Shown: piece after piece, positions 1-64,000 of the stretch
Numbering within the stretch: position 1 is the first letter of the stretch
Layout of the letters: each line of letters begins with the position of its first letter
Source: Sphingobacterium faecale
GTDB lineage: Bacteria > Bacteroidota > Bacteroidia > Sphingobacteriales > Sphingobacteriaceae
Assembly: GCF_016746095.1 (NCBI RefSeq)
Contig: NZ_JAERTY010000004.1
Span: 1-64,000 of the forward strand
Direction: 5' to 3'
DNA length: 64,000 nt
Program-made: the position numbers and the translations under genes
The notes under the pieces: generated by a model
Databases searched by the model: none
What the model was told of the DNA's origin: nothing
What the model saw: only the letters and a program-made list of their open reading frames with translations

Positions 1-54
1 ACAGTTTAAAAGACCCTCAACTTATAACTAGGCTGCTGAAAATTTACACCAAAG

Positions 55-122
55 TGGTGTGTTTTGCAGCGGAATCACTGGTGTACTTTGGAGCGGAATG
101 GTGGTGTAATATAGTGCGGAAT
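55..122. repeat. Three tandem degenerate 23-24 bp repeats (IS end-like)
   Basis: TGGTGT recurs at 55, 79 and 102, and GCGGAAT recurs at 69, 93 and 116, which gives three imperfect head-to-tail units with periods of 24 and 23 bp. Short tandem repeats of this kind occur at the ends of IS21-family elements in Bacteroidota, so this may be an IS terminus lying outside the window to the left, or a relic. No transposase gene is visible. The array abuts the start codon of the next gene. Confidence 0.45.
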
Positions 123-941
123 ATGCATCTCTTTACAAAATTAGATACACCTATTCCTAACTGGCTCTCACAAGTCTGGGAAATAGAAAGTTTAATTGGC
201 CTTAACTCTTCAAAAAAGTCTGAAGAAACAACGGTTATTCTTATCCTAAACAAAAAAGAGTTCAGAGGGTCTATACTTTATACAAAACATTATGGAAAAG
301 AAACAAACTATAAACTGTTCTTTTCAAAAGATTTCGCAGAGGAATTGAAAGACTGTTTCGTAATGAGTTACATGCGTACGTTGGAAAACAAACTTCGAAG
401 AGGAAATCTCTCATATAATAAGGATATTGAAGAGGAAATACCCTTCTGGGAATTTATCGATTTAGAATTTGACAAGACAAATCGCACGTTACATTGCAAA
501 GCCCATTATACACAAAAACCCATATTTCCTGAATTATTTAAGCAGTTTACGAAGTCACACATTTTAAAAGATATGGAGAACAGGCTTCTTAATAAAGGAG
601 AGTTTAAATTTATCAAGCAAGATTGGAAACCCAAATCGGAGATTCGTAAACAACTCTCCGACCATCCTAATTTCATTTATTATCTTATCGATACAAAAAA
701 CAAACTATTATACATAGGTGAATCCGAAACATTAAAGAGAATACGTCAACACAGACCTGAAATACCTAATTGGGATTATTTTAGATTAGATTTCTTACCA
801 CTTTGGATCTCTCGTTCTCAAAGACTAGAATTAGAGAGGCTAATGATTAGATCATTTGCAGCTTTGTTATCCAATCACAAAAAAATTAAGCATATTTCTA
901 TTTCTGAATACAGCTTAGCAAACAAAAAAATAGATGATTAA
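123..941 (+). CDS. GIY-YIG nuclease-domain protein
   Basis: The C-terminal part (about residues 183-250 of 272) has the order expected of a GIY-YIG nuclease: an IYY strand, a YIG motif six residues later, an arginine-rich helix (LKRIRQH) and a late glutamate (LERLMI). The first ~180 residues are not recognised. The ATG at 123 is preferred because the GTG at 54 would place coding sequence inside the tandem repeats. The gene converges on sspD with a 4-nt overlap of the 3' ends. Its place beside the Ssp operon suggests an accessory defence nuclease, but this is inference. Confidence 0.7.
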   Translation: MHLFTKLDTPIPNWLSQVWEIESLIGLNSSKKSEETTVILILNKKEFRGSILYTKHYGKETNYKLFFSKDFAEELKDCFVMSYMRTLENKLRRGNLSYNKDIEEEIPFWEFIDLEFDKTNRTLHCKAHYTQKPIFPELFKQFTKSHILKDMENRLLNKGEFKFIKQDWKPKSEIRKQLSDHPNFIYYLIDTKNKLLYIGESETLKRIRQHRPEIPNWDYFRLDFLPLWISRSQRLELERLMIRSFAALLSNHKKIKHISISEYSLANKKIDD

Positions 942-2068
942 ATAAAACAACTGGCACAACCTATCTCTTCTTCTGGTGCGTCCATAAGAATATCCATAAG
1001 CTTCGAACTTTTAGGCTTATTAAGATTTTGAAGTCTTTTTTGACGCTTTATGTACTCACGCTTAATCTGTAAGACGCGTTCTGGACGACTAAGCTCCTCC
1101 AACGATTCGTCTTGGCTCCAAGAGAAGTCTCCACGCTCATACTCCATTGCCTGTGCGAAAAGATTAGGATGTTGCTCTAACAGCCATACCCACTCAATCT
1201 TCTGCTGAAAAAAGCAAAAGAAACAACCGGATCGACTCCTATTATAAGTAGCAATCTCTCCATCTACTTCGAATTCAATTTCTTTATAATAAGCAGGAAT
1301 ACCTACCCCACTATTCTCTAGCAACAGAAATATATCTTTAAGCACAAGAACATCAGTATTCTCCACCAGTGGGAAATCCTCTTTCATATTACCAATAGGA
1401 TACCCTTCTATTTTAGCAACATGAAGGGCCAGACGGTTATAATCTGAAATACCTAGATTGATTAATTGCTCTAATTTTGCGTCTTTGGTTAGTAACTCTC
1501 CGATAGGTCTTCCTAATACTTCAAGAAAGCGGAATAATTTATCTGAAGATATATTTTCCTCTGCCCAAACTAACCGATCATTTATTTTTTTATTATCTAA
1601 AATCTTGGTTACTAAATCAGAGCTCCAGATGTTCTCACGAAATGGATAGATAGATTGTATGGTAGATTTGTTGGAAATATAGCCTTCTCTATGCTCATCA
1701 CCTCTAATACCTACATACGATATCACAGGATCGTCTCCAACAAAATCTTCAAAAACATCTAACTTCAGACTTTTTGTACACCAACGATTCAGTGTATTGG
1801 GTAAAAAGCCACCTAGCGTTTTCATCTTATGGTCAAATGGAGTCTCAACACTATCGTCAAACGCTTTCAACTTGATAATTTCCTTCCCTAAATAAGCCTC
1901 GAGATTCCGAATAAGTTGGTAAGTTTCATCTAGCTCTTTCCCAGTATCGGCTGTATAATACTCAATATCTAAATCTGGATAGTGATCCTTCATATATATA
2001 GCCAGAGCAGCAGAGTCCTTACCACCTGAGATACCTAGAACATGTCTTACCTTCTTATTTTCCAACAT
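938..2068 (-). CDS. sspD: SspD, DndC-like ATP pyrophosphatase/sulfurtransferase
   Basis: This is a PAPS-reductase-like ATP pyrophosphatase. The PP-loop SGGKDS is at residues 14-19, followed by YTADTGKE. A CTKSL segment lies near residue 97, a GCFFC pair lies in the C-terminal half and GCASC lies at the extreme C-terminus; these cysteines are candidates for the Fe-S cluster found in DndC/SspD. In the Ssp system SspD activates the DNA backbone so that sulfur from SspA can be inserted as a phosphorothioate. It is the last gene of the sspABCD operon, 1 nt after sspC. A DndC label is possible, but the DUF4007 neighbour and the absence of DndB, DndD and DndE favour Ssp. Confidence 0.85.
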   Translation of the reverse strand: MLENKKVRHVLGISGGKDSAALAIYMKDHYPDLDIEYYTADTGKELDETYQLIRNLEAYLGKEIIKLKAFDDSVETPFDHKMKTLGGFLPNTLNRWCTKSLKLDVFEDFVGDDPVISYVGIRGDEHREGYISNKSTIQSIYPFRENIWSSDLVTKILDNKKINDRLVWAEENISSDKLFRFLEVLGRPIGELLTKDAKLEQLINLGISDYNRLALHVAKIEGYPIGNMKEDFPLVENTDVLVLKDIFLLLENSGVGIPAYYKEIEFEVDGEIATYNRSRSGCFFCFFQQKIEWVWLLEQHPNLFAQAMEYERGDFSWSQDESLEELSRPERVLQIKREYIKRQKRLQNLNKPKSSKLMDILMDAPEEEIGCASCFI

Positions 2069-2069
2069 A

Positions 2070-5000
2070 TCAGTCCATTTGATCTTTCAACAATTTTGCT
2101 AGTATAAATATATTCAATTCTCGGTCATTTGTCAAATAACGTGTGAATTCTGCCTTCTTCTTCTCAACTTCCTTTTGTTTGGATCTAGGAATACTTAAAA
2201 CCTGTTTATTCAGGCCTTCTTTTAAACTAGTAATCTCAATTTTAACAGCATCATGAATATATTCACTTTCTACTTTGTTCTCAATATCAGTAAAATTCTC
2301 CAATTCATGAATCCATTCTTTGAATTTGACAAATAGAACCACCTCTTCCTCCTCATTTATATCCTCTAGCTGTTTCCCTAAAATGGCGTGAGATAAGGAA
2401 CTCATCCAAGTAGTCTTATCTTCTAGATTAGAATTCAATCGTTGTAAAAACACTTTAAGATGCGGTGCCACTAGATATGACTTTAGTCCTTTAAATCGAT
2501 CTTGAATAGCTTTTTTCCATTCGGAGAATTCTACTATAGAGTCTCCACCTACAACCTCTTCTAAAATAAATTCCTCGAATCGCTGAACCAAATTACTAAA
2601 GCTCGTCCTAATATCTGTTATGGATTGGCGCAATTCTACGAAGAAACGCTCGAGCTTCTGCGGACTTTCGTCAAGTTCTTTAAGTGAATACCCCAAAGCA
2701 GCGGGGAAGTCTTCAAAAAACGTCTTTTCTGGATCAGTAGATTCTGAAATAGCCTTTCTTAAATTCAAGACCTCTCGAGTAAGCTTGTTTGTTTTCTTAG
2801 CGTATTCGGGTAATTGCATATAAAAGGAAAGAAATGGACGAATCATTTCAATAAATCCTTTATTTGAGCTTTTGTCTACCCTATTTTGATTTAGTAGGTC
2901 TCGGTATTTATTGAATACAGATAGATGAATTCCTGTCGCAGAAAATGATTTCAGAGAAAAATCTGCAGGATTTTTGACCACTAAATCCAGAATATTAGCG
3001 TTTAACTGAGGAATAAAACCGTCTTTATTAAACAGCGAATACTCTGAGTGTCTAACTAATAAAAATAATGGCAATACAAAATCAACAAGCCCTTTCTTTA
3101 GTTTAAATGGTCTATCGAGTAATCGATCTACAAATTCTTGTAAACTGATTTTTGCTACTCTGGCTTCTTCTAAAAACTCAATAAACTTTCCCCAAACTAA
3201 CCTAAAGTCATTCGAACTAGGTGCTTCTAAGTCATAAGAATCAAATTCATTCTTTGTATAAAAACCATTATTTTTTATCAATGAATGATAGATAGTCTTG
3301 TCTGGAGGAAAAAGATTAGATGTGTAACCAAAGTCTTCTTTACCTAAATTGTCAAGAATAACGTTAAATAATGTTTTTCTCGCAGTTAATATCGGTGTAG
3401 ACAACTTGGTCTTATTGACCATTTCATTTCTAAAAACTGGAGTTCCGGTATACACCGTATCTACGATATCGCTTAACAATCCGTTAAGCTGTCTCCAGTT
3501 CTTTATTTTTTTTGTACAATCTTCTCCTTGATAAAAAATGACTATCTCATTGGGATCAATTCTATACAATGCTTCTAAAACTCTATTTGTAAGCAGTTCT
3601 AATGCTTGATCCAATTGTATTGAAAATTCTTTTTGAGCATTCTTATCCTCTAAAAATCTATTTCTAGCATATCTGATTTGCTCAATTAACTTAATATTGG
3701 CAAGAATGTCTTCCGATTTTCGATAAACAATATATAGGATAGCTTCTTGTTGAGAAGCACTTACAACTTGTGTTTCGTTTATACTTTTGGCCGAAAACAC
3801 AAGATTGACGTATCCATCGATCTCTGCTTTAGGCTTTAAAGACAAAGGAGTATCTGAAAGCCTGAATTCAAAATATCTCGGAGTTCCTTTTTCTAATAAA
3901 GCACGTTTGGCCAATAAATTTGGTAATTCTATATGATCATCAAGATATGTACCTATACTCGAAATATCAGAAATATACTTCTTGGCATTTTCAATCTCCC
4001 AATCAATATCAACATCCGTTTCTTCAACTAAAACAAACTTATTGCTTACCTCACGATAGCGTATAATACTCAATTGAGAAAGCCTCCTCAATTCATCCTT
4101 AATGTCACTATAACCAAATGCAATGCTAAGATATTTTGAAAGAAAATCTTCATTTACAGACATTGACTTACGAGAGAATAACTGAAGCAAACCTATTACT
4201 TTGATAATAGAAACGGATTTAACGAGTTGAGTCCCCGCAAAAATACCCTCAGCTTTCTCGATGCTATCACTCATCAATCTCCAAATCTGAAAATCTGGAT
4301 TTTGCTTTACAAATAAGTGTTGGCTATAATGGTAAATCAAATAATCATGAACCTCTTCTAGATTATAAAACTTACCTTCGTTGTTTTGAATAAAATATTT
4401 GAGACCTTTATGATCTTCGGAATCCAAAAAAGTAAATAGTGAGCGATCATTCTGTCCATAACGTTGAAGAGCCATCGTTAATACACTACCAGACAATAGC
4501 TCTAATGGATATAGCGCCCTTGAAGTCTCCAAAGAGAAATATTCATTAGTTGGAAAAGCATTTGAAAGTTTTATTACCTCTATTAATGTAGAAAGCTGCG
4601 ATTCATCGACGCTTTTTGTAGTATCTTTTAATCTTTCGGCTGCGATCAGTAATAATTGTTCCGAGGGAACATTAAAAGGAATTTCTATTAATCTTCCTTT
4701 TATCTTCTGCCATTCTTTCCTTTGGGCATCGCTAAGATGATATGCATAAGCAGAGAAATCCTGATGTAAAGTAGTCAACATGATAGTATTTCCTCTGTCA
4801 TCATTGACGAATTCAGACAACTCTTGGATGAAGTAAAAACCTTGTTCAGGATTATGCTGTGCAGCATATTCTAAAAACTTTCCGAACTCATCTATTCGAA
4901 TAATCAGCGCTTTTCCATTATTCTTTAATTCTTGAGCATAACGCTTAAGTGAATCAAGTACATCTTCAGCTTTACATTCTAGTTGATCTGCAAAAGCATC

Positions 5001-5300
5001 CTGTAGGGATATATACTCTCCTACAAAGTCTAATGTAGTATAAGTTGTATATCCTTTTAAAAAGTAATCAAAGGCATCAAAAAATCTATTTTCCTTTTGC
5101 ACAGCATAGGCCAGAGCCCATAAAAAAGTAGACTTTCCAGTACCGTAAGCCCCTACTATTGAAAAAGTACGATAACCGGAATTTGATGAATTAACAATCT
5201 GCTCAAAAGCACGTTGACCATTGAGAGTCTTTATATAATTCAACTCACGATCGCTATCGCGAATAATATTGACGGATGGAGAGTAACTATACATTTGCAT
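2070..5300 (-). CDS. sspC: SspC, large P-loop ATPase of the phosphorothioation complex
   Basis: This 1076-residue protein has Walker A GAYGTGKST at residues 50-58 and a Walker B-like LIIRIDEF at 132-139. The rest is long, largely helical and otherwise unrecognised. Length, ATPase core and position between the DUF4007 and PAPS-reductase genes match SspC, the ATPase that powers single-strand phosphorothioation. Its start overlaps the end of sspB by 14 nt, which indicates translational coupling. It is more AT-rich than sspA by eye. Confidence 0.8.
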   Translation of the reverse strand: MQMYSYSPSVNIIRDSDRELNYIKTLNGQRAFEQIVNSSNSGYRTFSIVGAYGTGKSTFLWALAYAVQKENRFFDAFDYFLKGYTTYTTLDFVGEYISLQDAFADQLECKAEDVLDSLKRYAQELKNNGKALIIRIDEFGKFLEYAAQHNPEQGFYFIQELSEFVNDDRGNTIMLTTLHQDFSAYAYHLSDAQRKEWQKIKGRLIEIPFNVPSEQLLLIAAERLKDTTKSVDESQLSTLIEVIKLSNAFPTNEYFSLETSRALYPLELLSGSVLTMALQRYGQNDRSLFTFLDSEDHKGLKYFIQNNEGKFYNLEEVHDYLIYHYSQHLFVKQNPDFQIWRLMSDSIEKAEGIFAGTQLVKSVSIIKVIGLLQLFSRKSMSVNEDFLSKYLSIAFGYSDIKDELRRLSQLSIIRYREVSNKFVLVEETDVDIDWEIENAKKYISDISSIGTYLDDHIELPNLLAKRALLEKGTPRYFEFRLSDTPLSLKPKAEIDGYVNLVFSAKSINETQVVSASQQEAILYIVYRKSEDILANIKLIEQIRYARNRFLEDKNAQKEFSIQLDQALELLTNRVLEALYRIDPNEIVIFYQGEDCTKKIKNWRQLNGLLSDIVDTVYTGTPVFRNEMVNKTKLSTPILTARKTLFNVILDNLGKEDFGYTSNLFPPDKTIYHSLIKNNGFYTKNEFDSYDLEAPSSNDFRLVWGKFIEFLEEARVAKISLQEFVDRLLDRPFKLKKGLVDFVLPLFLLVRHSEYSLFNKDGFIPQLNANILDLVVKNPADFSLKSFSATGIHLSVFNKYRDLLNQNRVDKSSNKGFIEMIRPFLSFYMQLPEYAKKTNKLTREVLNLRKAISESTDPEKTFFEDFPAALGYSLKELDESPQKLERFFVELRQSITDIRTSFSNLVQRFEEFILEEVVGGDSIVEFSEWKKAIQDRFKGLKSYLVAPHLKVFLQRLNSNLEDKTTWMSSLSHAILGKQLEDINEEEEVVLFVKFKEWIHELENFTDIENKVESEYIHDAVKIEITSLKEGLNKQVLSIPRSKQKEVEKKKAEFTRYLTNDRELNIFILAKLLKDQMD

Positions 5301-6165
5301 ACGTCGAATTATAATAGTTTCTCAAAATTTGGTACTTATCTAATCCCGAAACAATTTGTAAGACAGGGTTTCCTGCTGTCTCAGAATAGTTTCCGTATTC
5401 TAGTGGCACACTACGCATGTACTCAGTAATCAAGCTTTCGGTCAATAGAAAAGTGTTACCAACCGAATTGTAGTCATTCGCTAAATGACTTACAGTTATA
5501 GAACTTCCGTATTTTTCACCATCTAGAATAACATATAATAGAGCTTCAATCGGAATATTCTTTGGTCTCATATTAAATACATAAACATCAACCAACTTGT
5601 CGGTAGTATCTGTACGTTGGTAGTGCTCTATTAAACCTAACTCTTGCAAAATCGTACTATAAGCATCTTCTATATCGCTACTTCCGAACTTTGTATAATT
5701 ACCAAAAAACACTTTAACATCGGACTGTAATGTATTATCGCTAAAAGTAGTACTAGCATCATCAATCTGACGATTTAAATATCCTAATAGACGTTCCTTC
5801 GTAAACTCTGATCGTTCACGTCTCAAGCCATTGAATACCATTGGATAGATAGATGCCTTCTCTGTCTTTAAAAGATGATAATGCAACAACCAAAGGGTTA
5901 AAGTATCTTCTAAATAGGTATCAACACCATTATTGTCACTGAATATAAAGTCACCAAACTTAGTGATTTGATCAGATTCATCTATAATTCCAAAAGCCCT
6001 TGACCAGTAGCGGATGGACGTTACCATGTTCTTCCCCACACCTAGGTCAACAACGGCATCGTCGTCCGTGAATTTCTTCTCGGCCCTGACAAAGTCGTAT
6101 CCCTTTTTTAACCAATATATTTTGCACGGGAAGGTCTCGTGTCCTGAAAATGATAATTTTGCCAT
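5287..6165 (-). CDS. sspB: SspB, DUF4007 DNA nickase
   Basis: The N-terminus MAKLSFSGHETF followed by WLKKGYDF is the DUF4007 hallmark, and LGVGKNMV with WSRAFG follow. DUF4007 proteins of Ssp loci act as the strand-nicking component (SspB) needed for sulfur incorporation. The ATG at 6165 is chosen because DUF4007 proteins usually begin MAK-x-SFSGHE; an in-frame ATG at 6183 would add six residues. The gene starts 19 nt after sspA and overlaps sspC. A D-G-V-D-x-Y segment about one third of the way in could hold acidic catalytic residues, which is untested. Confidence 0.85.
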   Translation of the reverse strand: MAKLSFSGHETFPCKIYWLKKGYDFVRAEKKFTDDDAVVDLGVGKNMVTSIRYWSRAFGIIDESDQITKFGDFIFSDNNGVDTYLEDTLTLWLLHYHLLKTEKASIYPMVFNGLRRERSEFTKERLLGYLNRQIDDASTTFSDNTLQSDVKVFFGNYTKFGSSDIEDAYSTILQELGLIEHYQRTDTTDKLVDVYVFNMRPKNIPIEALLYVILDGEKYGSSITVSHLANDYNSVGNTFLLTESLITEYMRSVPLEYGNYSETAGNPVLQIVSGLDKYQILRNYYNSTYANV

Positions 6166-6184
6166 TAATAATTTAAACCTCAAA

Positions 6185-7327
6185 TTAGAGCGCCATAGCC
6201 CGTAGTCGAGTTATGGTTTTCGTTACCGCATCTACGGTCTGTATGATTTCTTCTTCTGTATTGAATCTGCCTAAGCTGAAACGTACACATTCATTTGCCT
6301 GTTCTTTGTCCAGTCCCATCGCTAATAAAACGTGTGATGGCTCCATCACAAAGGAATGACAAGCTGAACCATTGGATATACAGATATCCTTGAGCGCTAA
6401 CACCAATGCGTCATTGTTAACATCCATGAAATGTATGCTGAGTGTGTGTGGCACGCAATAATCCTTAAATCCTATCGTAGGTATAGCATAGGGTATGCGC
6501 TGCCTGAGCTCACTCTCTAACAGCATGCGTAACTTGATGATATGTCTTATTTCCTGATCCAACTCTTGTTGGACAAGCTCAGCGGCCTTGCCCATACCAA
6601 CGATATTGGATACAGCCAGGGTGCCACTGCGTATGCCTCGTTCATGCCCTCCGCCATATACTAGGGGCTTGAGTTTGACATAAGGCGAAACATACAGCGC
6701 TCCGATCCCCTTCGGACCGTAAAATTTGTGTGCCGACATCACCACTATATCAATTCCCGAAGCGGTGAAGGGTATCTTGCCTATGGCCTGCGTCGCATCG
6801 CTCATGAAAAGCGCTCCATGCTCGTGAGCGATCTCGGAATAATAGCTGAGTTCTTGTATAAATCCGCTCTCGTTGTTTACGGCCATGATACAAGCCAGAA
6901 CTGTATTCTCTTTAAATGCTTCTTGATAGGCTTGAATATCTACTTCGCCCTCACCAGATACGGGTACGTAGGTAACCTCTACGCCCATTGTCTCTAAATA
7001 ACGACAGGTATCCAGTACTGCGGGATGCTCGGTCACGGCTGTAATGATGTGCTTGGGCATACCATTGCGTGCCGGAATCCCCTGAAGTACGATATTGATG
7101 GCTTCGGTAGCTCCTGATGTAAAGTAGATGTCTTCGGCATTGACATCGATCAGGTCTCCGATCTGTGTCCGTGCTTTATGAACAGCGGCTCCGATCTGCT
7201 TGCCCATGCGATGGCTGCTGGATGCATTGCCGTACATATTGGTCAAATAAGGCATCATCACCTCCAAGACTCTAGGGTCCAGTGGTGTTGTCGCATTATT
7301 ATCTAAGTATATGAAGCTTTCTTGCAT
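6185..7327 (-). CDS. sspA: SspA, IscS-type cysteine desulfurase
   Basis: This is a class V PLP aminotransferase of 380 residues. It has the N-terminal YLDNNATTPLDP, TEHPAVLDT with His101, SDATQAIGKI, the PLP lysine in SAHKFYGPKG (Lys201) and the catalytic cysteine in SNGSACHS (Cys323). It supplies persulfide sulfur to SspD. It is first in the operon sspA-sspB-sspC-sspD and is preceded by a perfect -7 box. A general iron-sulfur-cluster IscS is the alternative, but the operon context makes a defence-dedicated enzyme much more likely. It looks more GC-rich than sspBCD. Confidence 0.88.
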   Translation of the reverse strand: MQESFIYLDNNATTPLDPRVLEVMMPYLTNMYGNASSSHRMGKQIGAAVHKARTQIGDLIDVNAEDIYFTSGATEAINIVLQGIPARNGMPKHIITAVTEHPAVLDTCRYLETMGVEVTYVPVSGEGEVDIQAYQEAFKENTVLACIMAVNNESGFIQELSYYSEIAHEHGALFMSDATQAIGKIPFTASGIDIVVMSAHKFYGPKGIGALYVSPYVKLKPLVYGGGHERGIRSGTLAVSNIVGMGKAAELVQQELDQEIRHIIKLRMLLESELRQRIPYAIPTIGFKDYCVPHTLSIHFMDVNNDALVLALKDICISNGSACHSFVMEPSHVLLAMGLDKEQANECVRFSLGRFNTEEEIIQTVDAVTKTITRLRAMAL

Positions 7328-7350
7328 GGATTATAAGCAAAATGTAAGCA

Positions 7351-7358
7351 CAAATATA
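7351..7358 (-). promoter_or_regulatory. -7 box of the ssp operon promoter
   Basis: Read leftward the sequence is TATATTTG, a perfect match to the Bacteroidota -7 consensus TAnnTTTG, about 25 nt upstream of the sspA ATG. No clear TTG element is present at the expected -33 spacing. Confidence 0.5.
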
Positions 7359-7554
7359 ACCTTTATATATTAAAAAAGTTCCCTATCTGCAACATTTGGA
7401 AACACTTTCAGCCTATATATTTTATAACTTTTTGATATATTTAACTCAACCTGTTCATATTGATTGAAGTGTGATTTTTAGCTTTATTTTTAAAGCTCTT
7501 TAGAGATAAACAGAATCTTTGCCTATTTTAGCAATCAAGTCCTACAATTGATAT

Positions 7555-8517
7555 ATGATCGAACACCTCCCCTTTTATGTACACTCCTTTTCTAAACTAA
7601 AGCGCGACATGAAGAATGGAGGTGCTCCGCATAAGCCCATCTTATTGTTGGCGGTCATTAAGCTGTTCGAGGAAGGAACTTATTTCAGTAATCAGTTGCT
7701 GATCGTACCTGAACTGGTAGCTTCTTTTAAGCGTATCTGGTCACAGCTGGTAATTACCAAACATGATCCGATACTTGCACTTCCATTTTATCATATGCGC
7801 TCTGAGCCGTTCTGGGAGTTGATCGCCAATCCTGGCTGTGAGATATGGATAGAATCAAAATCTTCTATGCGGAGTTTCAACAATCTGAATGCGGCCGTCA
7901 AGTGTGCTTGGATAGATGATGACTTGGTGGTGGTCTTGTCTGATCCGAGTTGTCGAGCTATTCTCAAAGAAACATTGCTGGACACCTACTTTAGCGAGAC
8001 AAAAAGCAGCTATGTGGATTGTGACGGAATGATAGAACTTGACGTATCGGTCTTGAATGAAACTAGCGAAGAATACAGACAAAAAATAGAGATATTGAAA
8101 AGAACTGTAGCTAGGGAGTCCTACCAAGAGGAGATATTTGTACGATGTGGGATCTTTAAAAGGGAGATCCCAAAGCTATACAATAATACCTGTGCCATAT
8201 CCGGCATGCGGGTAGACGCTACAATAAACATATCCTTGCTCGACGCCTGCCACATTGTGCCTTTTTCGGAGGGACAAGATGATTCTATCTCCAATGGTAT
8301 AGCGCTGTGTCCTAACCTACACCGGGCTTTTGACAGGGGTATCATTTCTATATCTGACGACTACAGAGTTATAGTCAAATCGAATTTTGTTGAAAATGAT
8401 GCCTCCCCCTACTCGATCAAGCAATTTGATGGAGCACGGATCTCTTTACCTATTAATGAAGAGCACCATCCTGCATTAGAGAACATCGCACAGCATAGGA
8501 AGAAAATGGGGTTTTGA
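7555..8517 (+). CDS. Probable phosphorothioate-dependent SBD-HNH restriction nuclease
   Basis: The N-terminal domain (about 1-170) carries APHKPILLL at 24-32 and LPFYHMRSEPFWEL at 76-89, a pattern seen in sulfur-binding domains of type IV enzymes such as ScoMcrA. The C-terminal domain is an HNH nuclease with CAISG (Cys213), ACHIVPF (His233), SNGIALCPNLHRAFDRG (Cys252, Asn254, His256) and a following strand. Enzymes with this layout bind phosphorothioated DNA and cut nearby. The gene is divergent from sspA (227 bp apart), so the modification and a possible reader share a promoter region. If the SBD call is wrong it is still a clear HNH_2-type nuclease. Confidence 0.75.
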   Translation: MIEHLPFYVHSFSKLKRDMKNGGAPHKPILLLAVIKLFEEGTYFSNQLLIVPELVASFKRIWSQLVITKHDPILALPFYHMRSEPFWELIANPGCEIWIESKSSMRSFNNLNAAVKCAWIDDDLVVVLSDPSCRAILKETLLDTYFSETKSSYVDCDGMIELDVSVLNETSEEYRQKIEILKRTVARESYQEEIFVRCGIFKREIPKLYNNTCAISGMRVDATINISLLDACHIVPFSEGQDDSISNGIALCPNLHRAFDRGIISISDDYRVIVKSNFVENDASPYSIKQFDGARISLPINEEHHPALENIAQHRKKMGF

Positions 8518-8603
8518 CTTTATTCCCAAAATCTCGATTTCTTCAAAAAAAACAGTTATTAGTAATCACAAAAAAAACACTAATCAACAATCATATCAAG
8601 CTG

Positions 8604-10889
8604 CTAATTGTCATAAAAATCATTGATTAGATTTTGGATTTCCTGATCAGTGCTCTGAATTTTTTCAACGGCTATAGTAATAGTATTTCGACTTTCAAAC
8701 TCTAGAAGTGTTATTGAATTTCCTACACTAGTATCAAAACAATCTTGCTGTCCCCAACAACTCTTTGCATACTCAATATAACTAAGTTTCTTAACCGCAT
8801 ACCCACATATTGAGTTGCCTATTGAGAAAGGTTGATCTTGATTTAATTTATTTTTATTACAATCATCATAAGAGGCTAAGCCATTACCATCTTTAAGTCC
8901 GCCTCGACCGTCGCAAAAGGCGAGAAGTAGTTGTTCTTTTTCTGCTTTTAGAACCTTAACCAAAAGCCATATTTTTAAATGCCTAATCGCAGTAAAGTTC
9001 TCGTCTGTAATGATTGTTTCAGTTATCGGAAGTAACTCCCTTATACGATTTTTTAATGTTTCTATTATCTCCTGTTCATTGTTTAGACTAAACAAACAAA
9101 CGTAAAAATCGTCTTTTAAATAATTAAAATAAGACAGGTCTTCTTGGTTTTTCCACGAAAACCAAGCTCCCTGCATTCCCCTCGTATTATAAGGCTTAGT
9201 CAATCGACTGTTCTCCGTTAAAACTCGGTATAACCGTACGTAATTAGAAAGAGTAGAAGTATTTTGGCTCCGATCAGGGTCATAGCAATTATATAGCAAT
9301 TCAAATGTATTATATACTTCTTCTAAATAGTTATAACTGTATTCCCGCCCTTCATTTGCAATCCAAAGTGGTGTCAAATCCCCCATTAAATCGCTATGGT
9401 CTTCCCAATACTCTACCTCCGATTTGTGCTCTTTTTTTAGCAGCCGCTTTAATTGTTCATCCAACGTAAACCACTCTTTCAATTCTACATTAGCAATGCT
9501 CTTAAACAATAAAGGTTCGCTAGATTGTATTTTGAAGACAAGAACTTCTTCTTCCTTTTCCGAGAACTCGATCAACTGAACAATATGTCTCCAATCGACA
9601 TCATTACCCCGCTTACGTTTTTTGTCAAAATGATTTTTCCTTAACCGCCTAGCGAAATCAGGAAAAAATTGAGGATTAGGATATTTTTCCAAATATACAA
9701 TCAATGGTAATATCAAATCTAAATCGACATCCCTAAACCAAGAAACAGAAATACTTTCATTTTTGATTGTTTTTAAAACTTCAACAACATTCTCCGAACT
9801 GCAAAGTTCAATTGTCCGCTGAAAAGCTTTAAAATAACTGTGTATTGTAGATGGGGCTAAACTTATTTTCCAGCGGTTAACTTCAGGGTTTTCATCATTA
9901 TTTTCGTCTACTTTAGGTTGCTTAGAAAATAACTCTCGCGGATTTAAAGGATAAGCCTTTTTACTTTTCCAACTTCTCTCTTGCAACAACCGGATCTGCC
10001 AATACCATATAAAAAAGTCATTGATCCCGTCATCAGAAGTATACTCATCTTCTTTTCTATTTTGCCAAAACCACTGTTCTCGCTCTTCCCACTCTTCAGA
10101 TGCTATTCTTCGTTTTTCTTTGTCAACAATATTACCTATCAATATCGGTTTTAAATTTTCTGTTGCTGACAGTGGTTCTCCTGTCGTATTTATAATTACA
10201 AAAGTTTCTTCTCCCTGGCTTCTAGTCCCCATATCGTAATATAACAGTCCTAGTTTACTGTTGATGAATTCCCCAAACCTAGGATAATCAAAATCTAACA
10301 TTTTGTCAAATGTCTCCTCGATAGTCTCTATAGCAGCCAAAATACTTTTAATACTTGGATCGAGATCATACTCTGAGAAATACCACGAAGAAGTTCTTAT
10401 TTTAGAATGCGAACTTCCATTTTCTGACTGAAGAAAATATTGACATACCAAATCACTAAAAAAATAAAGAGTACTTTCTCTAATAGAGTATTGTAGATAA
10501 GGTAATCTATCATTTTCGAGTTCGTCATTTGAGATTAAGTTACTTTGAAAACAGTTACCGCTTCTCTTATTTATAATTCCTAAGATGAGAAACAATGTAG
10601 TCAAACGCTGTTGTCCATCACAAAGCTGAATGTGGCACTTAGGGTTCTCATAGCCATAAATCAAACCTAGGGTTAAACTATTATTCGAATTTTCTAGATA
10701 TAGCTCGATTAGATTTCCAAGAAATCCGGAAACAAGTTCGGAGTACTTCTCGGTATCTTTATTCCATGCCCTATCTCCCCAACAATAATCCCTTTGTAAA
10801 TCGGGAATAATGACTTTATTATTATTTGTAAAAAGAGTAGCCAGTGTGTATTCTTTCCCACTCTCTAATATATTATTCTGAAATACCAT
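8604..10889 (-). CDS. DUF262 (GmrSD/SspE-like NTPase) protein
   Basis: This 761-residue protein has the DUF262 signature: IPDLQRDYCWG at 28-38 and CDGQQRLTTLFLIL from about 90. DUF262 carries the DGQQR nucleotide-binding motif of GmrS and SspE. No DUF1524 HNH was found in the long C-terminal part, which is unrecognised. The start overlaps the end of the upstream DUF262-DUF1524 gene by 17 nt, so the two are translated together and may form a complex. It is very AT-rich. It may be an effector that senses modified DNA, perhaps the Ssp phosphorothioate. Confidence 0.75.
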   Translation of the reverse strand: MVFQNNILESGKEYTLATLFTNNNKVIIPDLQRDYCWGDRAWNKDTEKYSELVSGFLGNLIELYLENSNNSLTLGLIYGYENPKCHIQLCDGQQRLTTLFLILGIINKRSGNCFQSNLISNDELENDRLPYLQYSIRESTLYFFSDLVCQYFLQSENGSSHSKIRTSSWYFSEYDLDPSIKSILAAIETIEETFDKMLDFDYPRFGEFINSKLGLLYYDMGTRSQGEETFVIINTTGEPLSATENLKPILIGNIVDKEKRRIASEEWEEREQWFWQNRKEDEYTSDDGINDFFIWYWQIRLLQERSWKSKKAYPLNPRELFSKQPKVDENNDENPEVNRWKISLAPSTIHSYFKAFQRTIELCSSENVVEVLKTIKNESISVSWFRDVDLDLILPLIVYLEKYPNPQFFPDFARRLRKNHFDKKRKRGNDVDWRHIVQLIEFSEKEEEVLVFKIQSSEPLLFKSIANVELKEWFTLDEQLKRLLKKEHKSEVEYWEDHSDLMGDLTPLWIANEGREYSYNYLEEVYNTFELLYNCYDPDRSQNTSTLSNYVRLYRVLTENSRLTKPYNTRGMQGAWFSWKNQEDLSYFNYLKDDFYVCLFSLNNEQEIIETLKNRIRELLPITETIITDENFTAIRHLKIWLLVKVLKAEKEQLLLAFCDGRGGLKDGNGLASYDDCNKNKLNQDQPFSIGNSICGYAVKKLSYIEYAKSCWGQQDCFDTSVGNSITLLEFESRNTITIAVEKIQSTDQEIQNLINDFYDN

Positions 10890-12582
10890 AGTCTTTCTTA
10901 AAGCGTCTTAAAAAGTTTATTTGATTTTCTTCTATATCCTTTTTAGTCCAATCGGATTTTGAAAAAACCGCTATAGAATGAAGTAAGTTTCTACTTTTAA
11001 AACTTTCATTTACATTAAAATATATATCTTTTTTCTCAATAAATGGTTTGTCACTGAATTTTGAGTTTTCATTTTTATCCAAGAGGACTAGATTTCCAAT
11101 ACTATGTTCCGAACATTGCTCCAAAGAGTCTCTATTCAACCAACCTGCCCCGGTAGGTTCAATATCCAAGAAATTATTATTTCCATCAAAATAAGAAATC
11201 AGTTCACTTGTTTCATCTATAGAAACCTTGGAATAATAGGCTTTCGACTTAGGATGTATATGTTCAAGTGATTTATCACCGTAAATACTGAAGTCAAATT
11301 TTCTTCCCTTGTTACCAAACAACTTATTATCCTCTTCTACATTCAATCTTAAAAACTGCCTTAAAGCCAAGCTATTGTAGTTCCCATAAACAAATTCATT
11401 CGACAAATACCTTAGAGCAAGACGTGCCTTATCTTCCTTTGCGTGTTCTCCTTCTTTTAATTGTCCTTCTTTAATAATTTCCTTATGTGTCGCCCCTACA
11501 AGCCTCCATTTCGCATATTCGCTTAATTCTTCCGTATTTGACTTTTTTAAAAAGAAAAAATTAATGATATCAAAAGTATCAGTCGTACCACCTTCTGAGC
11601 ATAGTAAAGCGAGTTTCAAGTAGTTATGAGCTTTAGGTTCTTTAAGAACGTCCTCAAAAGACTTTTGTAAATGACGTAACTCTTTAAATATATCTGTAGC
11701 TGTCTTCTCATTCAGTAATTTTTTAAAATTATTAAAACTTACATCGATATTTCTAGGATTGTATTTAAAAAAATAGAACTGAAGTAAGAAACCTAACGGT
11801 TTGGTTGTACTAAAAAAATCTTGAACATCTTCCCGGTTCCACCAATATAGCCATCTATCCCACTCTCTGGCATGCCGACTCCGTTTAGATACGACTTCCC
11901 ATTCTTTTGTAATATTATCTTGATTATTATTTAAATCTTTAGCAATTGAAACAGGATTAGAAAGAGAAATCTGTCTGAGTATTTCTGCTTTTATGAGCTC
12001 TTCTGGAAGCATAATAGCCTTAGCACCATTCATCATAGTGAACGTCTTCGTTGCTTTATCAGCATCAATTACGATATATAAAATATTAACTTTTTGGAGG
12101 AGAAAATTTAAGAAAAATTGTTTATCTACTCCACTTAATGTGTTTTCTATTTGTCCAATCGCTTTTTTGAAATAGAAAACATCTTGGTTTTGATCGGCGG
12201 GGTCAAAGCTATGGTAATCAAAATTACTATCCTTTAAGTTAGAAATGAATTCTTTAGATTTCTCTCGAATGTCATAACATAAGTCAATCTTATTAAATAA
12301 GCTTATATCCAAAAACCAAAGGATAAGATATAGTGTTGTAGTACGTTGCTGCCCATCAATCAAAATGATTCGATTGTCTTCTTCGCATACTGTAACTCCC
12401 TGTAAGAAATAGTTTTTATCTCTCTGAGCTTTAATCAGGTCTACGCATAATTTTTCAACTGCGGACAAATCACCCTTTTTCTTAACTGCCCATTTAAATC
12501 CTCTTTGATAATTTGGGATTACAAATTGCTTTTTCTGTGTAAAAAAATAATCTCCAATACTTTTGAAACTTGCGTTACTCAT
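10873..12582 (-). CDS. DUF262-DUF1524 (SspE/GmrSD-like) nuclease
   Basis: The N-terminus has FVIPNYQRGFKW (about 20-31) and LIDGQQRTTTLYLIL with DGQQR at 76-80, so DUF262. The C-terminus has EHIHPK at 440-445 and IGNLVLLDKNEN at 495-506, so the DUF1524 HNH-like nuclease with its His and Asn ligands. The two-domain order is that of SspE and fused GmrSD type IV restriction factors. At 569 residues it is shorter than characterised SspE proteins. It is first in an operon with the second DUF262 gene. It is a candidate restriction partner for the Ssp modification or an independent type IV system. Confidence 0.78.
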   Translation of the reverse strand: MSNASFKSIGDYFFTQKKQFVIPNYQRGFKWAVKKKGDLSAVEKLCVDLIKAQRDKNYFLQGVTVCEEDNRIILIDGQQRTTTLYLILWFLDISLFNKIDLCYDIREKSKEFISNLKDSNFDYHSFDPADQNQDVFYFKKAIGQIENTLSGVDKQFFLNFLLQKVNILYIVIDADKATKTFTMMNGAKAIMLPEELIKAEILRQISLSNPVSIAKDLNNNQDNITKEWEVVSKRSRHAREWDRWLYWWNREDVQDFFSTTKPLGFLLQFYFFKYNPRNIDVSFNNFKKLLNEKTATDIFKELRHLQKSFEDVLKEPKAHNYLKLALLCSEGGTTDTFDIINFFFLKKSNTEELSEYAKWRLVGATHKEIIKEGQLKEGEHAKEDKARLALRYLSNEFVYGNYNSLALRQFLRLNVEEDNKLFGNKGRKFDFSIYGDKSLEHIHPKSKAYYSKVSIDETSELISYFDGNNNFLDIEPTGAGWLNRDSLEQCSEHSIGNLVLLDKNENSKFSDKPFIEKKDIYFNVNESFKSRNLLHSIAVFSKSDWTKKDIEENQINFLRRFKKDYGISE

Positions 12583-12742
12583 TTTACTACTTATATAATA
12601 ATATTTTAATTCACTTGGATACTCAATAAGGAACTTAAAACCTTAAATTCTGTTGACGCTAAAACAGCAACCATTCATGCCCTTCTAATATAAGCCGAAG
12701 ATCAACATTTATTGCTTTACAATATACGGAAAAGAAGAACTA

Positions 12743-12985
12743 TTATTGATAAATCACTTTCTCTTCTCCTTTTGAAAAAATAACACCTCGCTCGTACATC
12801 TTTTTGTATATATACTCCTGCCTGATCAAAGCCCTTTCAAATCCAGCTGCTTCATTGTGCCGCTAAATCAACCGACTGACATCTTCATCGCTGATAATGG
12901 TGTTTGTAAGAGAAAGATGTTCGTTTGGAAAGATGTGACCGTAACTGGGCGTAGGCTCTTCCGTCTTGTTAAAATCTGTATTCAT
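12743..12985 (-). pseudogene. Decayed paralogue of the small membrane protein at 13934-14266
   Basis: Reading leftward from an ATG at 12985, the segment matches the 13934-14266 gene in GHIFP-E-LSL-NTIIS and, downstream, in the R-H-N-E-A-GFER, RQEYI-KK and GVIF stretches. The copy lacks the transmembrane segment, and a glutamine codon has become TAG (12864-12866). The reading frame is otherwise intact to a TAA at 12743. The operator-like repeat at 13039 is retained upstream. The flanks 12583-12742 and 12986-13111 show no other gene. Confidence 0.75.
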
Positions 12986-13038
12986 AATGTGATATTTATA
13001 GCTTTTTGTCTGATATACAGCAAAGGTGCTCTGTGATA

Positions 13039-13055
13039 GCGACAAAGCGTGTCGC
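13039..13055. promoter_or_regulatory. Operator-like inverted repeat, WYL-1 family site 1
   Basis: GCGACA-AAGCG-TGTCGC is a perfect 6-bp inverted repeat with a 5-bp spacer. The same pattern is found at 14304, 16156 and 16200. Here it lies upstream of the decayed membrane-protein copy and, on the other side, upstream of the gene at 13112. Confidence 0.6.
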
Positions 13056-13111
13056 TCATTACATTAATTTTAAATAGTGGGTGGAATAAAAGTATTTACT
13101 ATTTTTAGGCT

Positions 13112-13522
13112 ATGATCAATGAACAAATAAATAAGCTATCGGATGAGCTCAAAAAGGTGGCAAGCTATTTTGAAGAGGCGCCTTTTGGAGGTGGTGCTAA
13201 ATTTTTAAAAGATGATATCGACCTCAGCACGATAGATAGCCCAAATGATTACCTGAAAATCATGGAGGAGATGAAAGAATTGCTACGACAATCGAGAATA
13301 TTGTTTCTCCGGAGTGTTCTCGACAAGGTATGTCTCGAGGAAAACAAGCTATACTTATTTGACTTTCCTTATCAAGCAGGTATGGCATACGATGCCGTAA
13401 TCAAACAGAATGGATCATTCTTTCTTCGTGACGAAGATGGTCATTATCGGGAGATTTTCTCAAGTGAGGAATTTGTCTCTTTTGTCGACGATCAATATTG
13501 GGAGCTCTACCAAACGGTATAG
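13112..13522 (+). CDS. Hypothetical protein, 136 aa
   Basis: This is an acidic, soluble protein with no signal or membrane segment. An N-terminal helix (INEQINKLSDELKKV) is followed by a glycine-rich turn (APFGGGAKFL) and a C-terminal half rich in aromatics (LYLFDFPYQAGMAYD, EEFVSFVDDQYWELY). The family is not recognised; immunity-like small proteins have this general look, but nothing decides it. An operator-like inverted repeat lies 57 bp upstream, so it may belong to the WYL-1 regulon. Confidence 0.6.
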   Translation: MINEQINKLSDELKKVASYFEEAPFGGGAKFLKDDIDLSTIDSPNDYLKIMEEMKELLRQSRILFLRSVLDKVCLEENKLYLFDFPYQAGMAYDAVIKQNGSFFLRDEDGHYREIFSSEEFVSFVDDQYWELYQTV

Positions 13523-13546
13523 CGTGAGCTCCCGTTTCCCCCTTTC

Positions 13547-13798
13547 CTACAAGGCAGGTGCGTGTTTTCCCTTGGCTGCGCCATTGGGGTGTCGCATGCA
13601 GGAAGCACCTGTCAAAGCTGTTAGATTACTATAGTTAGTGCCACAATACTTGCAGGTATACTGCGATTTTTCGCTGCCCTCATAGAGTTTGTGCTTGCCT
13701 TTTGCAGCACCATTAGGATGCTTCATGCAAGAAGCATTTGTAAGGCTGGATACGGAGGAATATTTAGTCCCACAGTATTCACAATAAAAATTTGCCAT
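13547..13798 (-). CDS. Small protein with two tandem C-C-C-H zinc-finger repeats
   Basis: This 83-residue protein consists of two near-identical 43-residue repeats. Each has Y-C-x2-C-GTxYS then L-T-x-ASC-M-x-HPNGAAKGKH. The putative zinc ligands are Cys6, Cys9, Cys24, His27 and Cys49, Cys52, Cys67, His70, that is C-x2-C-x14-C-x2-H. No catalytic domain is present. A nucleic-acid or protein binding role is likely from the fold. The DNA repeats are diverged enough to be an old duplication. It sits between the 136-aa gene (convergent) and the small membrane protein gene (same strand). Confidence 0.65.
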   Translation of the reverse strand: MANFYCEYCGTKYSSVSSLTNASCMKHPNGAAKGKHKLYEGSEKSQYTCKYCGTNYSNLTALTGASCMRHPNGAAKGKHAPAL

Positions 13799-13933
13799 TG
13801 AATTTATATTTGTTGTTTTATGCCTACTCTTTCTAGTTTTCGGCTTCCCTTATTACTTTTTAAAATGGATTAAAATTCATATTTCATTGTTTTATGATAT
13901 ATGTAAAAGCCGAACTATTGTTAATAATAACAA

Positions 13934-14266
13934 CTACTCCTCCTCTACCCTTTCGAAAATAACACCTAGCTCGTACATCTTTTTGTGTATATACTCCTGC
14001 CTGATCAAAGTCCTTTCAAATCCACTAGCCTCATTGTGCCGCTGAATCAACTGATCGACATCTTTATTGCTGATAATGGTGTTTGCAAGAGAAAGCTGTT
14101 CCTTTGGAAAGATGTGTCCGTGATCGGGCATCCAATGAAATGAAAGCATAAAAAATACGGCAATAACAAGGATCGTCTTGAGCCATTGCCCTACCCGATT
14201 GGGCCTATAGGCATTGTGCACGGATGGTGCTGTCTTCTCGTTTTGTTGGCTGGTGTTGGTTTCCAT
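13934..14266 (-). CDS. Small single-pass membrane protein
   Basis: This 110-residue protein has a hydrophilic N-terminus, one transmembrane helix (roughly residues 28-46, VGQWLKTILVIAVFFM) and a charged C-terminal tail with GHIFPKEQLSLANTIIS and a predicted helix. The family is not recognised. The start at 14266 is preferred over the ATG at 14296 because a TACTTTAG -7-like box lies between them on this strand. An operator-like inverted repeat (14304-14320) is just upstream of that box. A decayed paralogue is at 12743-12985. Confidence 0.6.
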   Translation of the reverse strand: METNTSQQNEKTAPSVHNAYRPNRVGQWLKTILVIAVFFMLSFHWMPDHGHIFPKEQLSLANTIISNKDVDQLIQRHNEASGFERTLIRQEYIHKKMYELGVIFERVEEE

Positions 14267-14303
14267 AATTTTAATCTGTTGTTTGCTAAAGTACAATGCC
14301 TAC

Positions 14304-14320
14304 GCGTCAAAGTATGTCGT
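14304..14320. promoter_or_regulatory. Operator-like inverted repeat, WYL-1 family site 2
   Basis: GCGTCA-AAGTA-TGTCGT is an imperfect copy of the GCGACA-N5-TGTCGC site, with the inner bases and spacing kept. It lies immediately upstream of a leftward TACTTTAG -7-like box serving the membrane protein gene, where a repressor would block the -33 region. Confidence 0.5.
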
Positions 14321-14343
14321 CGAATATCTAATTTCTATATATA

Positions 14344-15000
14344 TTAACCCGTCGTTATCATCTGCTGGCAGACGTGGCGATGTACAAGATCGAATGCCTG
14401 GTCGAGGGCCATACCATCGGGCTGCTGTCTGTGTACCAGCGCCGGGCTGTCTATTAAAATAATATTAGACTGTTCGGACAGCCATTGACGATCTAAATCT
14501 GAAAGGACACCGTAGCCTTCAAATCTAAAGGGGATACGCAATACCCAGCGAAAAGCACGGGTATAGGACTGCCTCAATAGATAGCTAACCATGGGCTCGC
14601 CCCATAATCCTGTCAAAACAGCCTCGGGGTGCATCGTTGTAAAAAGACCTGTGAGATATCTGTCATCTATATCTACCAGATTGTATTTAAGCCCTCCCTG
14701 TTCTTTAAGCTGTAGCAATAAGGATGACATACCTTCTCCAAAATAGGGAAAAGTGATATCTCCTACCTGCCACTGTATGGTAGCGGAGAATGGTACAAAC
14801 TGTACATCGGGCGGTATACTGTAATTTTCGGTATGATGAATATATGCCAACTCGTCGATTCGGTATTCCTGATACAGTAGCTGGCATATCTGTATACCAT
14901 CGCTGCCTATGCCGATGTAACGTATCTGTCCAAAATCAGGCAACCCGGCACTATCTAAATAAAACTTTATGTTCATTAACATAGATCTATATCTTATCAT
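14344..15000 (-). CDS. Degenerate FtsZ/tubulin-like protein, partner of AAA ATPase
   Basis: Aligned by eye, this 218-residue protein follows the FtsZ N-terminal domain. IRYIGIGSDGIQI (26-38) sits where FtsZ has its first glycine loop. LTGLWGEPMVSYLL (129-142) sits where FtsZ has GGGTGTG and the following helix. RIPFRFEG (155-162) matches the FtsZ KPFxFEG strand. ALDQAFDLVHRHV (198-210) matches the helix leading to the T7 loop. The protein stops there, so the C-terminal domain is missing and the GTP-binding signature is not intact. Its ATG overlaps the stop of the AAA gene (TAATG), so the two are translationally coupled. The homology call is tentative; otherwise it is an unrecognised Rossmann-like protein. 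Confidence 0.5.
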   Translation of the reverse strand: MIRYRSMLMNIKFYLDSAGLPDFGQIRYIGIGSDGIQICQLLYQEYRIDELAYIHHTENYSIPPDVQFVPFSATIQWQVGDITFPYFGEGMSSLLLQLKEQGGLKYNLVDIDDRYLTGLFTTMHPEAVLTGLWGEPMVSYLLRQSYTRAFRWVLRIPFRFEGYGVLSDLDRQWLSEQSNIILIDSPALVHRQQPDGMALDQAFDLVHRHVCQQMITTG

Positions 15001-16130
15001 TAAGCTATCTTGAATCCTACAGCTCTGTGGCTACTTACCGTGCGCTGCTGTGGCTGCTCATCCTGATGGAAAATAGCTGCCAGCGACATAGCTTCGCTGA
15101 TGTGTGTGTCGTAGCCGAGGGAATCGGAAAGGACCTGTGCTTTATCCCTGGCCAATAGCCCGAACTCGTACTGGGCGATGAGCCTGCCTTTGCGCAGGAG
15201 CGCTTTGTCCACCCGTGATAGATCGGTATTGAAAGTACAGACAAACTGTATGCCTAGGCTATCGGCCAGTAGGCCGTCGGTAAAATTGAGCAGTGCAGAT
15301 ACTGCCGACATGCCCTGCACCTCGCGGTCGATCACCAGATTCTCGGCATCTTCGATAACAAAGATGGAATTGGGGTGTTCAATAAAAAAGGTCAGTAGCT
15401 GTGGGCCTGCTAGATCCTGTGCCAACTGTACGGGTACGAAAATAACTTCTTTGTCTATGTGGTGTATGAGATGCCGTATATAGCTGGTCTTGCCGGTGCC
15501 TGGCTTGCCGTGAAGTAATACGATGCCTTTGTCTTTTTCTAAACGTAACCGCGACTGTATGATTTGATCTATATCCTTGAAATCGTCGTTATAATGACGG
15601 TCGATATCTATTTCGGGCTTTTTGATATCCATACGCTGGGTGTCGAGATCATTTCGATACTGAACCATAAAGGATACTTTGGCGTCATCGAATTTTTCTA
15701 CCTGCTGGAATTGCTGTAGTGCGTCCCATAGCTGATGGATCTGTTGTTGTGGATAGCAATGGTAATAAAAGTAGATGCTATTCCTATTAAAGTCTATGAT
15801 AAGCATAAGACCTCCCGAGATGAATAGGTATACTAAGTCGAAAGTCATCATTTTCTGCTTGTCATCGAAGGACTTTTCATAATGACAGTCGATGATCTGG
15901 CCACTAAACTGTTGTAAAAGCCAAGGCAGACATTGCGAACAATCTAAATCATGTCTTTTTTCACTGTGTGGCATCGTACCAAAATAATGGACAAAGAATC
16001 TGGAGCTTGCGATAGTCCCATAATCGCTACTCCTGATCATGCTTACTGTTGCTAAACTGATCTCTCTCTTTTCTCCAGACAGGCAGTAGGACTGCAAATC
16101 GAGCGCGTGTGGTATGTGGTTTCCTTTCAT
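15000..16130 (-). CDS. BCS1-like AAA+ ATPase
   Basis: The C-terminal half is an AAA domain: Walker A GKPGTGKT at 208-215, Walker B FVIEDAE at 257-263, sensor FVCTFNTD at 297-303 and RKGR at 313-316, the order seen in BCS1-like AAA proteins. The first ~190 residues form an unrecognised domain with two aromatic-rich strands (YFYYHCY) and no obvious membrane span. It is co-transcribed with the FtsZ-like gene and divergent from the WYL regulator, with two operator-like repeats between them. A two-protein remodelling or defence machine is a reasonable inference. Confidence 0.78.
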   Translation of the reverse strand: MKGNHIPHALDLQSYCLSGEKREISLATVSMIRSSDYGTIASSRFFVHYFGTMPHSEKRHDLDCSQCLPWLLQQFSGQIIDCHYEKSFDDKQKMMTFDLVYLFISGGLMLIIDFNRNSIYFYYHCYPQQQIHQLWDALQQFQQVEKFDDAKVSFMVQYRNDLDTQRMDIKKPEIDIDRHYNDDFKDIDQIIQSRLRLEKDKGIVLLHGKPGTGKTSYIRHLIHHIDKEVIFVPVQLAQDLAGPQLLTFFIEHPNSIFVIEDAENLVIDREVQGMSAVSALLNFTDGLLADSLGIQFVCTFNTDLSRVDKALLRKGRLIAQYEFGLLARDKAQVLSDSLGYDTHISEAMSLAAIFHQDEQPQQRTVSSHRAVGFKIA

Positions 16131-16155
16131 AATGCCACAAAGTTGGGCGGACTTC

Positions 16156-16172
16156 GCGACGACCTATGTCGT
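16156..16172. promoter_or_regulatory. Operator-like inverted repeat, WYL-1 family site 3
   Basis: GCGACG-ACCTA-TGTCGT lies about 12 bp upstream of a leftward CAACTTTG -7-like box (16138-16145) for the AAA gene. The inner core ACGAC-CTAT-GTCGT is itself a perfect inverted repeat. Confidence 0.5.
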
Positions 16173-16199
16173 GCTGAATATTTTCTTTTATTTTGGATA

Positions 16200-16234
16200 G
16201 CGACACGTATTGTCGCGATGAGGTGATATATTTG
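16200..16234 (+). promoter_or_regulatory. WYL-1 operator (site 4) and -7 box
   Basis: GCGACA-CGTAT-TGTCGC at 16200-16216 is a perfect inverted repeat. Ten bp later comes TATATTTG (16227-16234), a perfect -7 box, 23 bp before the WYL gene. The operator covers the -33 position, as expected for an autorepressor site. Confidence 0.65.
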
Positions 16235-16257
16235 TGCAACACCATTAAGAAAAAACT

Positions 16258-17148
16258 ATGGCGGAGAAAGAAACATTGATACGGCACAATCTGATTATTA
16301 ATAAGCTACGGAGAAGTCCACTGACTTGGAAGGAACTAGATGCCTACCTAAAACAGGAATCGGAAATACAGGGACTAAAGCTTGACTTTGTGCAGCGTAC
16401 CTTCCAACGTCATATAAATGATATTCTGGAGATCTATGCTGTCTCTATAAAAAGTGACCGCAGTACAAGGAGGTATTATATTGAAGCTGATGAAGGTCAT
16501 GTGGACCGATCTATGCAGGCATTTGATATCCTGAACCTGCTCCGCATGGGGGACAATAGTTCGAACGTGGTATTATTTGAACGGAGAAGGCCGATGGGAA
16601 CGGAGCATCTGGCGGGAATATTTCACGCTATACGTAACAACCTGCTCTTGAAATTTGAATATCAGAAGTATTACGAGGCGGAGGCTGAACAGCGGAAACT
16701 ACTTCCACTTGCTATAAAAGAGGCCAAGAACCGTTGGTACGTGGTGGGGCAGGATTTGGACAGAAATGCCATGCGGGTATTTGCGGTAGACAGGATGTGT
16801 AAACTGGACTTTGGTAAGAAGCAACCAGCAAGCCGCTTTGCAAAGAATGTAGAACTGTATTTTAAGAATAGTTTTGGCGTATTACTAGCTACGGAAGATC
16901 AGGAGGTAGAAGAGATCGTACTTTCGTACTCTTCATTTCAAGGTAACTATATAAAATCGATGCCGCTGCATGAGTCACAGGAGCTATTGGTCGATAATGA
17001 GGAAGAAGTCCGGGTGCGCTTGCGGCTGTATGTGACACGAGACTTGATAATGGAAATATTATCAGTTGGCGCACAGGTTAAAGTATTAGCTCCACAAAGC
17101 CTGGCTGATACTGTAAAAGCTGAACATAAAAAGGCAATAGAGCTATGA
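16258..17148 (+). CDS. WYL-domain transcriptional regulator (WYL-1)
   Basis: The N-terminus is a winged-helix-like segment (RHNLIINKLRRSPLTWKEL, then LKLDFVQRTFQRHINDI). The middle holds a WYL domain with LLPLAIKEAKNRWYVVGQD and VFAVDRM, and a WCX-like C-terminus follows. Proteins of this layout, such as BrxR and CapW, repress defence operons by binding palindromes and respond to a ligand through the WYL domain. It is divergent from the AAA gene and overlaps the cREC gene by an ATGA. A perfect inverted repeat lies over its promoter, and three related sites lie within 3.2 kb. Confidence 0.85.
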   Translation: MAEKETLIRHNLIINKLRRSPLTWKELDAYLKQESEIQGLKLDFVQRTFQRHINDILEIYAVSIKSDRSTRRYYIEADEGHVDRSMQAFDILNLLRMGDNSSNVVLFERRRPMGTEHLAGIFHAIRNNLLLKFEYQKYYEAEAEQRKLLPLAIKEAKNRWYVVGQDLDRNAMRVFAVDRMCKLDFGKKQPASRFAKNVELYFKNSFGVLLATEDQEVEEIVLSYSSFQGNYIKSMPLHESQELLVDNEEEVRVRLRLYVTRDLIMEILSVGAQVKVLAPQSLADTVKAEHKKAIEL

Positions 17149-17798
17149 GAGAGCTACGTAACATTCGGTCTTGTCCAAATACCAACAGATTGTCGGAATT
17201 GGATAATCTACACGCTAGTGGTATTCTCGATAGTGATCAGTACGGTGTAGTGACTGCTGTCTATCAGTTATTGCGTCAGCAATTAGACTACGATCTGACT
17301 AGAAATCAATATATTCATATTTTTAACGATGCAAAACGCTATTGGTTGAACTATCTACTACGAAATGAACAGAATGCAAAGGCGGCTGCGATGATGTCTT
17401 GGACGATCCATCAATATATGCTGTGTAAGTATTTTACAGCTGGTTTGTTTTTAGATGACATTCGGGTCGTGGGTGATCTATGTAATTACTTGGATGAAAT
17501 CGCTATACTCCCCTACCTGTTGGGTAAATGGACTGTGGTACGCACCTATGAAGACTTTGTGCAACGTATAACGATGGATGATTCTTATCGCAGGGTTTCT
17601 TTGGATCATGACTTGGGCGAAGACCCAAACGGCCAAGAGCTGCCATCTGGCTATGATGCTATAAAGTGGCTCGTCGAATATATATTAGATGAAAATCATC
17701 CTATACCAGAAGTTTTTTGTCATTCGCAGAACCCAGTAGGCAAGGCGAATATTATGGGATATTGGCAAAGTTTTCAAAACAGCGGAGGGAAAAGTTAA
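17145..17798 (+). CDS. cREC (cyclic-phosphate processing receiver-like) protein
   Basis: The C-terminal ~115 residues match the cREC domain, predicted to process cyclic phosphates in nucleotide-signalling systems: LFLDDIR, WTVVRTYEDFVQRI, RVSLDHDLGEDPNG, GYDAIKWLVEYI and HSQNPVGKANI, with the acidic pairs kept. The first ~95 residues are helical and unrecognised. It overlaps the WYL regulator by 4 nt (ATGA), so the two are co-translated. A role in defence signalling is inferred. Repeat copy R1 follows directly. Confidence 0.65.
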   Translation: MRELRNIRSCPNTNRLSELDNLHASGILDSDQYGVVTAVYQLLRQQLDYDLTRNQYIHIFNDAKRYWLNYLLRNEQNAKAAAMMSWTIHQYMLCKYFTAGLFLDDIRVVGDLCNYLDEIAILPYLLGKWTVVRTYEDFVQRITMDDSYRRVSLDHDLGEDPNGQELPSGYDAIKWLVEYILDENHPIPEVFCHSQNPVGKANIMGYWQSFQNSGGKS

Positions 17799-17799
17799 G

Positions 17800-17925
17800 T
17801 TTATGTTAAGATTTAGAAACACGATACTATCGGCATAGCTTTTGCCGTTATATCAGTATTCATAATTTAGGTTAATAATTGGTTAGTTAAAAATCCCTGA
17901 GGATCCCCGCTTCAGGGATTTTTTT
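17800..17925 (+). ncRNA. Dispersed RNA-like element, copy R1
   Basis: The order is TTTATG, N19, TACTATCG (17825-17832), inverted repeat CGGCA/TGCCG (17831-17847), the invariant core with GGTTAATAATTGGTTAG, and terminator TCCCTGA...TCAGGGA followed by seven T (to 17925). The promoter spacer differs entirely from copies R2-R5 while both boxes and their spacing are kept. The upstream GTAACC box of other copies is lost. If transcribed, the RNA would be about 90 nt. It starts right after the cREC stop codon. Confidence 0.6.
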
Positions 17926-18012
17926 GTGATTTCGTTTCTGATTACAAGATGTACTGTCGAAGTTCCCGATAGTTCTGAACCGGATCGAGCTGTTCTTGGA
18001 AACGGGGCATAA

Positions 18013-18135
18013 GAAAATGGATCACCCCTGAACTGGCGCACTGAGATAACTAACAAAAACACTTTAGAATACTTCGATGTATGGGAAAGAGTAAACAACT
18101 TAGGTTTTAATAACACCACTATAAAAAAGCATTAA
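18013..18135 (+). pseudogene. Possible KilA-N-like fragment
   Basis: An open frame of about 40 codons with no good start reads LNWRTEITNKNTLEYF then VWERVNNLGFN, resembling the tail of KilA-N domains (NW...NT-EFLG-WE-LNNP-FN). Upstream sequence back to R1 is non-coding in this frame. It ends in TAATG, overlapping the next small ORF. This is a weak call from one motif. Confidence 0.3.
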
Positions 18136-18287
18136 TGGACTGGCAATACTTTGACTTTAATACTCTTAAACCTAACGGCAAATTATTTGCTCTCAAAAAG
18201 CCTAAAGATAAGTCGATTGTCACTATTAAAAGATGGCCTATTTTTGCAAACCCAGACCGCGTTTACAAATTTGAACTGCCGTCTTAA
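18135..18287 (+). CDS. Small ORF, 50 aa, unknown
   Basis: It encodes 50 residues beginning MDWQYFDFNTLKPNG and ending KFELPS, basic in the middle (LKKPKDKSIVTIKRW). It starts at the ATG that overlaps the preceding fragment's stop. No family is recognised. It may be part of the same broken gene. Confidence 0.3.
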   Translation: MDWQYFDFNTLKPNGKLFALKKPKDKSIVTIKRWPIFANPDRVYKFELPS

Positions 18288-18305
18288 GACCAATTTTAAA
18301 CAAAG

Positions 18306-18337
18306 TTTGCACTTTTAAACATAAGTGCTTACATTTG
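18306..18337 (+). promoter_or_regulatory. Strong Bacteroidota promoter upstream of the Abi gene
   Basis: TTTG (18306-18309), N20, TACATTTG (18330-18337) is a full match to the -33/-7 consensus. Transcription would start near 18342, directly before the hairpin at 18348 and about 80 nt before the abi start codon. Confidence 0.75.
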
Positions 18338-18347
18338 TACTAACAGT

Positions 18348-18388
18348 ACACGCCACGCTACCCATAAGAACAGCGTCCCAGGGCGTGT
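18348..18388 (+). ncRNA. Structured leader or small RNA before the Abi gene
   Basis: ACACGCC-ACGCT pairs with AGCGT and, after a CCCAG bulge, GGCGTGT: an outer 7-bp and an inner 5-bp stem with a 12-nt loop, both perfect. It is followed by CTTTTGCTTT, a moderately U-rich tract, so it can be an intrinsic terminator ending a ~50-nt RNA or an attenuator. AbiF-type proteins are reported, as I recall, to pair with a structured RNA encoded just upstream, which fits this position. Confidence 0.55.
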
Positions 18389-18423
18389 CTTTTGCTTTAT
18401 AACCATATTGTAAAGGATAACCA

Positions 18424-19341
18424 ATGTACACCAAGCAAGCTTTTACCATCGTCCAACAAATAGCTCAGTTGCAAGAGCGAGGATTGATTGTCAATGAGTC
18501 CGATGATGCAGAACATTATCTTTCACACATTAGCTATTATCGACTTGCGGGTTATTGGTGGCCTATGCAACAGGATAAGGTAAATCACATCTTCAAGCCA
18601 GGCAGTAAGTTTGGTGATGTTATAGCCTTGTACAACTTTGACAGAGAATTGAGAATATTACTTTTCGACGTTATTGAAAAAATCGAAATTAGTTTAAGAA
18701 CTAAACTCATCTATCACCTGTCACATGAGTTTGACCCATGGTGGTTTCAAAACTTTGAAATCTTCCAGAGCGCCCCTGACCTTGTTAAAACATTATCAGC
18801 CATCGAAGAAGAAATCGGCCGTTCAAAAGATACATTCATCAAAGAGCATAAGAAGAAACATAAAGATGATGGAAGATTTCCCCCTGCATGGAAATCATTG
18901 GAACAAACTAGTTTGGGAGCACTATCCAAACTATATGGAAACCTTAAAAACAATATTATTTCAAAGGACATCATTGCAAAGGAATTTGGAACGGTAAATC
19001 ACACTTACCTGCCCAGTTGGTTACAGTCTATCTCTCAAATAAGAAATTACTGCGCTCATCATAGTAGATTATGGAACAGAAATTTGCCTGGAAGTCCTAA
19101 ACTTCTCAGTAATCCACCACATGCATGGATAGTAGATATCCCCAAATCTCATGAATTTCAATATCTATACATCCATCTCTGTTGTATGAAGTACTTACTT
19201 AACATAGTACAGCCTCAAAACCATTTTACCCCCAGACTAGAGGGCTTATTCGTAAAGTATCCCAATATAGATCCTAATGCGCTAGGCATGAAAGAAAACT
19301 GGCAAAATGAAGAATTATGGCAATATCCAAACGAAACATAA
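18424..19341 (+). CDS. Abi_2 family (AbiD/AbiF) HEPN protein
   Basis: The sequence has the Abi_2 signature: YLSHISYYRLAGYW (32-45), FDRELRILLFDVIEKIEISLRT (72-93) and IRNYCAHHSRLWNR (206-219), with the HEPN RNase motif R-x4-H at Arg207 and His212. Abi_2 proteins cause abortive infection through RNA cleavage. The gene follows a strong promoter and a terminator-like hairpin, and overlaps the NADAR gene by 25 nt, so the two are coupled. Length (305) is usual for the family. Confidence 0.85.
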   Translation: MYTKQAFTIVQQIAQLQERGLIVNESDDAEHYLSHISYYRLAGYWWPMQQDKVNHIFKPGSKFGDVIALYNFDRELRILLFDVIEKIEISLRTKLIYHLSHEFDPWWFQNFEIFQSAPDLVKTLSAIEEEIGRSKDTFIKEHKKKHKDDGRFPPAWKSLEQTSLGALSKLYGNLKNNIISKDIIAKEFGTVNHTYLPSWLQSISQIRNYCAHHSRLWNRNLPGSPKLLSNPPHAWIVDIPKSHEFQYLYIHLCCMKYLLNIVQPQNHFTPRLEGLFVKYPNIDPNALGMKENWQNEELWQYPNET

Positions 19342-19949
19342 GAATATACAATCGCAATGAAGTCATTACATTTTCTAAAACGAATGAGGCGTTTGGAGAG
19401 TTGTCAAACATGTCGTCTTCTTTCCCTCTGTTTGTAAATGACATTATTGTACCTAGTAGCGAAGCACTGTATCAGGCAATGCGCTATTCGCTTTTCCCTA
19501 AAGCTCAAAATGAAATCATTCGCCAGGCTAGCCCTATGACGGCCAAGATGATCAGTAAAAAATATAATCCTTACTCGAGACAGGACTGGGAACTGATCAA
19601 GCTAAAGGTGATGCGGTGGGTGATGGAAATAAAGCTTTCGCAACACTGGAACAAACTGGCTCCTATACTGGAAGAAACTGGAAATAAAGCAATCGTGGAG
19701 TTATCTTATAAAGATCAATTCTGGGGTGCTAAGAACATAGGAAATAACCAATTGGAGGGCAAAAATGCCCTTGGTAGGCTGTGGATGGATCTCCGGGAGA
19801 AGCATGTATTAACGAACAACAAAATAGAGTGTGTGGCTCCACTAGCCATTGCTGGATTTAGGCTATATGATCATGACATCGATACGATATGCGATGAAGA
19901 CCATTTCCTCAACAACGAGGAGGAAGGTCAACTGTTTGCTGTCGTTTAG
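19317..19949 (+). CDS. NADAR (YbiA-like, DUF1768) N-glycosidase family protein
   Basis: ITFSKTNEAFGELSNM, SSEALYQAMRY, KMISKKYNP, the DW pair and FWGAKNIGNNQLEGKNALGRLWM are the NADAR motifs in order. NADAR enzymes cleave glycosidic bonds of ADP-ribose or riboflavin intermediates, and some reverse DNA ADP-ribosylation made by DarT-like toxins. It begins inside the end of the Abi gene. No DarT homologue was found in the window. The C-terminal ~25 residues are acidic and extend past the core. Confidence 0.82.
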   Translation: MAISKRNIRIYNRNEVITFSKTNEAFGELSNMSSSFPLFVNDIIVPSSEALYQAMRYSLFPKAQNEIIRQASPMTAKMISKKYNPYSRQDWELIKLKVMRWVMEIKLSQHWNKLAPILEETGNKAIVELSYKDQFWGAKNIGNNQLEGKNALGRLWMDLREKHVLTNNKIECVAPLAIAGFRLYDHDIDTICDEDHFLNNEEEGQLFAVV

Positions 19950-20004
19950 CAAACGTATTAATACAAAACGACAAGGAGAAGACTAGTTGAGGTTTTTTAC
20001 TCTA

Positions 20005-20235
20005 TTATGCTCCAATATCTGCGTTTTGGTTGACTTGTTTTATCAAGCCGATTAGTTTAATAACATTATTTTCGTCGAATAATCCTATTACTCCGCTGTC
20101 ATCAAGTTCGGTGAATGGTGGTTCCATGAGATCTGCTGAGTCGAGGTAGCCGTTGGTGACGAAGTAGCGGATGACGGTATCCATAAACTTGATCTGCTTG
20201 GCGGATAGGTTGGCTTCGCCAATAAAGCTGGTTGC
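20005..20235 (-). pseudogene. hsdR: C-terminal remnant of a type I restriction subunit HsdR
   Basis: Read leftward, 77 codons lead to a TAA: FIGEANLSAKQIKFMDTVI, then FVTNGYLD, EPPFTELDDSGVIGLF and IGLIKQVNQNA. This is the usual end of HsdR proteins (LS-x-Q-x-F, PPFT-x-x-D-x-G-x-x-G-x-F). The frame is closed upstream by TGA at 20236-20238 and there is no suitable start. A former type I R-M system was probably deleted here. 19950-20004 holds nothing else. Confidence 0.65.
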
Positions 20236-20250
20236 TCATGATGTTTTTGA

Positions 20251-20361
20251 TTAATAGTGTAAAAAAGAATCTAAGATAATCTCACCGTTACCAGATTTTA
20301 ACCTAAAGTAGTATTGCGAACTCCTTGAACTCACGAATACTTCAAATTTTGCATTTGACAT
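20251..20361 (-). CDS. Short DUF1508 (YegP-like) ORF, probably truncated
   Basis: It encodes 36 residues beginning MSNAKFEVFVSSRS then YYFRLKSGNGEIILDS, the first part of a DUF1508 domain. It ends early at LHY where the domain normally continues with a SEGY turn and a helix, so it is likely truncated. A 23-bp operator-like sequence shared with the WYL-2 promoter lies 26 bp upstream (20387-20409). Confidence 0.5.
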   Translation of the reverse strand: MSNAKFEVFVSSRSSQYYFRLKSGNGEIILDSFLHY

Positions 20362-20386
20362 ATTGAGAACAAAGTACGGGACCTAC

Positions 20387-20409
20387 TATGCAGTACATCT
20401 GCACAGTAA
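20387..20409. promoter_or_regulatory. WYL-2 operator-like site A
   Basis: TATGCAG-TAC-ATCTGCACAGTAA contains the inverted repeat TGCAG-N5-CTGCA and matches 20 of 23 positions of the site at 21672. It is upstream of the DUF1508-like ORF. The stretch 20410-20514 shows no other feature. Confidence 0.55.
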
Positions 20410-20514
20410 AAAAGAAATATAAAAAAATAAAAACAGGCCTTAAGAAGGTCTTAAAAGACGTTTATTATTGAGGAAACAGGAAAGATGGGAGGAATTACGC
20501 GATTCTACTGCGTA

Positions 20515-20955
20515 CTATAATATCTTTTTGTATTTGCGTGATACGGAACTGGAGTTACGCAAGCAGTCCAATACGGCCTCAAGTTCTGCTGGGAGCAGAC
20601 AGTCTACCACATTATAATGAACACCCTCGACAGGATATTGATGTTCAATAGAAGTGCGATCATAGGTATCGATCTGCTGACCATAAATAGCGGTGAGTAA
20701 TGGAAATGAAAAACCTTGCTGTCCGATTACTTGCCCCCGAACAAAGAGATAACAGTTAATACAGCCTTGGGGCACCTCGATACAGCCGTGATCTTCGGCA
20801 ATACGGTTTGGCAGATAAATCTGGCTGGAAGGCAATGAGGCTAAGATCAGCTCTCCATCTATATCTTTGAGTAAGATAAAGTACTTGTTCTTGCTGGCAG
20901 CGTCATTTTTGAAATAAAATGGCGTAAAATAAAGTATGTTTCCTGGGGTAAACAT
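20515..20955 (-). CDS. PemK/MazF-like putative toxin of a Panacea TA pair
   Basis: This 146-residue protein begins FTPGNILYFTPFYF and continues SKNKYFILLKDIDGELI, the pattern of the PemK/MazF fold (PGDIV...KxRPxLVL). The arginine usual in that strand is replaced, so the match is remote. It is 8 nt downstream of a Panacea-domain gene on the same strand. Panacea antitoxins are known to pair with unrelated toxins. A toxin role is inferred from this pairing. Confidence 0.5.
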   Translation of the reverse strand: MFTPGNILYFTPFYFKNDAASKNKYFILLKDIDGELILASLPSSQIYLPNRIAEDHGCIEVPQGCINCYLFVRGQVIGQQGFSFPLLTAIYGQQIDTYDRTSIEHQYPVEGVHYNVVDCLLPAELEAVLDCLRNSSSVSRKYKKIL

Positions 20956-20963
20956 AGTAGAGG

Positions 20964-21554
20964 CTACTTGAGTGATCTTGAGGCATTCAGATACTCCAAA
21001 TGCTGAGCATAAGCCTCTTTTCCTGCTTCGTCAAGTAAGGTATTGAAGTCTATCTTATAGTCTGTCGTGAACACACTACCATCGGACAGGCCTTCTAGTA
21101 TACCTTTCTCCTGTGCCAGAATCGTCCAGGGGGAATGTGGACCATGGGTAATGTCTACAAGCTGTGTCGCAGAAAAATGCCCGAACTGCTTGATGACGTC
21201 GTCTAGAATATTTAATTCTACATCTGAAAACTCGTCATCACTGAACTCCCTGACCGCTGAAATGTATACTCTTCCCTCCTCTGCGGGCCGCGCGGCTATA
21301 TAGTCCTGAAAAATATATTGTTCGGTAGAGCTGAAATCAAAATACAGGTCCTTGGCAACTGGCCCTAATCGCCATATCTCGAAATCTAAATTCAGGAAAG
21401 GCCGAGCACATCGACGGATCGTAGTCTCTTCCAACAAATAGATTAGCTTGAGCAGCTTGGTCTTGGATAAATCTGACACACGCTCGGCAATATACACGAG
21501 TGTATTGCCAATTTTGGCGATATCATCTTTTGTATATATATGTGGCTGACTCAT
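20964..21554 (-). CDS. Panacea/SocA-domain (DUF4065) antitoxin
   Basis: VSDLSKTKLLKLIYLLEE, RRCARPFLNLDFEIWRLGPV, FSATQLVDITHGPHSPW and the spacing between them are typical of the Panacea (SocA/GepA) domain, a helical antitoxin module. The ATG at 21554 is preferred: the upstream ATG at 21614 would add a 20-residue hydrophobic stretch not seen in the family. The gene is divergent from WYL-2 and forms a pair with the toxin-like gene downstream. Confidence 0.72.
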   Translation of the reverse strand: MSQPHIYTKDDIAKIGNTLVYIAERVSDLSKTKLLKLIYLLEETTIRRCARPFLNLDFEIWRLGPVAKDLYFDFSSTEQYIFQDYIAARPAEEGRVYISAVREFSDDEFSDVELNILDDVIKQFGHFSATQLVDITHGPHSPWTILAQEKGILEGLSDGSVFTTDYKIDFNTLLDEAGKEAYAQHLEYLNASRSLK

Positions 21555-21671
21555 TCTGTCTGGGATAAATAGTGTTTGCTGATACAAAATACGTAATTTA
21601 AAATGATAAAACAATGCTATGCCAAAATGATCGTCTCCATTGACGATCTATGTCCAAAAGTAGACCATGGG

Positions 21672-21694
21672 TATGCAGCCTATCTGCACAGTAA
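21672..21694. promoter_or_regulatory. WYL-2 operator-like site B
   Basis: TATGCAG-CCT-ATCTGCACAGTAA has the same TGCAG-N5-CTGCA inverted repeat as the site at 20387. It is 37 bp upstream of the WYL-2 start codon and about 118 bp upstream of the divergent Panacea gene, so it could control both. Confidence 0.55.
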
Positions 21695-21730
21695 TTTATA
21701 TCTTTATAAAACTTTGATTTCAACTGCAAT

Positions 21731-22738
21731 ATGGCTACTAATAAACAAGCTTCGATTCGGTATAGGATACTCGACAATTGTCTCTCTAACCCACAGAAGA
21801 GATTCTCCTTTCAGGACCTCTTGGATTGCTTAGATACAGAGCTCTCGGAAATTAATCCCAACCACAAAAATATAAGCGTACGTACCCTGCGAGAGGATAT
21901 AAAGTATATGCGTAGCCCTGAAGGTGGATCTGCTCCTATAGAAATATATAAGCAAGATGGCAAGTCTTATTATCGATATGCTGATAAGGATTTTAAACTC
22001 TACAACCAGGGACTGAACTCGCCTGAGGTGCAACAATTAAAAAGTGCGATAGAAATGCTTTCTAAAATAGAGGGCCTGCCCCAGATGGGATGGATCCAGG
22101 AGATGGGCGCTAAACTCGAAGAGGTCTTTTTCTTAGAAAAAACGGATCAGCTAATCATGAGTCATGATAACAATAGATACCTAAAGGGCATTGAATATCT
22201 CGGCACTCTATTTCACGCTATTCTTTACAAAAAGAGAATTCGGATCAAGTACCGATCCTTCAACGCTACCAAAGAGACGATACATGATCTATCACCATAC
22301 CATCTACGTGAATTTAACAACCGTTGGTTTTTATTTGGATGGAATCAGGAATATAATACACTGACCAACCTTGCTCTAGATAGAATCATCGCTATCGAAG
22401 ACAGCCATTTGAAGTATATAGAAAATGATAGTTGGGATTTTTCAGCGTATTTTGAGGATATAGTTGGGGTTTCTTTTAATTCGTCTACTCTGGAAGAAAT
22501 ACAGATCTGGTTCAATGTCAAGGCCGCCCCTTATGTACTATCTAAACCACTGCATGGCTCTCAAAAGGTAGTGTCAAATGATGAAAATGGCTTAATCATA
22601 AAACTCGATATCATCCCTAATTATGAACTCGAAACCTTGATCTTATCCTTCGGCGAACGAGCCAAAGTCCTGTCTCCTGAGTCTTTTAAAAATGTAATGT
22701 ATGCTCGAGTAAAAGCTATGTATGAGGGATATGGTTAA
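21731..22738 (+). CDS. WYL-domain transcriptional regulator (WYL-2)
   Basis: The N-terminal HTH (RYRILDNCLSNPQKRFSFQDLLD then SVRTLREDIKYM) is followed by a WYL domain (IRIKYRSFNATKETIHDLSPYHLREFNNRWFLFG within 190-245, then LALDRI) and a C-terminal WCX region ending LSPESFKNVM. At 335 residues this is the common stand-alone WYL repressor type. It lies next to a TA pair and 29 bp before the macrodomain gene, with a palindromic operator candidate upstream of its own promoter. Confidence 0.85.
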   Translation: MATNKQASIRYRILDNCLSNPQKRFSFQDLLDCLDTELSEINPNHKNISVRTLREDIKYMRSPEGGSAPIEIYKQDGKSYYRYADKDFKLYNQGLNSPEVQQLKSAIEMLSKIEGLPQMGWIQEMGAKLEEVFFLEKTDQLIMSHDNNRYLKGIEYLGTLFHAILYKKRIRIKYRSFNATKETIHDLSPYHLREFNNRWFLFGWNQEYNTLTNLALDRIIAIEDSHLKYIENDSWDFSAYFEDIVGVSFNSSTLEEIQIWFNVKAAPYVLSKPLHGSQKVVSNDENGLIIKLDIIPNYELETLILSFGERAKVLSPESFKNVMYARVKAMYEGYG

Positions 22739-22767
22739 TAATCTATAAATTCTTGAATGATTACAAA

Positions 22768-23235
22768 ATGAGAGTAGAATATATAAAAGGTGACGCAACA
22801 GCCCCCACCGCAGCTGGCAATAAGATAATTGTACATGTCTGTAATGACATTGGTGCTTGGGGAAAAGGGTTCGTCATGGCTATCTCTAAAAAGTGGAAGG
22901 AACCAGCCAAACAATACAAGGCTTGGTATAAGTCGCAGGATGGATTTGAACTGGGCGAAGTACAATTCGTACAGGTAGAAGATGACACATGGATAGCAAA
23001 CATGATCGGGCAGCATAAGATCTATAGGGATGAGCAAGGTAATCCACCTATCCGCTATGAAGCGATAAGATCAGCATTAGAAAAAGTGGCTGATCATGCT
23101 CTACAGCACGATGCTTCGGTACATATGCCACGTATAGGCTGTGGACTAGCTGGTGGTACCTGGGATAAGATAGAGCCGCTACTAAAGGAATGCATGGTTA
23201 GCAAAGGTGTGCAGGTAACTGTATATGATTTTTAA
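22768..23235 (+). CDS. Macrodomain (ADP-ribose binding/hydrolase) protein
   Basis: MRVEYIKGDATAP, IIVHVCNDIGAWGKGFVMAISKKW, PPIRYEAIRSAL and MPRIGCGLAGGTWDKIEPLL are the macrodomain motifs in order, covering the whole 155-residue protein. Such proteins remove ADP-ribose from proteins or nucleic acids; the DarG antitoxin uses the same fold. The ATG at 22768 fits the family start better than 22753. It is probably co-transcribed with WYL-2. The R2 element starts 12 bp after its stop. Confidence 0.85.
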   Translation: MRVEYIKGDATAPTAAGNKIIVHVCNDIGAWGKGFVMAISKKWKEPAKQYKAWYKSQDGFELGEVQFVQVEDDTWIANMIGQHKIYRDEQGNPPIRYEAIRSALEKVADHALQHDASVHMPRIGCGLAGGTWDKIEPLLKECMVSKGVQVTVYDF

Positions 23236-23247
23236 GATCTTACAATC

Positions 23248-23383
23248 CAATGTAACCTTTTTGTTAATTGATTGAATGCGCATACTATCGGCATAGCTTT
23301 TGCGGTTATATCAGTATTCATAATTTAGGTTAATAATTGGTTAGTTAAAAATCCCTGAAGCTCCCCGCTTCAGGGATTTTTTT
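23248..23383 (+). ncRNA. Dispersed RNA-like element, copy R2
   Basis: The parts are CAATGTAACC, TTTTTG, N19, TACTATCG (23283-23290), inverted repeat CGGCA/TGCGG with one mismatch, the invariant ~40-nt core, and a perfect terminator stem AATCCCTGAAGC/GCTTCAGGGATT with a U tract ending at 23383. It is close to identical to R4 over most of its length. Confidence 0.65.
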
Positions 23384-23501
23384 GTATGCTGCCCCTTCTT
23401 AACCAAAGAGTCTGCAAGTCTACTATTGGAATAATGCTAGAGATTCTCTATTTTGCCTGTGACAAACCGTATGTATAGGATAGGATTCTAAAAATAGAGA
23501 T

Positions 23502-23603
23502 ATGAAAAGTATGAACCTTAACGGCCTGAACGAGGAGTCTTGCTTAGTCGTAACTGTAGAATCTATAAACGCTCTCGGATGGCAATATGATTGCTTTTCT
23601 TGA
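23502..23603 (+). CDS. Small ORF, 33 aa, possible peptide
   Basis: An ATG-initiated frame encodes MKSMNLNGLNEESCLVVTV and a tail rich in aromatics with a second cysteine (WQYDCF). No family is recognised. It lies 18 bp before the CrtA-like gene, so it may be a short upstream ORF of that operon. Confidence 0.3.
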   Translation: MKSMNLNGLNEESCLVVTVESINALGWQYDCFS

Positions 23604-23621
23604 TAAACTGAGCAACGAAAA

Positions 23622-24320
23622 ATGAGTATATTTTCCTACCACCTGGTGAAGACCTCTGCCCTATCGGGCTTGAAAGTTATGATAGCGCCACCTACTCCGA
23701 ATCGGGTACCTGGATTGATCCATGCCGAGTGTATGACAGGAATGGTATTAGGCTCGCCTGTATTTTCATTTTCGCGTATGCTGATCGGTCAATTGGTATT
23801 ATTTGCCCAGTGGGAAAGTGAAGCTGCACTGGATCGCTTCCTGACCAATAACAACATAGGCAAGATATTCGCCAACGGATGGCATCTGAGGCTTATCTTA
23901 GCTAGGCAATGGGGTAGCTTTTCTGGGTTTGATATCTCGAAAGATATTACAGAGATAGATCTATCGGGCAGCCCTGTTGTGGCCGTGACTGTGGCACGGA
24001 TGAAACTGCTGGAAGTACCACGATTTATCCGCTGGGGCAGACCTGTGGAGAAGCTTGTGCGGGATCATCCCGGCACCTTACTATCATTGGCTTCAATCCG
24101 CTTACCACAGACGGTATCCACATTCTCCATATGGCGATCGCAAGAGGAGATGACGGATATGGTACGTGGGCATAGCGATGTACCTCGCCCTAAAAGGCAC
24201 GCGGACGCCATGAAGGAAAGAAACAGAAAGGATTTTCATTTTGAATTTACGACGTTGAGGTTCAAGGCTGTCGCCGAAATTGGAGAGTGGAACGGAAAAC
24301 GCTATCTGACATGGGACTAG
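23622..24320 (+). CDS. CrtA-like (spheroidene monooxygenase family) protein
   Basis: This 232-residue protein follows the spheroidene-monooxygenase-like family. It has a central WESEAALDRFL segment, SPVVAVTVARMKLLEVPRF, then TVSTFSIWRSQEEM and, after the usual short helix, RNRKDFHFEFTTLRF near the end. Family members are haem-type monooxygenases in carotenoid pathways, but no carotenoid genes are in the window, so the substrate is unknown. It overlaps the next gene by 10 nt. Confidence 0.65.
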   Translation: MSIFSYHLVKTSALSGLKVMIAPPTPNRVPGLIHAECMTGMVLGSPVFSFSRMLIGQLVLFAQWESEAALDRFLTNNNIGKIFANGWHLRLILARQWGSFSGFDISKDITEIDLSGSPVVAVTVARMKLLEVPRFIRWGRPVEKLVRDHPGTLLSLASIRLPQTVSTFSIWRSQEEMTDMVRGHSDVPRPKRHADAMKERNRKDFHFEFTTLRFKAVAEIGEWNGKRYLTWD

Positions 24321-25174
24321 CTTATCCAATTCAAAAATTTCAAGACTGGTGCACACAGCAATGGGTAATCTTATGGGGACGAAAGATAAAACCTGAACAT
24401 CACTCCTGGCTATTCGGGCATATAGGCAGTGTCGATGGTATAGGTGAGCAGTTTGTCCACGAATTGGCTGAAAAGGAAAACCTTATCATTGAAAGAGACG
24501 ATAGCCCTAGGGGACTGGTATCTTCTGTTGCAGCATTTGCTCTTTCGCCAGACGAACTGTCGAGACTATCGAAAAAAGTCATTTCATTTTACGAAAACAC
24601 CTCCGATTATAGCTTGCACTTCGGATTGCAGTGGACTCCTCTATTTAAAGTATTTGGCACTTTGGTCAACATACTATTCAGCAGTAGAATAAACCAACTG
24701 AATATCCCCACTGACAACATGAAGAAGACTGAATCCCTGACGAGCGAGATCATATCGCTCCGAAATCCAACTACCGACAAAGTGGTGTACACGGTATGGC
24801 TCAGAAAATTTAAATCCAGCGGTAAGGTTATTTATTCGGGGCTATATGGCACGTGCCAACTACCTTCTGGGGAAACTTGTCTGAAAGCGACCTTTCCTCT
24901 GCCCAAGGGCAATGCTACGGTCATCATGTCTATCCATGTCGGAGCAAATGGGGAACTAATCCTAAACTCTTCGGGAAAGGAATTTGGAGACGCTGGCTTT
25001 TACTTTCTACTGCAAGACAGCAAGGGGTCTTATTGGAGCCAATACATAGCCGCATTTCGAGACAAATTGACGGTATGCGAAAAAGAGGATAGCCTGGTCG
25101 CTGGGCAGGTGTTGACGCTTTGGAATAAAACTGTAGTGCGCTTGAGCTATACTATGGAAGATAACATAAAATAA
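24311..25174 (+). CDS. Hypothetical protein linked to CrtA-like gene
   Basis: This 287-residue protein is of an unrecognised family. The N-terminal ~100 residues are rich in Trp and His (DWCTQQWVILWG, HHSWLFGHIGSVDGIG). The C-terminal half looks like beta sheet, with hydrophobic strands and LPSGETCLKATFPLPKGNA. The start at 24311 overlaps the stop of the CrtA-like gene; an in-frame ATG at 24287 is less likely. The overlap suggests the two act together. No signal peptide is seen. Confidence 0.6.
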   Translation: MGLAYPIQKFQDWCTQQWVILWGRKIKPEHHSWLFGHIGSVDGIGEQFVHELAEKENLIIERDDSPRGLVSSVAAFALSPDELSRLSKKVISFYENTSDYSLHFGLQWTPLFKVFGTLVNILFSSRINQLNIPTDNMKKTESLTSEIISLRNPTTDKVVYTVWLRKFKSSGKVIYSGLYGTCQLPSGETCLKATFPLPKGNATVIMSIHVGANGELILNSSGKEFGDAGFYFLLQDSKGSYWSQYIAAFRDKLTVCEKEDSLVAGQVLTLWNKTVVRLSYTMEDNIK

Positions 25175-25191
25175 GGATATTCTCCCCCCCC

Positions 25192-25234
25192 CAATGTAAC
25201 CTTTGTGTTAATTTATTGAATGCGCATACTATCG
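25192..25234 (+). repeat. Promoter-only copy R3 of the dispersed element
   Basis: CAATGTAACC, TTTGTG, N19, TACTATCG are kept and match R5 exactly up to 25234. Sequence identity then stops abruptly; the core and terminator are absent. The promoter-like half now faces the mph leader and gene. Confidence 0.7.
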
Positions 25235-25283
25235 ACCGTTTGAAATCCTATATCTATCCCTATGTTATAAAGAAGGGTAACTC

Positions 25284-25315
25284 TTGGATGAATGAACAAT
25301 AATTTGCTATCTTTA
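25284..25315 (+). promoter_or_regulatory. Candidate promoter of the mph leader
   Basis: TTG (25284-25286), N21, TATCTTTA (25308-25315) matches the -33/-7 pattern with one mismatch in the -7 box. Transcription would begin near 25320, about 28 nt before the leader-peptide ATG. Confidence 0.45.
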
Positions 25316-25347
25316 CGAGTATGTTATACTCCAACAATATAGCTGTG

Positions 25348-25371
25348 ATGGCAAAACCTTGGTTTTCCTAA
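25348..25371 (+). CDS. Leader peptide MAKPWFS upstream of mph
   Basis: A seven-codon ORF, ATG to TAA, lies 195 nt upstream of the macrolide phosphotransferase gene. A diverged copy at 56911-56937 encodes MVAEPWFF with the PWF core and stop position kept, which indicates selection on the peptide. Short leader peptides that stall ribosomes in the presence of the drug commonly control macrolide resistance genes. Confidence 0.5.
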   Translation: MAKPWFS

Positions 25372-25400
25372 TCTAACTGCCCCCTATATGGGTTCAATGT

Positions 25401-25418
25401 GACAGTATTTCTACTGTC
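25401..25418 (+). terminator. Hairpin in the mph leader, possible attenuator
   Basis: GACAGT-ATTTCT-ACTGTC is a perfect 6-bp stem followed by TTTCAATT, a weak U tract, 30 nt after the leader stop codon. It could act as an attenuator controlled by leader translation. Confidence 0.35.
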
Positions 25419-25566
25419 TTTCAATTCGTGTATCAGAATATTGCCCCAAATGGAAAAATGGGATCCATATGAAAGTAAGGTGGATAAAGTGCTATCCCGA
25501 TATATGGCATTCTGAATTCTTGTCGGGAAACTGATACTCACTTAATAATTATAAAAAAGTATAGAA

Positions 25567-26454
25567 ATGACAATCGAAGATATTCAAATATTAGCCCTAG
25601 AACATGGGTTGAAAATTTCGGACGACATTAGCATCAATGAGATGGGCATCGACTTTAGAGTTGCTTTTGTGAAAGAAGTAAACGGTCAGAACTGGGTGCT
25701 CCGAATTCCTCGAAGGAAGGATATGATCGAACAGATCCAAAATGAAAGCAGAATATTGGATCTAGCCAAAAGAAACCTGTCCATCAATGTTCCTGATTGG
25801 AAGATTGTAGCGGAGCGTCTAATTGCATACCCGCTACTGGAGGATGCACCTGCCCTGACATTCGATGCCATGACACATGAGGTTTCGTGGAATATAGACC
25901 CCAATAGCGTAGCTTATGTGCAGTCTCTGGCCAAATCATTGGCCGAGCTGCATCGTGTTGCTGCTGACGATGTCAGAAAAAGCAATTTAAAAATAATGAC
26001 ACCTAATGAATTGAGAACTGAAATAGCTAACCGTATCCAATTGGTGAAATCTGAAATAGGTATCAGTGAGATCTTGGAAAGTAGGTATCGTAGATGGCTG
26101 GACAATGAGCTCTTGTGGCCTGATTTCACTTGCTTCATCCATGGTGATCTCTATGCTGGTCATGTATTGAGCAATAAGGAAGGTAATGTATCTGGTATCA
26201 TAGACTGGTCTACCGCGCATATGGGTGACCCTGCAATGGACTTTTCTGGCCACTTATCGGTTTTTGGAGAGGATAGTCTGAAGCTTTTGATAACTGAGTA
26301 TGTTAAACAAGGCGGAACGATATGGGACAAGATCTACGAACAATCTATAGAGAGAGCTGCTGCAGCTCCATTGGCATATGGCGCTTTTGCAATAGAATGC
26401 AACGACGACAAGCATATCAGCGCCGCCAAAACAGCGTTAGGTATCGATCAATAA
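25567..26454 (+). CDS. Mph-family macrolide 2'-phosphotransferase
   Basis: The 295-residue protein matches Mph enzymes: GIDFRVAFV, NWVLRIPRRKD, LAKSLAELHRV, WPDFTCFIHGDLYAGHVLSN (the Brenner-type catalytic loop HGD with the following His) and GIIDWSTAHMGDPAMDF (metal-binding D). These kinases inactivate macrolides by phosphorylating the 2'-hydroxyl of desosamine. An aminoglycoside-kinase relative with another substrate is possible. A leader peptide and hairpin precede it, and R4 starts 18 bp after its stop. Confidence 0.82.
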   Translation: MTIEDIQILALEHGLKISDDISINEMGIDFRVAFVKEVNGQNWVLRIPRRKDMIEQIQNESRILDLAKRNLSINVPDWKIVAERLIAYPLLEDAPALTFDAMTHEVSWNIDPNSVAYVQSLAKSLAELHRVAADDVRKSNLKIMTPNELRTEIANRIQLVKSEIGISEILESRYRRWLDNELLWPDFTCFIHGDLYAGHVLSNKEGNVSGIIDWSTAHMGDPAMDFSGHLSVFGEDSLKLLITEYVKQGGTIWDKIYEQSIERAAAAPLAYGAFAIECNDDKHISAAKTALGIDQ

Positions 26455-26471
26455 AATGAAGTAAGGATGCT

Positions 26472-26608
26472 CAATGTAACCTTTTTGTTAATTGATTGAA
26501 TGCGCATACTATCGGCATGGGATTTGCCGTTATATCAGTATTCATAATTTAGGTTAATAATTGGTTAGTTAAAAATCCCTGAAGCTCCCCGCTCCAGGGA
26601 TTTTTTTT
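26472..26608 (+). ncRNA. Dispersed RNA-like element, copy R4
   Basis: The parts are CAATGTAACC, TTTTTG, N19, TACTATCG (26507-26514), perfect CGGCA/TGCCG with the seven-base loop TGGGATT, the invariant core, and a terminator stem with one A/C mismatch followed by eight T. The 250 bp after it, up to the next gene, hold a lone TATATTTG box (26703-26710) and nothing else seen. Confidence 0.65.
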
Positions 26609-26861
26609 GAGGTCTTTGCTAAACTGCACGAGTATTGAGTTTATTAGGTGTGGGATTGGAGAACATAAAATCTGAATATGAATCCATATTGACTTGGGAT
26701 AATATATTTGTGTTTGATTTTTAGTATCTTAGGGAAGAATAAAGATATTGAGAATATGGGGGCTTAGTTATTTCGAAAAGAAGAACGATTAATATAATTA
26801 GAATCCTTTAAGTGTTAACTTTGAATTATTAAATAAGGAATCAATAATTCTTATAAGCAAT

Positions 26862-27071
26862 ATGATGAAAATAAATAAAAAGATAATCTTGCTGGCTTTG
26901 ATAATATGCTTATCATGTATAGGGTTGGGGCTAAATGATCTTATTAGAGATTATAGAGAAACCGATAGTTTAAGATTGAATGACTTGCTTGTTTTTATTC
27001 CTTTCATCACCTCTGGGAGTATTTTCTTCTATATTTTGTATCTACAGAAAGTAAATGAAAAGATTGGTTAG
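26862..27071 (+). CDS. Small two-span membrane protein
   Basis: This 69-residue protein has two hydrophobic helices (IILLALIICLSCIGLGL and LLVFIPFITSGSIFFYILYL) separated by a charged loop (NDLIRDYRETDSLRL). The family is not recognised. It lies alone between R4 and R5. The start could be either of two adjacent ATGs. Confidence 0.55.
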   Translation: MMKINKKIILLALIICLSCIGLGLNDLIRDYRETDSLRLNDLLVFIPFITSGSIFFYILYLQKVNEKIG

Positions 27072-27150
27072 CTATCAATTAATATAAAACTATACTAGCT
27101 ATCGCAAGATATTCGATATAGTAGATGGGGCACGATTAGGACTACTCGTT

Positions 27151-27356
27151 TTATACTTCATAGCGGGCTTTAGGACTGATGTACCGGTCTCTGATACGGA
27201 AAGTAGTGTAATAGGGTGTTGCCATAAGCCCCAGAGAATAATTGAAGTAAGGGCTCTGCAATTTAGTTCCCAAAGCGGGCATCAGATCAATAATCAGTAA
27301 ATTAGATATTGGCAATATACTACATTTTGCTTCTTTATGGACAATGATTTCAATGT
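27151..27356 (-). pseudogene. Gene fragment cut by repeat R5
   Basis: Read leftward, an open frame of ~68 codons ends at TAA 27151-27153 and shows coding-like text: HKEAKCSILPISNLL, MPALGTKLQSPYFNYSLGL and RDRYISPKARYEV. It has no start of its own; upstream it runs straight into R5. The family is not recognised. It looks like the 3' end of a gene whose 5' part was replaced when R5 arrived. Confidence 0.4.
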
Positions 27357-27486
27357 AACCTTTGTGTTAATTTATTGAATGCGCATACTATCGGCATGGG
27401 ATTTGCCGTTATATCAGTATTCATAATTTAGGTTAATAATTGGTTAGTTAAAAATCCCTGAAGCTCCCCGCTTTGGGGATTTTTTT
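27351..27486 (+). ncRNA. Dispersed RNA-like element, copy R5
   Basis: The parts are CAATGTAACC, TTTGTG, N19, TACTATCG (27386-27393), perfect CGGCA/TGCCG, the invariant core, and a terminator stem kept by two G-U type changes (GCTTTGGGGATT) and six T. It lies between two leftward coding sequences and overlaps the 3' ends of both: the fragment at 27151 and the membrane protein at 27444. Confidence 0.65.
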
Positions 27487-28016
27487 GTAAAAAGCCTTGC
27501 AATCGCAATCGTATTTGTTATTAACATCAGTATTAAAACACCTGTAAACACGACATAGTGGATGCTTAGGAAGGATTTTTTGGATCTTATCCACGTCAAA
27601 ACCTCTGCTAATTCTGTGCAGTTATCCAGATCTATATTCTTCTCATAAGTCACAGTATGGAATCTATTGACGGAACAATATTGGATCTGATCATTGACGT
27701 CAGAAAACCTGAAAAGCACTTTGTCTCGGGATAATATGTAGTAACACAGCAACCGCTTGACCTCGACCTGCTCATAACCTACTTTTTTGCCTGACGACAA
27801 GATGATTTTTTCATCGCTATCACAGAGTGTTATTCCACCGTCAATGTAATCGTGGTATGCAAACGCTAACCCATAGGGCAAACCAAAGCGCTGGGCATAT
27901 TCTTTGTTGTCCACCTTGTATCTCGTGGTAAGGATCCATCGATAAGTAAGGAAAATACTTGCGCCGCTAAAAAAAACACATAGTATCAGATAGATAGCTT
28001 TTTTCAAAATCTGCAT
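27444..28016 (-). CDS. Membrane-anchored hypothetical protein with repeat-derived C-terminus
   Basis: The 190-residue protein has an N-terminal hydrophobic helix (IYLILCVFFSGASIFLTYRW), a soluble middle (residues ~30-155, with YGLAFAYHDYIDGG and KDKVLFRFSDV) and a second helix (IHYVVFTGVLILMLITNTIAI). The last ~13 residues (PKRGASGIFN) are translated from the terminator of R5 on the opposite strand, so the original 3' end has been replaced. The ATG at 28016 is chosen; the ORF extends upstream to 28139. The family is unknown. Confidence 0.55.
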   Translation of the reverse strand: MQILKKAIYLILCVFFSGASIFLTYRWILTTRYKVDNKEYAQRFGLPYGLAFAYHDYIDGGITLCDSDEKIILSSGKKVGYEQVEVKRLLCYYILSRDKVLFRFSDVNDQIQYCSVNRFHTVTYEKNIDLDNCTELAEVLTWIRSKKSFLSIHYVVFTGVLILMLITNTIAIARLFTKKSPKRGASGIFN

Positions 28017-28327
28017 GTATAGGTAGTAAAAAAATGGTACTATATTGAGTACGTAACAGTAAAAAAATCTCCTCCATACGGAATTATATATCAAAAATAA
28101 AACGTGCAAATGAACGTTGATTGAGATTATATCAAACATAAAAAATAAACACGTTAGTAAATGGGCTGTACAAAAGCTTAATAATTTGTTAATGTCGATC
28201 TAAATTTTGTAGCAGAACAATGTATCTCCAATGGATATGCAAGGACGAACGCTTGTCGCGTTTGCTGTACTATACTCGTTATTGTACCGATTACTGAAAT
28301 TGTAAATAAGCATAAACCGATTAGATT

Positions 28328-29035
28328 ATGAAAAAGCACTTGATTTATATGGCTGTATTATTACTTATTGCGGGATGCAAAAAGGAGGAATCATTTGAAT
28401 ATTATCGTAAGAAAGCTGAAGAAAAGCGGATGGAGATTGAGAATCTCATTAAAACATATGCATGTGGTGATATTTCCGATTGGAAGGTGGACGGCGTACT
28501 TGGTTCAAGTATAACAACAATCCATTATTACCCGGTTGCTCCTACACCTCATGCCGAATACCTGCGTCTAAAAAAGGAATATGTGGCACTGGTTGAAAAA
28601 AGCAGGATACCTAACGATAATCTCGCTCTTATAGACTACTACTACGCTCCGGCAATAGCTATAGAATGTATCGATGGCTCCCCCAAAGTAATGACCGCAG
28701 AGGACTATAATATGGAAAAAGCTACTGCTATGCTAAATAAAAAATTAGCTGAAGTAGAGGAACTAACAGTCCAAAATACGTGTAATGGCACGGAAGAATG
28801 GTATGTTGTGTCGTTTATAAAAGATTGTGAAAGCATATATATACCCGTAAATAAAAACGATAAAGCTATGTCTGGCAAGATAAACGAATTGCAGCAAATA
28901 ATCCGGGCGTTGCAAATGCGTATCGTTGCTCTCGATAATACCCAAAAGGACTGCTATAGCTATAGCAATAATAACAGATCGTCTGAAGTGGTATGTGAGA
29001 ATAACAAGCCTGTTATTAAAGAAAAAAGAATGTAA
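28328..29035 (+). CDS. Lipoprotein of unknown function
   Basis: The signal peptide with lipobox (LLLIAGC, Cys at residue 17) is followed by KKEES, so this is an outer-membrane-type lipoprotein. The body is acidic and has two similar halves, each with a CxxxxxW motif (ACGDISDWKV and TCNGTEEWYVVS) followed by a Y/I-rich strand, suggesting an internal duplication. A helical segment (KINELQQIIRALQMRI) and two further cysteines lie near the C-terminus. The family is not recognised. Confidence 0.6.
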   Translation: MKKHLIYMAVLLLIAGCKKEESFEYYRKKAEEKRMEIENLIKTYACGDISDWKVDGVLGSSITTIHYYPVAPTPHAEYLRLKKEYVALVEKSRIPNDNLALIDYYYAPAIAIECIDGSPKVMTAEDYNMEKATAMLNKKLAEVEELTVQNTCNGTEEWYVVSFIKDCESIYIPVNKNDKAMSGKINELQQIIRALQMRIVALDNTQKDCYSYSNNNRSSEVVCENNKPVIKEKRM

Positions 29036-29133
29036 AGGTCGTAGATCTACACTATATATAGTCGATGATAAAATTTTTCTAAAAATACGGGAAACCGTAA
29101 TTGAGGAGGAATTTAAAGCTTAATTTAGAGTTG

Positions 29134-29270
29134 TTGTAACCTTTATGTTATTTATGACACCCTAGCATACTATCGGTACGGGGATTACCGTTATATCAAT
29201 ATTCATAATTCAGGTTAATAATTGGTTAGTGAAGACATCCTGAAGCTCCCCGCCTCAGGGTGTTTTTTTT
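29134..29270 (+). ncRNA. Dispersed RNA-like element, copy R6 (covarying)
   Basis: The parts are TGTAACC, TTTATG, N20, TACTATCG (29168-29175), inverted repeat CGGTA/TACCG, the core with two changes, and terminator ACATCCTGAAGC/GCCTCAGGGTGT with eight T. Relative to other copies, both arms of the inverted repeat changed together (C-G to T-A), and two terminator base pairs changed in a compensatory way. This is the most informative copy. Confidence 0.7.
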
Positions 29271-29372
29271 ATTTTCTTTCCCGACTATCTTTGTTCCATC
29301 ATGCTACAAGTAATCTGTGCTATAATAGTCAACAATGTTAAATATGACACAATGAATTAGCATTTAAACTAC

Positions 29373-29407
29373 AGGAAAGCCGTCTATAAAAACTAAACGA
29401 CTTTCCT
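29373..29407. terminator. Inverted repeat at the end of the catabolic operon
   Basis: AGGAAAGCCGT pairs with ACGACTTTCCT (10 of 11) across a 13-nt loop. It lies 38 bp past the stop of the leftward phosphoesterase gene and is followed on the + strand by a T-rich stretch. The rest of 29271-29444 shows no gene. Confidence 0.45.
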
Positions 29408-29444
29408 TCTATTCTTTGTTTTGAAAAATTCTGCTGCTTTTTAT

Positions 29445-31019
29445 TTAGTATTGCCAAGCGGATTCGAAGTCAAAAACAATGTCTGCATGGGTTTGCTCAT
29501 ATTTTCGACCGAATCGATCTGTTACCACAACTTTTAGTGTATTGTTTGGATTGCTAATCTGATAAGAATACAAATGTTTGGTGGTGGTGGAATAGCTATC
29601 AGCACTCCTATTCAACACCCCAATGTGATATCCTTTTGACCAAGCATCTTCATTTAATGGAGCACTGGTTTTTAGAATCATATCACCTAGCTTTTTACCA
29701 TCCATATATACTTCGGCTTTCCAAGCTGGATCTGCATTCCATATATTGGCCACTAAAGTATTGCTACTTTGCCCATAATTGAACAGACCATATTGTCCGC
29801 CGAAATCAATATTTCCCCAATGAAGTCTAAACTGGAAATCCCGAGGTAACTTCGTTGGCTTATATATCCAATCTTTAACAGTAGTCCCTTCAATCTGATA
29901 TATCATATATCCGTTGGGAGTGCCATCACCATTTATATTTGAGCGCCACCATGCTCCGCAGGTTGCCCCGTGAACGTGCTCATACATTTCTTTGCCTGAC
30001 ACGTTGTGGATGTAGTTTTCCATATAATGTGTATGCCCGCAAAGCATGTGGACTTCCTTAAAATCTTTTATGAGATTCAGGAACTGAGATCTCGTTGAAA
30101 AATTGCTACCGCGAATCGGCATATGGTAGTATACAATAAGCATTTTTTCTTTAGGGACTTGACTAAGGTCCTTCTCTAACCAATCGATCTGTGCTTGGCT
30201 AATCCCTAAAGAATAGCTAGTATTACTTGTAAAAACCACATTGTCTAAGCACACAAAGTGAACCTCCCCGATATCAAAAGAATAATAGGTGGGTCCAAAT
30301 ACCTTTTCAAATAAATCATTGGTCTTTGGATTCGGACTTGCTGCGAATTTGTCGTGATTACCTATCGTGCTGAATATGGGCATGGATGTAGATCCTAACC
30401 GCGTTTTCATATTATTGAGCTGATTGTCCTTATCATTTACAATATCACCCAATGCTATTCCATAGACAGGCTGCTTGATATCGGCCAATTCGGATTTAAT
30501 ATCTGCCAGGGTCTCATTAACGAAGCGCGCTACCTGCTGATCATCTGTCACTTGGGGATCCCCTAAGCCAAACAGGGTAAAATTTGTCTCCATATTTGTT
30601 TTTTTACGCAAGGTAAAATTGTGCTGTTGAGGAGTTGTTGCAGCTGTCAATGTCCGGTAAAATAGAGGGATTTTTCGGTTATTAGTTTCGACTGCAATTT
30701 GGTAATCTGAAGGCGTGGAGTAGTAAACAAATTTGGCCTTATCATTTTTCTTAAGCTGATACACCCCTTTATTATCTGTTTTTACTACGGAAAACCCGTC
30801 CGTAACCGTTATATTGGCAATGGGATTATTGTCCTCATCCAATATGTAACCATACACATTATTACCATCGATCAACTTTACCCTAGGAAGCTCGATACTG
30901 GCTCCAGGCCGAGGTCCTGTACTAGTCTGATGGTTGTCTTTATAACACGCTACACTCAGTAAAGTTATAAATAGACTATAGAGAAATGGAGATCGCAAAA
31001 TCAATTTTATATATTTCAT
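29445..31019 (-). CDS. Calcineurin-like phosphoesterase lipoprotein
   Basis: A signal peptide ends at a lipobox (LLSVAC). A carboxypeptidase-regulatory-like/MetallophosN segment follows (YGYILDEDNNPIANITVTDG). The phosphoesterase core has all blocks: GLGDPQ, LGDIVNDKD, TIGNHDKF, YYHMPIRG and CGHTHYME. A C-terminal beta domain follows. Similar three-part lipoproteins occur in Bacteroidota catabolic loci. It is the last gene of the eight-gene operon, 11 bp after the FAD oxidoreductase. The substrate is unknown. Confidence 0.85.
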   Translation of the reverse strand: MKYIKLILRSPFLYSLFITLLSVACYKDNHQTSTGPRPGASIELPRVKLIDGNNVYGYILDEDNNPIANITVTDGFSVVKTDNKGVYQLKKNDKAKFVYYSTPSDYQIAVETNNRKIPLFYRTLTAATTPQQHNFTLRKKTNMETNFTLFGLGDPQVTDDQQVARFVNETLADIKSELADIKQPVYGIALGDIVNDKDNQLNNMKTRLGSTSMPIFSTIGNHDKFAASPNPKTNDLFEKVFGPTYYSFDIGEVHFVCLDNVVFTSNTSYSLGISQAQIDWLEKDLSQVPKEKMLIVYYHMPIRGSNFSTRSQFLNLIKDFKEVHMLCGHTHYMENYIHNVSGKEMYEHVHGATCGAWWRSNINGDGTPNGYMIYQIEGTTVKDWIYKPTKLPRDFQFRLHWGNIDFGGQYGLFNYGQSSNTLVANIWNADPAWKAEVYMDGKKLGDMILKTSAPLNEDAWSKGYHIGVLNRSADSYSTTTKHLYSYQISNPNNTLKVVVTDRFGRKYEQTHADIVFDFESAWQY

Positions 31020-31030
31020 ATGTATTTAAT

Positions 31031-32371
31031 TTATTTAAGATTGGCACCGTATCTAATTAGGGTATTCCTCAATTCGGTGATATCAACATGCGACACGTCC
31101 ACTCCTGTCTTGTAGCAAAGTGCTGCAGCAACTCCCGCAGCTTGCCCAAGTCCCATGACAGATGCCTGCACCCTGACAGAAGCGGAGGATACCCCATCGG
31201 CTGAAAATGCCCTTCCACCAACGAGTAGATTGGGAAAATCAGGTGCTATCAAACAACGGTATGGTACAAAAGCCGCATCCTTAAGGAATTCACAACGCTG
31301 ATTATTCGACACAGATGAATGAATGTCCACGGGATGGCATCCTCTTGAAATAGCATCTGGAAAATCTTGTGCATTGATATATTCTTCGCCTGTCAACGTA
31401 TGGACGCCTTTGATCCTACGGGTCTCTCGTGTGCCTGTCTGTGGGGCCGTCATAACCAAATAGGCATCTTTAAAGGCAGGAACATGCTGTGTAAGAAGTT
31501 CTACGAAGGTAAAAACATCCTCACGTAATGCGCATTCTGTATGTGTGGCTTGTCTGTTGTCTGCCATATTTGCATATGTACGGGTCATATTGACTAGAAC
31601 CATACCATGGTCTAACACTCCACAATACCAAGGTCCGCCAAAACGTGGAATATCTTGATGCCTATTCATCTCCTCAAGTATATTTCTCATATCTAGATCA
31701 TGATAATTAACCCCTTGCATACTATGTCGGACCATAGGAAGCGACTCAACATCAACTCCACCGAGCATAAATATCAACGATGCAGGCTGAAGCTCGGAAC
31801 GCATTGGTTGCATGGGTACACCCGATAGCTTGGACAGATCGGCATCTCCCGTACAATCTATAAAGTATTTACCGGCAATGGCTTCAGCACCGTTTTTATT
31901 ATCGATAAATACGTGGGTAATCCGATCGCCGTCTTTTTTACATCCGGTAAGATAGGAATGTAGATATAGGGATACTCCTGCCTCTAACACCATACGCTGT
32001 GCAATAAGTTTATATTTTTCGGGGGAGAATGTGATATTACCTATTGGCTTTTCTTCTCTCGCGCCACCTATAGCAATAAGCCTTTCAATAAACTCCCAAG
32101 GAATGCCGTCAATAATCCTACGATCATTGTAATTGAATACACTTATCGGAGCTACTAAACTAGCTGTAGCCATACCACCAAGGAAACCTAGTCTCTCGAT
32201 AAGAGCAACCCGGGCTCCTCCTCTTGCCGCAGCAATAGCAGCAATAAAACCCGAAGGACCTCCTCCGCAAACCACTACATCGTATTCAGCAACCACGGGA
32301 ATGTCACGAACTTGCGTGATACGTGCTGAACCTAAAGAAACTTTTTCCGTTTCTGTACTACTCTTCACCAT
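31031..32371 (-). CDS. FAD-dependent oxidoreductase (FAD_oxidored family)
   Basis: The dinucleotide fold is at the N-terminus: VVCGGGPSGFIAAIAAARGG then ALIERLGFLGGMAT. Later blocks are GKYFIDCTGDADLS, GTRETRRIKGVHTLTGEE and the FAD-closing ASVRVQASVMGLGQAAGVAA. This is the FAD_oxidored (PF12831-like) family often found in polysaccharide or aromatic catabolic loci. There is no signal peptide, so it acts in the cytoplasm, which fits the adjacent inner-membrane MFS importer. The substrate is not determined. Confidence 0.82.
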   Translation of the reverse strand: MVKSSTETEKVSLGSARITQVRDIPVVAEYDVVVCGGGPSGFIAAIAAARGGARVALIERLGFLGGMATASLVAPISVFNYNDRRIIDGIPWEFIERLIAIGGAREEKPIGNITFSPEKYKLIAQRMVLEAGVSLYLHSYLTGCKKDGDRITHVFIDNKNGAEAIAGKYFIDCTGDADLSKLSGVPMQPMRSELQPASLIFMLGGVDVESLPMVRHSMQGVNYHDLDMRNILEEMNRHQDIPRFGGPWYCGVLDHGMVLVNMTRTYANMADNRQATHTECALREDVFTFVELLTQHVPAFKDAYLVMTAPQTGTRETRRIKGVHTLTGEEYINAQDFPDAISRGCHPVDIHSSVSNNQRCEFLKDAAFVPYRCLIAPDFPNLLVGGRAFSADGVSSASVRVQASVMGLGQAAGVAAALCYKTGVDVSHVDITELRNTLIRYGANLK

Positions 32372-32447
32372 ATTTATTTAATAATCTAATACTTGTACTA
32401 TTGCTTTTTATAAAAAATTAATTTATTGTAAGGTTCTACACGCTATC

Positions 32448-33725
32448 TTATCCGGTATTCGGACGTTCAGGTTTGATGAAAACCCATACCATCAATAATG
32501 CCAACGGATGTAAAAAGGCCATGACCAAAAATATTTTTTCAGACCCGTAAGACCCCATTAATTGACCTACGAAATAGTTAAAAATAACCGCGCCTAACGC
32601 TCCAAAACCTCCGGCAATCCCCTGCACACTGGCTACATTTTTAACAGGAAAACTCTCTGCAATAATCACCCCCATGGTGAATAACCAGCTCACGCAGACC
32701 AATGCCACTACACTAAACACAACAATTGTAGCTGCAGCGCTGTCCAAATAGGGGGTAAAGACACAAAGGGAGCTAAAGAATGTAATCATGAGTAGCATTC
32801 TCTTTCTCGCCAACAGAGGTGAACTGCCTTTACGCACAATCTTATCGGAAAGCATAGAGGTACCGACAGCTCCTACATCGGCAATCAAAAAGGGAATCCA
32901 TCCGAACATCCCAATTTGTGCGAGTGAGAGTCCGGATTCTTCTTGTAAGTAACCTGGAAGCCAAAACAAGCAAAAGTACCAAACTGGGTCACTGACGAAT
33001 CGTACCATAATAACACCCCATAGACTCTTTCGCTTCCAAAGTTCTTTCCAAGAGAACCCATTGATATCATCGGATACGGTAGATTGTAATGCTTCTTGCT
33101 GAATGTAGGCCGGTGGATCCTTGTAGACTATCCGCCAAAGTATGGCAATCAGTATACCGACCACCCCCATAACGATAAAAGCGGTATGCCAACTGTAACT
33201 TAAAGCCAACCAAGCTACTAAAAATGGAGCTACAATAGCACCTATCGAACCACCCGCCTGACATAAGCCATTGGCTGTAGCCCGTAATTTGCCGGGAAAC
33301 CAAACTGTGACTGCCTTAAGTTGTGCCGGAAAAACTGTCGGCTCAGCTACCCCCAACATTCCTCTAAAAAATCCAAATTGACTGACAGTTTTTGAAATAC
33401 CACCGCCAATACAAGCAATAGACCAGGTCAGTACCCCCCAAAACAATACTTTTTTAGATCCAAATTTATCAACTAGCCAACCAGTAATAGGATACATCGT
33501 GGCATAACATACCGTAAAAATGTTTACAATAAATGCATAACCCGAATCGTCTAAACTAAACTCAACTTTTAGTATCGGTTTTAAAACTGATACTAACTGA
33601 CGGTCTACATAATTAAAAACAATTGCTATAAAAAGTATAGTAACAATCCCCCACCTCCTATTCTCGGGTTTACCCAAATTTTTCAAAATACTCTCGGCGC
33701 CAAATAATAGGTTCTCTTTACTCAT
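32448..33725 (-). CDS. MFS transporter, ACS (anion:cation symporter) type
   Basis: About 12 hydrophobic segments are visible. Loop signature GWLVDKFGSKKVL is the MFS motif A. YVDRQLVSVLKP in the first helix and FFRGMLGVAEPTVFPAQLKAV are typical of the ACS family, which imports hexuronates, phthalates and other organic anions. This suggests the operon's product of hydrolysis is an acidic small molecule. It is 1 nt downstream of the metallo-beta-lactamase-fold gene, so it is tightly coupled. Confidence 0.85.
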   Translation of the reverse strand: MSKENLLFGAESILKNLGKPENRRWGIVTILFIAIVFNYVDRQLVSVLKPILKVEFSLDDSGYAFIVNIFTVCYATMYPITGWLVDKFGSKKVLFWGVLTWSIACIGGGISKTVSQFGFFRGMLGVAEPTVFPAQLKAVTVWFPGKLRATANGLCQAGGSIGAIVAPFLVAWLALSYSWHTAFIVMGVVGILIAILWRIVYKDPPAYIQQEALQSTVSDDINGFSWKELWKRKSLWGVIMVRFVSDPVWYFCLFWLPGYLQEESGLSLAQIGMFGWIPFLIADVGAVGTSMLSDKIVRKGSSPLLARKRMLLMITFFSSLCVFTPYLDSAAATIVVFSVVALVCVSWLFTMGVIIAESFPVKNVASVQGIAGGFGALGAVIFNYFVGQLMGSYGSEKIFLVMAFLHPLALLMVWVFIKPERPNTG

Positions 33726-33726
33726 G

Positions 33727-35007
33727 TTAGATGCTTATGTAAGGGCCAAATACTTCTTTCACATTATAGTTTTCGTCGTTATCGTCAAGGATATAGATGG
33801 TGTACTGATCCCCACCAGGGCTGATTCTAGCTACTATATGTCCTTGAAAACTTTTTAGTTTTTTTAGATTATCTCCGAAACGAAGCTTATTGGCCTCGGT
33901 CATATTCGTTGAAAATATTTGTACATTATTATTAGCTGCAATCATTCTATTGACTGTCTCTAGATTGGGGTGTACATCGCGCCACGGTTGAATAACGATA
34001 CTATGGGGAGACAGTTTCTGTAACAATTTTTCGCTATTACAGTTGGCTGTTGCATGATGACTTGCTTTCATCATATCCACCTGAGGTACTACAGCTGCAA
34101 CAGGGGATTCAATATCTTTCCAAGAGTGTTCGCTACTTCCGTTAAATTGTAGATCTCCAGCCGTAAAATAATTGAACTTACCATACCGCAATACTATTCC
34201 TATGCTAAATATATTTTCGCTGCCTTTAGCGGCGGCTACGATATCGCCACTTGGAAATGTATTTTTTGTATCCGTCCCTTTACCCGTCCACACCACGCCG
34301 TTTGAGCAAATATTTTGGATTTCAAAATTGCTGTAGGCATTAGGCTTGCGTTGCAATAGAATTTGATCATTTCTGCCAACTGCAAACTGCTCTGCTGTAG
34401 CTCCATATGCCTTCTTGGACCAATCCACAAAGTTGATATAATTACTAATCCGTGGATCTGCGGTCATATCAACCGGAAAATTATAATCAGGATATCCCCT
34501 ATCAATAATTTTATCAAAGGATACCTGCGCTCCAAATTCAGTTATCCCTACCATTTGAAACTTTCCGGATTTGTGAAATGGTAGGCTTGTCTCATAAGAT
34601 CCCATGTGGTCTGGATCAAAATGGCTTAACATTACATAATTGATCTTATTAGCTATTGGAAGAGCAAAGTGCTTTACATAATTGGCGACAACCGTACCCG
34701 GACTTACCAACGCATTAGGTCGCTGCAAAGGGGGTGGTATCGGAGCCGTAGCTGGAATAGTAGACCCGGCGGCATCAATCAACATGGTTGTACCATCGGG
34801 AAAAATAAAGAATGTGCTCTCTCCACGTCCGGTGTTGATGGCATGAATATCTAAACATCCGTCTTGCCAATGTGGCAGTGGCTTACCAATAACGACATCT
34901 TCTGTCGGTGGCTCCTTTACGCTCTTTGTATCGCTGGGGGCTTTGGTGATACCGCATCCAAGCAGTATAAATAGAAAGAGGATCATTATATTGTTAGTAC
35001 TTCGCAT
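33727..35007 (-). CDS. Metallo-beta-lactamase-fold lipoprotein (ComEC-type)
   Basis: Signal peptide and lipobox (FILLGC) come first. The MBL domain has IHAINTGRGESTFFI, GTTMLIDAAG and MLSHFDPDHMGS (metal ligands H-x-D-x-D-H, the ComEC/Rec2-type variant), then MKASHHATANCNS near residue 310. This subclass includes phosphodiesterase-like hydrolases. It is likely periplasmic or outer-membrane-attached. Position between SusD and the transporter suggests it processes the imported substrate. Confidence 0.8.
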   Translation of the reverse strand: MRSTNNIMILFLFILLGCGITKAPSDTKSVKEPPTEDVVIGKPLPHWQDGCLDIHAINTGRGESTFFIFPDGTTMLIDAAGSTIPATAPIPPPLQRPNALVSPGTVVANYVKHFALPIANKINYVMLSHFDPDHMGSYETSLPFHKSGKFQMVGITEFGAQVSFDKIIDRGYPDYNFPVDMTADPRISNYINFVDWSKKAYGATAEQFAVGRNDQILLQRKPNAYSNFEIQNICSNGVVWTGKGTDTKNTFPSGDIVAAAKGSENIFSIGIVLRYGKFNYFTAGDLQFNGSSEHSWKDIESPVAAVVPQVDMMKASHHATANCNSEKLLQKLSPHSIVIQPWRDVHPNLETVNRMIAANNNVQIFSTNMTEANKLRFGDNLKKLKSFQGHIVARISPGGDQYTIYILDDNDENYNVKEVFGPYISI

Positions 35008-35040
35008 ATTTATTTTATAATTTCAGATTATTATAATGCA

Positions 35041-36732
35041 CTAATAATCAGGATTTTGTTTTATATTCTTATTAATAATAACTTCTCTAGACGGAATAGG
35101 AAAAAGATACTGTCTTTTGTTAAAACTTCTTGGTACCACAGCGCGAATTTTACCTGTACCATACATTGCTGAAAAATCTACTAGTCCATTTTCATCTATC
35201 TCTGGTGCCGATCCCTTCGGAAAAAAATAATCACCAGAAGCCATGTTAGCCTCCAACCCTGCCTTGATCGGTAAAGCATAAACTGGCCTTGTTATAGCTA
35301 TTTCTGCTATTCGCCAGCGGATGAGATCAAACCATCTCCTATTCTCCCAAGATAATTCGGAGCGCCGTTCTAATCGAAGTATTTTCCGCAATTTGCCTTG
35401 ATCAACTTCTGTAACTTTTGGATATAGTGAACTCTGTGAAACTGATACTTTGTAAGCCCTGGCGCGTACCAGATTGATGGCATCCAATGTACTATCATCA
35501 ATTTCATTGAGTTCTATTTTCGCTTCAGCGTACATTAACAATACATCTGCATACCGCATAATCAGAATATTTGGATCTGAACGTTTCTTTACATAAGCTT
35601 CATCCACTCCTTTTTTTAGGATTAAACCATTATAGGATGCAAATTGAGAATTTAACAACGACTCTTGGTTAAGTATGGTTTTGTTGGTCGCTAACTCTAA
35701 AATATGTGTAGCTCCTGGATCATAGATGAATCCGTGAAATGGGGTTCCAAATTCGGGTATTAGTTCGGCTAAACGTGGATCTCTGTTCTTAAAGGGTTTT
35801 TGAGGATCAAATAGTGGTGATTCGTCAATAGGCAACCCATCAATACAGGTATATGCACAAAACAATTCCCAAGAAGGCTGCGCTGTGCTTGTACCATCCA
35901 AAAAGCGAGGAAGAAATGAAGCTCCTCCCATATTTGTTCCTGTCAGCTCTTCCGAACGCGGAATAGTAAAAATAAACTCGGGGGACACATCGGTGCTCGA
36001 TAAAAACATGCGTGCATAATCCTCATCTAAAGAGTAAATCCCTAAATCTATACAACTTTTAGCAGCATCTCTTGCTGTTTGGTAATCCAACATCCAAGTA
36101 GCTATCCTAGCTTTGAAAGCATACGCAGCTCCCTTTGTGATTCTTTGTTCCTTTCCGTAACTAAGGGGTAAATTCTCAATAGCTATATCAAAATCTTTAT
36201 AAATCTGCTCGAGAACATCAGCCTTAGCAGTACGTCCCATGGCGAATGCCTGATCAATAGTAATATATTCGGTTACCAAAGGCACATCTCCATAAAGGAA
36301 AACCAAATAGGAATAAAAAGATGCACGAAAAAAACTGGCCTCTCCCCGCAGTTGATTTAAACGTTGAGGTGGAAGCGTATTCTCGGCGTTATTTAAACTG
36401 CTTAGTATAGTATTGGCACGTGTTATTCCACGGTATGTATTGCCCCAGGTACCTTTTGAGTCAGCCCACTCTCCAGTAATGGAACCTGCTACCCAATCGT
36501 AAAGATACTCGCGCTGATTCCAATCATCCGTCCATCGATCAGTATTGTATAATCTCGTGCTCTCAACATGCCACAATGCACCTCGATACAAATCATTAAG
36601 TGCAAGAGTAATTTCATTTTCATTTTTATACCAATTTTCACTAGACCCTTCTGATAAAGGGTTTAAATCTAAACGCTGGCATCCCAAAAGTACCAATGGT
36701 ACCACTAGTATTGCTAATATTTTGCTCTTCAT
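35041..36732 (-). CDS. SusD/RagB family nutrient-binding lipoprotein
   Basis: The lipobox is VLLGC and the mature protein begins QRLDLNPLSEGS. The N-terminal SusD block includes ITRANTILSSLNNAE and RGEASFFRASFYSYLVFLYGDVPLV, and the C-terminal block has PNILIMRYADVLLMYAEAK and LRLERRSELSWENRRWFDLIRW. The ATG at 36732 is chosen because it gives a proper signal peptide and begins 10 bp after the SusC stop. It forms the lid of the SusC transporter encoded upstream. Confidence 0.9.
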   Translation of the reverse strand: MKSKILAILVVPLVLLGCQRLDLNPLSEGSSENWYKNENEITLALNDLYRGALWHVESTRLYNTDRWTDDWNQREYLYDWVAGSITGEWADSKGTWGNTYRGITRANTILSSLNNAENTLPPQRLNQLRGEASFFRASFYSYLVFLYGDVPLVTEYITIDQAFAMGRTAKADVLEQIYKDFDIAIENLPLSYGKEQRITKGAAYAFKARIATWMLDYQTARDAAKSCIDLGIYSLDEDYARMFLSSTDVSPEFIFTIPRSEELTGTNMGGASFLPRFLDGTSTAQPSWELFCAYTCIDGLPIDESPLFDPQKPFKNRDPRLAELIPEFGTPFHGFIYDPGATHILELATNKTILNQESLLNSQFASYNGLILKKGVDEAYVKKRSDPNILIMRYADVLLMYAEAKIELNEIDDSTLDAINLVRARAYKVSVSQSSLYPKVTEVDQGKLRKILRLERRSELSWENRRWFDLIRWRIAEIAITRPVYALPIKAGLEANMASGDYFFPKGSAPEIDENGLVDFSAMYGTGKIRAVVPRSFNKRQYLFPIPSREVIINKNIKQNPDY

Positions 36733-36742
36733 TTTTTTGTAT

Positions 36743-39700
36743 TTAAAATCGAATTTGTAAACCAAAGTTCCATGTACGTGCTATATAGGCGGTAAGGCCT
36801 GCTTCAGGATCCCATCCTTTAGGATAGTTGTCCCGGGAAAACAAATCGCTACCTGATGCGTAAATCCTAACATTTGACATTTTCAAGTAATTGTTCCACC
36901 GGGAAGGTAGCGTATAACCTAGCGTTACGTTTTTAAGTCGAAAGTAGGAACCGTCAAACAACCAAAAATCTGACATCTTATAATTATTTCCATCGTAAGC
37001 CAATTGGGATAAACGCGGGTAACGTACTTTATTATTGGCTTCCTCTGTATTATATTCACTATAATAATTGCCGTCCACAAAATCGGGAAAAGTATGCCAA
37101 GCTGCTGTTTGATAAACCATATCCACTGATAGCTGGCTAGTTTGTTTACCAACTCCTTGAAACATCAAATACGCATCGAAACCTTTGTAACTTAAATTGA
37201 TATTTCCGCCATATAGATATCTTGGTAAAGATCCACCTAAGGGTACACGATCATATTCGGGATTTATCTTTCCGTCAGGCTCGCCGTTGGCCCCACCTAA
37301 ATCCTGATATTTAACATCTCCTGGACGCACTACCGTGCTCAACAAAGGAGATTGGTCGATATCGCCCTGGGATTGAAACAGTCCGGCTGACCGGTATCCA
37401 TACCATGAATTGTATTCTATCCCCTCTCTGATAATTTTATCTCCTAGAAAAACGACACCAGACAGATTACCCATCACGGATTTGTAATCTGATAAATTGG
37501 CAGATACAGAATACCTAAAATCGCCAATATTGTCCTTCCAAGCGAACTGTACATCCCAACCTTTGGTATGCATCTGACCTGCGTTTTGATCCGGATTGGC
37601 ATATCCCATAAAAGCGGGGATTTCTAGAGCAAGCAACATATCACGCGTTTTCTTTTTATAATAATCTGCCGTCAAGGACAAGCGATTAGATAACAGCGTA
37701 GCGTCAAAACCAATATTCCACGACTCGGTAGTCTCCCATGAAATATTCCTAATATTATACCCAACTTGCGCTGCTGTGGTCCTTGATACGATGCTTCCAT
37801 TATCTACAAGAAGGGCATTATTGAAGTTCATAATAGCTTGATAGGGGTAATTTCCGATGCGTTCATTGCCTAGAGTCCCCCAAGATGCTCGCAGTTTAAA
37901 AAAGTCAAGTTGATGAAAATCAATTTTTTTAATAAAATCCTCTTCGGTAACTACCCAGCCTGCTGATACGGACGGAAAACTAGCCCACCTATAATCTTTG
38001 TGAAATCGAGAAGAACCATCATAACGAATATTGGCCTGGACTAAGTATTTTCTCGCGTAATTATACATAGCACGTCCGAAATAAGAATTATAAGCATTCT
38101 CAACTGCATTTCCGTCATTTTGCATGTACGCTAAATTTGCCCTATCTAAATAAGGATAGTCAGAAAGGGAAAGATTGCTTGAGGAAGCATTTAAACCCTC
38201 CGCAAAACGATAATAGTCTTCATATCCTATCATAAGAGAAAGATCATGATGATCTGCAATTACAGTGTTGTAATTGGCGGTCAGCTGCTTCGTGGTAGTG
38301 CGGGTCTCACTTCTAGACTCGACCAGACTGGTCGATTCATTGCCGCCGATAAAGCCAACAGTTGTCGTTGTATTATCTAAATCATAATATGGTATTTCCT
38401 TTGTAAATACTTTTCCCTTAACTGACCGGATAGATGGTGCCACTATGGCTGATATGGTTAACTGCTCTATGGGTTGAAAATTTAAGGCTAAGCGACCTAT
38501 CAGTTCATCTCCCCAGCTGTTATTAAAGCCACCATGATTTAGCCGAGCCCAGGTATTGGTACCATTCCTCCCTCCTGAAATACGTCCATCAGACCAATAG
38601 GGTGTTTCTAAAGGACCATATTTGTAGGCATGTGAAAGTGGATTGTTTATCGGTTGCATATTAGCCGAACGTAAATACGAACCATTTACATCTGCAGTCA
38701 AGAATTTAGTAATTTTAAACTCATTGTTGAGTCTTGAACTAATTCTATCAAAAGACCGATGGTTGTACAGCGCTTCTTCATTTTCTATATTGAAAGATGC
38801 TTTTGTTTTTACAAATTCATTGCCATAAGTTAAAGACAAACCATGTGAATAACTTGGGGCATAATCTTTTATCAAGTAATCCATCCAATTAATAATTGGG
38901 TACCGATCAGCACTGGTCAATCTATTATTAGCCGAATAATCTCGAATAAAATCCTCACTATATACATTGTAATTTGTACCTGGCAGATTCCCTCCATCGT
39001 TCCATGCGACCTCGTTGATCATTTCCATATATCGCTCATGGTTTACTACACCTGGAAATTGGGTGGGTGTCACCAAACCAAACATCCCTTGATATTCTAA
39101 ATTCAATTGGTTATTCTTCGCACGTTTGGTGGTTATTAGAATAACACCGGCCGAAGCTCGAGCTCCATAAATAGAGGCCGAGGCAGCATCTTTAAGAATA
39201 GAAATATTCTCTACATCATTCGGATTAACCCTATCAATACTCTCTACTGGAATACCATCTACCAGAATCAAAGGGTTGCTGTCTCCAATAGTGGTTATCC
39301 CCCGTACTCGAATGGTAGCCGTCGCACCAGGGAGCCCGCTGCTTCTAGTGACAGATACTCCTGGAGCTTCCCCTTGTAAAGCTTGTGAAAGTATCGTTTG
39401 ATTTTTCTTGGAGAGGTTATCACCACTAATAAGGGCTACAGCGCCCGTAAGATCTTTCTTCTTTGCCGTTCCATATCCGATGGCAACAGCTTCTTCTAGG
39501 CTTTGCGCTTCAGGCTCCAAGGCTACATTTAAGGTGTTACTTTTTGTCAACGTTACTTCTTGTGTTTTCATCCCCATGAAAGAGAATATCAGTATCGTAG
39601 ATCTATTGTCGGCAACAGAGATGCTATAAATGCCGGATTCATTTGTAACGCTACTTCCCTTGCCATCCTTTACACTAACATTTACTCCTATAATTGGTAG

Positions 39701-39817
39701 ACCGCTCTCATCTGTAACTTTACCCCTGACCGTTCTTAGATCATTTTGAGCAAAGAGATTCAAGCTGATCAGTAACAGGGTAAGAACACCAAGAAATCTG
39801 CTAACTTGTTTTTTCAT
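36743..39817 (-). CDS. SusC/RagA family TonB-dependent transporter
   Basis: A signal peptide, a carboxypeptidase-D-like domain (VRGKVTDESGLPIIGVNVSV), a plug with GYGTAKKKDLTGAV and VDGIPVESIDRVNP, and a beta-barrel ending NFGLQIRF are visible in 1024 residues. There is no STN domain, so it should not signal to an ECF sigma. Control is more likely through the IclR-type regulator at 42651. An unusual 250-bp leader with inverted repeats lies upstream. Confidence 0.9.
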   Translation of the reverse strand: MKKQVSRFLGVLTLLLISLNLFAQNDLRTVRGKVTDESGLPIIGVNVSVKDGKGSSVTNESGIYSISVADNRSTILIFSFMGMKTQEVTLTKSNTLNVALEPEAQSLEEAVAIGYGTAKKKDLTGAVALISGDNLSKKNQTILSQALQGEAPGVSVTRSSGLPGATATIRVRGITTIGDSNPLILVDGIPVESIDRVNPNDVENISILKDAASASIYGARASAGVILITTKRAKNNQLNLEYQGMFGLVTPTQFPGVVNHERYMEMINEVAWNDGGNLPGTNYNVYSEDFIRDYSANNRLTSADRYPIINWMDYLIKDYAPSYSHGLSLTYGNEFVKTKASFNIENEEALYNHRSFDRISSRLNNEFKITKFLTADVNGSYLRSANMQPINNPLSHAYKYGPLETPYWSDGRISGGRNGTNTWARLNHGGFNNSWGDELIGRLALNFQPIEQLTISAIVAPSIRSVKGKVFTKEIPYYDLDNTTTTVGFIGGNESTSLVESRSETRTTTKQLTANYNTVIADHHDLSLMIGYEDYYRFAEGLNASSSNLSLSDYPYLDRANLAYMQNDGNAVENAYNSYFGRAMYNYARKYLVQANIRYDGSSRFHKDYRWASFPSVSAGWVVTEEDFIKKIDFHQLDFFKLRASWGTLGNERIGNYPYQAIMNFNNALLVDNGSIVSRTTAAQVGYNIRNISWETTESWNIGFDATLLSNRLSLTADYYKKKTRDMLLALEIPAFMGYANPDQNAGQMHTKGWDVQFAWKDNIGDFRYSVSANLSDYKSVMGNLSGVVFLGDKIIREGIEYNSWYGYRSAGLFQSQGDIDQSPLLSTVVRPGDVKYQDLGGANGEPDGKINPEYDRVPLGGSLPRYLYGGNINLSYKGFDAYLMFQGVGKQTSQLSVDMVYQTAAWHTFPDFVDGNYYSEYNTEEANNKVRYPRLSQLAYDGNNYKMSDFWLFDGSYFRLKNVTLGYTLPSRWNNYLKMSNVRIYASGSDLFSRDNYPKGWDPEAGLTAYIARTWNFGLQIRF

Positions 39818-39843
39818 ATGTATATAATTTGTCTTTCAGTTGT

Positions 39844-40018
39844 CATATGGAATATCCAAACTATATTCATTCGTGTTTGTGCAGTTGCTACTACATGGAT
39901 ATTTCATATGTATATAATTATTTCATGATCCGCCAGTTGGCGGATAGGTTTGTTTTTTAATGGCCATATGGAATACTCACAGAGGTGTCAAACACGATCT
40001 CCATGAATATTTCATATT
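39844..40018 (-). repeat. Paired inverted repeats in the susC leader
   Basis: CATATGGAATATCC (39844-39857) and GGATATTTCATATG (39897-39910) form 14-bp arms with one mismatch. CATATGGAATACTC (39965-39978) and GAATATTTCATATT (40005-40018) form a second, weaker pair of the same design. Between them ATCCGCC-AGTT-GGCGGAT (39928-39945) is a perfect stem. The start context ATTATATACATATGAA occurs before susC, before the first inverted repeat and before the FN3 lipoprotein gene. Short frames of 23 and 12 codons begin at the repeat starts. Confidence 0.5.
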
Positions 40019-40063
40019 ATATTCCTTGTGTTATTTTTTTTGAGTGATACTGTTGTACTATTT

Positions 40064-41017
40064 TTAATAATAAATGGCTATTTCATCGATCATAGGTCGT
40101 GCTCGCGATGCATTCTTCCCGATTCTAAATCGAACAGGCCCTTTAATATCTAACTCATACTCCTTGAAATATTGAACTTGTAAATCGCTAACTGGAAGGG
40201 GATCTCCCAATCGAGTCCAATTTTTTCCAGCGTCAACAGAATATTCTACACTGAGTTCTAAGTTAAGCGGCAAGGCTGTTTCATTTGCATTGGTGATGGT
40301 TGCTGCTCCGTAAATGAATGAAAATTTACGTGCGCCATCGGGTAAATCAAAGTCCATTTCTAAATTGGCAGCTACACCTGTATTCATCATTAACGCCCAA
40401 TTGCCTACTTTATGGATGATGGCTGCAGCAGAATTGGTATACATATTAGACATCAGCCATTCGCCCGATGGAAATACATCGGATTGGCGGCCTGTAGGAC
40501 CATTGCCTCCATGAGATCCTTTTCTTGTACTGGCATGATTCTCCCATCCCTCGGGAAAATTAGGGTACAGTATGGGGTCGATATTAGGTTGAGGATCCGG
40601 CTCTTTAAAATCGTCAGCAACAAAACCGTATTTGGGCATTATCCTACCCGGCAATGCATTATTCATGATATATACCCAATCACCGGTATTATAGTCTACA
40701 TTAGCACGAACCCTAACATAGTACCCCCTAACCTCTTGTAGCCCATTAAATTGATAAAAATCTTTAGTGGTCGTAGTGTATGAATCAATAGGCATATCAG
40801 CATCTTTATCGCCGAGTAATTGGACGGTATAAGATGTAGCCCCATCGATATGATCCCAAGCAAGGGTAATGCTAGTGGGAGAGTAAGTCCATAAGATGAC
40901 ATTTGCAGGTTTTTTGTCAGTACTACCTCCTAATTGAGACTCCTGCCGTTTGCAAGAACCAGAAAAAAATAAAATTAGTGTAAAGAGACAAAACTCAAGT
41001 ACAGTAAGTTGTTTCAT
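40064..41017 (-). CDS. FN3-domain lipoprotein
   Basis: The lipobox is FSGSC and the mature protein starts KRQES. A fibronectin type III domain spans about residues 38-115 (TSITLAWDHIDGATSYTVQLLG then GYYVRVRANVD). The C-terminal ~170 residues look like a jelly-roll beta sandwich (GARKFSFIYGAATI, LNLELSVEYSVDAGKNW, GPVRFRIGKNAS), as in choice-of-anchor type modules. It probably binds substrate at the cell surface. It sits between the amidohydrolase and SusC genes, an unusual place for a SusE-like protein. Confidence 0.65.
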   Translation of the reverse strand: MKQLTVLEFCLFTLILFFSGSCKRQESQLGGSTDKKPANVILWTYSPTSITLAWDHIDGATSYTVQLLGDKDADMPIDSYTTTTKDFYQFNGLQEVRGYYVRVRANVDYNTGDWVYIMNNALPGRIMPKYGFVADDFKEPDPQPNIDPILYPNFPEGWENHASTRKGSHGGNGPTGRQSDVFPSGEWLMSNMYTNSAAAIIHKVGNWALMMNTGVAANLEMDFDLPDGARKFSFIYGAATITNANETALPLNLELSVEYSVDAGKNWTRLGDPLPVSDLQVQYFKEYELDIKGPVRFRIGKNASRARPMIDEIAIYY

Positions 41018-41036
41018 ATGTATATAATTATTTCAT

Positions 41037-41056
41037 GATCCGCCAGTTGACGGATC
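41037..41056. repeat. Intercistronic stem matching that in the susC leader
   Basis: GATCCGCC-AGTT-GACGGATC differs from the perfect stem at 39928 by one base and is followed by the same ~25-bp sequence leading to the FN3 lipoprotein ATG. A T tract lies on the + strand side. It may stabilise or separate segments of the operon mRNA. Confidence 0.5.
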
Positions 41057-41078
41057 GGTTTTTTTTTAGTGGCTGCTT

Positions 41079-42518
41079 CTACTTTTTGACTCGATATTCT
41101 AGCGCTGGGGCACGGTCTCCCACCAAAGACTTATATTTAAAATCTGCCCCTCGACGTTTTTCGAATTCTCTTTTTGCTTCTTCAATTAATTCAGGATTCG
41201 TATACAGTTCAATTGCAGTCAGACTAAAAACTTTTGCTGCATTAATAAGAGCTTTTGTACCTATAGTGGTACCACCTGCAGCAGTCCAATGCCAACTGTG
41301 TGCCGCACTGCCCGGAATAAAAGCCGCAGTGCCGAAAGTTATGGTAGGAACATTCCAGCTAACATCTCCAACATCGGTAGACCCTCCTCCTGTGGACGCC
41401 CTTTCGTCGGCCAATGGCTGAATTTCAGACACTTTGTCCAGTATAGTGGAGGTACCACCTAACTCCTGTACCATTTGTTCTGCAAAATCCCTTTCTCTAT
41501 CATTGTAAGTTATCCCGCCTACAATCTCCAAATTTTTCTGGACCAACTCGGCTAGTTTACGGTTTGGGAGCTTTTCATAAAATCCAGCAATTATTTCTTT
41601 GCTCACGGTGGTCTGCGTACCCAACGCTGCTCCCTCGGCAGTTTGATTGACCCAATCGACAATTTTCTTTAACGCGTCGCGCTTTGGGTGTCTTATATAG
41701 TAGGAAACTGTTGCTAATTCAGGAACTACATTGGGCGCATCTCCTCCATTGGTAATCACATAGTGAATTCGCGAAGAATAAGGAATATGCTCGCGCAGCA
41801 TGTTGACCATATAATTCATAGCCTCTACTCCGTCCAAAGCGGATCTTCCTTTATCTGGGCTGCCTGCGGCATGTGAAGCTTTTCCATGAAATGTATAATC
41901 AATCATTTGAACTGCGGTAAAACCATTCCCCACATCTACAGCGTTTCGAGTGCTCGGGTGCCAATCTAACATAATATCCACACCACTTAAAAAACCATCT
42001 CTAGCTAAATAAACCTTACCTCCTCCTCCTTCTTCTGCTGGAGCACCAAATACTTTTATTGTACCTTGATGTTGACTTTTATCCAACCATTCCTTTATCG
42101 CAACTGCACCAGCAACAGCACCAGTGCCTAAAAGATTATGTCCACAACCATGCCCGTCTCCTGCTTGTTGCAAAGCTTTACGATAGGGAACAGTATCCTG
42201 TGATAGCCCTGGAAGTGCATCAAATTCGGCAAGAAGTCCAATTACAGGACTACCACTCCCGTAGCTCGCGATAAAAGATGTAGGCATACCGGCAACAGCG
42301 GCATCCACTTTGAAACCGCTTTCTAACAGATGTTTTTGTAAAACACCTGAACTACTCACTTCTAAAAAACCTAGTTCCGGATCAGACCATATTATCTTAT
42401 GAAGTCTATCGTAAGTCTGAAATGATCGCTCAAGGTATGACAATGAAGGCTGAGCTATCTGCGCCTTATTAATTAACGGAAAAATCGTGAAGACACCCCA
42501 TAAAAGTAATTTGTTCAT
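41079..42518 (-). CDS. Secreted M20 amidohydrolase (AbgB-like)
   Basis: A signal peptide is followed by M20-family blocks: LGFLEVSSSGVL, GLLAEFDALPGLSQD, AGDGHGCGHNLLGTG (metal ligands), VFGAPAEEGGGGKV and FHGKASHAAGSPDKGRSALDGV. The pattern is that of aminobenzoyl-glutamate hydrolase AbgB and related N-acyl amino acid hydrolases; the metal-site glutamates and histidines are present. First gene of the eight-gene operon, read away from the IclR-type regulator. Substrate is probably an N-acylated or amide-linked compound. Confidence 0.82.
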   Translation of the reverse strand: MNKLLLWGVFTIFPLINKAQIAQPSLSYLERSFQTYDRLHKIIWSDPELGFLEVSSSGVLQKHLLESGFKVDAAVAGMPTSFIASYGSGSPVIGLLAEFDALPGLSQDTVPYRKALQQAGDGHGCGHNLLGTGAVAGAVAIKEWLDKSQHQGTIKVFGAPAEEGGGGKVYLARDGFLSGVDIMLDWHPSTRNAVDVGNGFTAVQMIDYTFHGKASHAAGSPDKGRSALDGVEAMNYMVNMLREHIPYSSRIHYVITNGGDAPNVVPELATVSYYIRHPKRDALKKIVDWVNQTAEGAALGTQTTVSKEIIAGFYEKLPNRKLAELVQKNLEIVGGITYNDRERDFAEQMVQELGGTSTILDKVSEIQPLADERASTGGGSTDVGDVSWNVPTITFGTAAFIPGSAAHSWHWTAAGGTTIGTKALINAAKVFSLTAIELYTNPELIEEAKREFEKRRGADFKYKSLVGDRAPALEYRVKK

Positions 42519-42549
42519 AGTTGGCTTATAATTAAATGATTACTTACAT

Positions 42550-42557
42550 CAAACTTA
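42550..42557 (-). promoter_or_regulatory. -7 box of the catabolic operon
   Basis: Read leftward it is TAAGTTTG, a perfect TAnnTTTG match, about 32 bp upstream of the amidohydrolase ATG. No clear -33 TTG was seen. Confidence 0.5.
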
Positions 42558-42620
42558 GAGTATAATTTTATAGTAAAAAAATAAATATTAAAACTTTTAT
42601 AATGTAAAAGATTTGTTAGT

Positions 42621-42628
42621 TACATTTG
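42621..42628 (+). promoter_or_regulatory. -7 box of the IclR-type regulator gene
   Basis: TACATTTG is a perfect -7 match, 23 bp before the regulator's ATG. It overlaps the loose inverted repeat TGTAA-N12-TTACA (42603-42624), a candidate autoregulatory site. Confidence 0.5.
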
Positions 42629-42650
42629 AATAAGTTTTAAATAATATATA

Positions 42651-43373
42651 ATGATTCAAGTATTACATAGAGCATTAGACATATTGGAATTGCTATCGCG
42701 CAATATGGACAAAGAACATTCCTTAGGCGAAATTGCTACGCCGTTAAATCTTAATAGTGGGACTTGTTCAAATATCATTAAAACGATGATGAGTCGTGGA
42801 TATGTGGAGAAGAAAAAAGGCTATTTACTGGGCCGACAAGCCTATTATTTGACAAATAATTTTTCAAACGAAAAAGAGATCATCAAGGTAGCGAAAGGGC
42901 CAATGAAAAACTTAAGCAAAATACTTAAGGAAAGTTGTGTTTTATCGGTTTTAAAGAATAACTCAAGGAGGACATTATATAATAAGACTTATGTACAAGA
43001 GCTACAAGCAAACCCAGGAAAAGAACTCAATGCCTATCAAACAGCCACCGGTAAGCTATTACTTGCATATCTAGAGCCAGTTGACCGCAATGCTTTTATC
43101 AAGACCTATGGTCTGCCGGAAAATTGGGAAAATGTAAAAAGTGAACAGTCCCTGATATCGGAACTTCAAAAGATAAACAAATTGGGGTATGCGGTACATT
43201 ATACAGAAGCTAATATTGTAGGTGTGGCAATGCCAATTTTCCGTAAGGGACAAGTGATTGCAGGTTTAGGTATATATCTACCTGAAAATCGATATACTGA
43301 AAACATAAAGAACAAAATATTTGATAACCTCGCAGAAACAGCAAAGACTATAAGTGATAAAATGATTTTTTAA
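42651..43373 (+). CDS. IclR-family transcriptional regulator
   Basis: The N-terminal winged helix (VLHRALDILELLSR, HSLGEIATPLNLNSGTCSNII, MSRGYVEKKKGYLLG) is the IclR HTH. The C-terminal effector domain has NAYQTATGKLLLAYL, LNKLGYAVHYTEANIVGVAMPIF-like text and GLGIYLPENRY. IclR proteins control divergent catabolic operons in response to small acids. It faces the amidohydrolase-Sus operon across 132 bp and is the obvious candidate regulator of that operon. Confidence 0.85.
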   Translation: MIQVLHRALDILELLSRNMDKEHSLGEIATPLNLNSGTCSNIIKTMMSRGYVEKKKGYLLGRQAYYLTNNFSNEKEIIKVAKGPMKNLSKILKESCVLSVLKNNSRRTLYNKTYVQELQANPGKELNAYQTATGKLLLAYLEPVDRNAFIKTYGLPENWENVKSEQSLISELQKINKLGYAVHYTEANIVGVAMPIFRKGQVIAGLGIYLPENRYTENIKNKIFDNLAETAKTISDKMIF

Positions 43374-43629
43374 AATCTGATATGTGTCGGTATCGGGATA
43401 GGTCATTAAAATCAACGAATGAGCAGCAATTTTCTCCTATGATAAAAATGACTTCTTTGCAAAACTCTGAATCGGTCAGATTTGAAATAGACGGGATATC
43501 ATAAGGGTAAGATGGGCAATATAGCATATTCATAGTTCAAATTTTAGGAATAGCCGCAACACTATAAACTATAGATTGGTATACTATTTGGTATTTCTAG
43601 GTAATTTTTAAAATGCTAAATTTGCTATC

Positions 43630-44007
43630 ATGAGATTATTCGGTTATCTAATTGCCTTATCAAGTATAATTTTTCTCTCCTTTAACAGACAACAACATCC
43701 TCTGCACAGAGAATGGCAGTTGGTGGCCGAACGGATCACTCATTTTAACGCGGATCATTCTCCCTATGAGGAGGCTAAGGACAGGCTCGATTCGGTCAAG
43801 AATGTAAGGGTACAATTTCTGCCGGATGGTTCTTTTAAATCTCCCGAAGGTAATGGAAGCTATACGCTATCCAAAGATTCTATATATTTAAACCTTAACG
43901 GCAAAAAGACTTCGTTTAAATATGAATTAATAGATTCGAAGCTTACGATGGAAAGTCATATCAAGAGTGCTAAATATTTGGTTAGATCCAGACTTTACTT
44001 CGAATAG
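43630..44007 (+). CDS. Small secreted lipocalin-like protein
   Basis: The 125-residue protein has an N-terminal hydrophobic segment (LFGYLIALSSIIFLSF) without a lipobox cysteine. The body has the alternating strands and the W-x-L-V start (REWQLVAERI), then FLPDGSFKSPEGNGSYTLSKDSIYLNL, typical of lipocalin-like/DUF-type small periplasmic proteins. No close family is recognised. It is a single gene followed by R7. Confidence 0.5.
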   Translation: MRLFGYLIALSSIIFLSFNRQQHPLHREWQLVAERITHFNADHSPYEEAKDRLDSVKNVRVQFLPDGSFKSPEGNGSYTLSKDSIYLNLNGKKTSFKYELIDSKLTMESHIKSAKYLVRSRLYFE

Positions 44008-44136
44008 TAACTCTCTCCAAATAAAACGGCCTTAGGTAATAGCACCAATAAAGCTCGGCTTTTAGCCTTTTTGATCTTGATTGTGCCACTACCGCTCATC
44101 GACTATTTATTTTTTGTAATGCGATACACATCACAA

Positions 44137-44268
44137 CGTAACCTTTTTGTTAACAACAGGATATTAAATATTATCGGCATGAGAATTGCGATGATATCAG
44201 TATTCATAATTTAGGTTAATAATTGGTTAGTTAAGAATCCCTGAAGCTCCCCGCTTCAGGGATTTTTT
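44137..44268 (+). ncRNA. Dispersed RNA-like element, copy R7 (distant copy)
   Basis: The parts are CGTAACC, TTTTTG, N19, TATTATCG (44169-44176), CGGCA with TGCGA (pairs only with a bulged G), the core with few changes, and the perfect terminator stem with six T. The spacer between the boxes is unrelated to that of R1-R6 although its length is kept. It lies 15 kb from the other copies, outside the defence island. The rest of 44008-44319 shows no gene. Confidence 0.65.
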
Positions 44269-44319
44269 CTTTTAAAGAATTCAACTTATCATTATATTCG
44301 TTTCATAATTATTAACCCT

Positions 44320-46902
44320 ATGCAATTAATCAGAACCTCTGCTTTGGCAGTTCTTTTTATTTTCTTGCAAATCATTGGCTTTGCAAAATCACCATCGTTG
44401 ACCAAAGCTCCTGTTCCGGATTGGATACGACAGAAAGAGGTGCCATCTAAGATGCCTGATCTGGAAGATATAAGCGACGGTTATTATTTTGAATCTATAG
44501 AATATCAGGTCAATCTGTCGCTGCAGAGCCGATTTTACCGTACGGTAAAGGTTTTAACAGAAAATGCCGGTGCAGAAAACGCCGGACAGATACATATTAG
44601 TTTTGTACCGCAATACCAAACACTGGTCTTACATGAGCTGTACCTGCTCCGGGATGGTAAACGACTGGACCGTCTGAACCTGTCAAAATTTGAACTCTTA
44701 GCTTCGGAAACAGAACTGTCCCGCTCCATATATAATGGCACCTATTCGGCTTACCTACTGCTCGATGACCTCAGGAAAGACGATAAAATCGTAATGTCAT
44801 ATTCGGTGGTAGGCTTCAACCCTGTATTTGGCGGAAGATTTTTTGACAGCTATGTACTACAAGGTTTTGAACCTACCGGTGCACTGCATATTAATTATAT
44901 TGTACCAAAGCAACGTAAGCTCTATTTTAAAACGTTTCTGGGAGCCGACTCCCCTAAGGAAAAAGATCTAGGTACGGCGATCAGCTACTATTGGGAAATG
45001 CCAAGTACTACGCATGTAGCTTATGATTTCAATACGCCAATATGGTACCCCACAAGACAACGTATGGAGTGTTCGGAATTCGAGAAGTGGTCCGATGTCG
45101 CTAAATGGGCGGATGATGTCAACCCAATCCCTCTACCGGCTGCAACAGGAAAGCTACGTGAATTTGCAGATCAGCTGTGGCTCAAAGCAAAAAAAGACTC
45201 TATTGCCTATGTAAAAGAAGTAGCAGATTTCGTGCAGAATGAAATCCGTTATATGGGCGTTGAAGTCGGTGAATATTCGCATCGGGCTAATGAACCTGAA
45301 AAAGTATTTGCACAACGCTACGGCGACTGCAAAGACAAGTCAGTATTAATGGCGACAATGCTGAAGCACAGGGGAATTAAAAGTAGGCTCGTCCTGGTAA
45401 ATTCCTGGGAGGAGTATAATATGGAGACTTATCTCCCCTCGCCAAATGCTTTCAACCATATGGTACTGTATTTTATATTGAACGATCGCGGGCAATATAT
45501 AGATCCTACCATAACTAATCAGGGCGGAAATATACGCGATAGATATTTTCCTTTTTATGGTAAAGTACTACACGTACAGCCTGGGGGGAAAATGTATGAC
45601 ACGGAAAAAATAGTATCAGGCAATACACGTATTGAAGAGCGGTTCCACATTCAAAAGGATGGTACTGCGATCTTGGATGTACTCACTATATATACTGGAG
45701 CAAATGCAGAAAATACACGTTCCTATTTTAAACAGACAGCCAAAAACCAAATCGAGAAATCGAATATCGAATATTACCAGAAGCTTTATAAACAGGTAAA
45801 GAAACGGACTCCTCTTCATCTAGAAGATGATATTGCAAATAATGTATTTCGTGTAAAAGAATCTTATACTATTGACAAGATAATCGAGCTTGATCCGACA
45901 ACAAATAGATCTACGGTATATGCCTACGCATCAAGCTTAAGCCTTTATATTCCGGAGATCATCGAGCCTCGCACAACGCCGATCGCTCTGAGCTATCCTT
46001 TGGCTCTAGAACATGATGTGTATATCATAAATCCAAATTCTGTAAATGTACCTGCCCTAAGCGAGAATATCTATGAGTCCAGAGATAGTTATTATTTTGG
46101 AAAAAGTATCACAACAAATAATGATACACTGAAGGTGGCATTCCGATTAGGTTTTCACGATACGCATGTAAAGGTGGATCAGGTAGATGAATTTATGTCG
46201 GATTTTTCGGACTTGAACAACATTTTTACCTGTGCAGTGTACATGGATGATGATGGTTTTGTGACCGGATCTAACACTCAAAATAAAACTAACTGGTGGG
46301 CAGTATCGATATTTTTAGTGTTACTAGCCTTATTCACCTGGCTCACTATTAAATACTACCATAAAAGAAGTGCCTCCTCCGTAATATATCTCTATGATAA
46401 TGCGGAGTATGATGCAGTAGGTGGATGGTTGATTTTGTTAGCCCTCGCTTTGTTTGCAAGTCCTTTGCGTGTTTTCTTCAACTTAATGGTGCCCTATATG
46501 TTTAGCTTACAGGTATGGAATACATTTGGATACTATACTGAAATGTCTAAAACCTTATTAAGTGCCCTTCTCGTCTTTGAATTTGTAATAAACACGCTGA
46601 TATTCTTTCTCTCCTGTTATTGTTTCTATCTGTTGATAAAACGACGGGACATATTTCCTCAGACTTTGCTGGCACTGCTCCTGCTACAGATTGTCTTTAC
46701 TATTCTGGATACGGTGGCTGCTTCGGTTCTATTTTCGAAACCACCGGAAACATTCAGTGAGTACGCCGAAATATTCAGGACTATTATCTTTGGCATCATA
46801 TGGATTCTGTATCTATTGAATTCTACCCGGGTAAAAGGTACATTCGTGGTAAAGGCTAATGATAAGGTAGAAGTATTACCAACCGAGGATATTAGGCCAT
46901 AA
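44320..46902 (+). CDS. DUF3857/transglutaminase-like membrane protein
   Basis: A signal peptide is followed by a DUF3857 domain (EYQVNLSLQSRFYRTVKVLT, YSVVGFNPVFGG). A transglutaminase-like core follows with the catalytic cysteine in RYGDCKDKSVLMA near residue 336 and a His in FNHMVLYF. After a first membrane helix near residue 660 the last ~190 residues hold several hydrophobic spans beginning GGWLILLALALF, like DUF2569. Function is unknown; such proteins are common near Bacteroidota secretion and surface genes. It is monocistronic, between R7 and a bidirectional terminator. Confidence 0.78.
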   Translation: MQLIRTSALAVLFIFLQIIGFAKSPSLTKAPVPDWIRQKEVPSKMPDLEDISDGYYFESIEYQVNLSLQSRFYRTVKVLTENAGAENAGQIHISFVPQYQTLVLHELYLLRDGKRLDRLNLSKFELLASETELSRSIYNGTYSAYLLLDDLRKDDKIVMSYSVVGFNPVFGGRFFDSYVLQGFEPTGALHINYIVPKQRKLYFKTFLGADSPKEKDLGTAISYYWEMPSTTHVAYDFNTPIWYPTRQRMECSEFEKWSDVAKWADDVNPIPLPAATGKLREFADQLWLKAKKDSIAYVKEVADFVQNEIRYMGVEVGEYSHRANEPEKVFAQRYGDCKDKSVLMATMLKHRGIKSRLVLVNSWEEYNMETYLPSPNAFNHMVLYFILNDRGQYIDPTITNQGGNIRDRYFPFYGKVLHVQPGGKMYDTEKIVSGNTRIEERFHIQKDGTAILDVLTIYTGANAENTRSYFKQTAKNQIEKSNIEYYQKLYKQVKKRTPLHLEDDIANNVFRVKESYTIDKIIELDPTTNRSTVYAYASSLSLYIPEIIEPRTTPIALSYPLALEHDVYIINPNSVNVPALSENIYESRDSYYFGKSITTNNDTLKVAFRLGFHDTHVKVDQVDEFMSDFSDLNNIFTCAVYMDDDGFVTGSNTQNKTNWWAVSIFLVLLALFTWLTIKYYHKRSASSVIYLYDNAEYDAVGGWLILLALALFASPLRVFFNLMVPYMFSLQVWNTFGYYTEMSKTLLSALLVFEFVINTLIFFLSCYCFYLLIKRRDIFPQTLLALLLLQIVFTILDTVAASVLFSKPPETFSEYAEIFRTIIFGIIWILYLLNSTRVKGTFVVKANDKVEVLPTEDIRP

Positions 46903-46970
46903 ACTGATCCATGAAAGCACTGGTTGAAAACCGCATAGTATATTAAGATCAGGATAGACAAATCGATAAA

Positions 46971-47002
46971 ATACAGGATTACCGGGGAGTGTAATCCTGT
47001 AT
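46971..47002. terminator. Bidirectional terminator
   Basis: ATACAGGATTAC and GTAATCCTGTAT form a perfect 12-bp stem with an 8-nt loop. It lies between the convergent ends of the DUF3857 gene (46902) and the M16 peptidase gene (47015). Confidence 0.75.
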
Positions 47003-47014
47003 CAAGTAGATGGC

Positions 47015-49867
47015 TTAATCTACCGACTCGGGCATTAAAATAAATTCTATTAGATTTTCTCCGCCCGTGTATTGTTTAGCAGCCGATTGTATGCTGTGGA
47101 TAGTTACGGTATCCAGAAGCTGTATTTCCCTCAGCTCCTCATCCGGTACATCACGCTGCATATACTGTTCGCGTAGATAATATACCCACCAGACATTACT
47201 TTCTATCTGCATCTCCTTCATCCGTTGTTGAGCCACTTTGAATTTGTGAAGCTCCGTGGCGGTCGGCCCATTCTCTTTCAAATTGGTGATCTCCTCTATG
47301 CTTGCATCAATAAGGTGCCTTACATTATCGGGTGCACAGTTAAAACTGATGGTTATACTATATCCGGCCTTCGGAATATTAGTATAAGCTACACTTACGG
47401 TGGGCGTATAGACACCATTTTCCTGCGCTCTAAGCCGATTTAATATCCGGTAATTAATCACCTCTTTCAAGGCCTCGAGCTGCATATTTGCTTCGGCAGA
47501 GTAGGTATAATTTCCACTGTACACCAACTGCACACGGCTCTTGTCCTCTATACCCTTATGTATGATTTTGCGGATTTTTCCGGACGGTATTCTGAAACCT
47601 GCATCTATATAACTTTCTTTTCTGTGCAGCGCAGGTAGAGCACCTAGGTATTTTTCGACCAGAGGAATTGTTTCAGCAGCGTCTAAGGCACCCACCAGAA
47701 CAAACGTAAAATCACTTGCATCAGCAAATCTATCTTTGTAAAACTGATAGGCATCATCCATCGAAGCATCCCTTAAATCGGTGAGTCCATTTTTGGTTTT
47801 ACGGGGATTATAATTGTTCAACACGGCTATAACGGTATCCTGAAATACCTGTGTGGGATTTAACGCTCTATTGGCCATACTCGCTTGATGCTGTGAAATC
47901 GTGGAAGACCAAGCGATAGAATCTTTACGCGGCTGGGTAAATAACAGATAGATAAGCTGCATGGCAGTTTCCAGCTCGGCAGGGGAAGAATTGCCACTGA
48001 CACTTTCAGTAAACTCGCTGATAGCGCTGGAAACATTGACAGAGCGACCGCTCAGTACCTTATTCAACTGCCCCTTTGATAAATCACCAATACCACTGCG
48101 ATTGACAAAAAGTGCAGCCACAGAAGCCGAAGAATAAATAGAATCAGGAGCATGGGATGTACCACCATAGCTATAGCCGTTGATAATAATCTGATCATTT
48201 TTAAAAGGAGTAGGTTTCAAGATCACTTTGACTCCATTTGTGAGTATAAGCTCTGTGACGCCAGTTTTCGGATTTTCCTTTTTTAAACTCACCTGGCCAC
48301 CTAATGGAATCTTTCTGAGCAAAGGCGTAGTTACTATATTATCCTGATAAGGGGTTATGCCCTCGCCCGCGGTATTGATCCAGCTGAGCAACATTGGTTC
48401 ATCCGGCAATAGATCCTTATCTTTTTCCGGTGCTTCCACAATGACTATTCGATTGTCCGTCTGATTTAAAGCCACAATCAATGCGTTCAATTCTGCTATA
48501 TTAATATATTGAAGGTTTTGCTTAATGAAATTATATTCGTAATCAATCCCTGGAATGGCGGTTCCTTTTAAAAAGTGTGCAACATATTCATTGACATATC
48601 TGGACGAGTTATTCTTATTTTTTTCTTTCCATTGTCGTTCTATCGTGTTGAGCAAAGATGTTTTTGCTCTTTGAAGCTCCGTTTCCGTAAAACCGAATTG
48701 AATAGCCTGTTCATTGATAGCGAGTATCTGCTTGGTGGCTTGCTCAAGTTGCCCAGGCTTGGCGGTCACCGCTATAGTAAAAGCATCAATATCCGCGAGG
48801 AAATTTCCATAGCCAATAGACCCGATTAACATTGGTGGATTTTCTTGCTGTCTCCATTCGGCTACTCTACCTCCCAACATGCGATTCAAAAGACTTCTGG
48901 CGATGGATTTTCTCAGATCTTCCGCCGTTTTTATTGGCGTACCCTGATGACGGACAATCATCTGAAATCTGGTACTCGTCTGCTCAGGATCGGTAATAAC
49001 CTTGACCTTGGTGGACAGACTCGGAGGAATAGAATAGTTAACTCTCGCTCGCTCGCTTTTAGGATTTTTGAGTTTGGAGAAATTTTTCTTGATCAGGTAT
49101 TCTACCTGTACCGGATCGAAATCTCCTACCGCAATAACAGCCTGCAAATTGGGACGATACCAATCCTTGTAAAACTGCTTTATGACATCAGGCTTGAACG
49201 TTTTCAATATTTGCTCTGTACCTATTGGCAGACGGGCAGCATAATGTGAATCATTCAGAAGTAATGGAAGGGCTTGCTGCTTAACCCGTTCAGCAACGTT
49301 TTTGCCCCTGGAGCGCTCTTCTTCCAGGATTATCCCACGTTCTCTATCGATAGCATCTTCGTCAAACGTCACCAGTCCTGCCCAATTGGCCAATATACTG
49401 AAACTCTTTTCGAAAACCTGTAAATCATCCGTAGGAAGAGGCAGTTTGTAGATCGTCTCATTGAAAGAGGTAGATGCATTTACATCTGCTCCAAATTTCA
49501 CTCCTGCTTGTTGTAAATAGTTGATAAGCTCATTTTTTGGAAAATCACGTGTGCCGTTGAATGCCATGTGTTCTGTAAAATGAGCCAGGCCCAATTGATT
49601 ATTATCCTCCATAAGCGAACCGACATTTACTACCAAATTTAATAAGGCTCTTTTAGAAGGTTCTGTATTTTTACGGATATAATAAGTCAATCCATTGGCT
49701 AGTTTGCCTATTTTAACGTCGGAATCTACAGGCAGCAATGATTGTGCAGCTATAGACTGCTGGCTCGCATTTTGAAACTGCACTGCTCCAACCTCTGCTG
49801 TCCGCTGCGCCAGTGAAGGCGTAGCAAACAGCAGTGTTAATGCAGGTATTAAAAATCGAATTGTCAT
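47015..49867 (-). CDS. M16 (pitrilysin-like) zinc metalloprotease
   Basis: The 950-residue protein has a signal peptide and two M16 repeats. The inverted zinc motif HFTEH is at residues 96-100, with the distal glutamate in RGIILEEERSR. The C-terminal repeat lacks a zinc site, as usual. It is expected in the periplasm or at the outer membrane, cutting peptides. It lies 7 bp downstream of the SusD gene, so the SusCD pair probably imports peptides or a peptide-linked nutrient. Confidence 0.88.
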   Translation of the reverse strand: MTIRFLIPALTLLFATPSLAQRTAEVGAVQFQNASQQSIAAQSLLPVDSDVKIGKLANGLTYYIRKNTEPSKRALLNLVVNVGSLMEDNNQLGLAHFTEHMAFNGTRDFPKNELINYLQQAGVKFGADVNASTSFNETIYKLPLPTDDLQVFEKSFSILANWAGLVTFDEDAIDRERGIILEEERSRGKNVAERVKQQALPLLLNDSHYAARLPIGTEQILKTFKPDVIKQFYKDWYRPNLQAVIAVGDFDPVQVEYLIKKNFSKLKNPKSERARVNYSIPPSLSTKVKVITDPEQTSTRFQMIVRHQGTPIKTAEDLRKSIARSLLNRMLGGRVAEWRQQENPPMLIGSIGYGNFLADIDAFTIAVTAKPGQLEQATKQILAINEQAIQFGFTETELQRAKTSLLNTIERQWKEKNKNNSSRYVNEYVAHFLKGTAIPGIDYEYNFIKQNLQYINIAELNALIVALNQTDNRIVIVEAPEKDKDLLPDEPMLLSWINTAGEGITPYQDNIVTTPLLRKIPLGGQVSLKKENPKTGVTELILTNGVKVILKPTPFKNDQIIINGYSYGGTSHAPDSIYSSASVAALFVNRSGIGDLSKGQLNKVLSGRSVNVSSAISEFTESVSGNSSPAELETAMQLIYLLFTQPRKDSIAWSSTISQHQASMANRALNPTQVFQDTVIAVLNNYNPRKTKNGLTDLRDASMDDAYQFYKDRFADASDFTFVLVGALDAAETIPLVEKYLGALPALHRKESYIDAGFRIPSGKIRKIIHKGIEDKSRVQLVYSGNYTYSAEANMQLEALKEVINYRILNRLRAQENGVYTPTVSVAYTNIPKAGYSITISFNCAPDNVRHLIDASIEEITNLKENGPTATELHKFKVAQQRMKEMQIESNVWWVYYLREQYMQRDVPDEELREIQLLDTVTIHSIQSAAKQYTGGENLIEFILMPESVD

Positions 49868-49873
49868 ACTTTA

Positions 49874-51340
49874 TTACTGATTATTTGGCATTCCCTGATT
49901 CGCGTTAATTACGCTCTGTGGGAAACGTATGGCCAGCCTCTCTGGCCGTAATGTATAGGTAGTAGTCTCTCCGGTCGCTGCTACATATTTATGTCTGTAA
50001 GGAAGATTGTCCGCAAATAATGGATCGCGGTACAAGCGACGCATATCGAACCAGCGATACCCCTGCATAGCCAATTCTCTTTGACGCTCCTCGATAACAA
50101 AGCGGATCAATTCATTCTGATCTGTCGCCCCTACTGCCACACTACCTGCTGGCATTCTATTTTTGCGCAACATTTCTAAATCCGCCTTGGCTCCTGTGAG
50201 ATCTCCTGTCCGGGCCTTGCATTCTGCACTGATCAGATACATTTCGGCCAGACGCACGCCATATTGAGTATTGTAAAAACCAATGGCACGCATCGGTGCC
50301 GGCCTCCCTGCCGGATTGGGTGAAGCAATGCTCCCTCCTCCATAGGGTTGATTGGAAAAAAGCTTAAGTCTCATATCATTAGCTTCGTATAAAGCCGCGG
50401 TCTCGTCGGATAGGAGAATATCTGCACCATTAAGGGACCAACTGTTGTTAAAACCCCGGTCGAGTAAGGTTTCTTCATGTAGATCCCCGGAAGGTACACC
50501 GCCCAAGTAAGTTTTGGGTGTAGTGTTTTTATTATATCCCCATGTGCCGCCTTCTGCCAGCGTCTTATTAAAGTCGTATAATGCCACCGTAAAGTTTGTC
50601 GGAAGATGACTAAACGCATTATTGACCTGAGTAAGTCCTTCGTCAAATTTTCCCATAAACATATATACCTTAGCAAGAATAGCTTCGGCAGCCGCTTTAG
50701 ACATCCTTACGCGGGCGGCCGATTGTGGTGGTAACTCTTCAATTGCTTTTTTCAGATCGTCTATTATAAAATCATAGACTTCGGCTACCGAAGCACGCTT
50801 AAATAGAGTTTCGGCAACATTGGCTTCTCGGATAATAGGATAGCCTAGATCTGTTGCTGATGTAGATTCATCGTAAGGTAGACCAAAGAAATTGATCAAT
50901 AAAAAATAAGACCAGGCCCTGTTGGCACGGGCCTCTGCCCGTAGTTCTTTTTTAAACTGTTCTGATCCTCCATCTGAATCCATGACCTCTTCTATTATCT
51001 TGTTGTAGATATAAATTTTGGGCATCAATAAGCTCATCTCTGAAGCATTGTCATCAGGTTCGTAAACATCATCTTCCCATCTGAAAAAACGTTGGGTCCT
51101 TAAGGTCGCTTTGGCGTAAAGTGGATCGACAACAATCGCATCGTCTCCCATAATAACAGCCGAGGTCGGTAAACCAATCCGGATTGCCCCCCAATTGAAC
51201 ATAAGGTCATAATCCGAGGTTTTGGAAGCGATGAGTTTACCCTTTGGATTAACTTCTAGAAAGTCATTTTTACAGGCACTTAGTGTGGCGAACATCGTAA
51301 GCGCTAGTACGATTTTATTTGCAAATAATAGCTTTTTCAT
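49874..51340 (-). CDS. SusD/RagB family lipoprotein
   Basis: The lipobox is TLSAC followed by KNDFLEVNPKG. The helical SusD core has KKELRAEARANRAWSYFLLINFFGLPYD and the conserved C-terminal blocks VRLAEMYLISAECKAR and ERQRELAMQGYRWFDMRRLYRD. It pairs with the SusC homologue whose gene ends 10 bp upstream. It is short (488 residues) compared with glycan-type SusD, as is common in peptide-type systems. Confidence 0.88.
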   Translation of the reverse strand: MKKLLFANKIVLALTMFATLSACKNDFLEVNPKGKLIASKTSDYDLMFNWGAIRIGLPTSAVIMGDDAIVVDPLYAKATLRTQRFFRWEDDVYEPDDNASEMSLLMPKIYIYNKIIEEVMDSDGGSEQFKKELRAEARANRAWSYFLLINFFGLPYDESTSATDLGYPIIREANVAETLFKRASVAEVYDFIIDDLKKAIEELPPQSAARVRMSKAAAEAILAKVYMFMGKFDEGLTQVNNAFSHLPTNFTVALYDFNKTLAEGGTWGYNKNTTPKTYLGGVPSGDLHEETLLDRGFNNSWSLNGADILLSDETAALYEANDMRLKLFSNQPYGGGSIASPNPAGRPAPMRAIGFYNTQYGVRLAEMYLISAECKARTGDLTGAKADLEMLRKNRMPAGSVAVGATDQNELIRFVIEERQRELAMQGYRWFDMRRLYRDPLFADNLPYRHKYVAATGETTTYTLRPERLAIRFPQSVINANQGMPNNQ

Positions 51341-51349
51341 AATTTCAAG

Positions 51350-54300
51350 TTAAAATGTTAGATGAGCGCCTAGTGTTACTGTCCCTTGATTTCCCGGCAT
51401 GTTTCTTACACCTGAGCCTGCACTCTGAAACTCAGGATCAATACCATAGTCATTCGCTTTCCACAACATAATATTAGATACCTGAAGGCGGAAGCTCAAT
51501 CCATCAGCTCTAACAGTATGAAGGAGTTTTTTGGGCAGACTATAGGAAAGTGTGATATCTCTTAACTTGATATACGACGCATCCACCACATTTTTGTCCG
51601 CAAGGTAATAGTAGTTAAGCTCACGGGGATCGGTTTTTGCACTATTATAAGCAGGAATATCTGTAAAGGCTTCATCTCCCTTTTTCATCCAGCGATCGGC
51701 AAAATCAGCATGCACATTGCCTGTGGTAAGAGACCCCGCATTCGGCACTAACCGCCCCCCTGAATAGAAACGATTTACATCTCTACGCATCACAAAACCT
51801 AGATTGTAAACCGCATTAACCTGTAAGCCGAAGTCTTTGTATTTAAAATCATTTCCAAAACCGCCTGCCCATTTTGGTTGGAAGGTCCCCATGTATACAA
51901 TATCTTCGGGTGTTGCCACATTTTTGGCGGTACTAAGGGTACCATCATTCAGTCTAATCTGGGGTGTTCCCTCCTCGTTTAGTCCTGCATATTGATAAGC
52001 AAAGATAGAATAGGCGGAATACCCTTTTATAAAGCGTTCTTCTACTTTTTTACTGCCCGTCGTTATTGCAGTTTTAGAATAAAGATCGAGAACTTTGTTT
52101 TTATTGTAACCTAGTGTTAACATGGTACGCCAGCTAAAGTCTCTGTTACTGATATTTAAGGAATTTATATTGAGTTCTATTCCGTTGTTTCTCAATGCAC
52201 CCTGATTTCCTTCTATGGAAGCAAAACCTGTAAATGGATTAATCTGCAACTCGCCAATCAGATCCTCTGTTTTCTTATTATATACATCTACAGATCCATT
52301 TAAACGCTTGAAGATGGAAAAATCCAATCCGACATTTAGCGTTTTCGTAGATTCCCAACTCAGGTTTCTGTTACCGGGAGTGGATAAAATCAATCCCCGT
52401 CCACCTGGAAAAATAGCATTGGTCTGTACACTGAATATATCATGAGATGCCGCACTTCCCGGTCTCGGCGAATTACCCGTCACTCCATAGGTCGTACGGA
52501 CTTTCAGGCGGTCTACCCACGCTATGTTATCCATGAAGTCTTCTCCACTGATCATCCAGCTTGCACCTACACTCCATACCGGTCTATTTTGAGCTGACTT
52601 GTCTTTACCAAAAAGATTAGACTCATCTATCCTCCAGCTCCCATTTATGGTATACTTAGTCTGGTAGGTATAGCCTAGATTGCCATAGTAAGAAATATAG
52701 CGAATGTCGTCTTCTAAGGACGTGAAGTTCTTGATATCTATTTTATTGTTACCAGTCCCTCTAGGCAATACAGCTCCCGCTACCCCAGTAACAGCGAGTG
52801 TATTATAATCTAACTGAGCAGAGGTACCTAACTGTTCATCATAGCCTCTCACGCTGCTTCCATTGGCCGTATAGAATGTCTTTCTGATCTCATGTCCCAA
52901 TAGCGCTGAGATCTGATGCCGCTGATTGTCATAGGAATCATCAAACATTAACTGATTTCGTATATTCCAGTTTTCCTGGAGATGATTATTCACATCAAAG
53001 ATAGCCCCCCTTTCCGGAAGGAAATAAGTAGGGTTGGCTGTGGGACCTGTAGCGGGTTTGGTAAACTGAGCCAGTTCTTTTCTGAAAGTAAAACTTTGGT
53101 CATCGTCAAAGCTTTTAGTCTTAGTATTCCCTTTTACTAATCCATAAACACCCTGGAACTGCAATCCTTTAACTAACTTGACATTCAAACCTGTATTTAT
53201 TCTAGCTAATATCGCATTGGCACTAGTATATCCGCTATCCCACTCGTCTAATGGACTGTAACTTAGATCCAATCGACTTAGGTTTTCATACTTCTCGCGG
53301 TCTCCATCGGGCAACTGTAACCAGGACATGGACATATTATCGCCCTCCCCGTCCCTGAACAAAACATAAGGTAGGAACATGTTGTTTGGAGTGGCTGCTC
53401 TTTTTGACTTGGATGTGGTATTGGTCAGGTCCGTAATCAAGTGCATCTGGATTCTATCAGAAAATTTAAAATCCTGACGTAGATTGACTTTGTAGTTGTT
53501 ACTGTTACGTCCCGGAGTGCTACTTTGATTTCCTGTATAGGCTGCTGACCCATAAAAGCCATATTTATCACTTCCTCCTCTCAACGAAATGGTATGATTA
53601 GTAAGTAGCCCGCTACGATAAAACAGATCGTCAATCTGCTGTTGGTTGCTGGTATTCGCCAGATCATGCAGTTGCTTCTCATAAGCTGTTCTTTGCTCGG
53701 CAGTAGGCGGATTGATCTTATCATTTAGTTTGTAAAGTAGCTCCTCGTGCAAAGGCACAGGCTTCCATGTCGTCGGGCTGTACTTACTCACAGAAGCGTA
53801 TGTATTGATGACAGGATCAAATATATCGGTAGCAGCCTGTATAAACTGCTGGCTTGTTAATACTGGCAGATAGTCTGTCTGTGGTCTGCCCTGAAAATTT
53901 ATAAATCCATCATAATCTATTTTGATCTTACCTGTATTTCCACCCTTTTTTGTCGTAATGACGATTACGCCATTAGCTGCATTGGATCCCCAAATAGAAG
54001 CAGCTGTCGCGTCTTTTAAAACCGTTATATCCTCTACATCATTAGGATTTAGTGAGCTTATATTCTCTGCATCAAGTACGACTCCATCAACAACAAAAAG
54101 AGGAGATGCTGAACCATTGATAGAAGTAAGCCCTCTGATCAGCATAGTCTCCGTCCCAGGTGCATTATTTATAGTCAGCCCCGGTACCAATCCATCCAAT
54201 CGCTGTACAATACTCATGCTCGATGAACGATTTTGAAAAACACCGATATCGGGCTTTGAAAAAGATCCAGCACTGCGCTCGCGCGATAAAGTCTGATACC

Positions 54301-54913
54301 CCGTAGATACGACTTCGACATCTTGTAATTGATGGACATCAGCATCCATTGTGATATTTAACACACCTTCTGGATTGGCTTTCCCCTCTCCCGGTTTGAA
54401 ACCCACATAGGTAAAGACAATAATATCATCTTTGGTCGCTTCAATGCTATAATTGCCAGAGACACCAGAAACTGCTCTAGCGGACTTACCTCTGATAAAG
54501 ACATTGACACCAGGTAAAGGGCGACCATCTTGGTCGGTAATTGCACCATAGACTCTCCCGGCAAAAGCAGCTGGTGTACTCGATCCTTTATTTTCAGTCA
54601 AAGACCGCTGATCTTTCTTAACAATGGCGTAATGATTTTCACTTACATACAGAAACAGAAGATCGTTGGCATACAGAATGTCCTTCAATAACTCTTCCAT
54701 AGACTGTCCCGGTTCTTTTTTCGTGCTTGCTGTAGTGGTCTTGCCCCGTAGAATCTCTGATTCGTAAACAAACTTGGTTTTGTAGGTCTGTGTGATGTCC
54801 CGTAAGGCTTCAACTACAGAAACTGTTTTGTTGACCTGGCCTTGGACCGGCTTAATAAGCAGTATGGCCAGTACCAAGTACAGAATTTTAATCAAATTAT
54901 TAGTTATTTTCAT
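51350..54913 (-). CDS. SusC/RagA TonB-dependent transducer with STN domain
   Basis: The 1187-residue protein has a signal peptide, an STN signalling domain (about 30-95), a carboxypeptidase-like domain (VYGAITDQDGRPLPGVNVFI), a plug with VDGVVLDAENISSLNPND and a beta-barrel. The STN domain and the FecR/sigma pair directly upstream show that it signals its occupancy to that anti-sigma factor. It forms an uptake complex with the following SusD protein. Confidence 0.9.
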   Translation of the reverse strand: MKITNNLIKILYLVLAILLIKPVQGQVNKTVSVVEALRDITQTYKTKFVYESEILRGKTTTASTKKEPGQSMEELLKDILYANDLLFLYVSENHYAIVKKDQRSLTENKGSSTPAAFAGRVYGAITDQDGRPLPGVNVFIRGKSARAVSGVSGNYSIEATKDDIIVFTYVGFKPGEGKANPEGVLNITMDADVHQLQDVEVVSTGYQTLSRERSAGSFSKPDIGVFQNRSSSMSIVQRLDGLVPGLTINNAPGTETMLIRGLTSINGSASPLFVVDGVVLDAENISSLNPNDVEDITVLKDATAASIWGSNAANGVIVITTKKGGNTGKIKIDYDGFINFQGRPQTDYLPVLTSQQFIQAATDIFDPVINTYASVSKYSPTTWKPVPLHEELLYKLNDKINPPTAEQRTAYEKQLHDLANTSNQQQIDDLFYRSGLLTNHTISLRGGSDKYGFYGSAAYTGNQSSTPGRNSNNYKVNLRQDFKFSDRIQMHLITDLTNTTSKSKRAATPNNMFLPYVLFRDGEGDNMSMSWLQLPDGDREKYENLSRLDLSYSPLDEWDSGYTSANAILARINTGLNVKLVKGLQFQGVYGLVKGNTKTKSFDDDQSFTFRKELAQFTKPATGPTANPTYFLPERGAIFDVNNHLQENWNIRNQLMFDDSYDNQRHQISALLGHEIRKTFYTANGSSVRGYDEQLGTSAQLDYNTLAVTGVAGAVLPRGTGNNKIDIKNFTSLEDDIRYISYYGNLGYTYQTKYTINGSWRIDESNLFGKDKSAQNRPVWSVGASWMISGEDFMDNIAWVDRLKVRTTYGVTGNSPRPGSAASHDIFSVQTNAIFPGGRGLILSTPGNRNLSWESTKTLNVGLDFSIFKRLNGSVDVYNKKTEDLIGELQINPFTGFASIEGNQGALRNNGIELNINSLNISNRDFSWRTMLTLGYNKNKVLDLYSKTAITTGSKKVEERFIKGYSAYSIFAYQYAGLNEEGTPQIRLNDGTLSTAKNVATPEDIVYMGTFQPKWAGGFGNDFKYKDFGLQVNAVYNLGFVMRRDVNRFYSGGRLVPNAGSLTTGNVHADFADRWMKKGDEAFTDIPAYNSAKTDPRELNYYYLADKNVVDASYIKLRDITLSYSLPKKLLHTVRADGLSFRLQVSNIMLWKANDYGIDPEFQSAGSGVRNMPGNQGTVTLGAHLTF

Positions 54914-54945
54914 TGTACTTATAATATTTAGGTTATTACTTTTCT

Positions 54946-56013
54946 CTATTTGTTAGCTCTGTGTGTTTTCAATATAATGGTATCCCCCTTTTTGTAAACT
55001 TCTGCATTTAAAATGTTGGCGATTACAAACATGGTGTTATCCTTGTCTCCCATAGGGACAACACCATCTATAACTCTCTCCATCAATGTAGTATCCTCTA
55101 AAACAACCCGTTGACCATAGGTATCTTCAAAATCCTTAAGGATACTGCCGATCGTTGTATTATTGGCCAGTACTTTCTTCTCTATCCAGGCGGTATGTAC
55201 TTCCGGAACAGTATGGCTTTTTAATACTTTGCCACTACTTTCTTCATATCTGAATATTTCTTTGGGCTTCATTAACGTAGGCGGCACAGTTGTAAATGAG
55301 GTGCCCCGGACTTCAATCTTGCCTTTAACCAGCGCAACCGATGTCACTCCACGGCGCTCTTTGATGTTAAATTCGGTCCCCAGAACGGCGACACTGAGGT
55401 TTTTTGTCCGAGCAAAGAATGGCCTGCCATGTTCAACAGCGAAATAGGCTTCTCCTTTTAATAGAACTTCTCTATTATCCTTCCAATTATATGCGCGAGG
55501 ATATTTCAGCTCGGTATTTGCATTTAAAAGGACCTTACTCCCATCGGGCAAAATAACCTCTTTTGTGGTTCCATAGGGAGTAACTATAGAAATAGTCGAA
55601 TTAAAAAACCATACGGAGAATGAAACTATAACCGATATCGATGCTGCTGCGTACCATAGCATCCGCTGTTTTCGTTTTATCTTAAGCCGTCGCCCATCTT
55701 CAAGACTTTGGTTGATATCGTTCCATAATGTATCCAAAAATTCCTTTGTGGGAACTATAGGTGAAGCAGATAGGATTACGCGTAGTTGTATTTCAGCTTC
55801 CAGATAAGCAGAAAGATTTCGGGGGCTGCTGTCTTTCCATCTTTCCCAATAGGCCACGTCTGCCTCCCTGTTATATTTGATGGCATTTATAAAGGAAACA
55901 TCGTCAAGAAAATCCGTGCAGCTATAGCTTTCGTGTTTTGGGTTTATCATGTCTAAATAATGACTATTTATAACATAACCTGATTCCATGGAAAAACACC
56001 CCATGAAATACAA
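54946..56013 (-). CDS. FecR-type anti-sigma factor
   Basis: The cytoplasmic N-terminal ~115 residues are followed by one membrane helix (LWYAAASISVIVSFSVWFF). The periplasmic FecR domain follows: STIVTPYGTTKEVILPDGSKVLLNANTELKYP read in pieces, GEAYFAVEH and LGTEFNI, with a short STN-like C-terminal domain (NNTTIGSILKDFED). It holds the ECF sigma factor encoded upstream and responds to the STN transporter. Start could be as late as residue 22; the N-terminus is uncertain. Confidence 0.87.
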   Translation of the reverse strand: MYFMGCFSMESGYVINSHYLDMINPKHESYSCTDFLDDVSFINAIKYNREADVAYWERWKDSSPRNLSAYLEAEIQLRVILSASPIVPTKEFLDTLWNDINQSLEDGRRLKIKRKQRMLWYAAASISVIVSFSVWFFNSTISIVTPYGTTKEVILPDGSKVLLNANTELKYPRAYNWKDNREVLLKGEAYFAVEHGRPFFARTKNLSVAVLGTEFNIKERRGVTSVALVKGKIEVRGTSFTTVPPTLMKPKEIFRYEESSGKVLKSHTVPEVHTAWIEKKVLANNTTIGSILKDFEDTYGQRVVLEDTTLMERVIDGVVPMGDKDNTMFVIANILNAEVYKKGDTIILKTHRANK

Positions 56014-56043
56014 ATTATTTTCAAAAAAATTAAAAAAAGAGAA

Positions 56044-56649
56044 TTAATGAGTCTTGATTGAGGTAAACAACAGAAACAGGACGACAGAAAGAGGAAGGTT
56101 CATCAGTTCGCGTAAAGCTTCCAGCGCTCTTGCTGATAACTTATAACTCGCTTTAACAGTTATATCCATTACGACAGCAATCTCTTGGTAGCTCAGTTCT
56201 TCGAAATATCTTAGATAAAGAATTTCTTTTTGTCTTGGTGTCAGCTGCCCCAGGGCTTCCAATAGTTTTTTAGATAGTTCCTTTGATTGCTCCTTGTGAA
56301 TAAATTCAGACTCTAGATTGAAACTCAGATCGAAATCCTCAGCCTCAGAAAGGTCAGCTTGTGGCATCCTGTTCTCTATTCCTTTAAGGGTATAGATTAT
56401 ATTACGAAAAGAGGTGATGAGGTAATACTTTATATTATCGGTATAGCCAATGGTCTTTCTCCGCTGCCACAGCTTTACAAAAAGCTCATGAATGGCATCC
56501 CGGGTTTCTTCTTCGTCCTGCAATAGACGCATGCCATAAGCATATAAATTTGACGTATAACGATTGTAAATAAACGCAAAAGCTTCCCTATCCCCATCTT
56601 TAAACAGTTGCCATGTCGTTGAATCATCTTTAAAAGTAAATTTCATCAA
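56044..56649 (-). CDS. ECF sigma-70 factor (Bacteroidota expansion family)
   Basis: Region 2 has REAFAFIYNRYTSNLYAYGMR then ETRDAIHELFVKLWQRRKTI. Region 4 has LGQLTPRQKEILYLRYFEELSYQEIAVVMDI and the terminal helix. The hydrophobic last ~15 residues are common in this family. It is first in the sigma-FecR-SusC-SusD-peptidase operon. No convincing ECF promoter was fixed upstream. Confidence 0.9.
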   Translation of the reverse strand: MMKFTFKDDSTTWQLFKDGDREAFAFIYNRYTSNLYAYGMRLLQDEEETRDAIHELFVKLWQRRKTIGYTDNIKYYLITSFRNIIYTLKGIENRMPQADLSEAEDFDLSFNLESEFIHKEQSKELSKKLLEALGQLTPRQKEILYLRYFEELSYQEIAVVMDITVKASYKLSARALEALRELMNLPLSVVLFLLFTSIKTH

Positions 56650-56904
56650 TTGCTGAATTATTCTAATGCGTATGCTTATTGGTATATCGTCCGAAAAAAA
56701 TACTTCACGGATTTTATAATTGTTCCTAAAAAATTAGCTGCACCTGTGGGATAATCCTAAAAATCCTTTACAAGTATACAAACTACTTCTTGTATCTAAA
56801 ACTACTTTTCGATGTTCAACTATTCACTAACAGCCTACGTAACATTACTTTTATGACGGGGGATAAAATTCATTATATCTGTCCGTATTTTATAATCAAA
56901 CATT

Positions 56905-57178
56905 AAGGCTATGGTGGCAGAACCTTGGTTTTTCTAATCTAAACGACTCTTAGATTACTTCAAGAAGACGGTGGTTCTGCTGCTATTCTTCTAATCCATA
57001 TATCAGATTTCCATATCCTGTGATGCGAAACAATGTATCCATAGGAAAAAAAATGAGAATAAAGCGTTATAGCCGCATTCTGACTCGCCTTATGGAAACT
57101 GATACCAACTTAACACAATTACAAAAATCTATAGGAATGGCAATAAAAGATATTCAAATATTAGCCCTTGAATTTTTA
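56905..57178 (+). pseudogene. Remnant copy of the mph leader and first codons
   Basis: This stretch matches 25340-25602 in order: a short leader ORF (56911-56937, MVAEPWFF), the ATCTAA after it, GCATTCTGA, AACTGATAC, ACTTAA and the mph start, here ATGGCAATAAAAGATATTC and ATTAGCCCTT. After 12 mph codons (MAIKDIQILALE) the match ends where the EcoRII-like gene's 3' end begins. In the leader, GCAGAACC and GGTTCTGC are complementary, a possible stem. The stretch 56650-56904 shows no other gene. Confidence 0.65.
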
Positions 57179-58363
57179 AGGTCGCTCGATCTGGCGAATA
57201 AATGTTTTTAAGTCTATTATCCCACTGCGCTGGATCTCCGAATAGGTGTGATGTAAAGGTGAAGGTATAATCAACTGCAGATTTTGTGCAGCCATTTCAT
57301 CCGTCTGGTTTTTGCTTATGGAGGGTTCTAATGTTATTAGATGTTTCCGCGAAACTCTATCCGCTTCTGAAAGTACCTGACGCCAACGGTCTTTTGCCGT
57401 AGTCTTTACACCGAGCATATATAACCGGTCCATAGGAAACTGCATATCAGCATATGCTTTTATGGATGGAAAAACAAAGTCGGGTCGATTATTCCGTTCT
57501 GTTTTTGCTCCTTTTGAATAGGGAATACCGTGAATATCAAAAATCCTCTTCAAATGATTCTCAAAGCTGTGACCGGCTCGGGATTTGCGCCGATTGATCA
57601 CTGTTAACGCAAATTGAAGGAAAGCATCTACATCGTTTCTGAAACCCGCTCTAATTTTATCTCCTACAATAGCTCTCTCAAAAATCCGTAGGAGGTCTCC
57701 CTCCCTCTCCCACCATTCGATCAATGCATGATCAGGATCATCCAATACATAGACATTGTCAACAGTGGATCTGGCAAATTCAGAAAATATAGCCGTAGAG
57801 GGAAACGTCATTCCAAACCGGTCCAGCATCATGGTCAGATAGTCGACCTCATGCTCAGGCTCTGTTTCGATTCCCAATAGCTCCAAAACGTACTTGCCCG
57901 CAAAACCTAAATCAGAATAGTCTTTGCGAAAATCTCTCACTATAAATCTATTGTCTACCTCTTCTAAACCAAATAAATATAAAAGCTGCTTTTCTGCTGT
58001 CGATCCAGAGGTAGCGACAATAATCAGAAGCTGATCATTAACATCCTTACCTAGTACCACTAAATCGCCCACCGAGGAGTTGGGGACAATTTCACTATCT
58101 GAAAAGTACAATCTAAACTCGGCTGATCTATTCGGATTATTTTCCCGTACATCGTACCAAGTAAATTCAGACTGATTGTTGAGAACATGATCGGAATCAT
58201 CTGAAAAATAAATTACCCGGCCAGAAAAAGGACGTCTATCAATCCCTAATATCTCTCTAAATTTGTTTATACCGTTAAATTCGTGCTGATTAGAATGGAT
58301 TTCAACCCGACTCAACCGCTTAGCCGCTATCCCCACAAAATGGTCGGACAATTTTACACTCAT
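57176..58363 (-). CDS. EcoRII-like type II restriction endonuclease, apparently orphan
   Basis: The C-terminal half matches the EcoRII catalytic domain: SRAGHSFENHLKRIF, NRPDFVFPSIKAY, LGVKTTAKDRWRQVLSEA (PD...K-T-x-x-K-D-R-W) and LITLEPSI then LQLIIPSPLHHTY. The N-terminal half would be the effector DNA-binding domain. At 395 residues it is close to EcoRII (about 400), which cuts near CCWGG. No cytosine methyltransferase is in the window, which is unusual for an active type II enzyme. Its 3' end is fused to the mph remnant, a sign of recent rearrangement. Confidence 0.78.
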   Translation of the reverse strand: MSVKLSDHFVGIAAKRLSRVEIHSNQHEFNGINKFREILGIDRRPFSGRVIYFSDDSDHVLNNQSEFTWYDVRENNPNRSAEFRLYFSDSEIVPNSSVGDLVVLGKDVNDQLLIIVATSGSTAEKQLLYLFGLEEVDNRFIVRDFRKDYSDLGFAGKYVLELLGIETEPEHEVDYLTMMLDRFGMTFPSTAIFSEFARSTVDNVYVLDDPDHALIEWWEREGDLLRIFERAIVGDKIRAGFRNDVDAFLQFALTVINRRKSRAGHSFENHLKRIFDIHGIPYSKGAKTERNNRPDFVFPSIKAYADMQFPMDRLYMLGVKTTAKDRWRQVLSEADRVSRKHLITLEPSISKNQTDEMAAQNLQLIIPSPLHHTYSEIQRSGIIDLKTFIRQIERP

Positions 58364-58469
58364 ATCAATTGAAACAACAGATTAAAAAGACTGACATCTC
58401 CCTAAAAGTAAGGAAATGTCAGTCTAATTCCAAAATAGTTTCCAATAGAGGAGAGTATGAAACGAAAAC

Positions 58470-59834
58470 TCAGTATTCTATTTTTAATATATATTGTAAA
58501 TCATTCCATCCTTTATCCTCTCGCCAGATATTTTTATTTGCCAGCTGCAAATTATACGCTTTATTATCCTTAAGGCTATCCGATGCATCTGCTATACTGA
58601 TAAATATATTATATGCTCCCGTTTTTATGGTTTTAAGGCATATATTTCCTTCCCAATTTAGATATTGTCCTGGCTTACATGCACGCAGATCGATGTCCAA
58701 AGGAATCATATGTATATCGCTACTGAGCCGATTCTGAAGAATTAACTTGACTATCTTCTTGTGGTAAATAGGTGCATAACCATCATTAAAAAACTGTAAT
58801 GAGATGCTGTGATTATGCCCCTGATGTAAACTGGCCGGAATATGGCTACTTATCAACCTAAACCGGTAGCCCAACCGGCGACTAATCGGTTCGAAGCAGC
58901 CCGACTCACGCCAACCATCCAATGTTGGACCAAACCAATCTAAATTGAGATACGTCCACCTTAGATATTCCAGTTGATGTTGGCTTTGCTGGCAGTCCGG
59001 ATCAAAACCATCAGTGGGTGGGCAGGTTTCGCCTCCCACAGGTACAGACAATCCTTCTTGATGGATAAAAAATTTCTCAGCTGAAATATTCTCTAAACTA
59101 TAAGTACCATAATCCGTACTGTTCGATAGAAAGCAATCGTTATGGTGTCCCACACGATCGCTACTGACGGATTGTTGTAAGATGTTATCAATTGTTGACG
59201 AATCGGATTGAAAAATACGCTTCTTGATTGCAGGTGTGCGTACCTGAACCATAATTGATTCAGGTAATGCTGTCAACAATTTAAATAAAATAGCACGCTG
59301 ATTTTCTAAAGTCGTTAGATTGTTGCTAGAACTATGCCACTCTCCCCACGCCCCAATAAACCCCGCTTGTACAAACGGAATAATATCTTCATTTGATTCT
59401 AACAGCGGACTTAACTGGTCTATATGCCGTAAGACAACTGCTAATGGCGCATCTTCCCCTTCAATATCGTCTGTATAAGCAAACCGAACTATCACTTTAA
59501 GCCCTTGTCTTCGAATAAGCCTGAAATCGTCAGCTATGCTTTTCAGTTTGGCTTTATTTATCTTCGAGGCTCTAAAATCATTTAAATAGATAATCCGTAG
59601 AATTGTAGTTACATTTTCATGCCTTAGTAATTCAAGCTGTTGTATGCTCAGTTTATTATTATCCCTTAGGGTGCTATAAGTATGAATAAGTCCACGCTCG
59701 GGATTACCAAAAATCTCATCAGACCCCGTATAATATTGCAGTGTTGAATCGCACAATGCTTTATCATTCTCCCCATAAATATGAGCGGTTACGAACAACA
59801 ACGTTCCCATTAAAATTATCTTAGCTATATGCAT
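58470..59834 (-). CDS. DUF4874/DUF4832 secreted protein
   Basis: A signal peptide is followed by FGNPERGLIHTYSTL, TTILRIIYLNDFRASKIN, VIVRFAYTDD and FIGAWGEWHSSSNNL, the pattern of the DUF4874 barrel, and then a DUF4832 part with HLVD-like PPTDGFDPDCQQSQH and YLNLDWFGPTLDGW. The fold resembles glycosidase TIM barrels; activity is unproven. It is last in the GH32 cluster, 18 bp after the beta-helix gene. Confidence 0.75.
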   Translation of the reverse strand: MHIAKIILMGTLLFVTAHIYGENDKALCDSTLQYYTGSDEIFGNPERGLIHTYSTLRDNNKLSIQQLELLRHENVTTILRIIYLNDFRASKINKAKLKSIADDFRLIRRQGLKVIVRFAYTDDIEGEDAPLAVVLRHIDQLSPLLESNEDIIPFVQAGFIGAWGEWHSSSNNLTTLENQRAILFKLLTALPESIMVQVRTPAIKKRIFQSDSSTIDNILQQSVSSDRVGHHNDCFLSNSTDYGTYSLENISAEKFFIHQEGLSVPVGGETCPPTDGFDPDCQQSQHQLEYLRWTYLNLDWFGPTLDGWRESGCFEPISRRLGYRFRLISSHIPASLHQGHNHSISLQFFNDGYAPIYHKKIVKLILQNRLSSDIHMIPLDIDLRACKPGQYLNWEGNICLKTIKTGAYNIFISIADASDSLKDNKAYNLQLANKNIWREDKGWNDLQYILKIEY

Positions 59835-59851
59835 AGAGTATATTCAATTTA

Positions 59852-61420
59852 TTATTGGTATTCAAATGCACCTATATCGATAGTCGCAACGTAACGTGTC
59901 TGGCCTAAAAAGTCTACCGTACCAGCTCCCAATCCATGGTTATTAGTACCAACATTAATAGAAGGCGACCCTGACTGTAAAGAAAAGTCTGGTGGATAAG
60001 CCCCCAGATTACTAAATAGCGGATTGGCAATAAAGCCATTCGTATCTGCGCCACTTCCCCCTTTCCAACTTGCTAGGGTTGAGTATGCGGTACCGTTCCA
60101 ATACCATCTACTTACGCTTCCGGCAGTATAATATTGATTGTAATCAATTCCATTAAAAGATCCTGTAGCATCATTTTTACGTATAAAAGTTCCTCGGTCC
60201 GGTCGACTCACCAAAATGTTATTATGGATTTCGTTATAATGGCAATTGGTATTAATCCTAATTTCACCAACATATTCCCCATAATATCCTAACTCGCCGG
60301 CATTATGGAATAAGGTGTTATTTAAGATGAGACTGCTTCTCGTACCGCCTGTTGTGTAATTGGCGTATCCACCCATATATATCCCCTCGGCTCTATTGTT
60401 ATAAATCAGGTTGTTTCTTACAATACAGTATTCCGTTGGAAATCCATTGTTCTCACTGACTAATCCTATACCTCTATCACTGTCCCATATCTTATTACGC
60501 TCAACAGTAATATTACGGGCCCCATCGATGTAAATCCCAATAGTTCCAGCAGCTTGCAATAATACCGGTACCTGTCCCGTTTTGCCATTAATGTTCCAGA
60601 TTTTATTTTGGGAGACAAGCCCATTCCTAGCATAGTCAACACTAGGAGTACCGTTGGCACCATAGCCACCAGCTATGCAAATTGCTATATTTTCCGCATC
60701 ATATATTTCATTGTTTATGATCGAAAATTGGTCTACGAATCCGTTTATAGTCAAATTCTCACTTGTGCCGGTCCGGTTATCATGTATTTTATTATTTGCG
60801 ATTAGCAAATTAGACATGACTGTATTACCATTTCCTTTAAAATGTATCGCATGTGCTTCTCTACCAATGGAAGGAGATGCATTGTTGTGAATGTGATGCA
60901 CATGGTTATTGGTCACTTCTATATTGGAAGAGGTTCCTTCTACCAAAATACCATCGAGCATTTTTCCTCCGTCGGAGGTGCTGAAGTGGGCTATCTCCAT
61001 TCCATGGATACGGATCCAGTTAACAGAAGTTAATCTTACTAAGGCATCATGACCACTAGAAGGTAAACCATTTCCACTAATTAATGCATTCTCACCCAAA
61101 AAGGACGTTAATGTAATATAAGCATTTGCCTCCCCTGATCGTGGAAAGTTTATTTTTTCAAAATAGATACCTTCACGGACAATGACAGAGTCTCCGGCCT
61201 GTGCTAAAGCCAGTGCATGACTTATTGTTTTTAAAGGATCTGTGATAACGCCACTATTGGCATCATTACCACTATTTGAAACATAATAATTTTGTCCTGA
61301 CGTTGCGAAAGCGACTTTCTTTTCGGACATCATAATACTAGGCTCGCATGAGTTCAGTAACATCAGGAAAATCATTCCCATCAAAAATGGGTAGTTAAAG
61401 ATTATAGTTGTACTTTTCAT
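59852..61420 (-). CDS. Right-handed beta-helix lipoprotein
   Basis: The lipobox is LLNSC. The mature start has NYYVSNSGNDANSG then PLKTISHALALAQAGDSVIVREG, a DUF1565-type opening. Many short strands with N-rich turns (NNKIHDNRTG, NNEIYDAEN, NRAEGIYMGG) follow, diagnostic of parallel beta-helix repeats. Such proteins are often polysaccharide lyases or glycan binders. No catalytic residues could be assigned. It is probably surface-exposed. Confidence 0.8.
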   Translation of the reverse strand: MKSTTIIFNYPFLMGMIFLMLLNSCEPSIMMSEKKVAFATSGQNYYVSNSGNDANSGVITDPLKTISHALALAQAGDSVIVREGIYFEKINFPRSGEANAYITLTSFLGENALISGNGLPSSGHDALVRLTSVNWIRIHGMEIAHFSTSDGGKMLDGILVEGTSSNIEVTNNHVHHIHNNASPSIGREAHAIHFKGNGNTVMSNLLIANNKIHDNRTGTSENLTINGFVDQFSIINNEIYDAENIAICIAGGYGANGTPSVDYARNGLVSQNKIWNINGKTGQVPVLLQAAGTIGIYIDGARNITVERNKIWDSDRGIGLVSENNGFPTEYCIVRNNLIYNNRAEGIYMGGYANYTTGGTRSSLILNNTLFHNAGELGYYGEYVGEIRINTNCHYNEIHNNILVSRPDRGTFIRKNDATGSFNGIDYNQYYTAGSVSRWYWNGTAYSTLASWKGGSGADTNGFIANPLFSNLGAYPPDFSLQSGSPSINVGTNNHGLGAGTVDFLGQTRYVATIDIGAFEYQ

Positions 61421-61436
61421 ATGTAGTTATTATTTA

Positions 61437-62573
61437 TTAATTCGGAAATCGTTCGAACTTGAGTTGATCTTCTTTTAGGTAATAATAAGCCTTTATATTG
61501 GTCCATGGTCTAGAGAATCCCCAGCTAGAACCCGCAAATGACAGTCCAAAACCTATACGATCACCAAGAGGAAACATTTCACTACGTAAAATAGAAACCA
61601 CAACCGCGACTTTTCCGTTCGCCAGTGTTTCCAGATTTTGAACAAATAGCCGATCTGTACTAGGCCTATAATTTTTCCAATCCCACCCGGCTCCATCGGT
61701 ATTAGAATCAAACATACTGCCTACAGCAGAAAATATTGGGCCATCGATAAACAAATCACAGCCTGCTCCATAAATCCCTTGGTTTCCGGTAACGGTATTC
61801 CCATCGGTATCTATAAAGAATCCTACTCCTGTGTATTTCAATTCATCCTTGCTAAGCCCGTCAAACAGCATGTAGAATGATACGTATTTGTCATCGACCG
61901 CAACCTTTAGCTGTTGCATTTTGGAGGCCGTATTGTCGGTCTCTCGTTCTATTGAATTATGTACTTTGTCCCAAGCCGATAATGGGGAATGGAGTGGCGG
62001 TGCCAATAATACCAACACCTTGGAAGAAGCTTCTCCTCCGTATTTCCCCTGCACGGTGAGCTCTACCGTCTTCACGCCAAAGTCGCTGTAAATATGCTTG
62101 GGCGACTCTTCCGATGAAGTCGTACCATCTCCAAAATCCCACTGTAAGCTTTCTACATTTTCGGAACGATTGATAAATGACACACTCAATCCATCACCTG
62201 CTACCTGATGTATAAAATTGGCAATAACTCCTACGATAATCATAGAACTTTTGGTGGCCACTACCTTTCCTTCCCTATAGGCGGTCAATGTAATAGAATA
62301 AAAATCAGATCGATCGTACACATGTACAGGGTTTGTCTCGTTGGACTTAGTCCCATCGCCAAGATCCCAGGAATAGGAATCAGCCCGTACCGATTGATTT
62401 AGGAAGTTAACTTCAAAACCGTTTATTGTAGTAGAATAATCTACCTTTGGCATGGTATGATCATACTTATCTTTTTGACAAGAAGCGAGACTAACCAGAA
62501 TGCTGACGAATATAAATTGAAAATATGATTTCATAATTAATATTGTTATGTATGTATTGATAAACAGAAACAC
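61437..62573 (-). CDS. PKD-domain lipoprotein with C-terminal binding module
   Basis: The signal and lipobox (LVSLASC) are followed by two PKD repeats with SYSWDLGDGTKSNETNPVH and LQWDFGDGTTSSEESPKH. The last ~180 residues contain VGFFIDTDGNTVTGN and a long beta-rich region, like the carbohydrate-binding part of SusE/F-type proteins. It is likely a surface glycan-binding protein for the GH32 cluster. The ATG at 62573 adds an extra hydrophobic stretch; MKSYFQF about 14 codons in is an alternative start. Confidence 0.72.
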   Translation of the reverse strand: MFLFINTYITILIMKSYFQFIFVSILVSLASCQKDKYDHTMPKVDYSTTINGFEVNFLNQSVRADSYSWDLGDGTKSNETNPVHVYDRSDFYSITLTAYREGKVVATKSSMIIVGVIANFIHQVAGDGLSVSFINRSENVESLQWDFGDGTTSSEESPKHIYSDFGVKTVELTVQGKYGGEASSKVLVLLAPPLHSPLSAWDKVHNSIERETDNTASKMQQLKVAVDDKYVSFYMLFDGLSKDELKYTGVGFFIDTDGNTVTGNQGIYGAGCDLFIDGPIFSAVGSMFDSNTDGAGWDWKNYRPSTDRLFVQNLETLANGKVAVVVSILRSEMFPLGDRIGFGLSFAGSSWGFSRPWTNIKAYYYLKEDQLKFERFPN

Positions 62574-62574
62574 A

Positions 62575-64000
62575 TTACCAGATTGAACGCATACCGTAAA
62601 CTTTCATATACTGAATCTGTTCCTTGCTAAAGTCATTGATCTTTATAATCTGTTCTTTGCTGAAGTCCGAAACGAAAGAATGACTGAGCGCGACCTCGCC
62701 TCCGTTTGCAAACACTTCCACCGACGTTCGGTCTACAATTATTCTAAGTTGTAAATTTTGTTGCTTTGGTACCTGCGCTTCTAATGCTCCGATCTTAAGT
62801 ATAGAAGTATGTAAATGGTAAGTAAGCTGCTGACCCAGAATTTCCATCTCGAATATATCACGATGCGGTTCCTCACCTATACCGTGTCGATCTAATACAA
62901 GCTGCAAATCTATATCGACCGCCTGCCCTTTGCCCAATTCAATTTCATTTCGTAGGAGAGTCTTTCTATTAGCTTTATCGTATTGATACAATGTCTTTTC
63001 ACGTAGCCTATTGATCTCCTGAACAGGGTATGAGTTCAATCTATATCCATCGCCTGTTTCTTTGAGTCGAAGTTCGCGAGGAATAGTCATAGCTTGAGAA
63101 AACGGCATCCCTGGATATCCGCCCCTAAGCCAGGAGATCTGAATAATCCGTCCATCTTCTTTAGGAATATTGCTAAAGGTCTGCCCCGCATAGTCAGCTC
63201 CTCCGTAATTGACTGTGAGAGACGAAGTCTCCGGCTTAAACTGTATCCCGTCAAAATCGCCTACCATATAGCAGCCTGCGCCTCCCCAAAACACCCATTT
63301 CTTAATGCCAGGTTTATTATCTACATCAAACTGTATGAGGTCAGGACATTCATTACAGCCCAAATCAGCTATTTCTGACATCTTTTCCCAATTTTTCAGG
63401 TCTTTAGAAGAAAAAATGGAAAACGAATTATCCTTGATATATAAAGGCATAATCCATTTGCCGTTGGTTTTATCACCATACCAAAATACTTTAGGATCTC
63501 GATCTCCCCCCTCCTTCTGATAAGGTAACACCGGATTTCCTTCGTATTTTGTCCAGCTTATGCCTTGATCCAATGAATAGGCAATGGATTGGCCATAAGT
63601 CGCATTATACCTGCCACTCACAGTTGTATAGAGAACCACAATAGCTGGATTTTCTAATTTGCCATCACTATCCAAAATAGGTTTATGCTGAAATCCGGCA
63701 GTATTGTACCAATCAACCACTGCGGATCCCGAAAATGCAACGCCTAATTTGTCGGGCTGTATAGCTACCTTATGTTCCCTCCAATGTACAAGATCAGTAC
63801 TTGTAGCATGCCCCCAAGACATGGTCGTGTTGTCCCAGGTTGTAGAAAATGGCACGTGCTGGAAAAACATATGGTATTTCCCATTAAAATAAAATAATCC
63901 ATTCGGATCATTCAACCAGCCGCGTTGTGGGGTAAAATGTATTTGAGGTCTTAGTGCCTCTTTATACATTCCCTTGTCTACAAACAATTTGTTGGAGTAC
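62575..64000 (-). CDS. GH32 fructan hydrolase, 5' end beyond the window
   Basis: The catalytic blocks are complete: WLNDPNG with the nucleophile Asp, then FSGSAV, the transition-state RDPK block and ECPDL with the acid/base Glu. A C-terminal beta sandwich with VEVFANGG follows. This is the levanase/inulinase/invertase family acting on fructose polymers. The frame stays open through the window edge, so the start and a probable signal peptide are missing. It ends 2 bp before the PKD lipoprotein gene. Confidence 0.9.
   Translation of the reverse strand, partial: YSNKLFVDKGMYKEALRPQIHFTPQRGWLNDPNGLFYFNGKYHMFFQHVPFSTTWDNTTMSWGHATSTDLVHWREHKVAIQPDKLGVAFSGSAVVDWYNTAGFQHKPILDSDGKLENPAIVVLYTTVSGRYNATYGQSIAYSLDQGISWTKYEGNPVLPYQKEGGDRDPKVFWYGDKTNGKWIMPLYIKDNSFSIFSSKDLKNWEKMSEIADLGCNECPDLIQFDVDNKPGIKKWVFWGGAGCYMVGDFDGIQFKPETSSLTVNYGGADYAGQTFSNIPKEDGRIIQISWLRGGYPGMPFSQAMTIPRELRLKETGDGYRLNSYPVQEINRLREKTLYQYDKANRKTLLRNEIELGKGQAVDIDLQLVLDRHGIGEEPHRDIFEMEILGQQLTYHLHTSILKIGALEAQVPKQQNLQLRIIVDRTSVEVFANGGEVALSHSFVSDFSKEQIIKINDFSKEQIQYMKVYGMRSIW

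Follow-up and report, generated by a model that had tools for sequence, protein, structure and literature searches.

A BCS1-like AAA ATPase and a WYL regulator in a variable defence-type island of Sphingobacterium faecale, with a rare cargo protein possibly related to the FtsZ N-terminal domain

In Sphingobacterium faecale, a gene for a 218-aa protein overlaps that of an AAA ATPase in the midst of defence-type genes, which raises the question of whether the two form a dedicated system and of what the smaller protein is. The first-pass annotation had read the pair as a degenerate FtsZ-like protein coupled to a BCS1-like ATPase in a WYL-controlled defence cluster. The window analysed here is a 64,000-nt stretch of contig NZ_JAERTY010000004.1, in which the following features concern us.

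8604..10889, minus strand: GmrSD_N (DUF262) protein of 761 aa, a possible further island member
10873..12582, minus strand: GmrSD (DUF262/DUF1524) protein of 569 aa, a possible further island member
12761..13045, minus strand: remnant of a duplicate 120-aa gene
13112..13522, plus strand: 136-aa protein, with a homologue straight after cREC in genome G576
13934..14296, minus strand: 120-aa protein with a single hydrophobic stretch, probably a single-pass membrane protein
14344..15000, minus strand: 218-aa member of a new protein family and candidate for a GTPase-dead FtsZ N-domain
15000..16130, minus strand: 376-aa BCS1-like AAA ATPase (Pfam, fold and 67-sequence alignment)
16258..17148, plus strand: WYL-WCX transcription regulator (PF13280, PF25583)
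17145..17798, plus strand: cREC (cyclic-phosphate-processing receiver) protein

The 218-aa and AAA ORFs, their overlap and their defence-island setting are real: the two frames share one base in the TAATG on which the proposed translational coupling had been based. The 120-aa ORF follows 47 bases beyond the 218-aa ORF and starts with TTG, its first ATG lying 30 bases in, while the remnant of its second copy consists of a 60-aa ORF (12863-13045) and a 71%-identical stretch with an in-frame TAG (12761-12955). Divergently oriented, the regulator gene starts 127 bases from the AAA start and overlaps the cREC gene by 4 bases; its product combines a WYL domain (PF13280, E 3.4e-15) with a WCX domain (PF25583, E 3.8e-9). 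Around these genes lie SspABC-like genes, an HNH protein, the two GmrSD genes, AbiD/Abi_2, NADAR, SocA/Panacea, a second WYL and a Macro-domain gene. Both the defence genes and the WYL association of the earlier description were thus found, and control by WYL is suggested by gene position. Neither protein of the pair is a catalogued defence component in PADLOC, where the AAA gave only partial matches to its AAA core (E 5.6e-5 or weaker) and none over the full length of a system protein, and the 218-aa protein gave none at E 1.

Three regions of the window deserve mention in their own right. Consecutive SspC-, SspB- and SspA/DndA-like genes at 2070-7327 (PADLOC E 0, 1.4e-88 and 7.5e-140, respectively) resemble a phosphorothioation-type system. 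Within about 6 kb, at 17145-23235, cREC, AbiD, NADAR, SocA/Panacea, the second WYL and the Macro-domain gene form a cluster whose gene content hints at ADP-ribose and cyclic phosphates. The ORF at 13547-13798 encodes an 83-aa protein with two zinc-finger-like repeats, and a similar protein is encoded directly 3' of an AAA relative in another locus (L035).

The ATPase was the more readily classified of the two proteins. It matches PF00004 (E 9.7e-11) and retains Walker A (GKPGTGKT), Walker B (VIEDAE) and the FN and RKGR positions, which we take to be the sensor and arginine-finger positions, respectively; across 67 aligned AAA sequences the Walker A and IEDAE residues are invariant or nearly so. 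A structure model computed from these 67 sequences reached a mean pLDDT of 85.8, and the first 14 Foldseek rows obtained with it were all Bcs1 or Bacillus subtilis YjoB, at 13-17% identity and TM-scores of 0.36-0.51, values that make the likeness a distant one. In VIA-align the top row was YjoB (Z 15.2, rmsd 7.6, 300 residues), and because the Z values of all 50 rows shown lie within 2 of each other (13.4-15.2), aligned length rather than Z sets Bcs1 and YjoB apart. Of the 11 Bcs1/YjoB rows shown, ten aligned over 270-301 residues with starts at model residue 23-55, and the remaining one (6u1y) is a chain confined to the AAA domain; most other AAA chains aligned over about 200 residues from model residue 142-161. 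The BCS1-type domain that precedes the AAA core is thereby present in the model by fold. Since the best fold matches, this preceding domain included, are to Bcs1 and YjoB and the catalytic motifs are intact, the label BCS1-like was well chosen, and the modelled structure establishes a predicted BCS1 fold for this ATPase.

The 218-aa protein was far less tractable. It had no Pfam match at E 10, its best NCBIfam and PDB matches were at E 0.26 and 0.28, respectively, and a likeness to OorC/KGOR-gamma, at E 0.26-0.28 and over residues 24-100 only, was rejected. A single-sequence structure model (pLDDT 32.6) was too low in confidence for its fold to be read. Searches with the sequence alone found only its own genome among 59 relatives and likewise among 395 genomes of the class; such searches are insensitive, the 59-genome search having missed G002, G015, G017 and G035, later shown to hold members. 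Among 399 genomes of the family, the single-sequence search retrieved a 373-aa homologue in G576 (pairwise BLAST E 2e-14) and, apart from the window itself, 12 further matches, all weak (E 0.012-0.087). The G576 protein as query weakly retrieved G002 and G570 among 93 genomes of the genus (E 0.02), with three more weak matches at E 0.041-0.097. A four-member profile searched against the 399 genomes then matched 17, eight of them strongly (E 8e-31 or better, adding G702, G035, G017 and G015) and nine weakly (E 0.006-0.05). Five of the weak matches were viewed: four belong to one GT4-like group and the fifth is an ORF that we take to be oxidoreductase-like. Our family count takes in the strong matches and leaves out the weak L222, L227, L228 and L230, of which L228 (E 0.002) and L230 also appeared among the weak rows of a further search.

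The family so defined has eight members among the 399 genomes sampled, the window protein and seven diverged homologues, all in the genus of the window, and none of the eight has a Pfam match at E 10. In PHROGs, six families of unknown function were matched, each by one of the eight proteins only (best E 0.018), which we attribute to chance. An eight-member profile run against 247 genomes of the class gave, besides the window, four matches (E 0.002-0.006), all of which were viewed and look unrelated (presumably one RibD-like, two FtsK-like and one response-regulator-like). No relative was found by family pattern scans of viral contigs, by a pattern scan of genome contigs with the window protein only, or by tblastn of the family in plasmids. 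A profile of the other six members matched the window and G576 pair with probability 96 and E 4.5e-9 over 142 columns, scoring 66.2 where 200 shuffles reached at most 21.8, and when a 600-protein panel was scored with it, all family copies came first. With fewer sequences the link is fainter: G015 and G017 alone reached probabilities of just 15 and 8 against the window protein or G576, and hmmsearch with the six members found G576 at E 6e-6 and the window protein at E 1.9. The tie of the family to the window protein runs through G576 and through shared gene order. Since seven homologues were found, the 218-aa protein belongs to a real new family; at the level of sequence, the comparisons establish that this family exists and that its window member is more than a chance ORF.

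Whether the family stems from FtsZ is a finer question. The 218-aa protein carries IGIGSDG, a GxGxxG-like start, and PFRFEG, and it ends where the alignment with the FtsZ N-domain ends, without a C-terminal domain; the GTP-binding glycine loop, GGGTGTG, is absent from all eight aligned members. The missing loop, the KPFxFEG-like segment and the missing C-terminal domain are therefore as the first-pass annotation described them, and the C-terminal extension of the G576 protein bears no resemblance to FtsZ either. Against a broad profile built from 15 FtsZ sequences, taken from genomes of Bacteroidota and from plasmid records, the 218-aa protein alone scored 18.8 in hhalign. Among 200 shuffles of its sequence, 12 did as well, and so did 90 of 600 conserved ORFs drawn at random (a panel that includes two copies of G576), seven of these with at least 120 aligned columns. 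Diverged relatives brought out more. The G576 protein alone scored 33.8 (0/200 shuffles as high) and, within the 600-protein panel, 34.0 over 138 columns, the window protein and G576 together 33.1 (0/200), and the eight-member profile 29.3 over 148 columns (0/300 column shuffles) or, in a slightly different alignment, 31.8 over 178 columns (0/200). Of 58 families built from the loci, one being the 218-aa family itself, none of the other 57 reached 29.3 (highest, 26.3 over 29 columns). The alignment places GVGVDG on GVGGGG and PFKFE on PFTFE, with GGGTGTG deleted. The proposed overlay on the FtsZ N-domain is thus plausible for G576 and the family profile, which align co-linearly with FtsZ and score above all shuffles, but the 218-aa protein alone lies at chance. 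Because FtsZ was chosen after the sequence had been seen, the shuffle p-values are flattering.

The strongest alternative is that the family is some other Rossmann-like α/β protein, an enzyme or ligand sensor beside the AAA, in which PFxFEG and GxGxxG arose by convergence. Besides the chance-level score of the window protein, it draws on the libraries searched, where no significant sequence-profile match of the family to FtsZ or tubulin was found and where PDB sequence searches with single members or profiles returned no FtsZ or tubulin chain, the best hhalign probability against FtsZ being 30.7, for G576. The FtsZ signal is also uneven: the four members that stand outside defence loci show none (79/200 shuffles as high), and G015 and G017, with 19/200 shuffles as high, align only around P-L-K-L-E-G. 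Moreover, the family profile scored 46.2 over 73 columns against the GT4-like group, above its FtsZ score. That group had itself been fetched from the 399 genomes by the family profile, however; a second GT-like family of these loci, which had not been selected in this way, scored just 17.8. Kinship with GT-B glycosyltransferases was provisionally rejected, the higher score resting on profile-retrieved sequences and 73 columns only, and it retains some likelihood. What opposes a non-FtsZ origin is the same co-linear register, held over 131-178 columns in G576, in the window and G576 together and in all eight members, above all shuffles, and the fact that the best of the 600 proteins against FtsZ was a family member, G576, the next unrelated protein scoring 28.6 over 23 columns. 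On balance, the resemblance of the family to FtsZ is suggestive, not proven. We put its derivation from FtsZ at roughly even chances, and the Rossmann-like alternative as a whole at not far short of even.

The genomic settings of the eight members bear on a second alternative, that the family consists of ordinary, genus-specific chromosomal proteins with no part in defence, one of which was caught behind the AAA by chance. Half of the members fit such a description, those of G002, G570, G702 and G035 (L206, L207, L218 and L219) lying outside defence loci, with ppnP upstream wherever the contig reaches (G002, G570 and G702, 3/3) and, in three of the four (G570, G702 and G035), a VF530-type gene downstream; in the stretches read around them, no homologue of the window WYL, AAA, cREC, GmrSD, 120-aa or 136-aa genes was found. 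The full AAA, moreover, is present in only one of the eight partner-bearing genomes, that of the window (G000). The other four members, in the window, G576, G015 and G017, argue against a chance capture, since each of them adjoins a WYL gene of one and the same type, with cREC and a pair of GmrSD genes in the vicinity, and since the family gene overlaps a neighbour in each, by TAATG in the window. DUF6140 also occurs in the G576, G015 and G017 loci (for G015, Pfam was applied to one GmrSD, and the other GmrSD and DUF6140 were assigned by similarity). G576 likewise has cREC downstream of its WYL gene, as do G017 and G015, where a phosphoesterase gene separates the two. In G015 and G017 the overlapping neighbour encodes a homologue of the 120-aa protein, found in three of the eight partner-bearing genomes (G000, G015 and G017). 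We regard a bystander without a defence role as rather unlikely.

The same survey disposes of the pair as a fixed two-gene system. Outside the window genome, the AAA is represented in G576 by its N-domain only, has no match in four genomes and has weak partial matches in G035 and G702 to a different 660-aa frame, which we take to be another protein. The G576 neighbour (L202 6080-6517) is a 145-aa ORF that overlaps the FtsZ-like gene and matches the AAA N-domain only (hhalign probability 93.7; the score of 52.1 compares with a maximum of 20.8 among 100 shuffles), and no ATPase domain follows it. Given the full AAA in 1/8 and the 120-aa gene in 3/8 of the partner-bearing genomes, a two-gene AAA and FtsZ system, as first envisaged, was abandoned. 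A toxin-antitoxin-like or effector-chaperone pair unrelated to FtsZ, the 218-aa protein being neutralised by the AAA, would accord with the translational overlap and with the lone N-domain kept beside the partner in G576 as if it were a contact domain, but it is unlikely, since G015 and G017 hold the partner with no match to the window AAA in the genome at E 0.001 and the AAA is therefore not needed there to tolerate it.

What does recur is the AAA together with WYL. Relatives of the AAA are common in Bacteroidota, with 329 places confirmed among 441 candidate stretches of genome contigs, and they also occur on viral contigs, many of them long (81 confirmed of 264 candidates, 80 of which were kept for analysis, the last rows being weak). 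Excerpts of PMC7824862 likewise report BCS1-type AAA proteins in jumbo phages. The best 80 of the 329 loci were surveyed up to 7 kb per side on either strand, many contigs being short, with neighbours labelled by phmmer at E 1e-4 and families checked by Pfam on examples. A homologue of the window WYL gene was present in 43/80 by raw count; an RNase_T-type exonuclease was present in 26/80, GmrSD in 25/80, a calcineurin-like phosphoesterase in 17/80 and DUF6140 in 3/80, and cREC in none. In at least 11 of these 80 loci (L013-L092) the order was AAA, a small gene or none, exonuclease, GmrSD and WYL, and the gene immediately 3' of the AAA varied widely among relatives. Neither WYL nor GmrSD was found in any of the 80 viral loci, three of which had cREC; WYL therefore goes with the cellular AAA loci. 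From these counts and the variable downstream gene, it follows that the recurrent unit is AAA plus WYL plus exchangeable genes and not AAA plus the 218-aa protein.

Our preferred reading is a variable defence-type island whose recurring core in Bacteroidota is a BCS1-like AAA and WYL, and in which the 218-aa protein is rare cargo best understood as a GTP-blind remnant of the FtsZ N-domain; we hold it tentatively, as a whole somewhat below an even chance. The more solid novelty is the new small family and the AAA-WYL island with its swappable cargo. The first-pass annotation knew of no described system with this pair, and our literature search found no published description of the pair or of the AAA-WYL island either, a weak negative given that subscription journals were mostly uncovered. 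The arrangement of AAA, cargo and WYL offers a handle on new Bacteroidota effectors, namely the genes adjoining the two core genes.

How such an island might work is something that we infer at every step beyond gene order and fold. Regulators of the WYL type sense nucleotide ligands, and rings of the BCS1 type move or retain folded proteins. WYL could hold the operon down until a nucleotide-type infection signal appears, a signal that cREC may clear, since excerpts of PMC7824862 and PMC9503650 propose that cREC processes cyclic phosphates. Relief of WYL would allow expression of the AAA and its cargo, and the BCS1-like ring, acting on folded clients, would hold or release an FtsZ mimic that meets FtsZ or an FtsZ-targeting phage protein, with a division stop or a triggered response as the outcome. 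FtsZ is a plausible site of conflict because, according to excerpts of PMC13423816, T7 Gp0.4 sequesters FtsZ and CapRel-Ebc senses the complex. On this view the 218-aa protein may be an FtsZ mimic blind to GTP, serving either to block division or to sense phage inhibitors of FtsZ. In its most specific form, the proposal would make it a GTP-blind decoy that the ATPase retains or sets free and that traps phage FtsZ inhibitors or caps host FtsZ, within an undescribed Bacteroidota platform of fixed BCS1-like AAA and WYL and swapped effectors; this full combination we consider distinctly improbable.

Among known proteins, BCS1 and B. subtilis YjoB share with the window ATPase an AAA core and preceding domain by fold, a similar length and conserved Walker A, Walker B, sensor and arginine residues. 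The window protein differs from both in its low identity (13-17% in the first 14 Foldseek rows) and in its place within a WYL island with variable neighbours, and it cannot have the mitochondrial role of BCS1; no literature on YjoB was found in a search conducted mostly without subscription journals. The cREC-WYL contexts in excerpts of PMC7824862 and PMC9503650 are alike in associating cREC, proposed to act on cyclic nucleotide ends, with WYL, but those excerpts contain no BCS1-type AAA with an FtsZ-like partner. Excerpts of PMC7159879 list rare FtsZ/tubulin domains among the cell-division-type effectors of prokaryotic conflict systems, with MinD- and FtsK-type effector domains predicted to be inactive; the systems described there centre on MoxR-vWA or GTPase modules, in contrast to the BCS1-like AAA and WYL of the window.

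With the FtsZ/tubulin superfamily, the 218-aa family possibly shares an N-domain, with co-linear segments and PFxFE in register, but it differs in having neither the GGGTGTG loop nor the C-terminal (T7 loop) domain nor a significant library match. FtsZl1 and FtsZl2, by contrast, possess the GGGTG(S/T)G loop missing from the family, and FtsZl1 is associated with genes for vWA, kinase, GTPase and OmpA proteins (excerpts of PMC2875224). Two Pseudoalteromonas megaplasmids, NZ_CP077771.1 (L245 6845-8984) and NZ_CP032091.1 (L248 6846-8984), carry an annotated WYL gene followed directly by a diverged 366-aa FtsZ, with GGGTGTG intact in the one sequence read, and one of these loci is near McrC-family and CRISPR ring-nuclease genes. 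WYL-linked FtsZ paralogues may hence be a wider theme, on the slender basis of two records from one genus. A functional parallel to the proposed mimic is CapRel-Ebc, which also ties a phage FtsZ inhibitor to immunity but, in the excerpts of PMC13423816, relies on the host's own FtsZ and on a toxin-antitoxin fusion; that text contains none of the words decoy, FtsZ-like and paralog. If the window partner is a truncated, nucleotide-blind FtsZ, its locus would be a defence locus that uses a copy of the phage target and not the target itself, and would provide a small natural FtsZ-directed protein for study.
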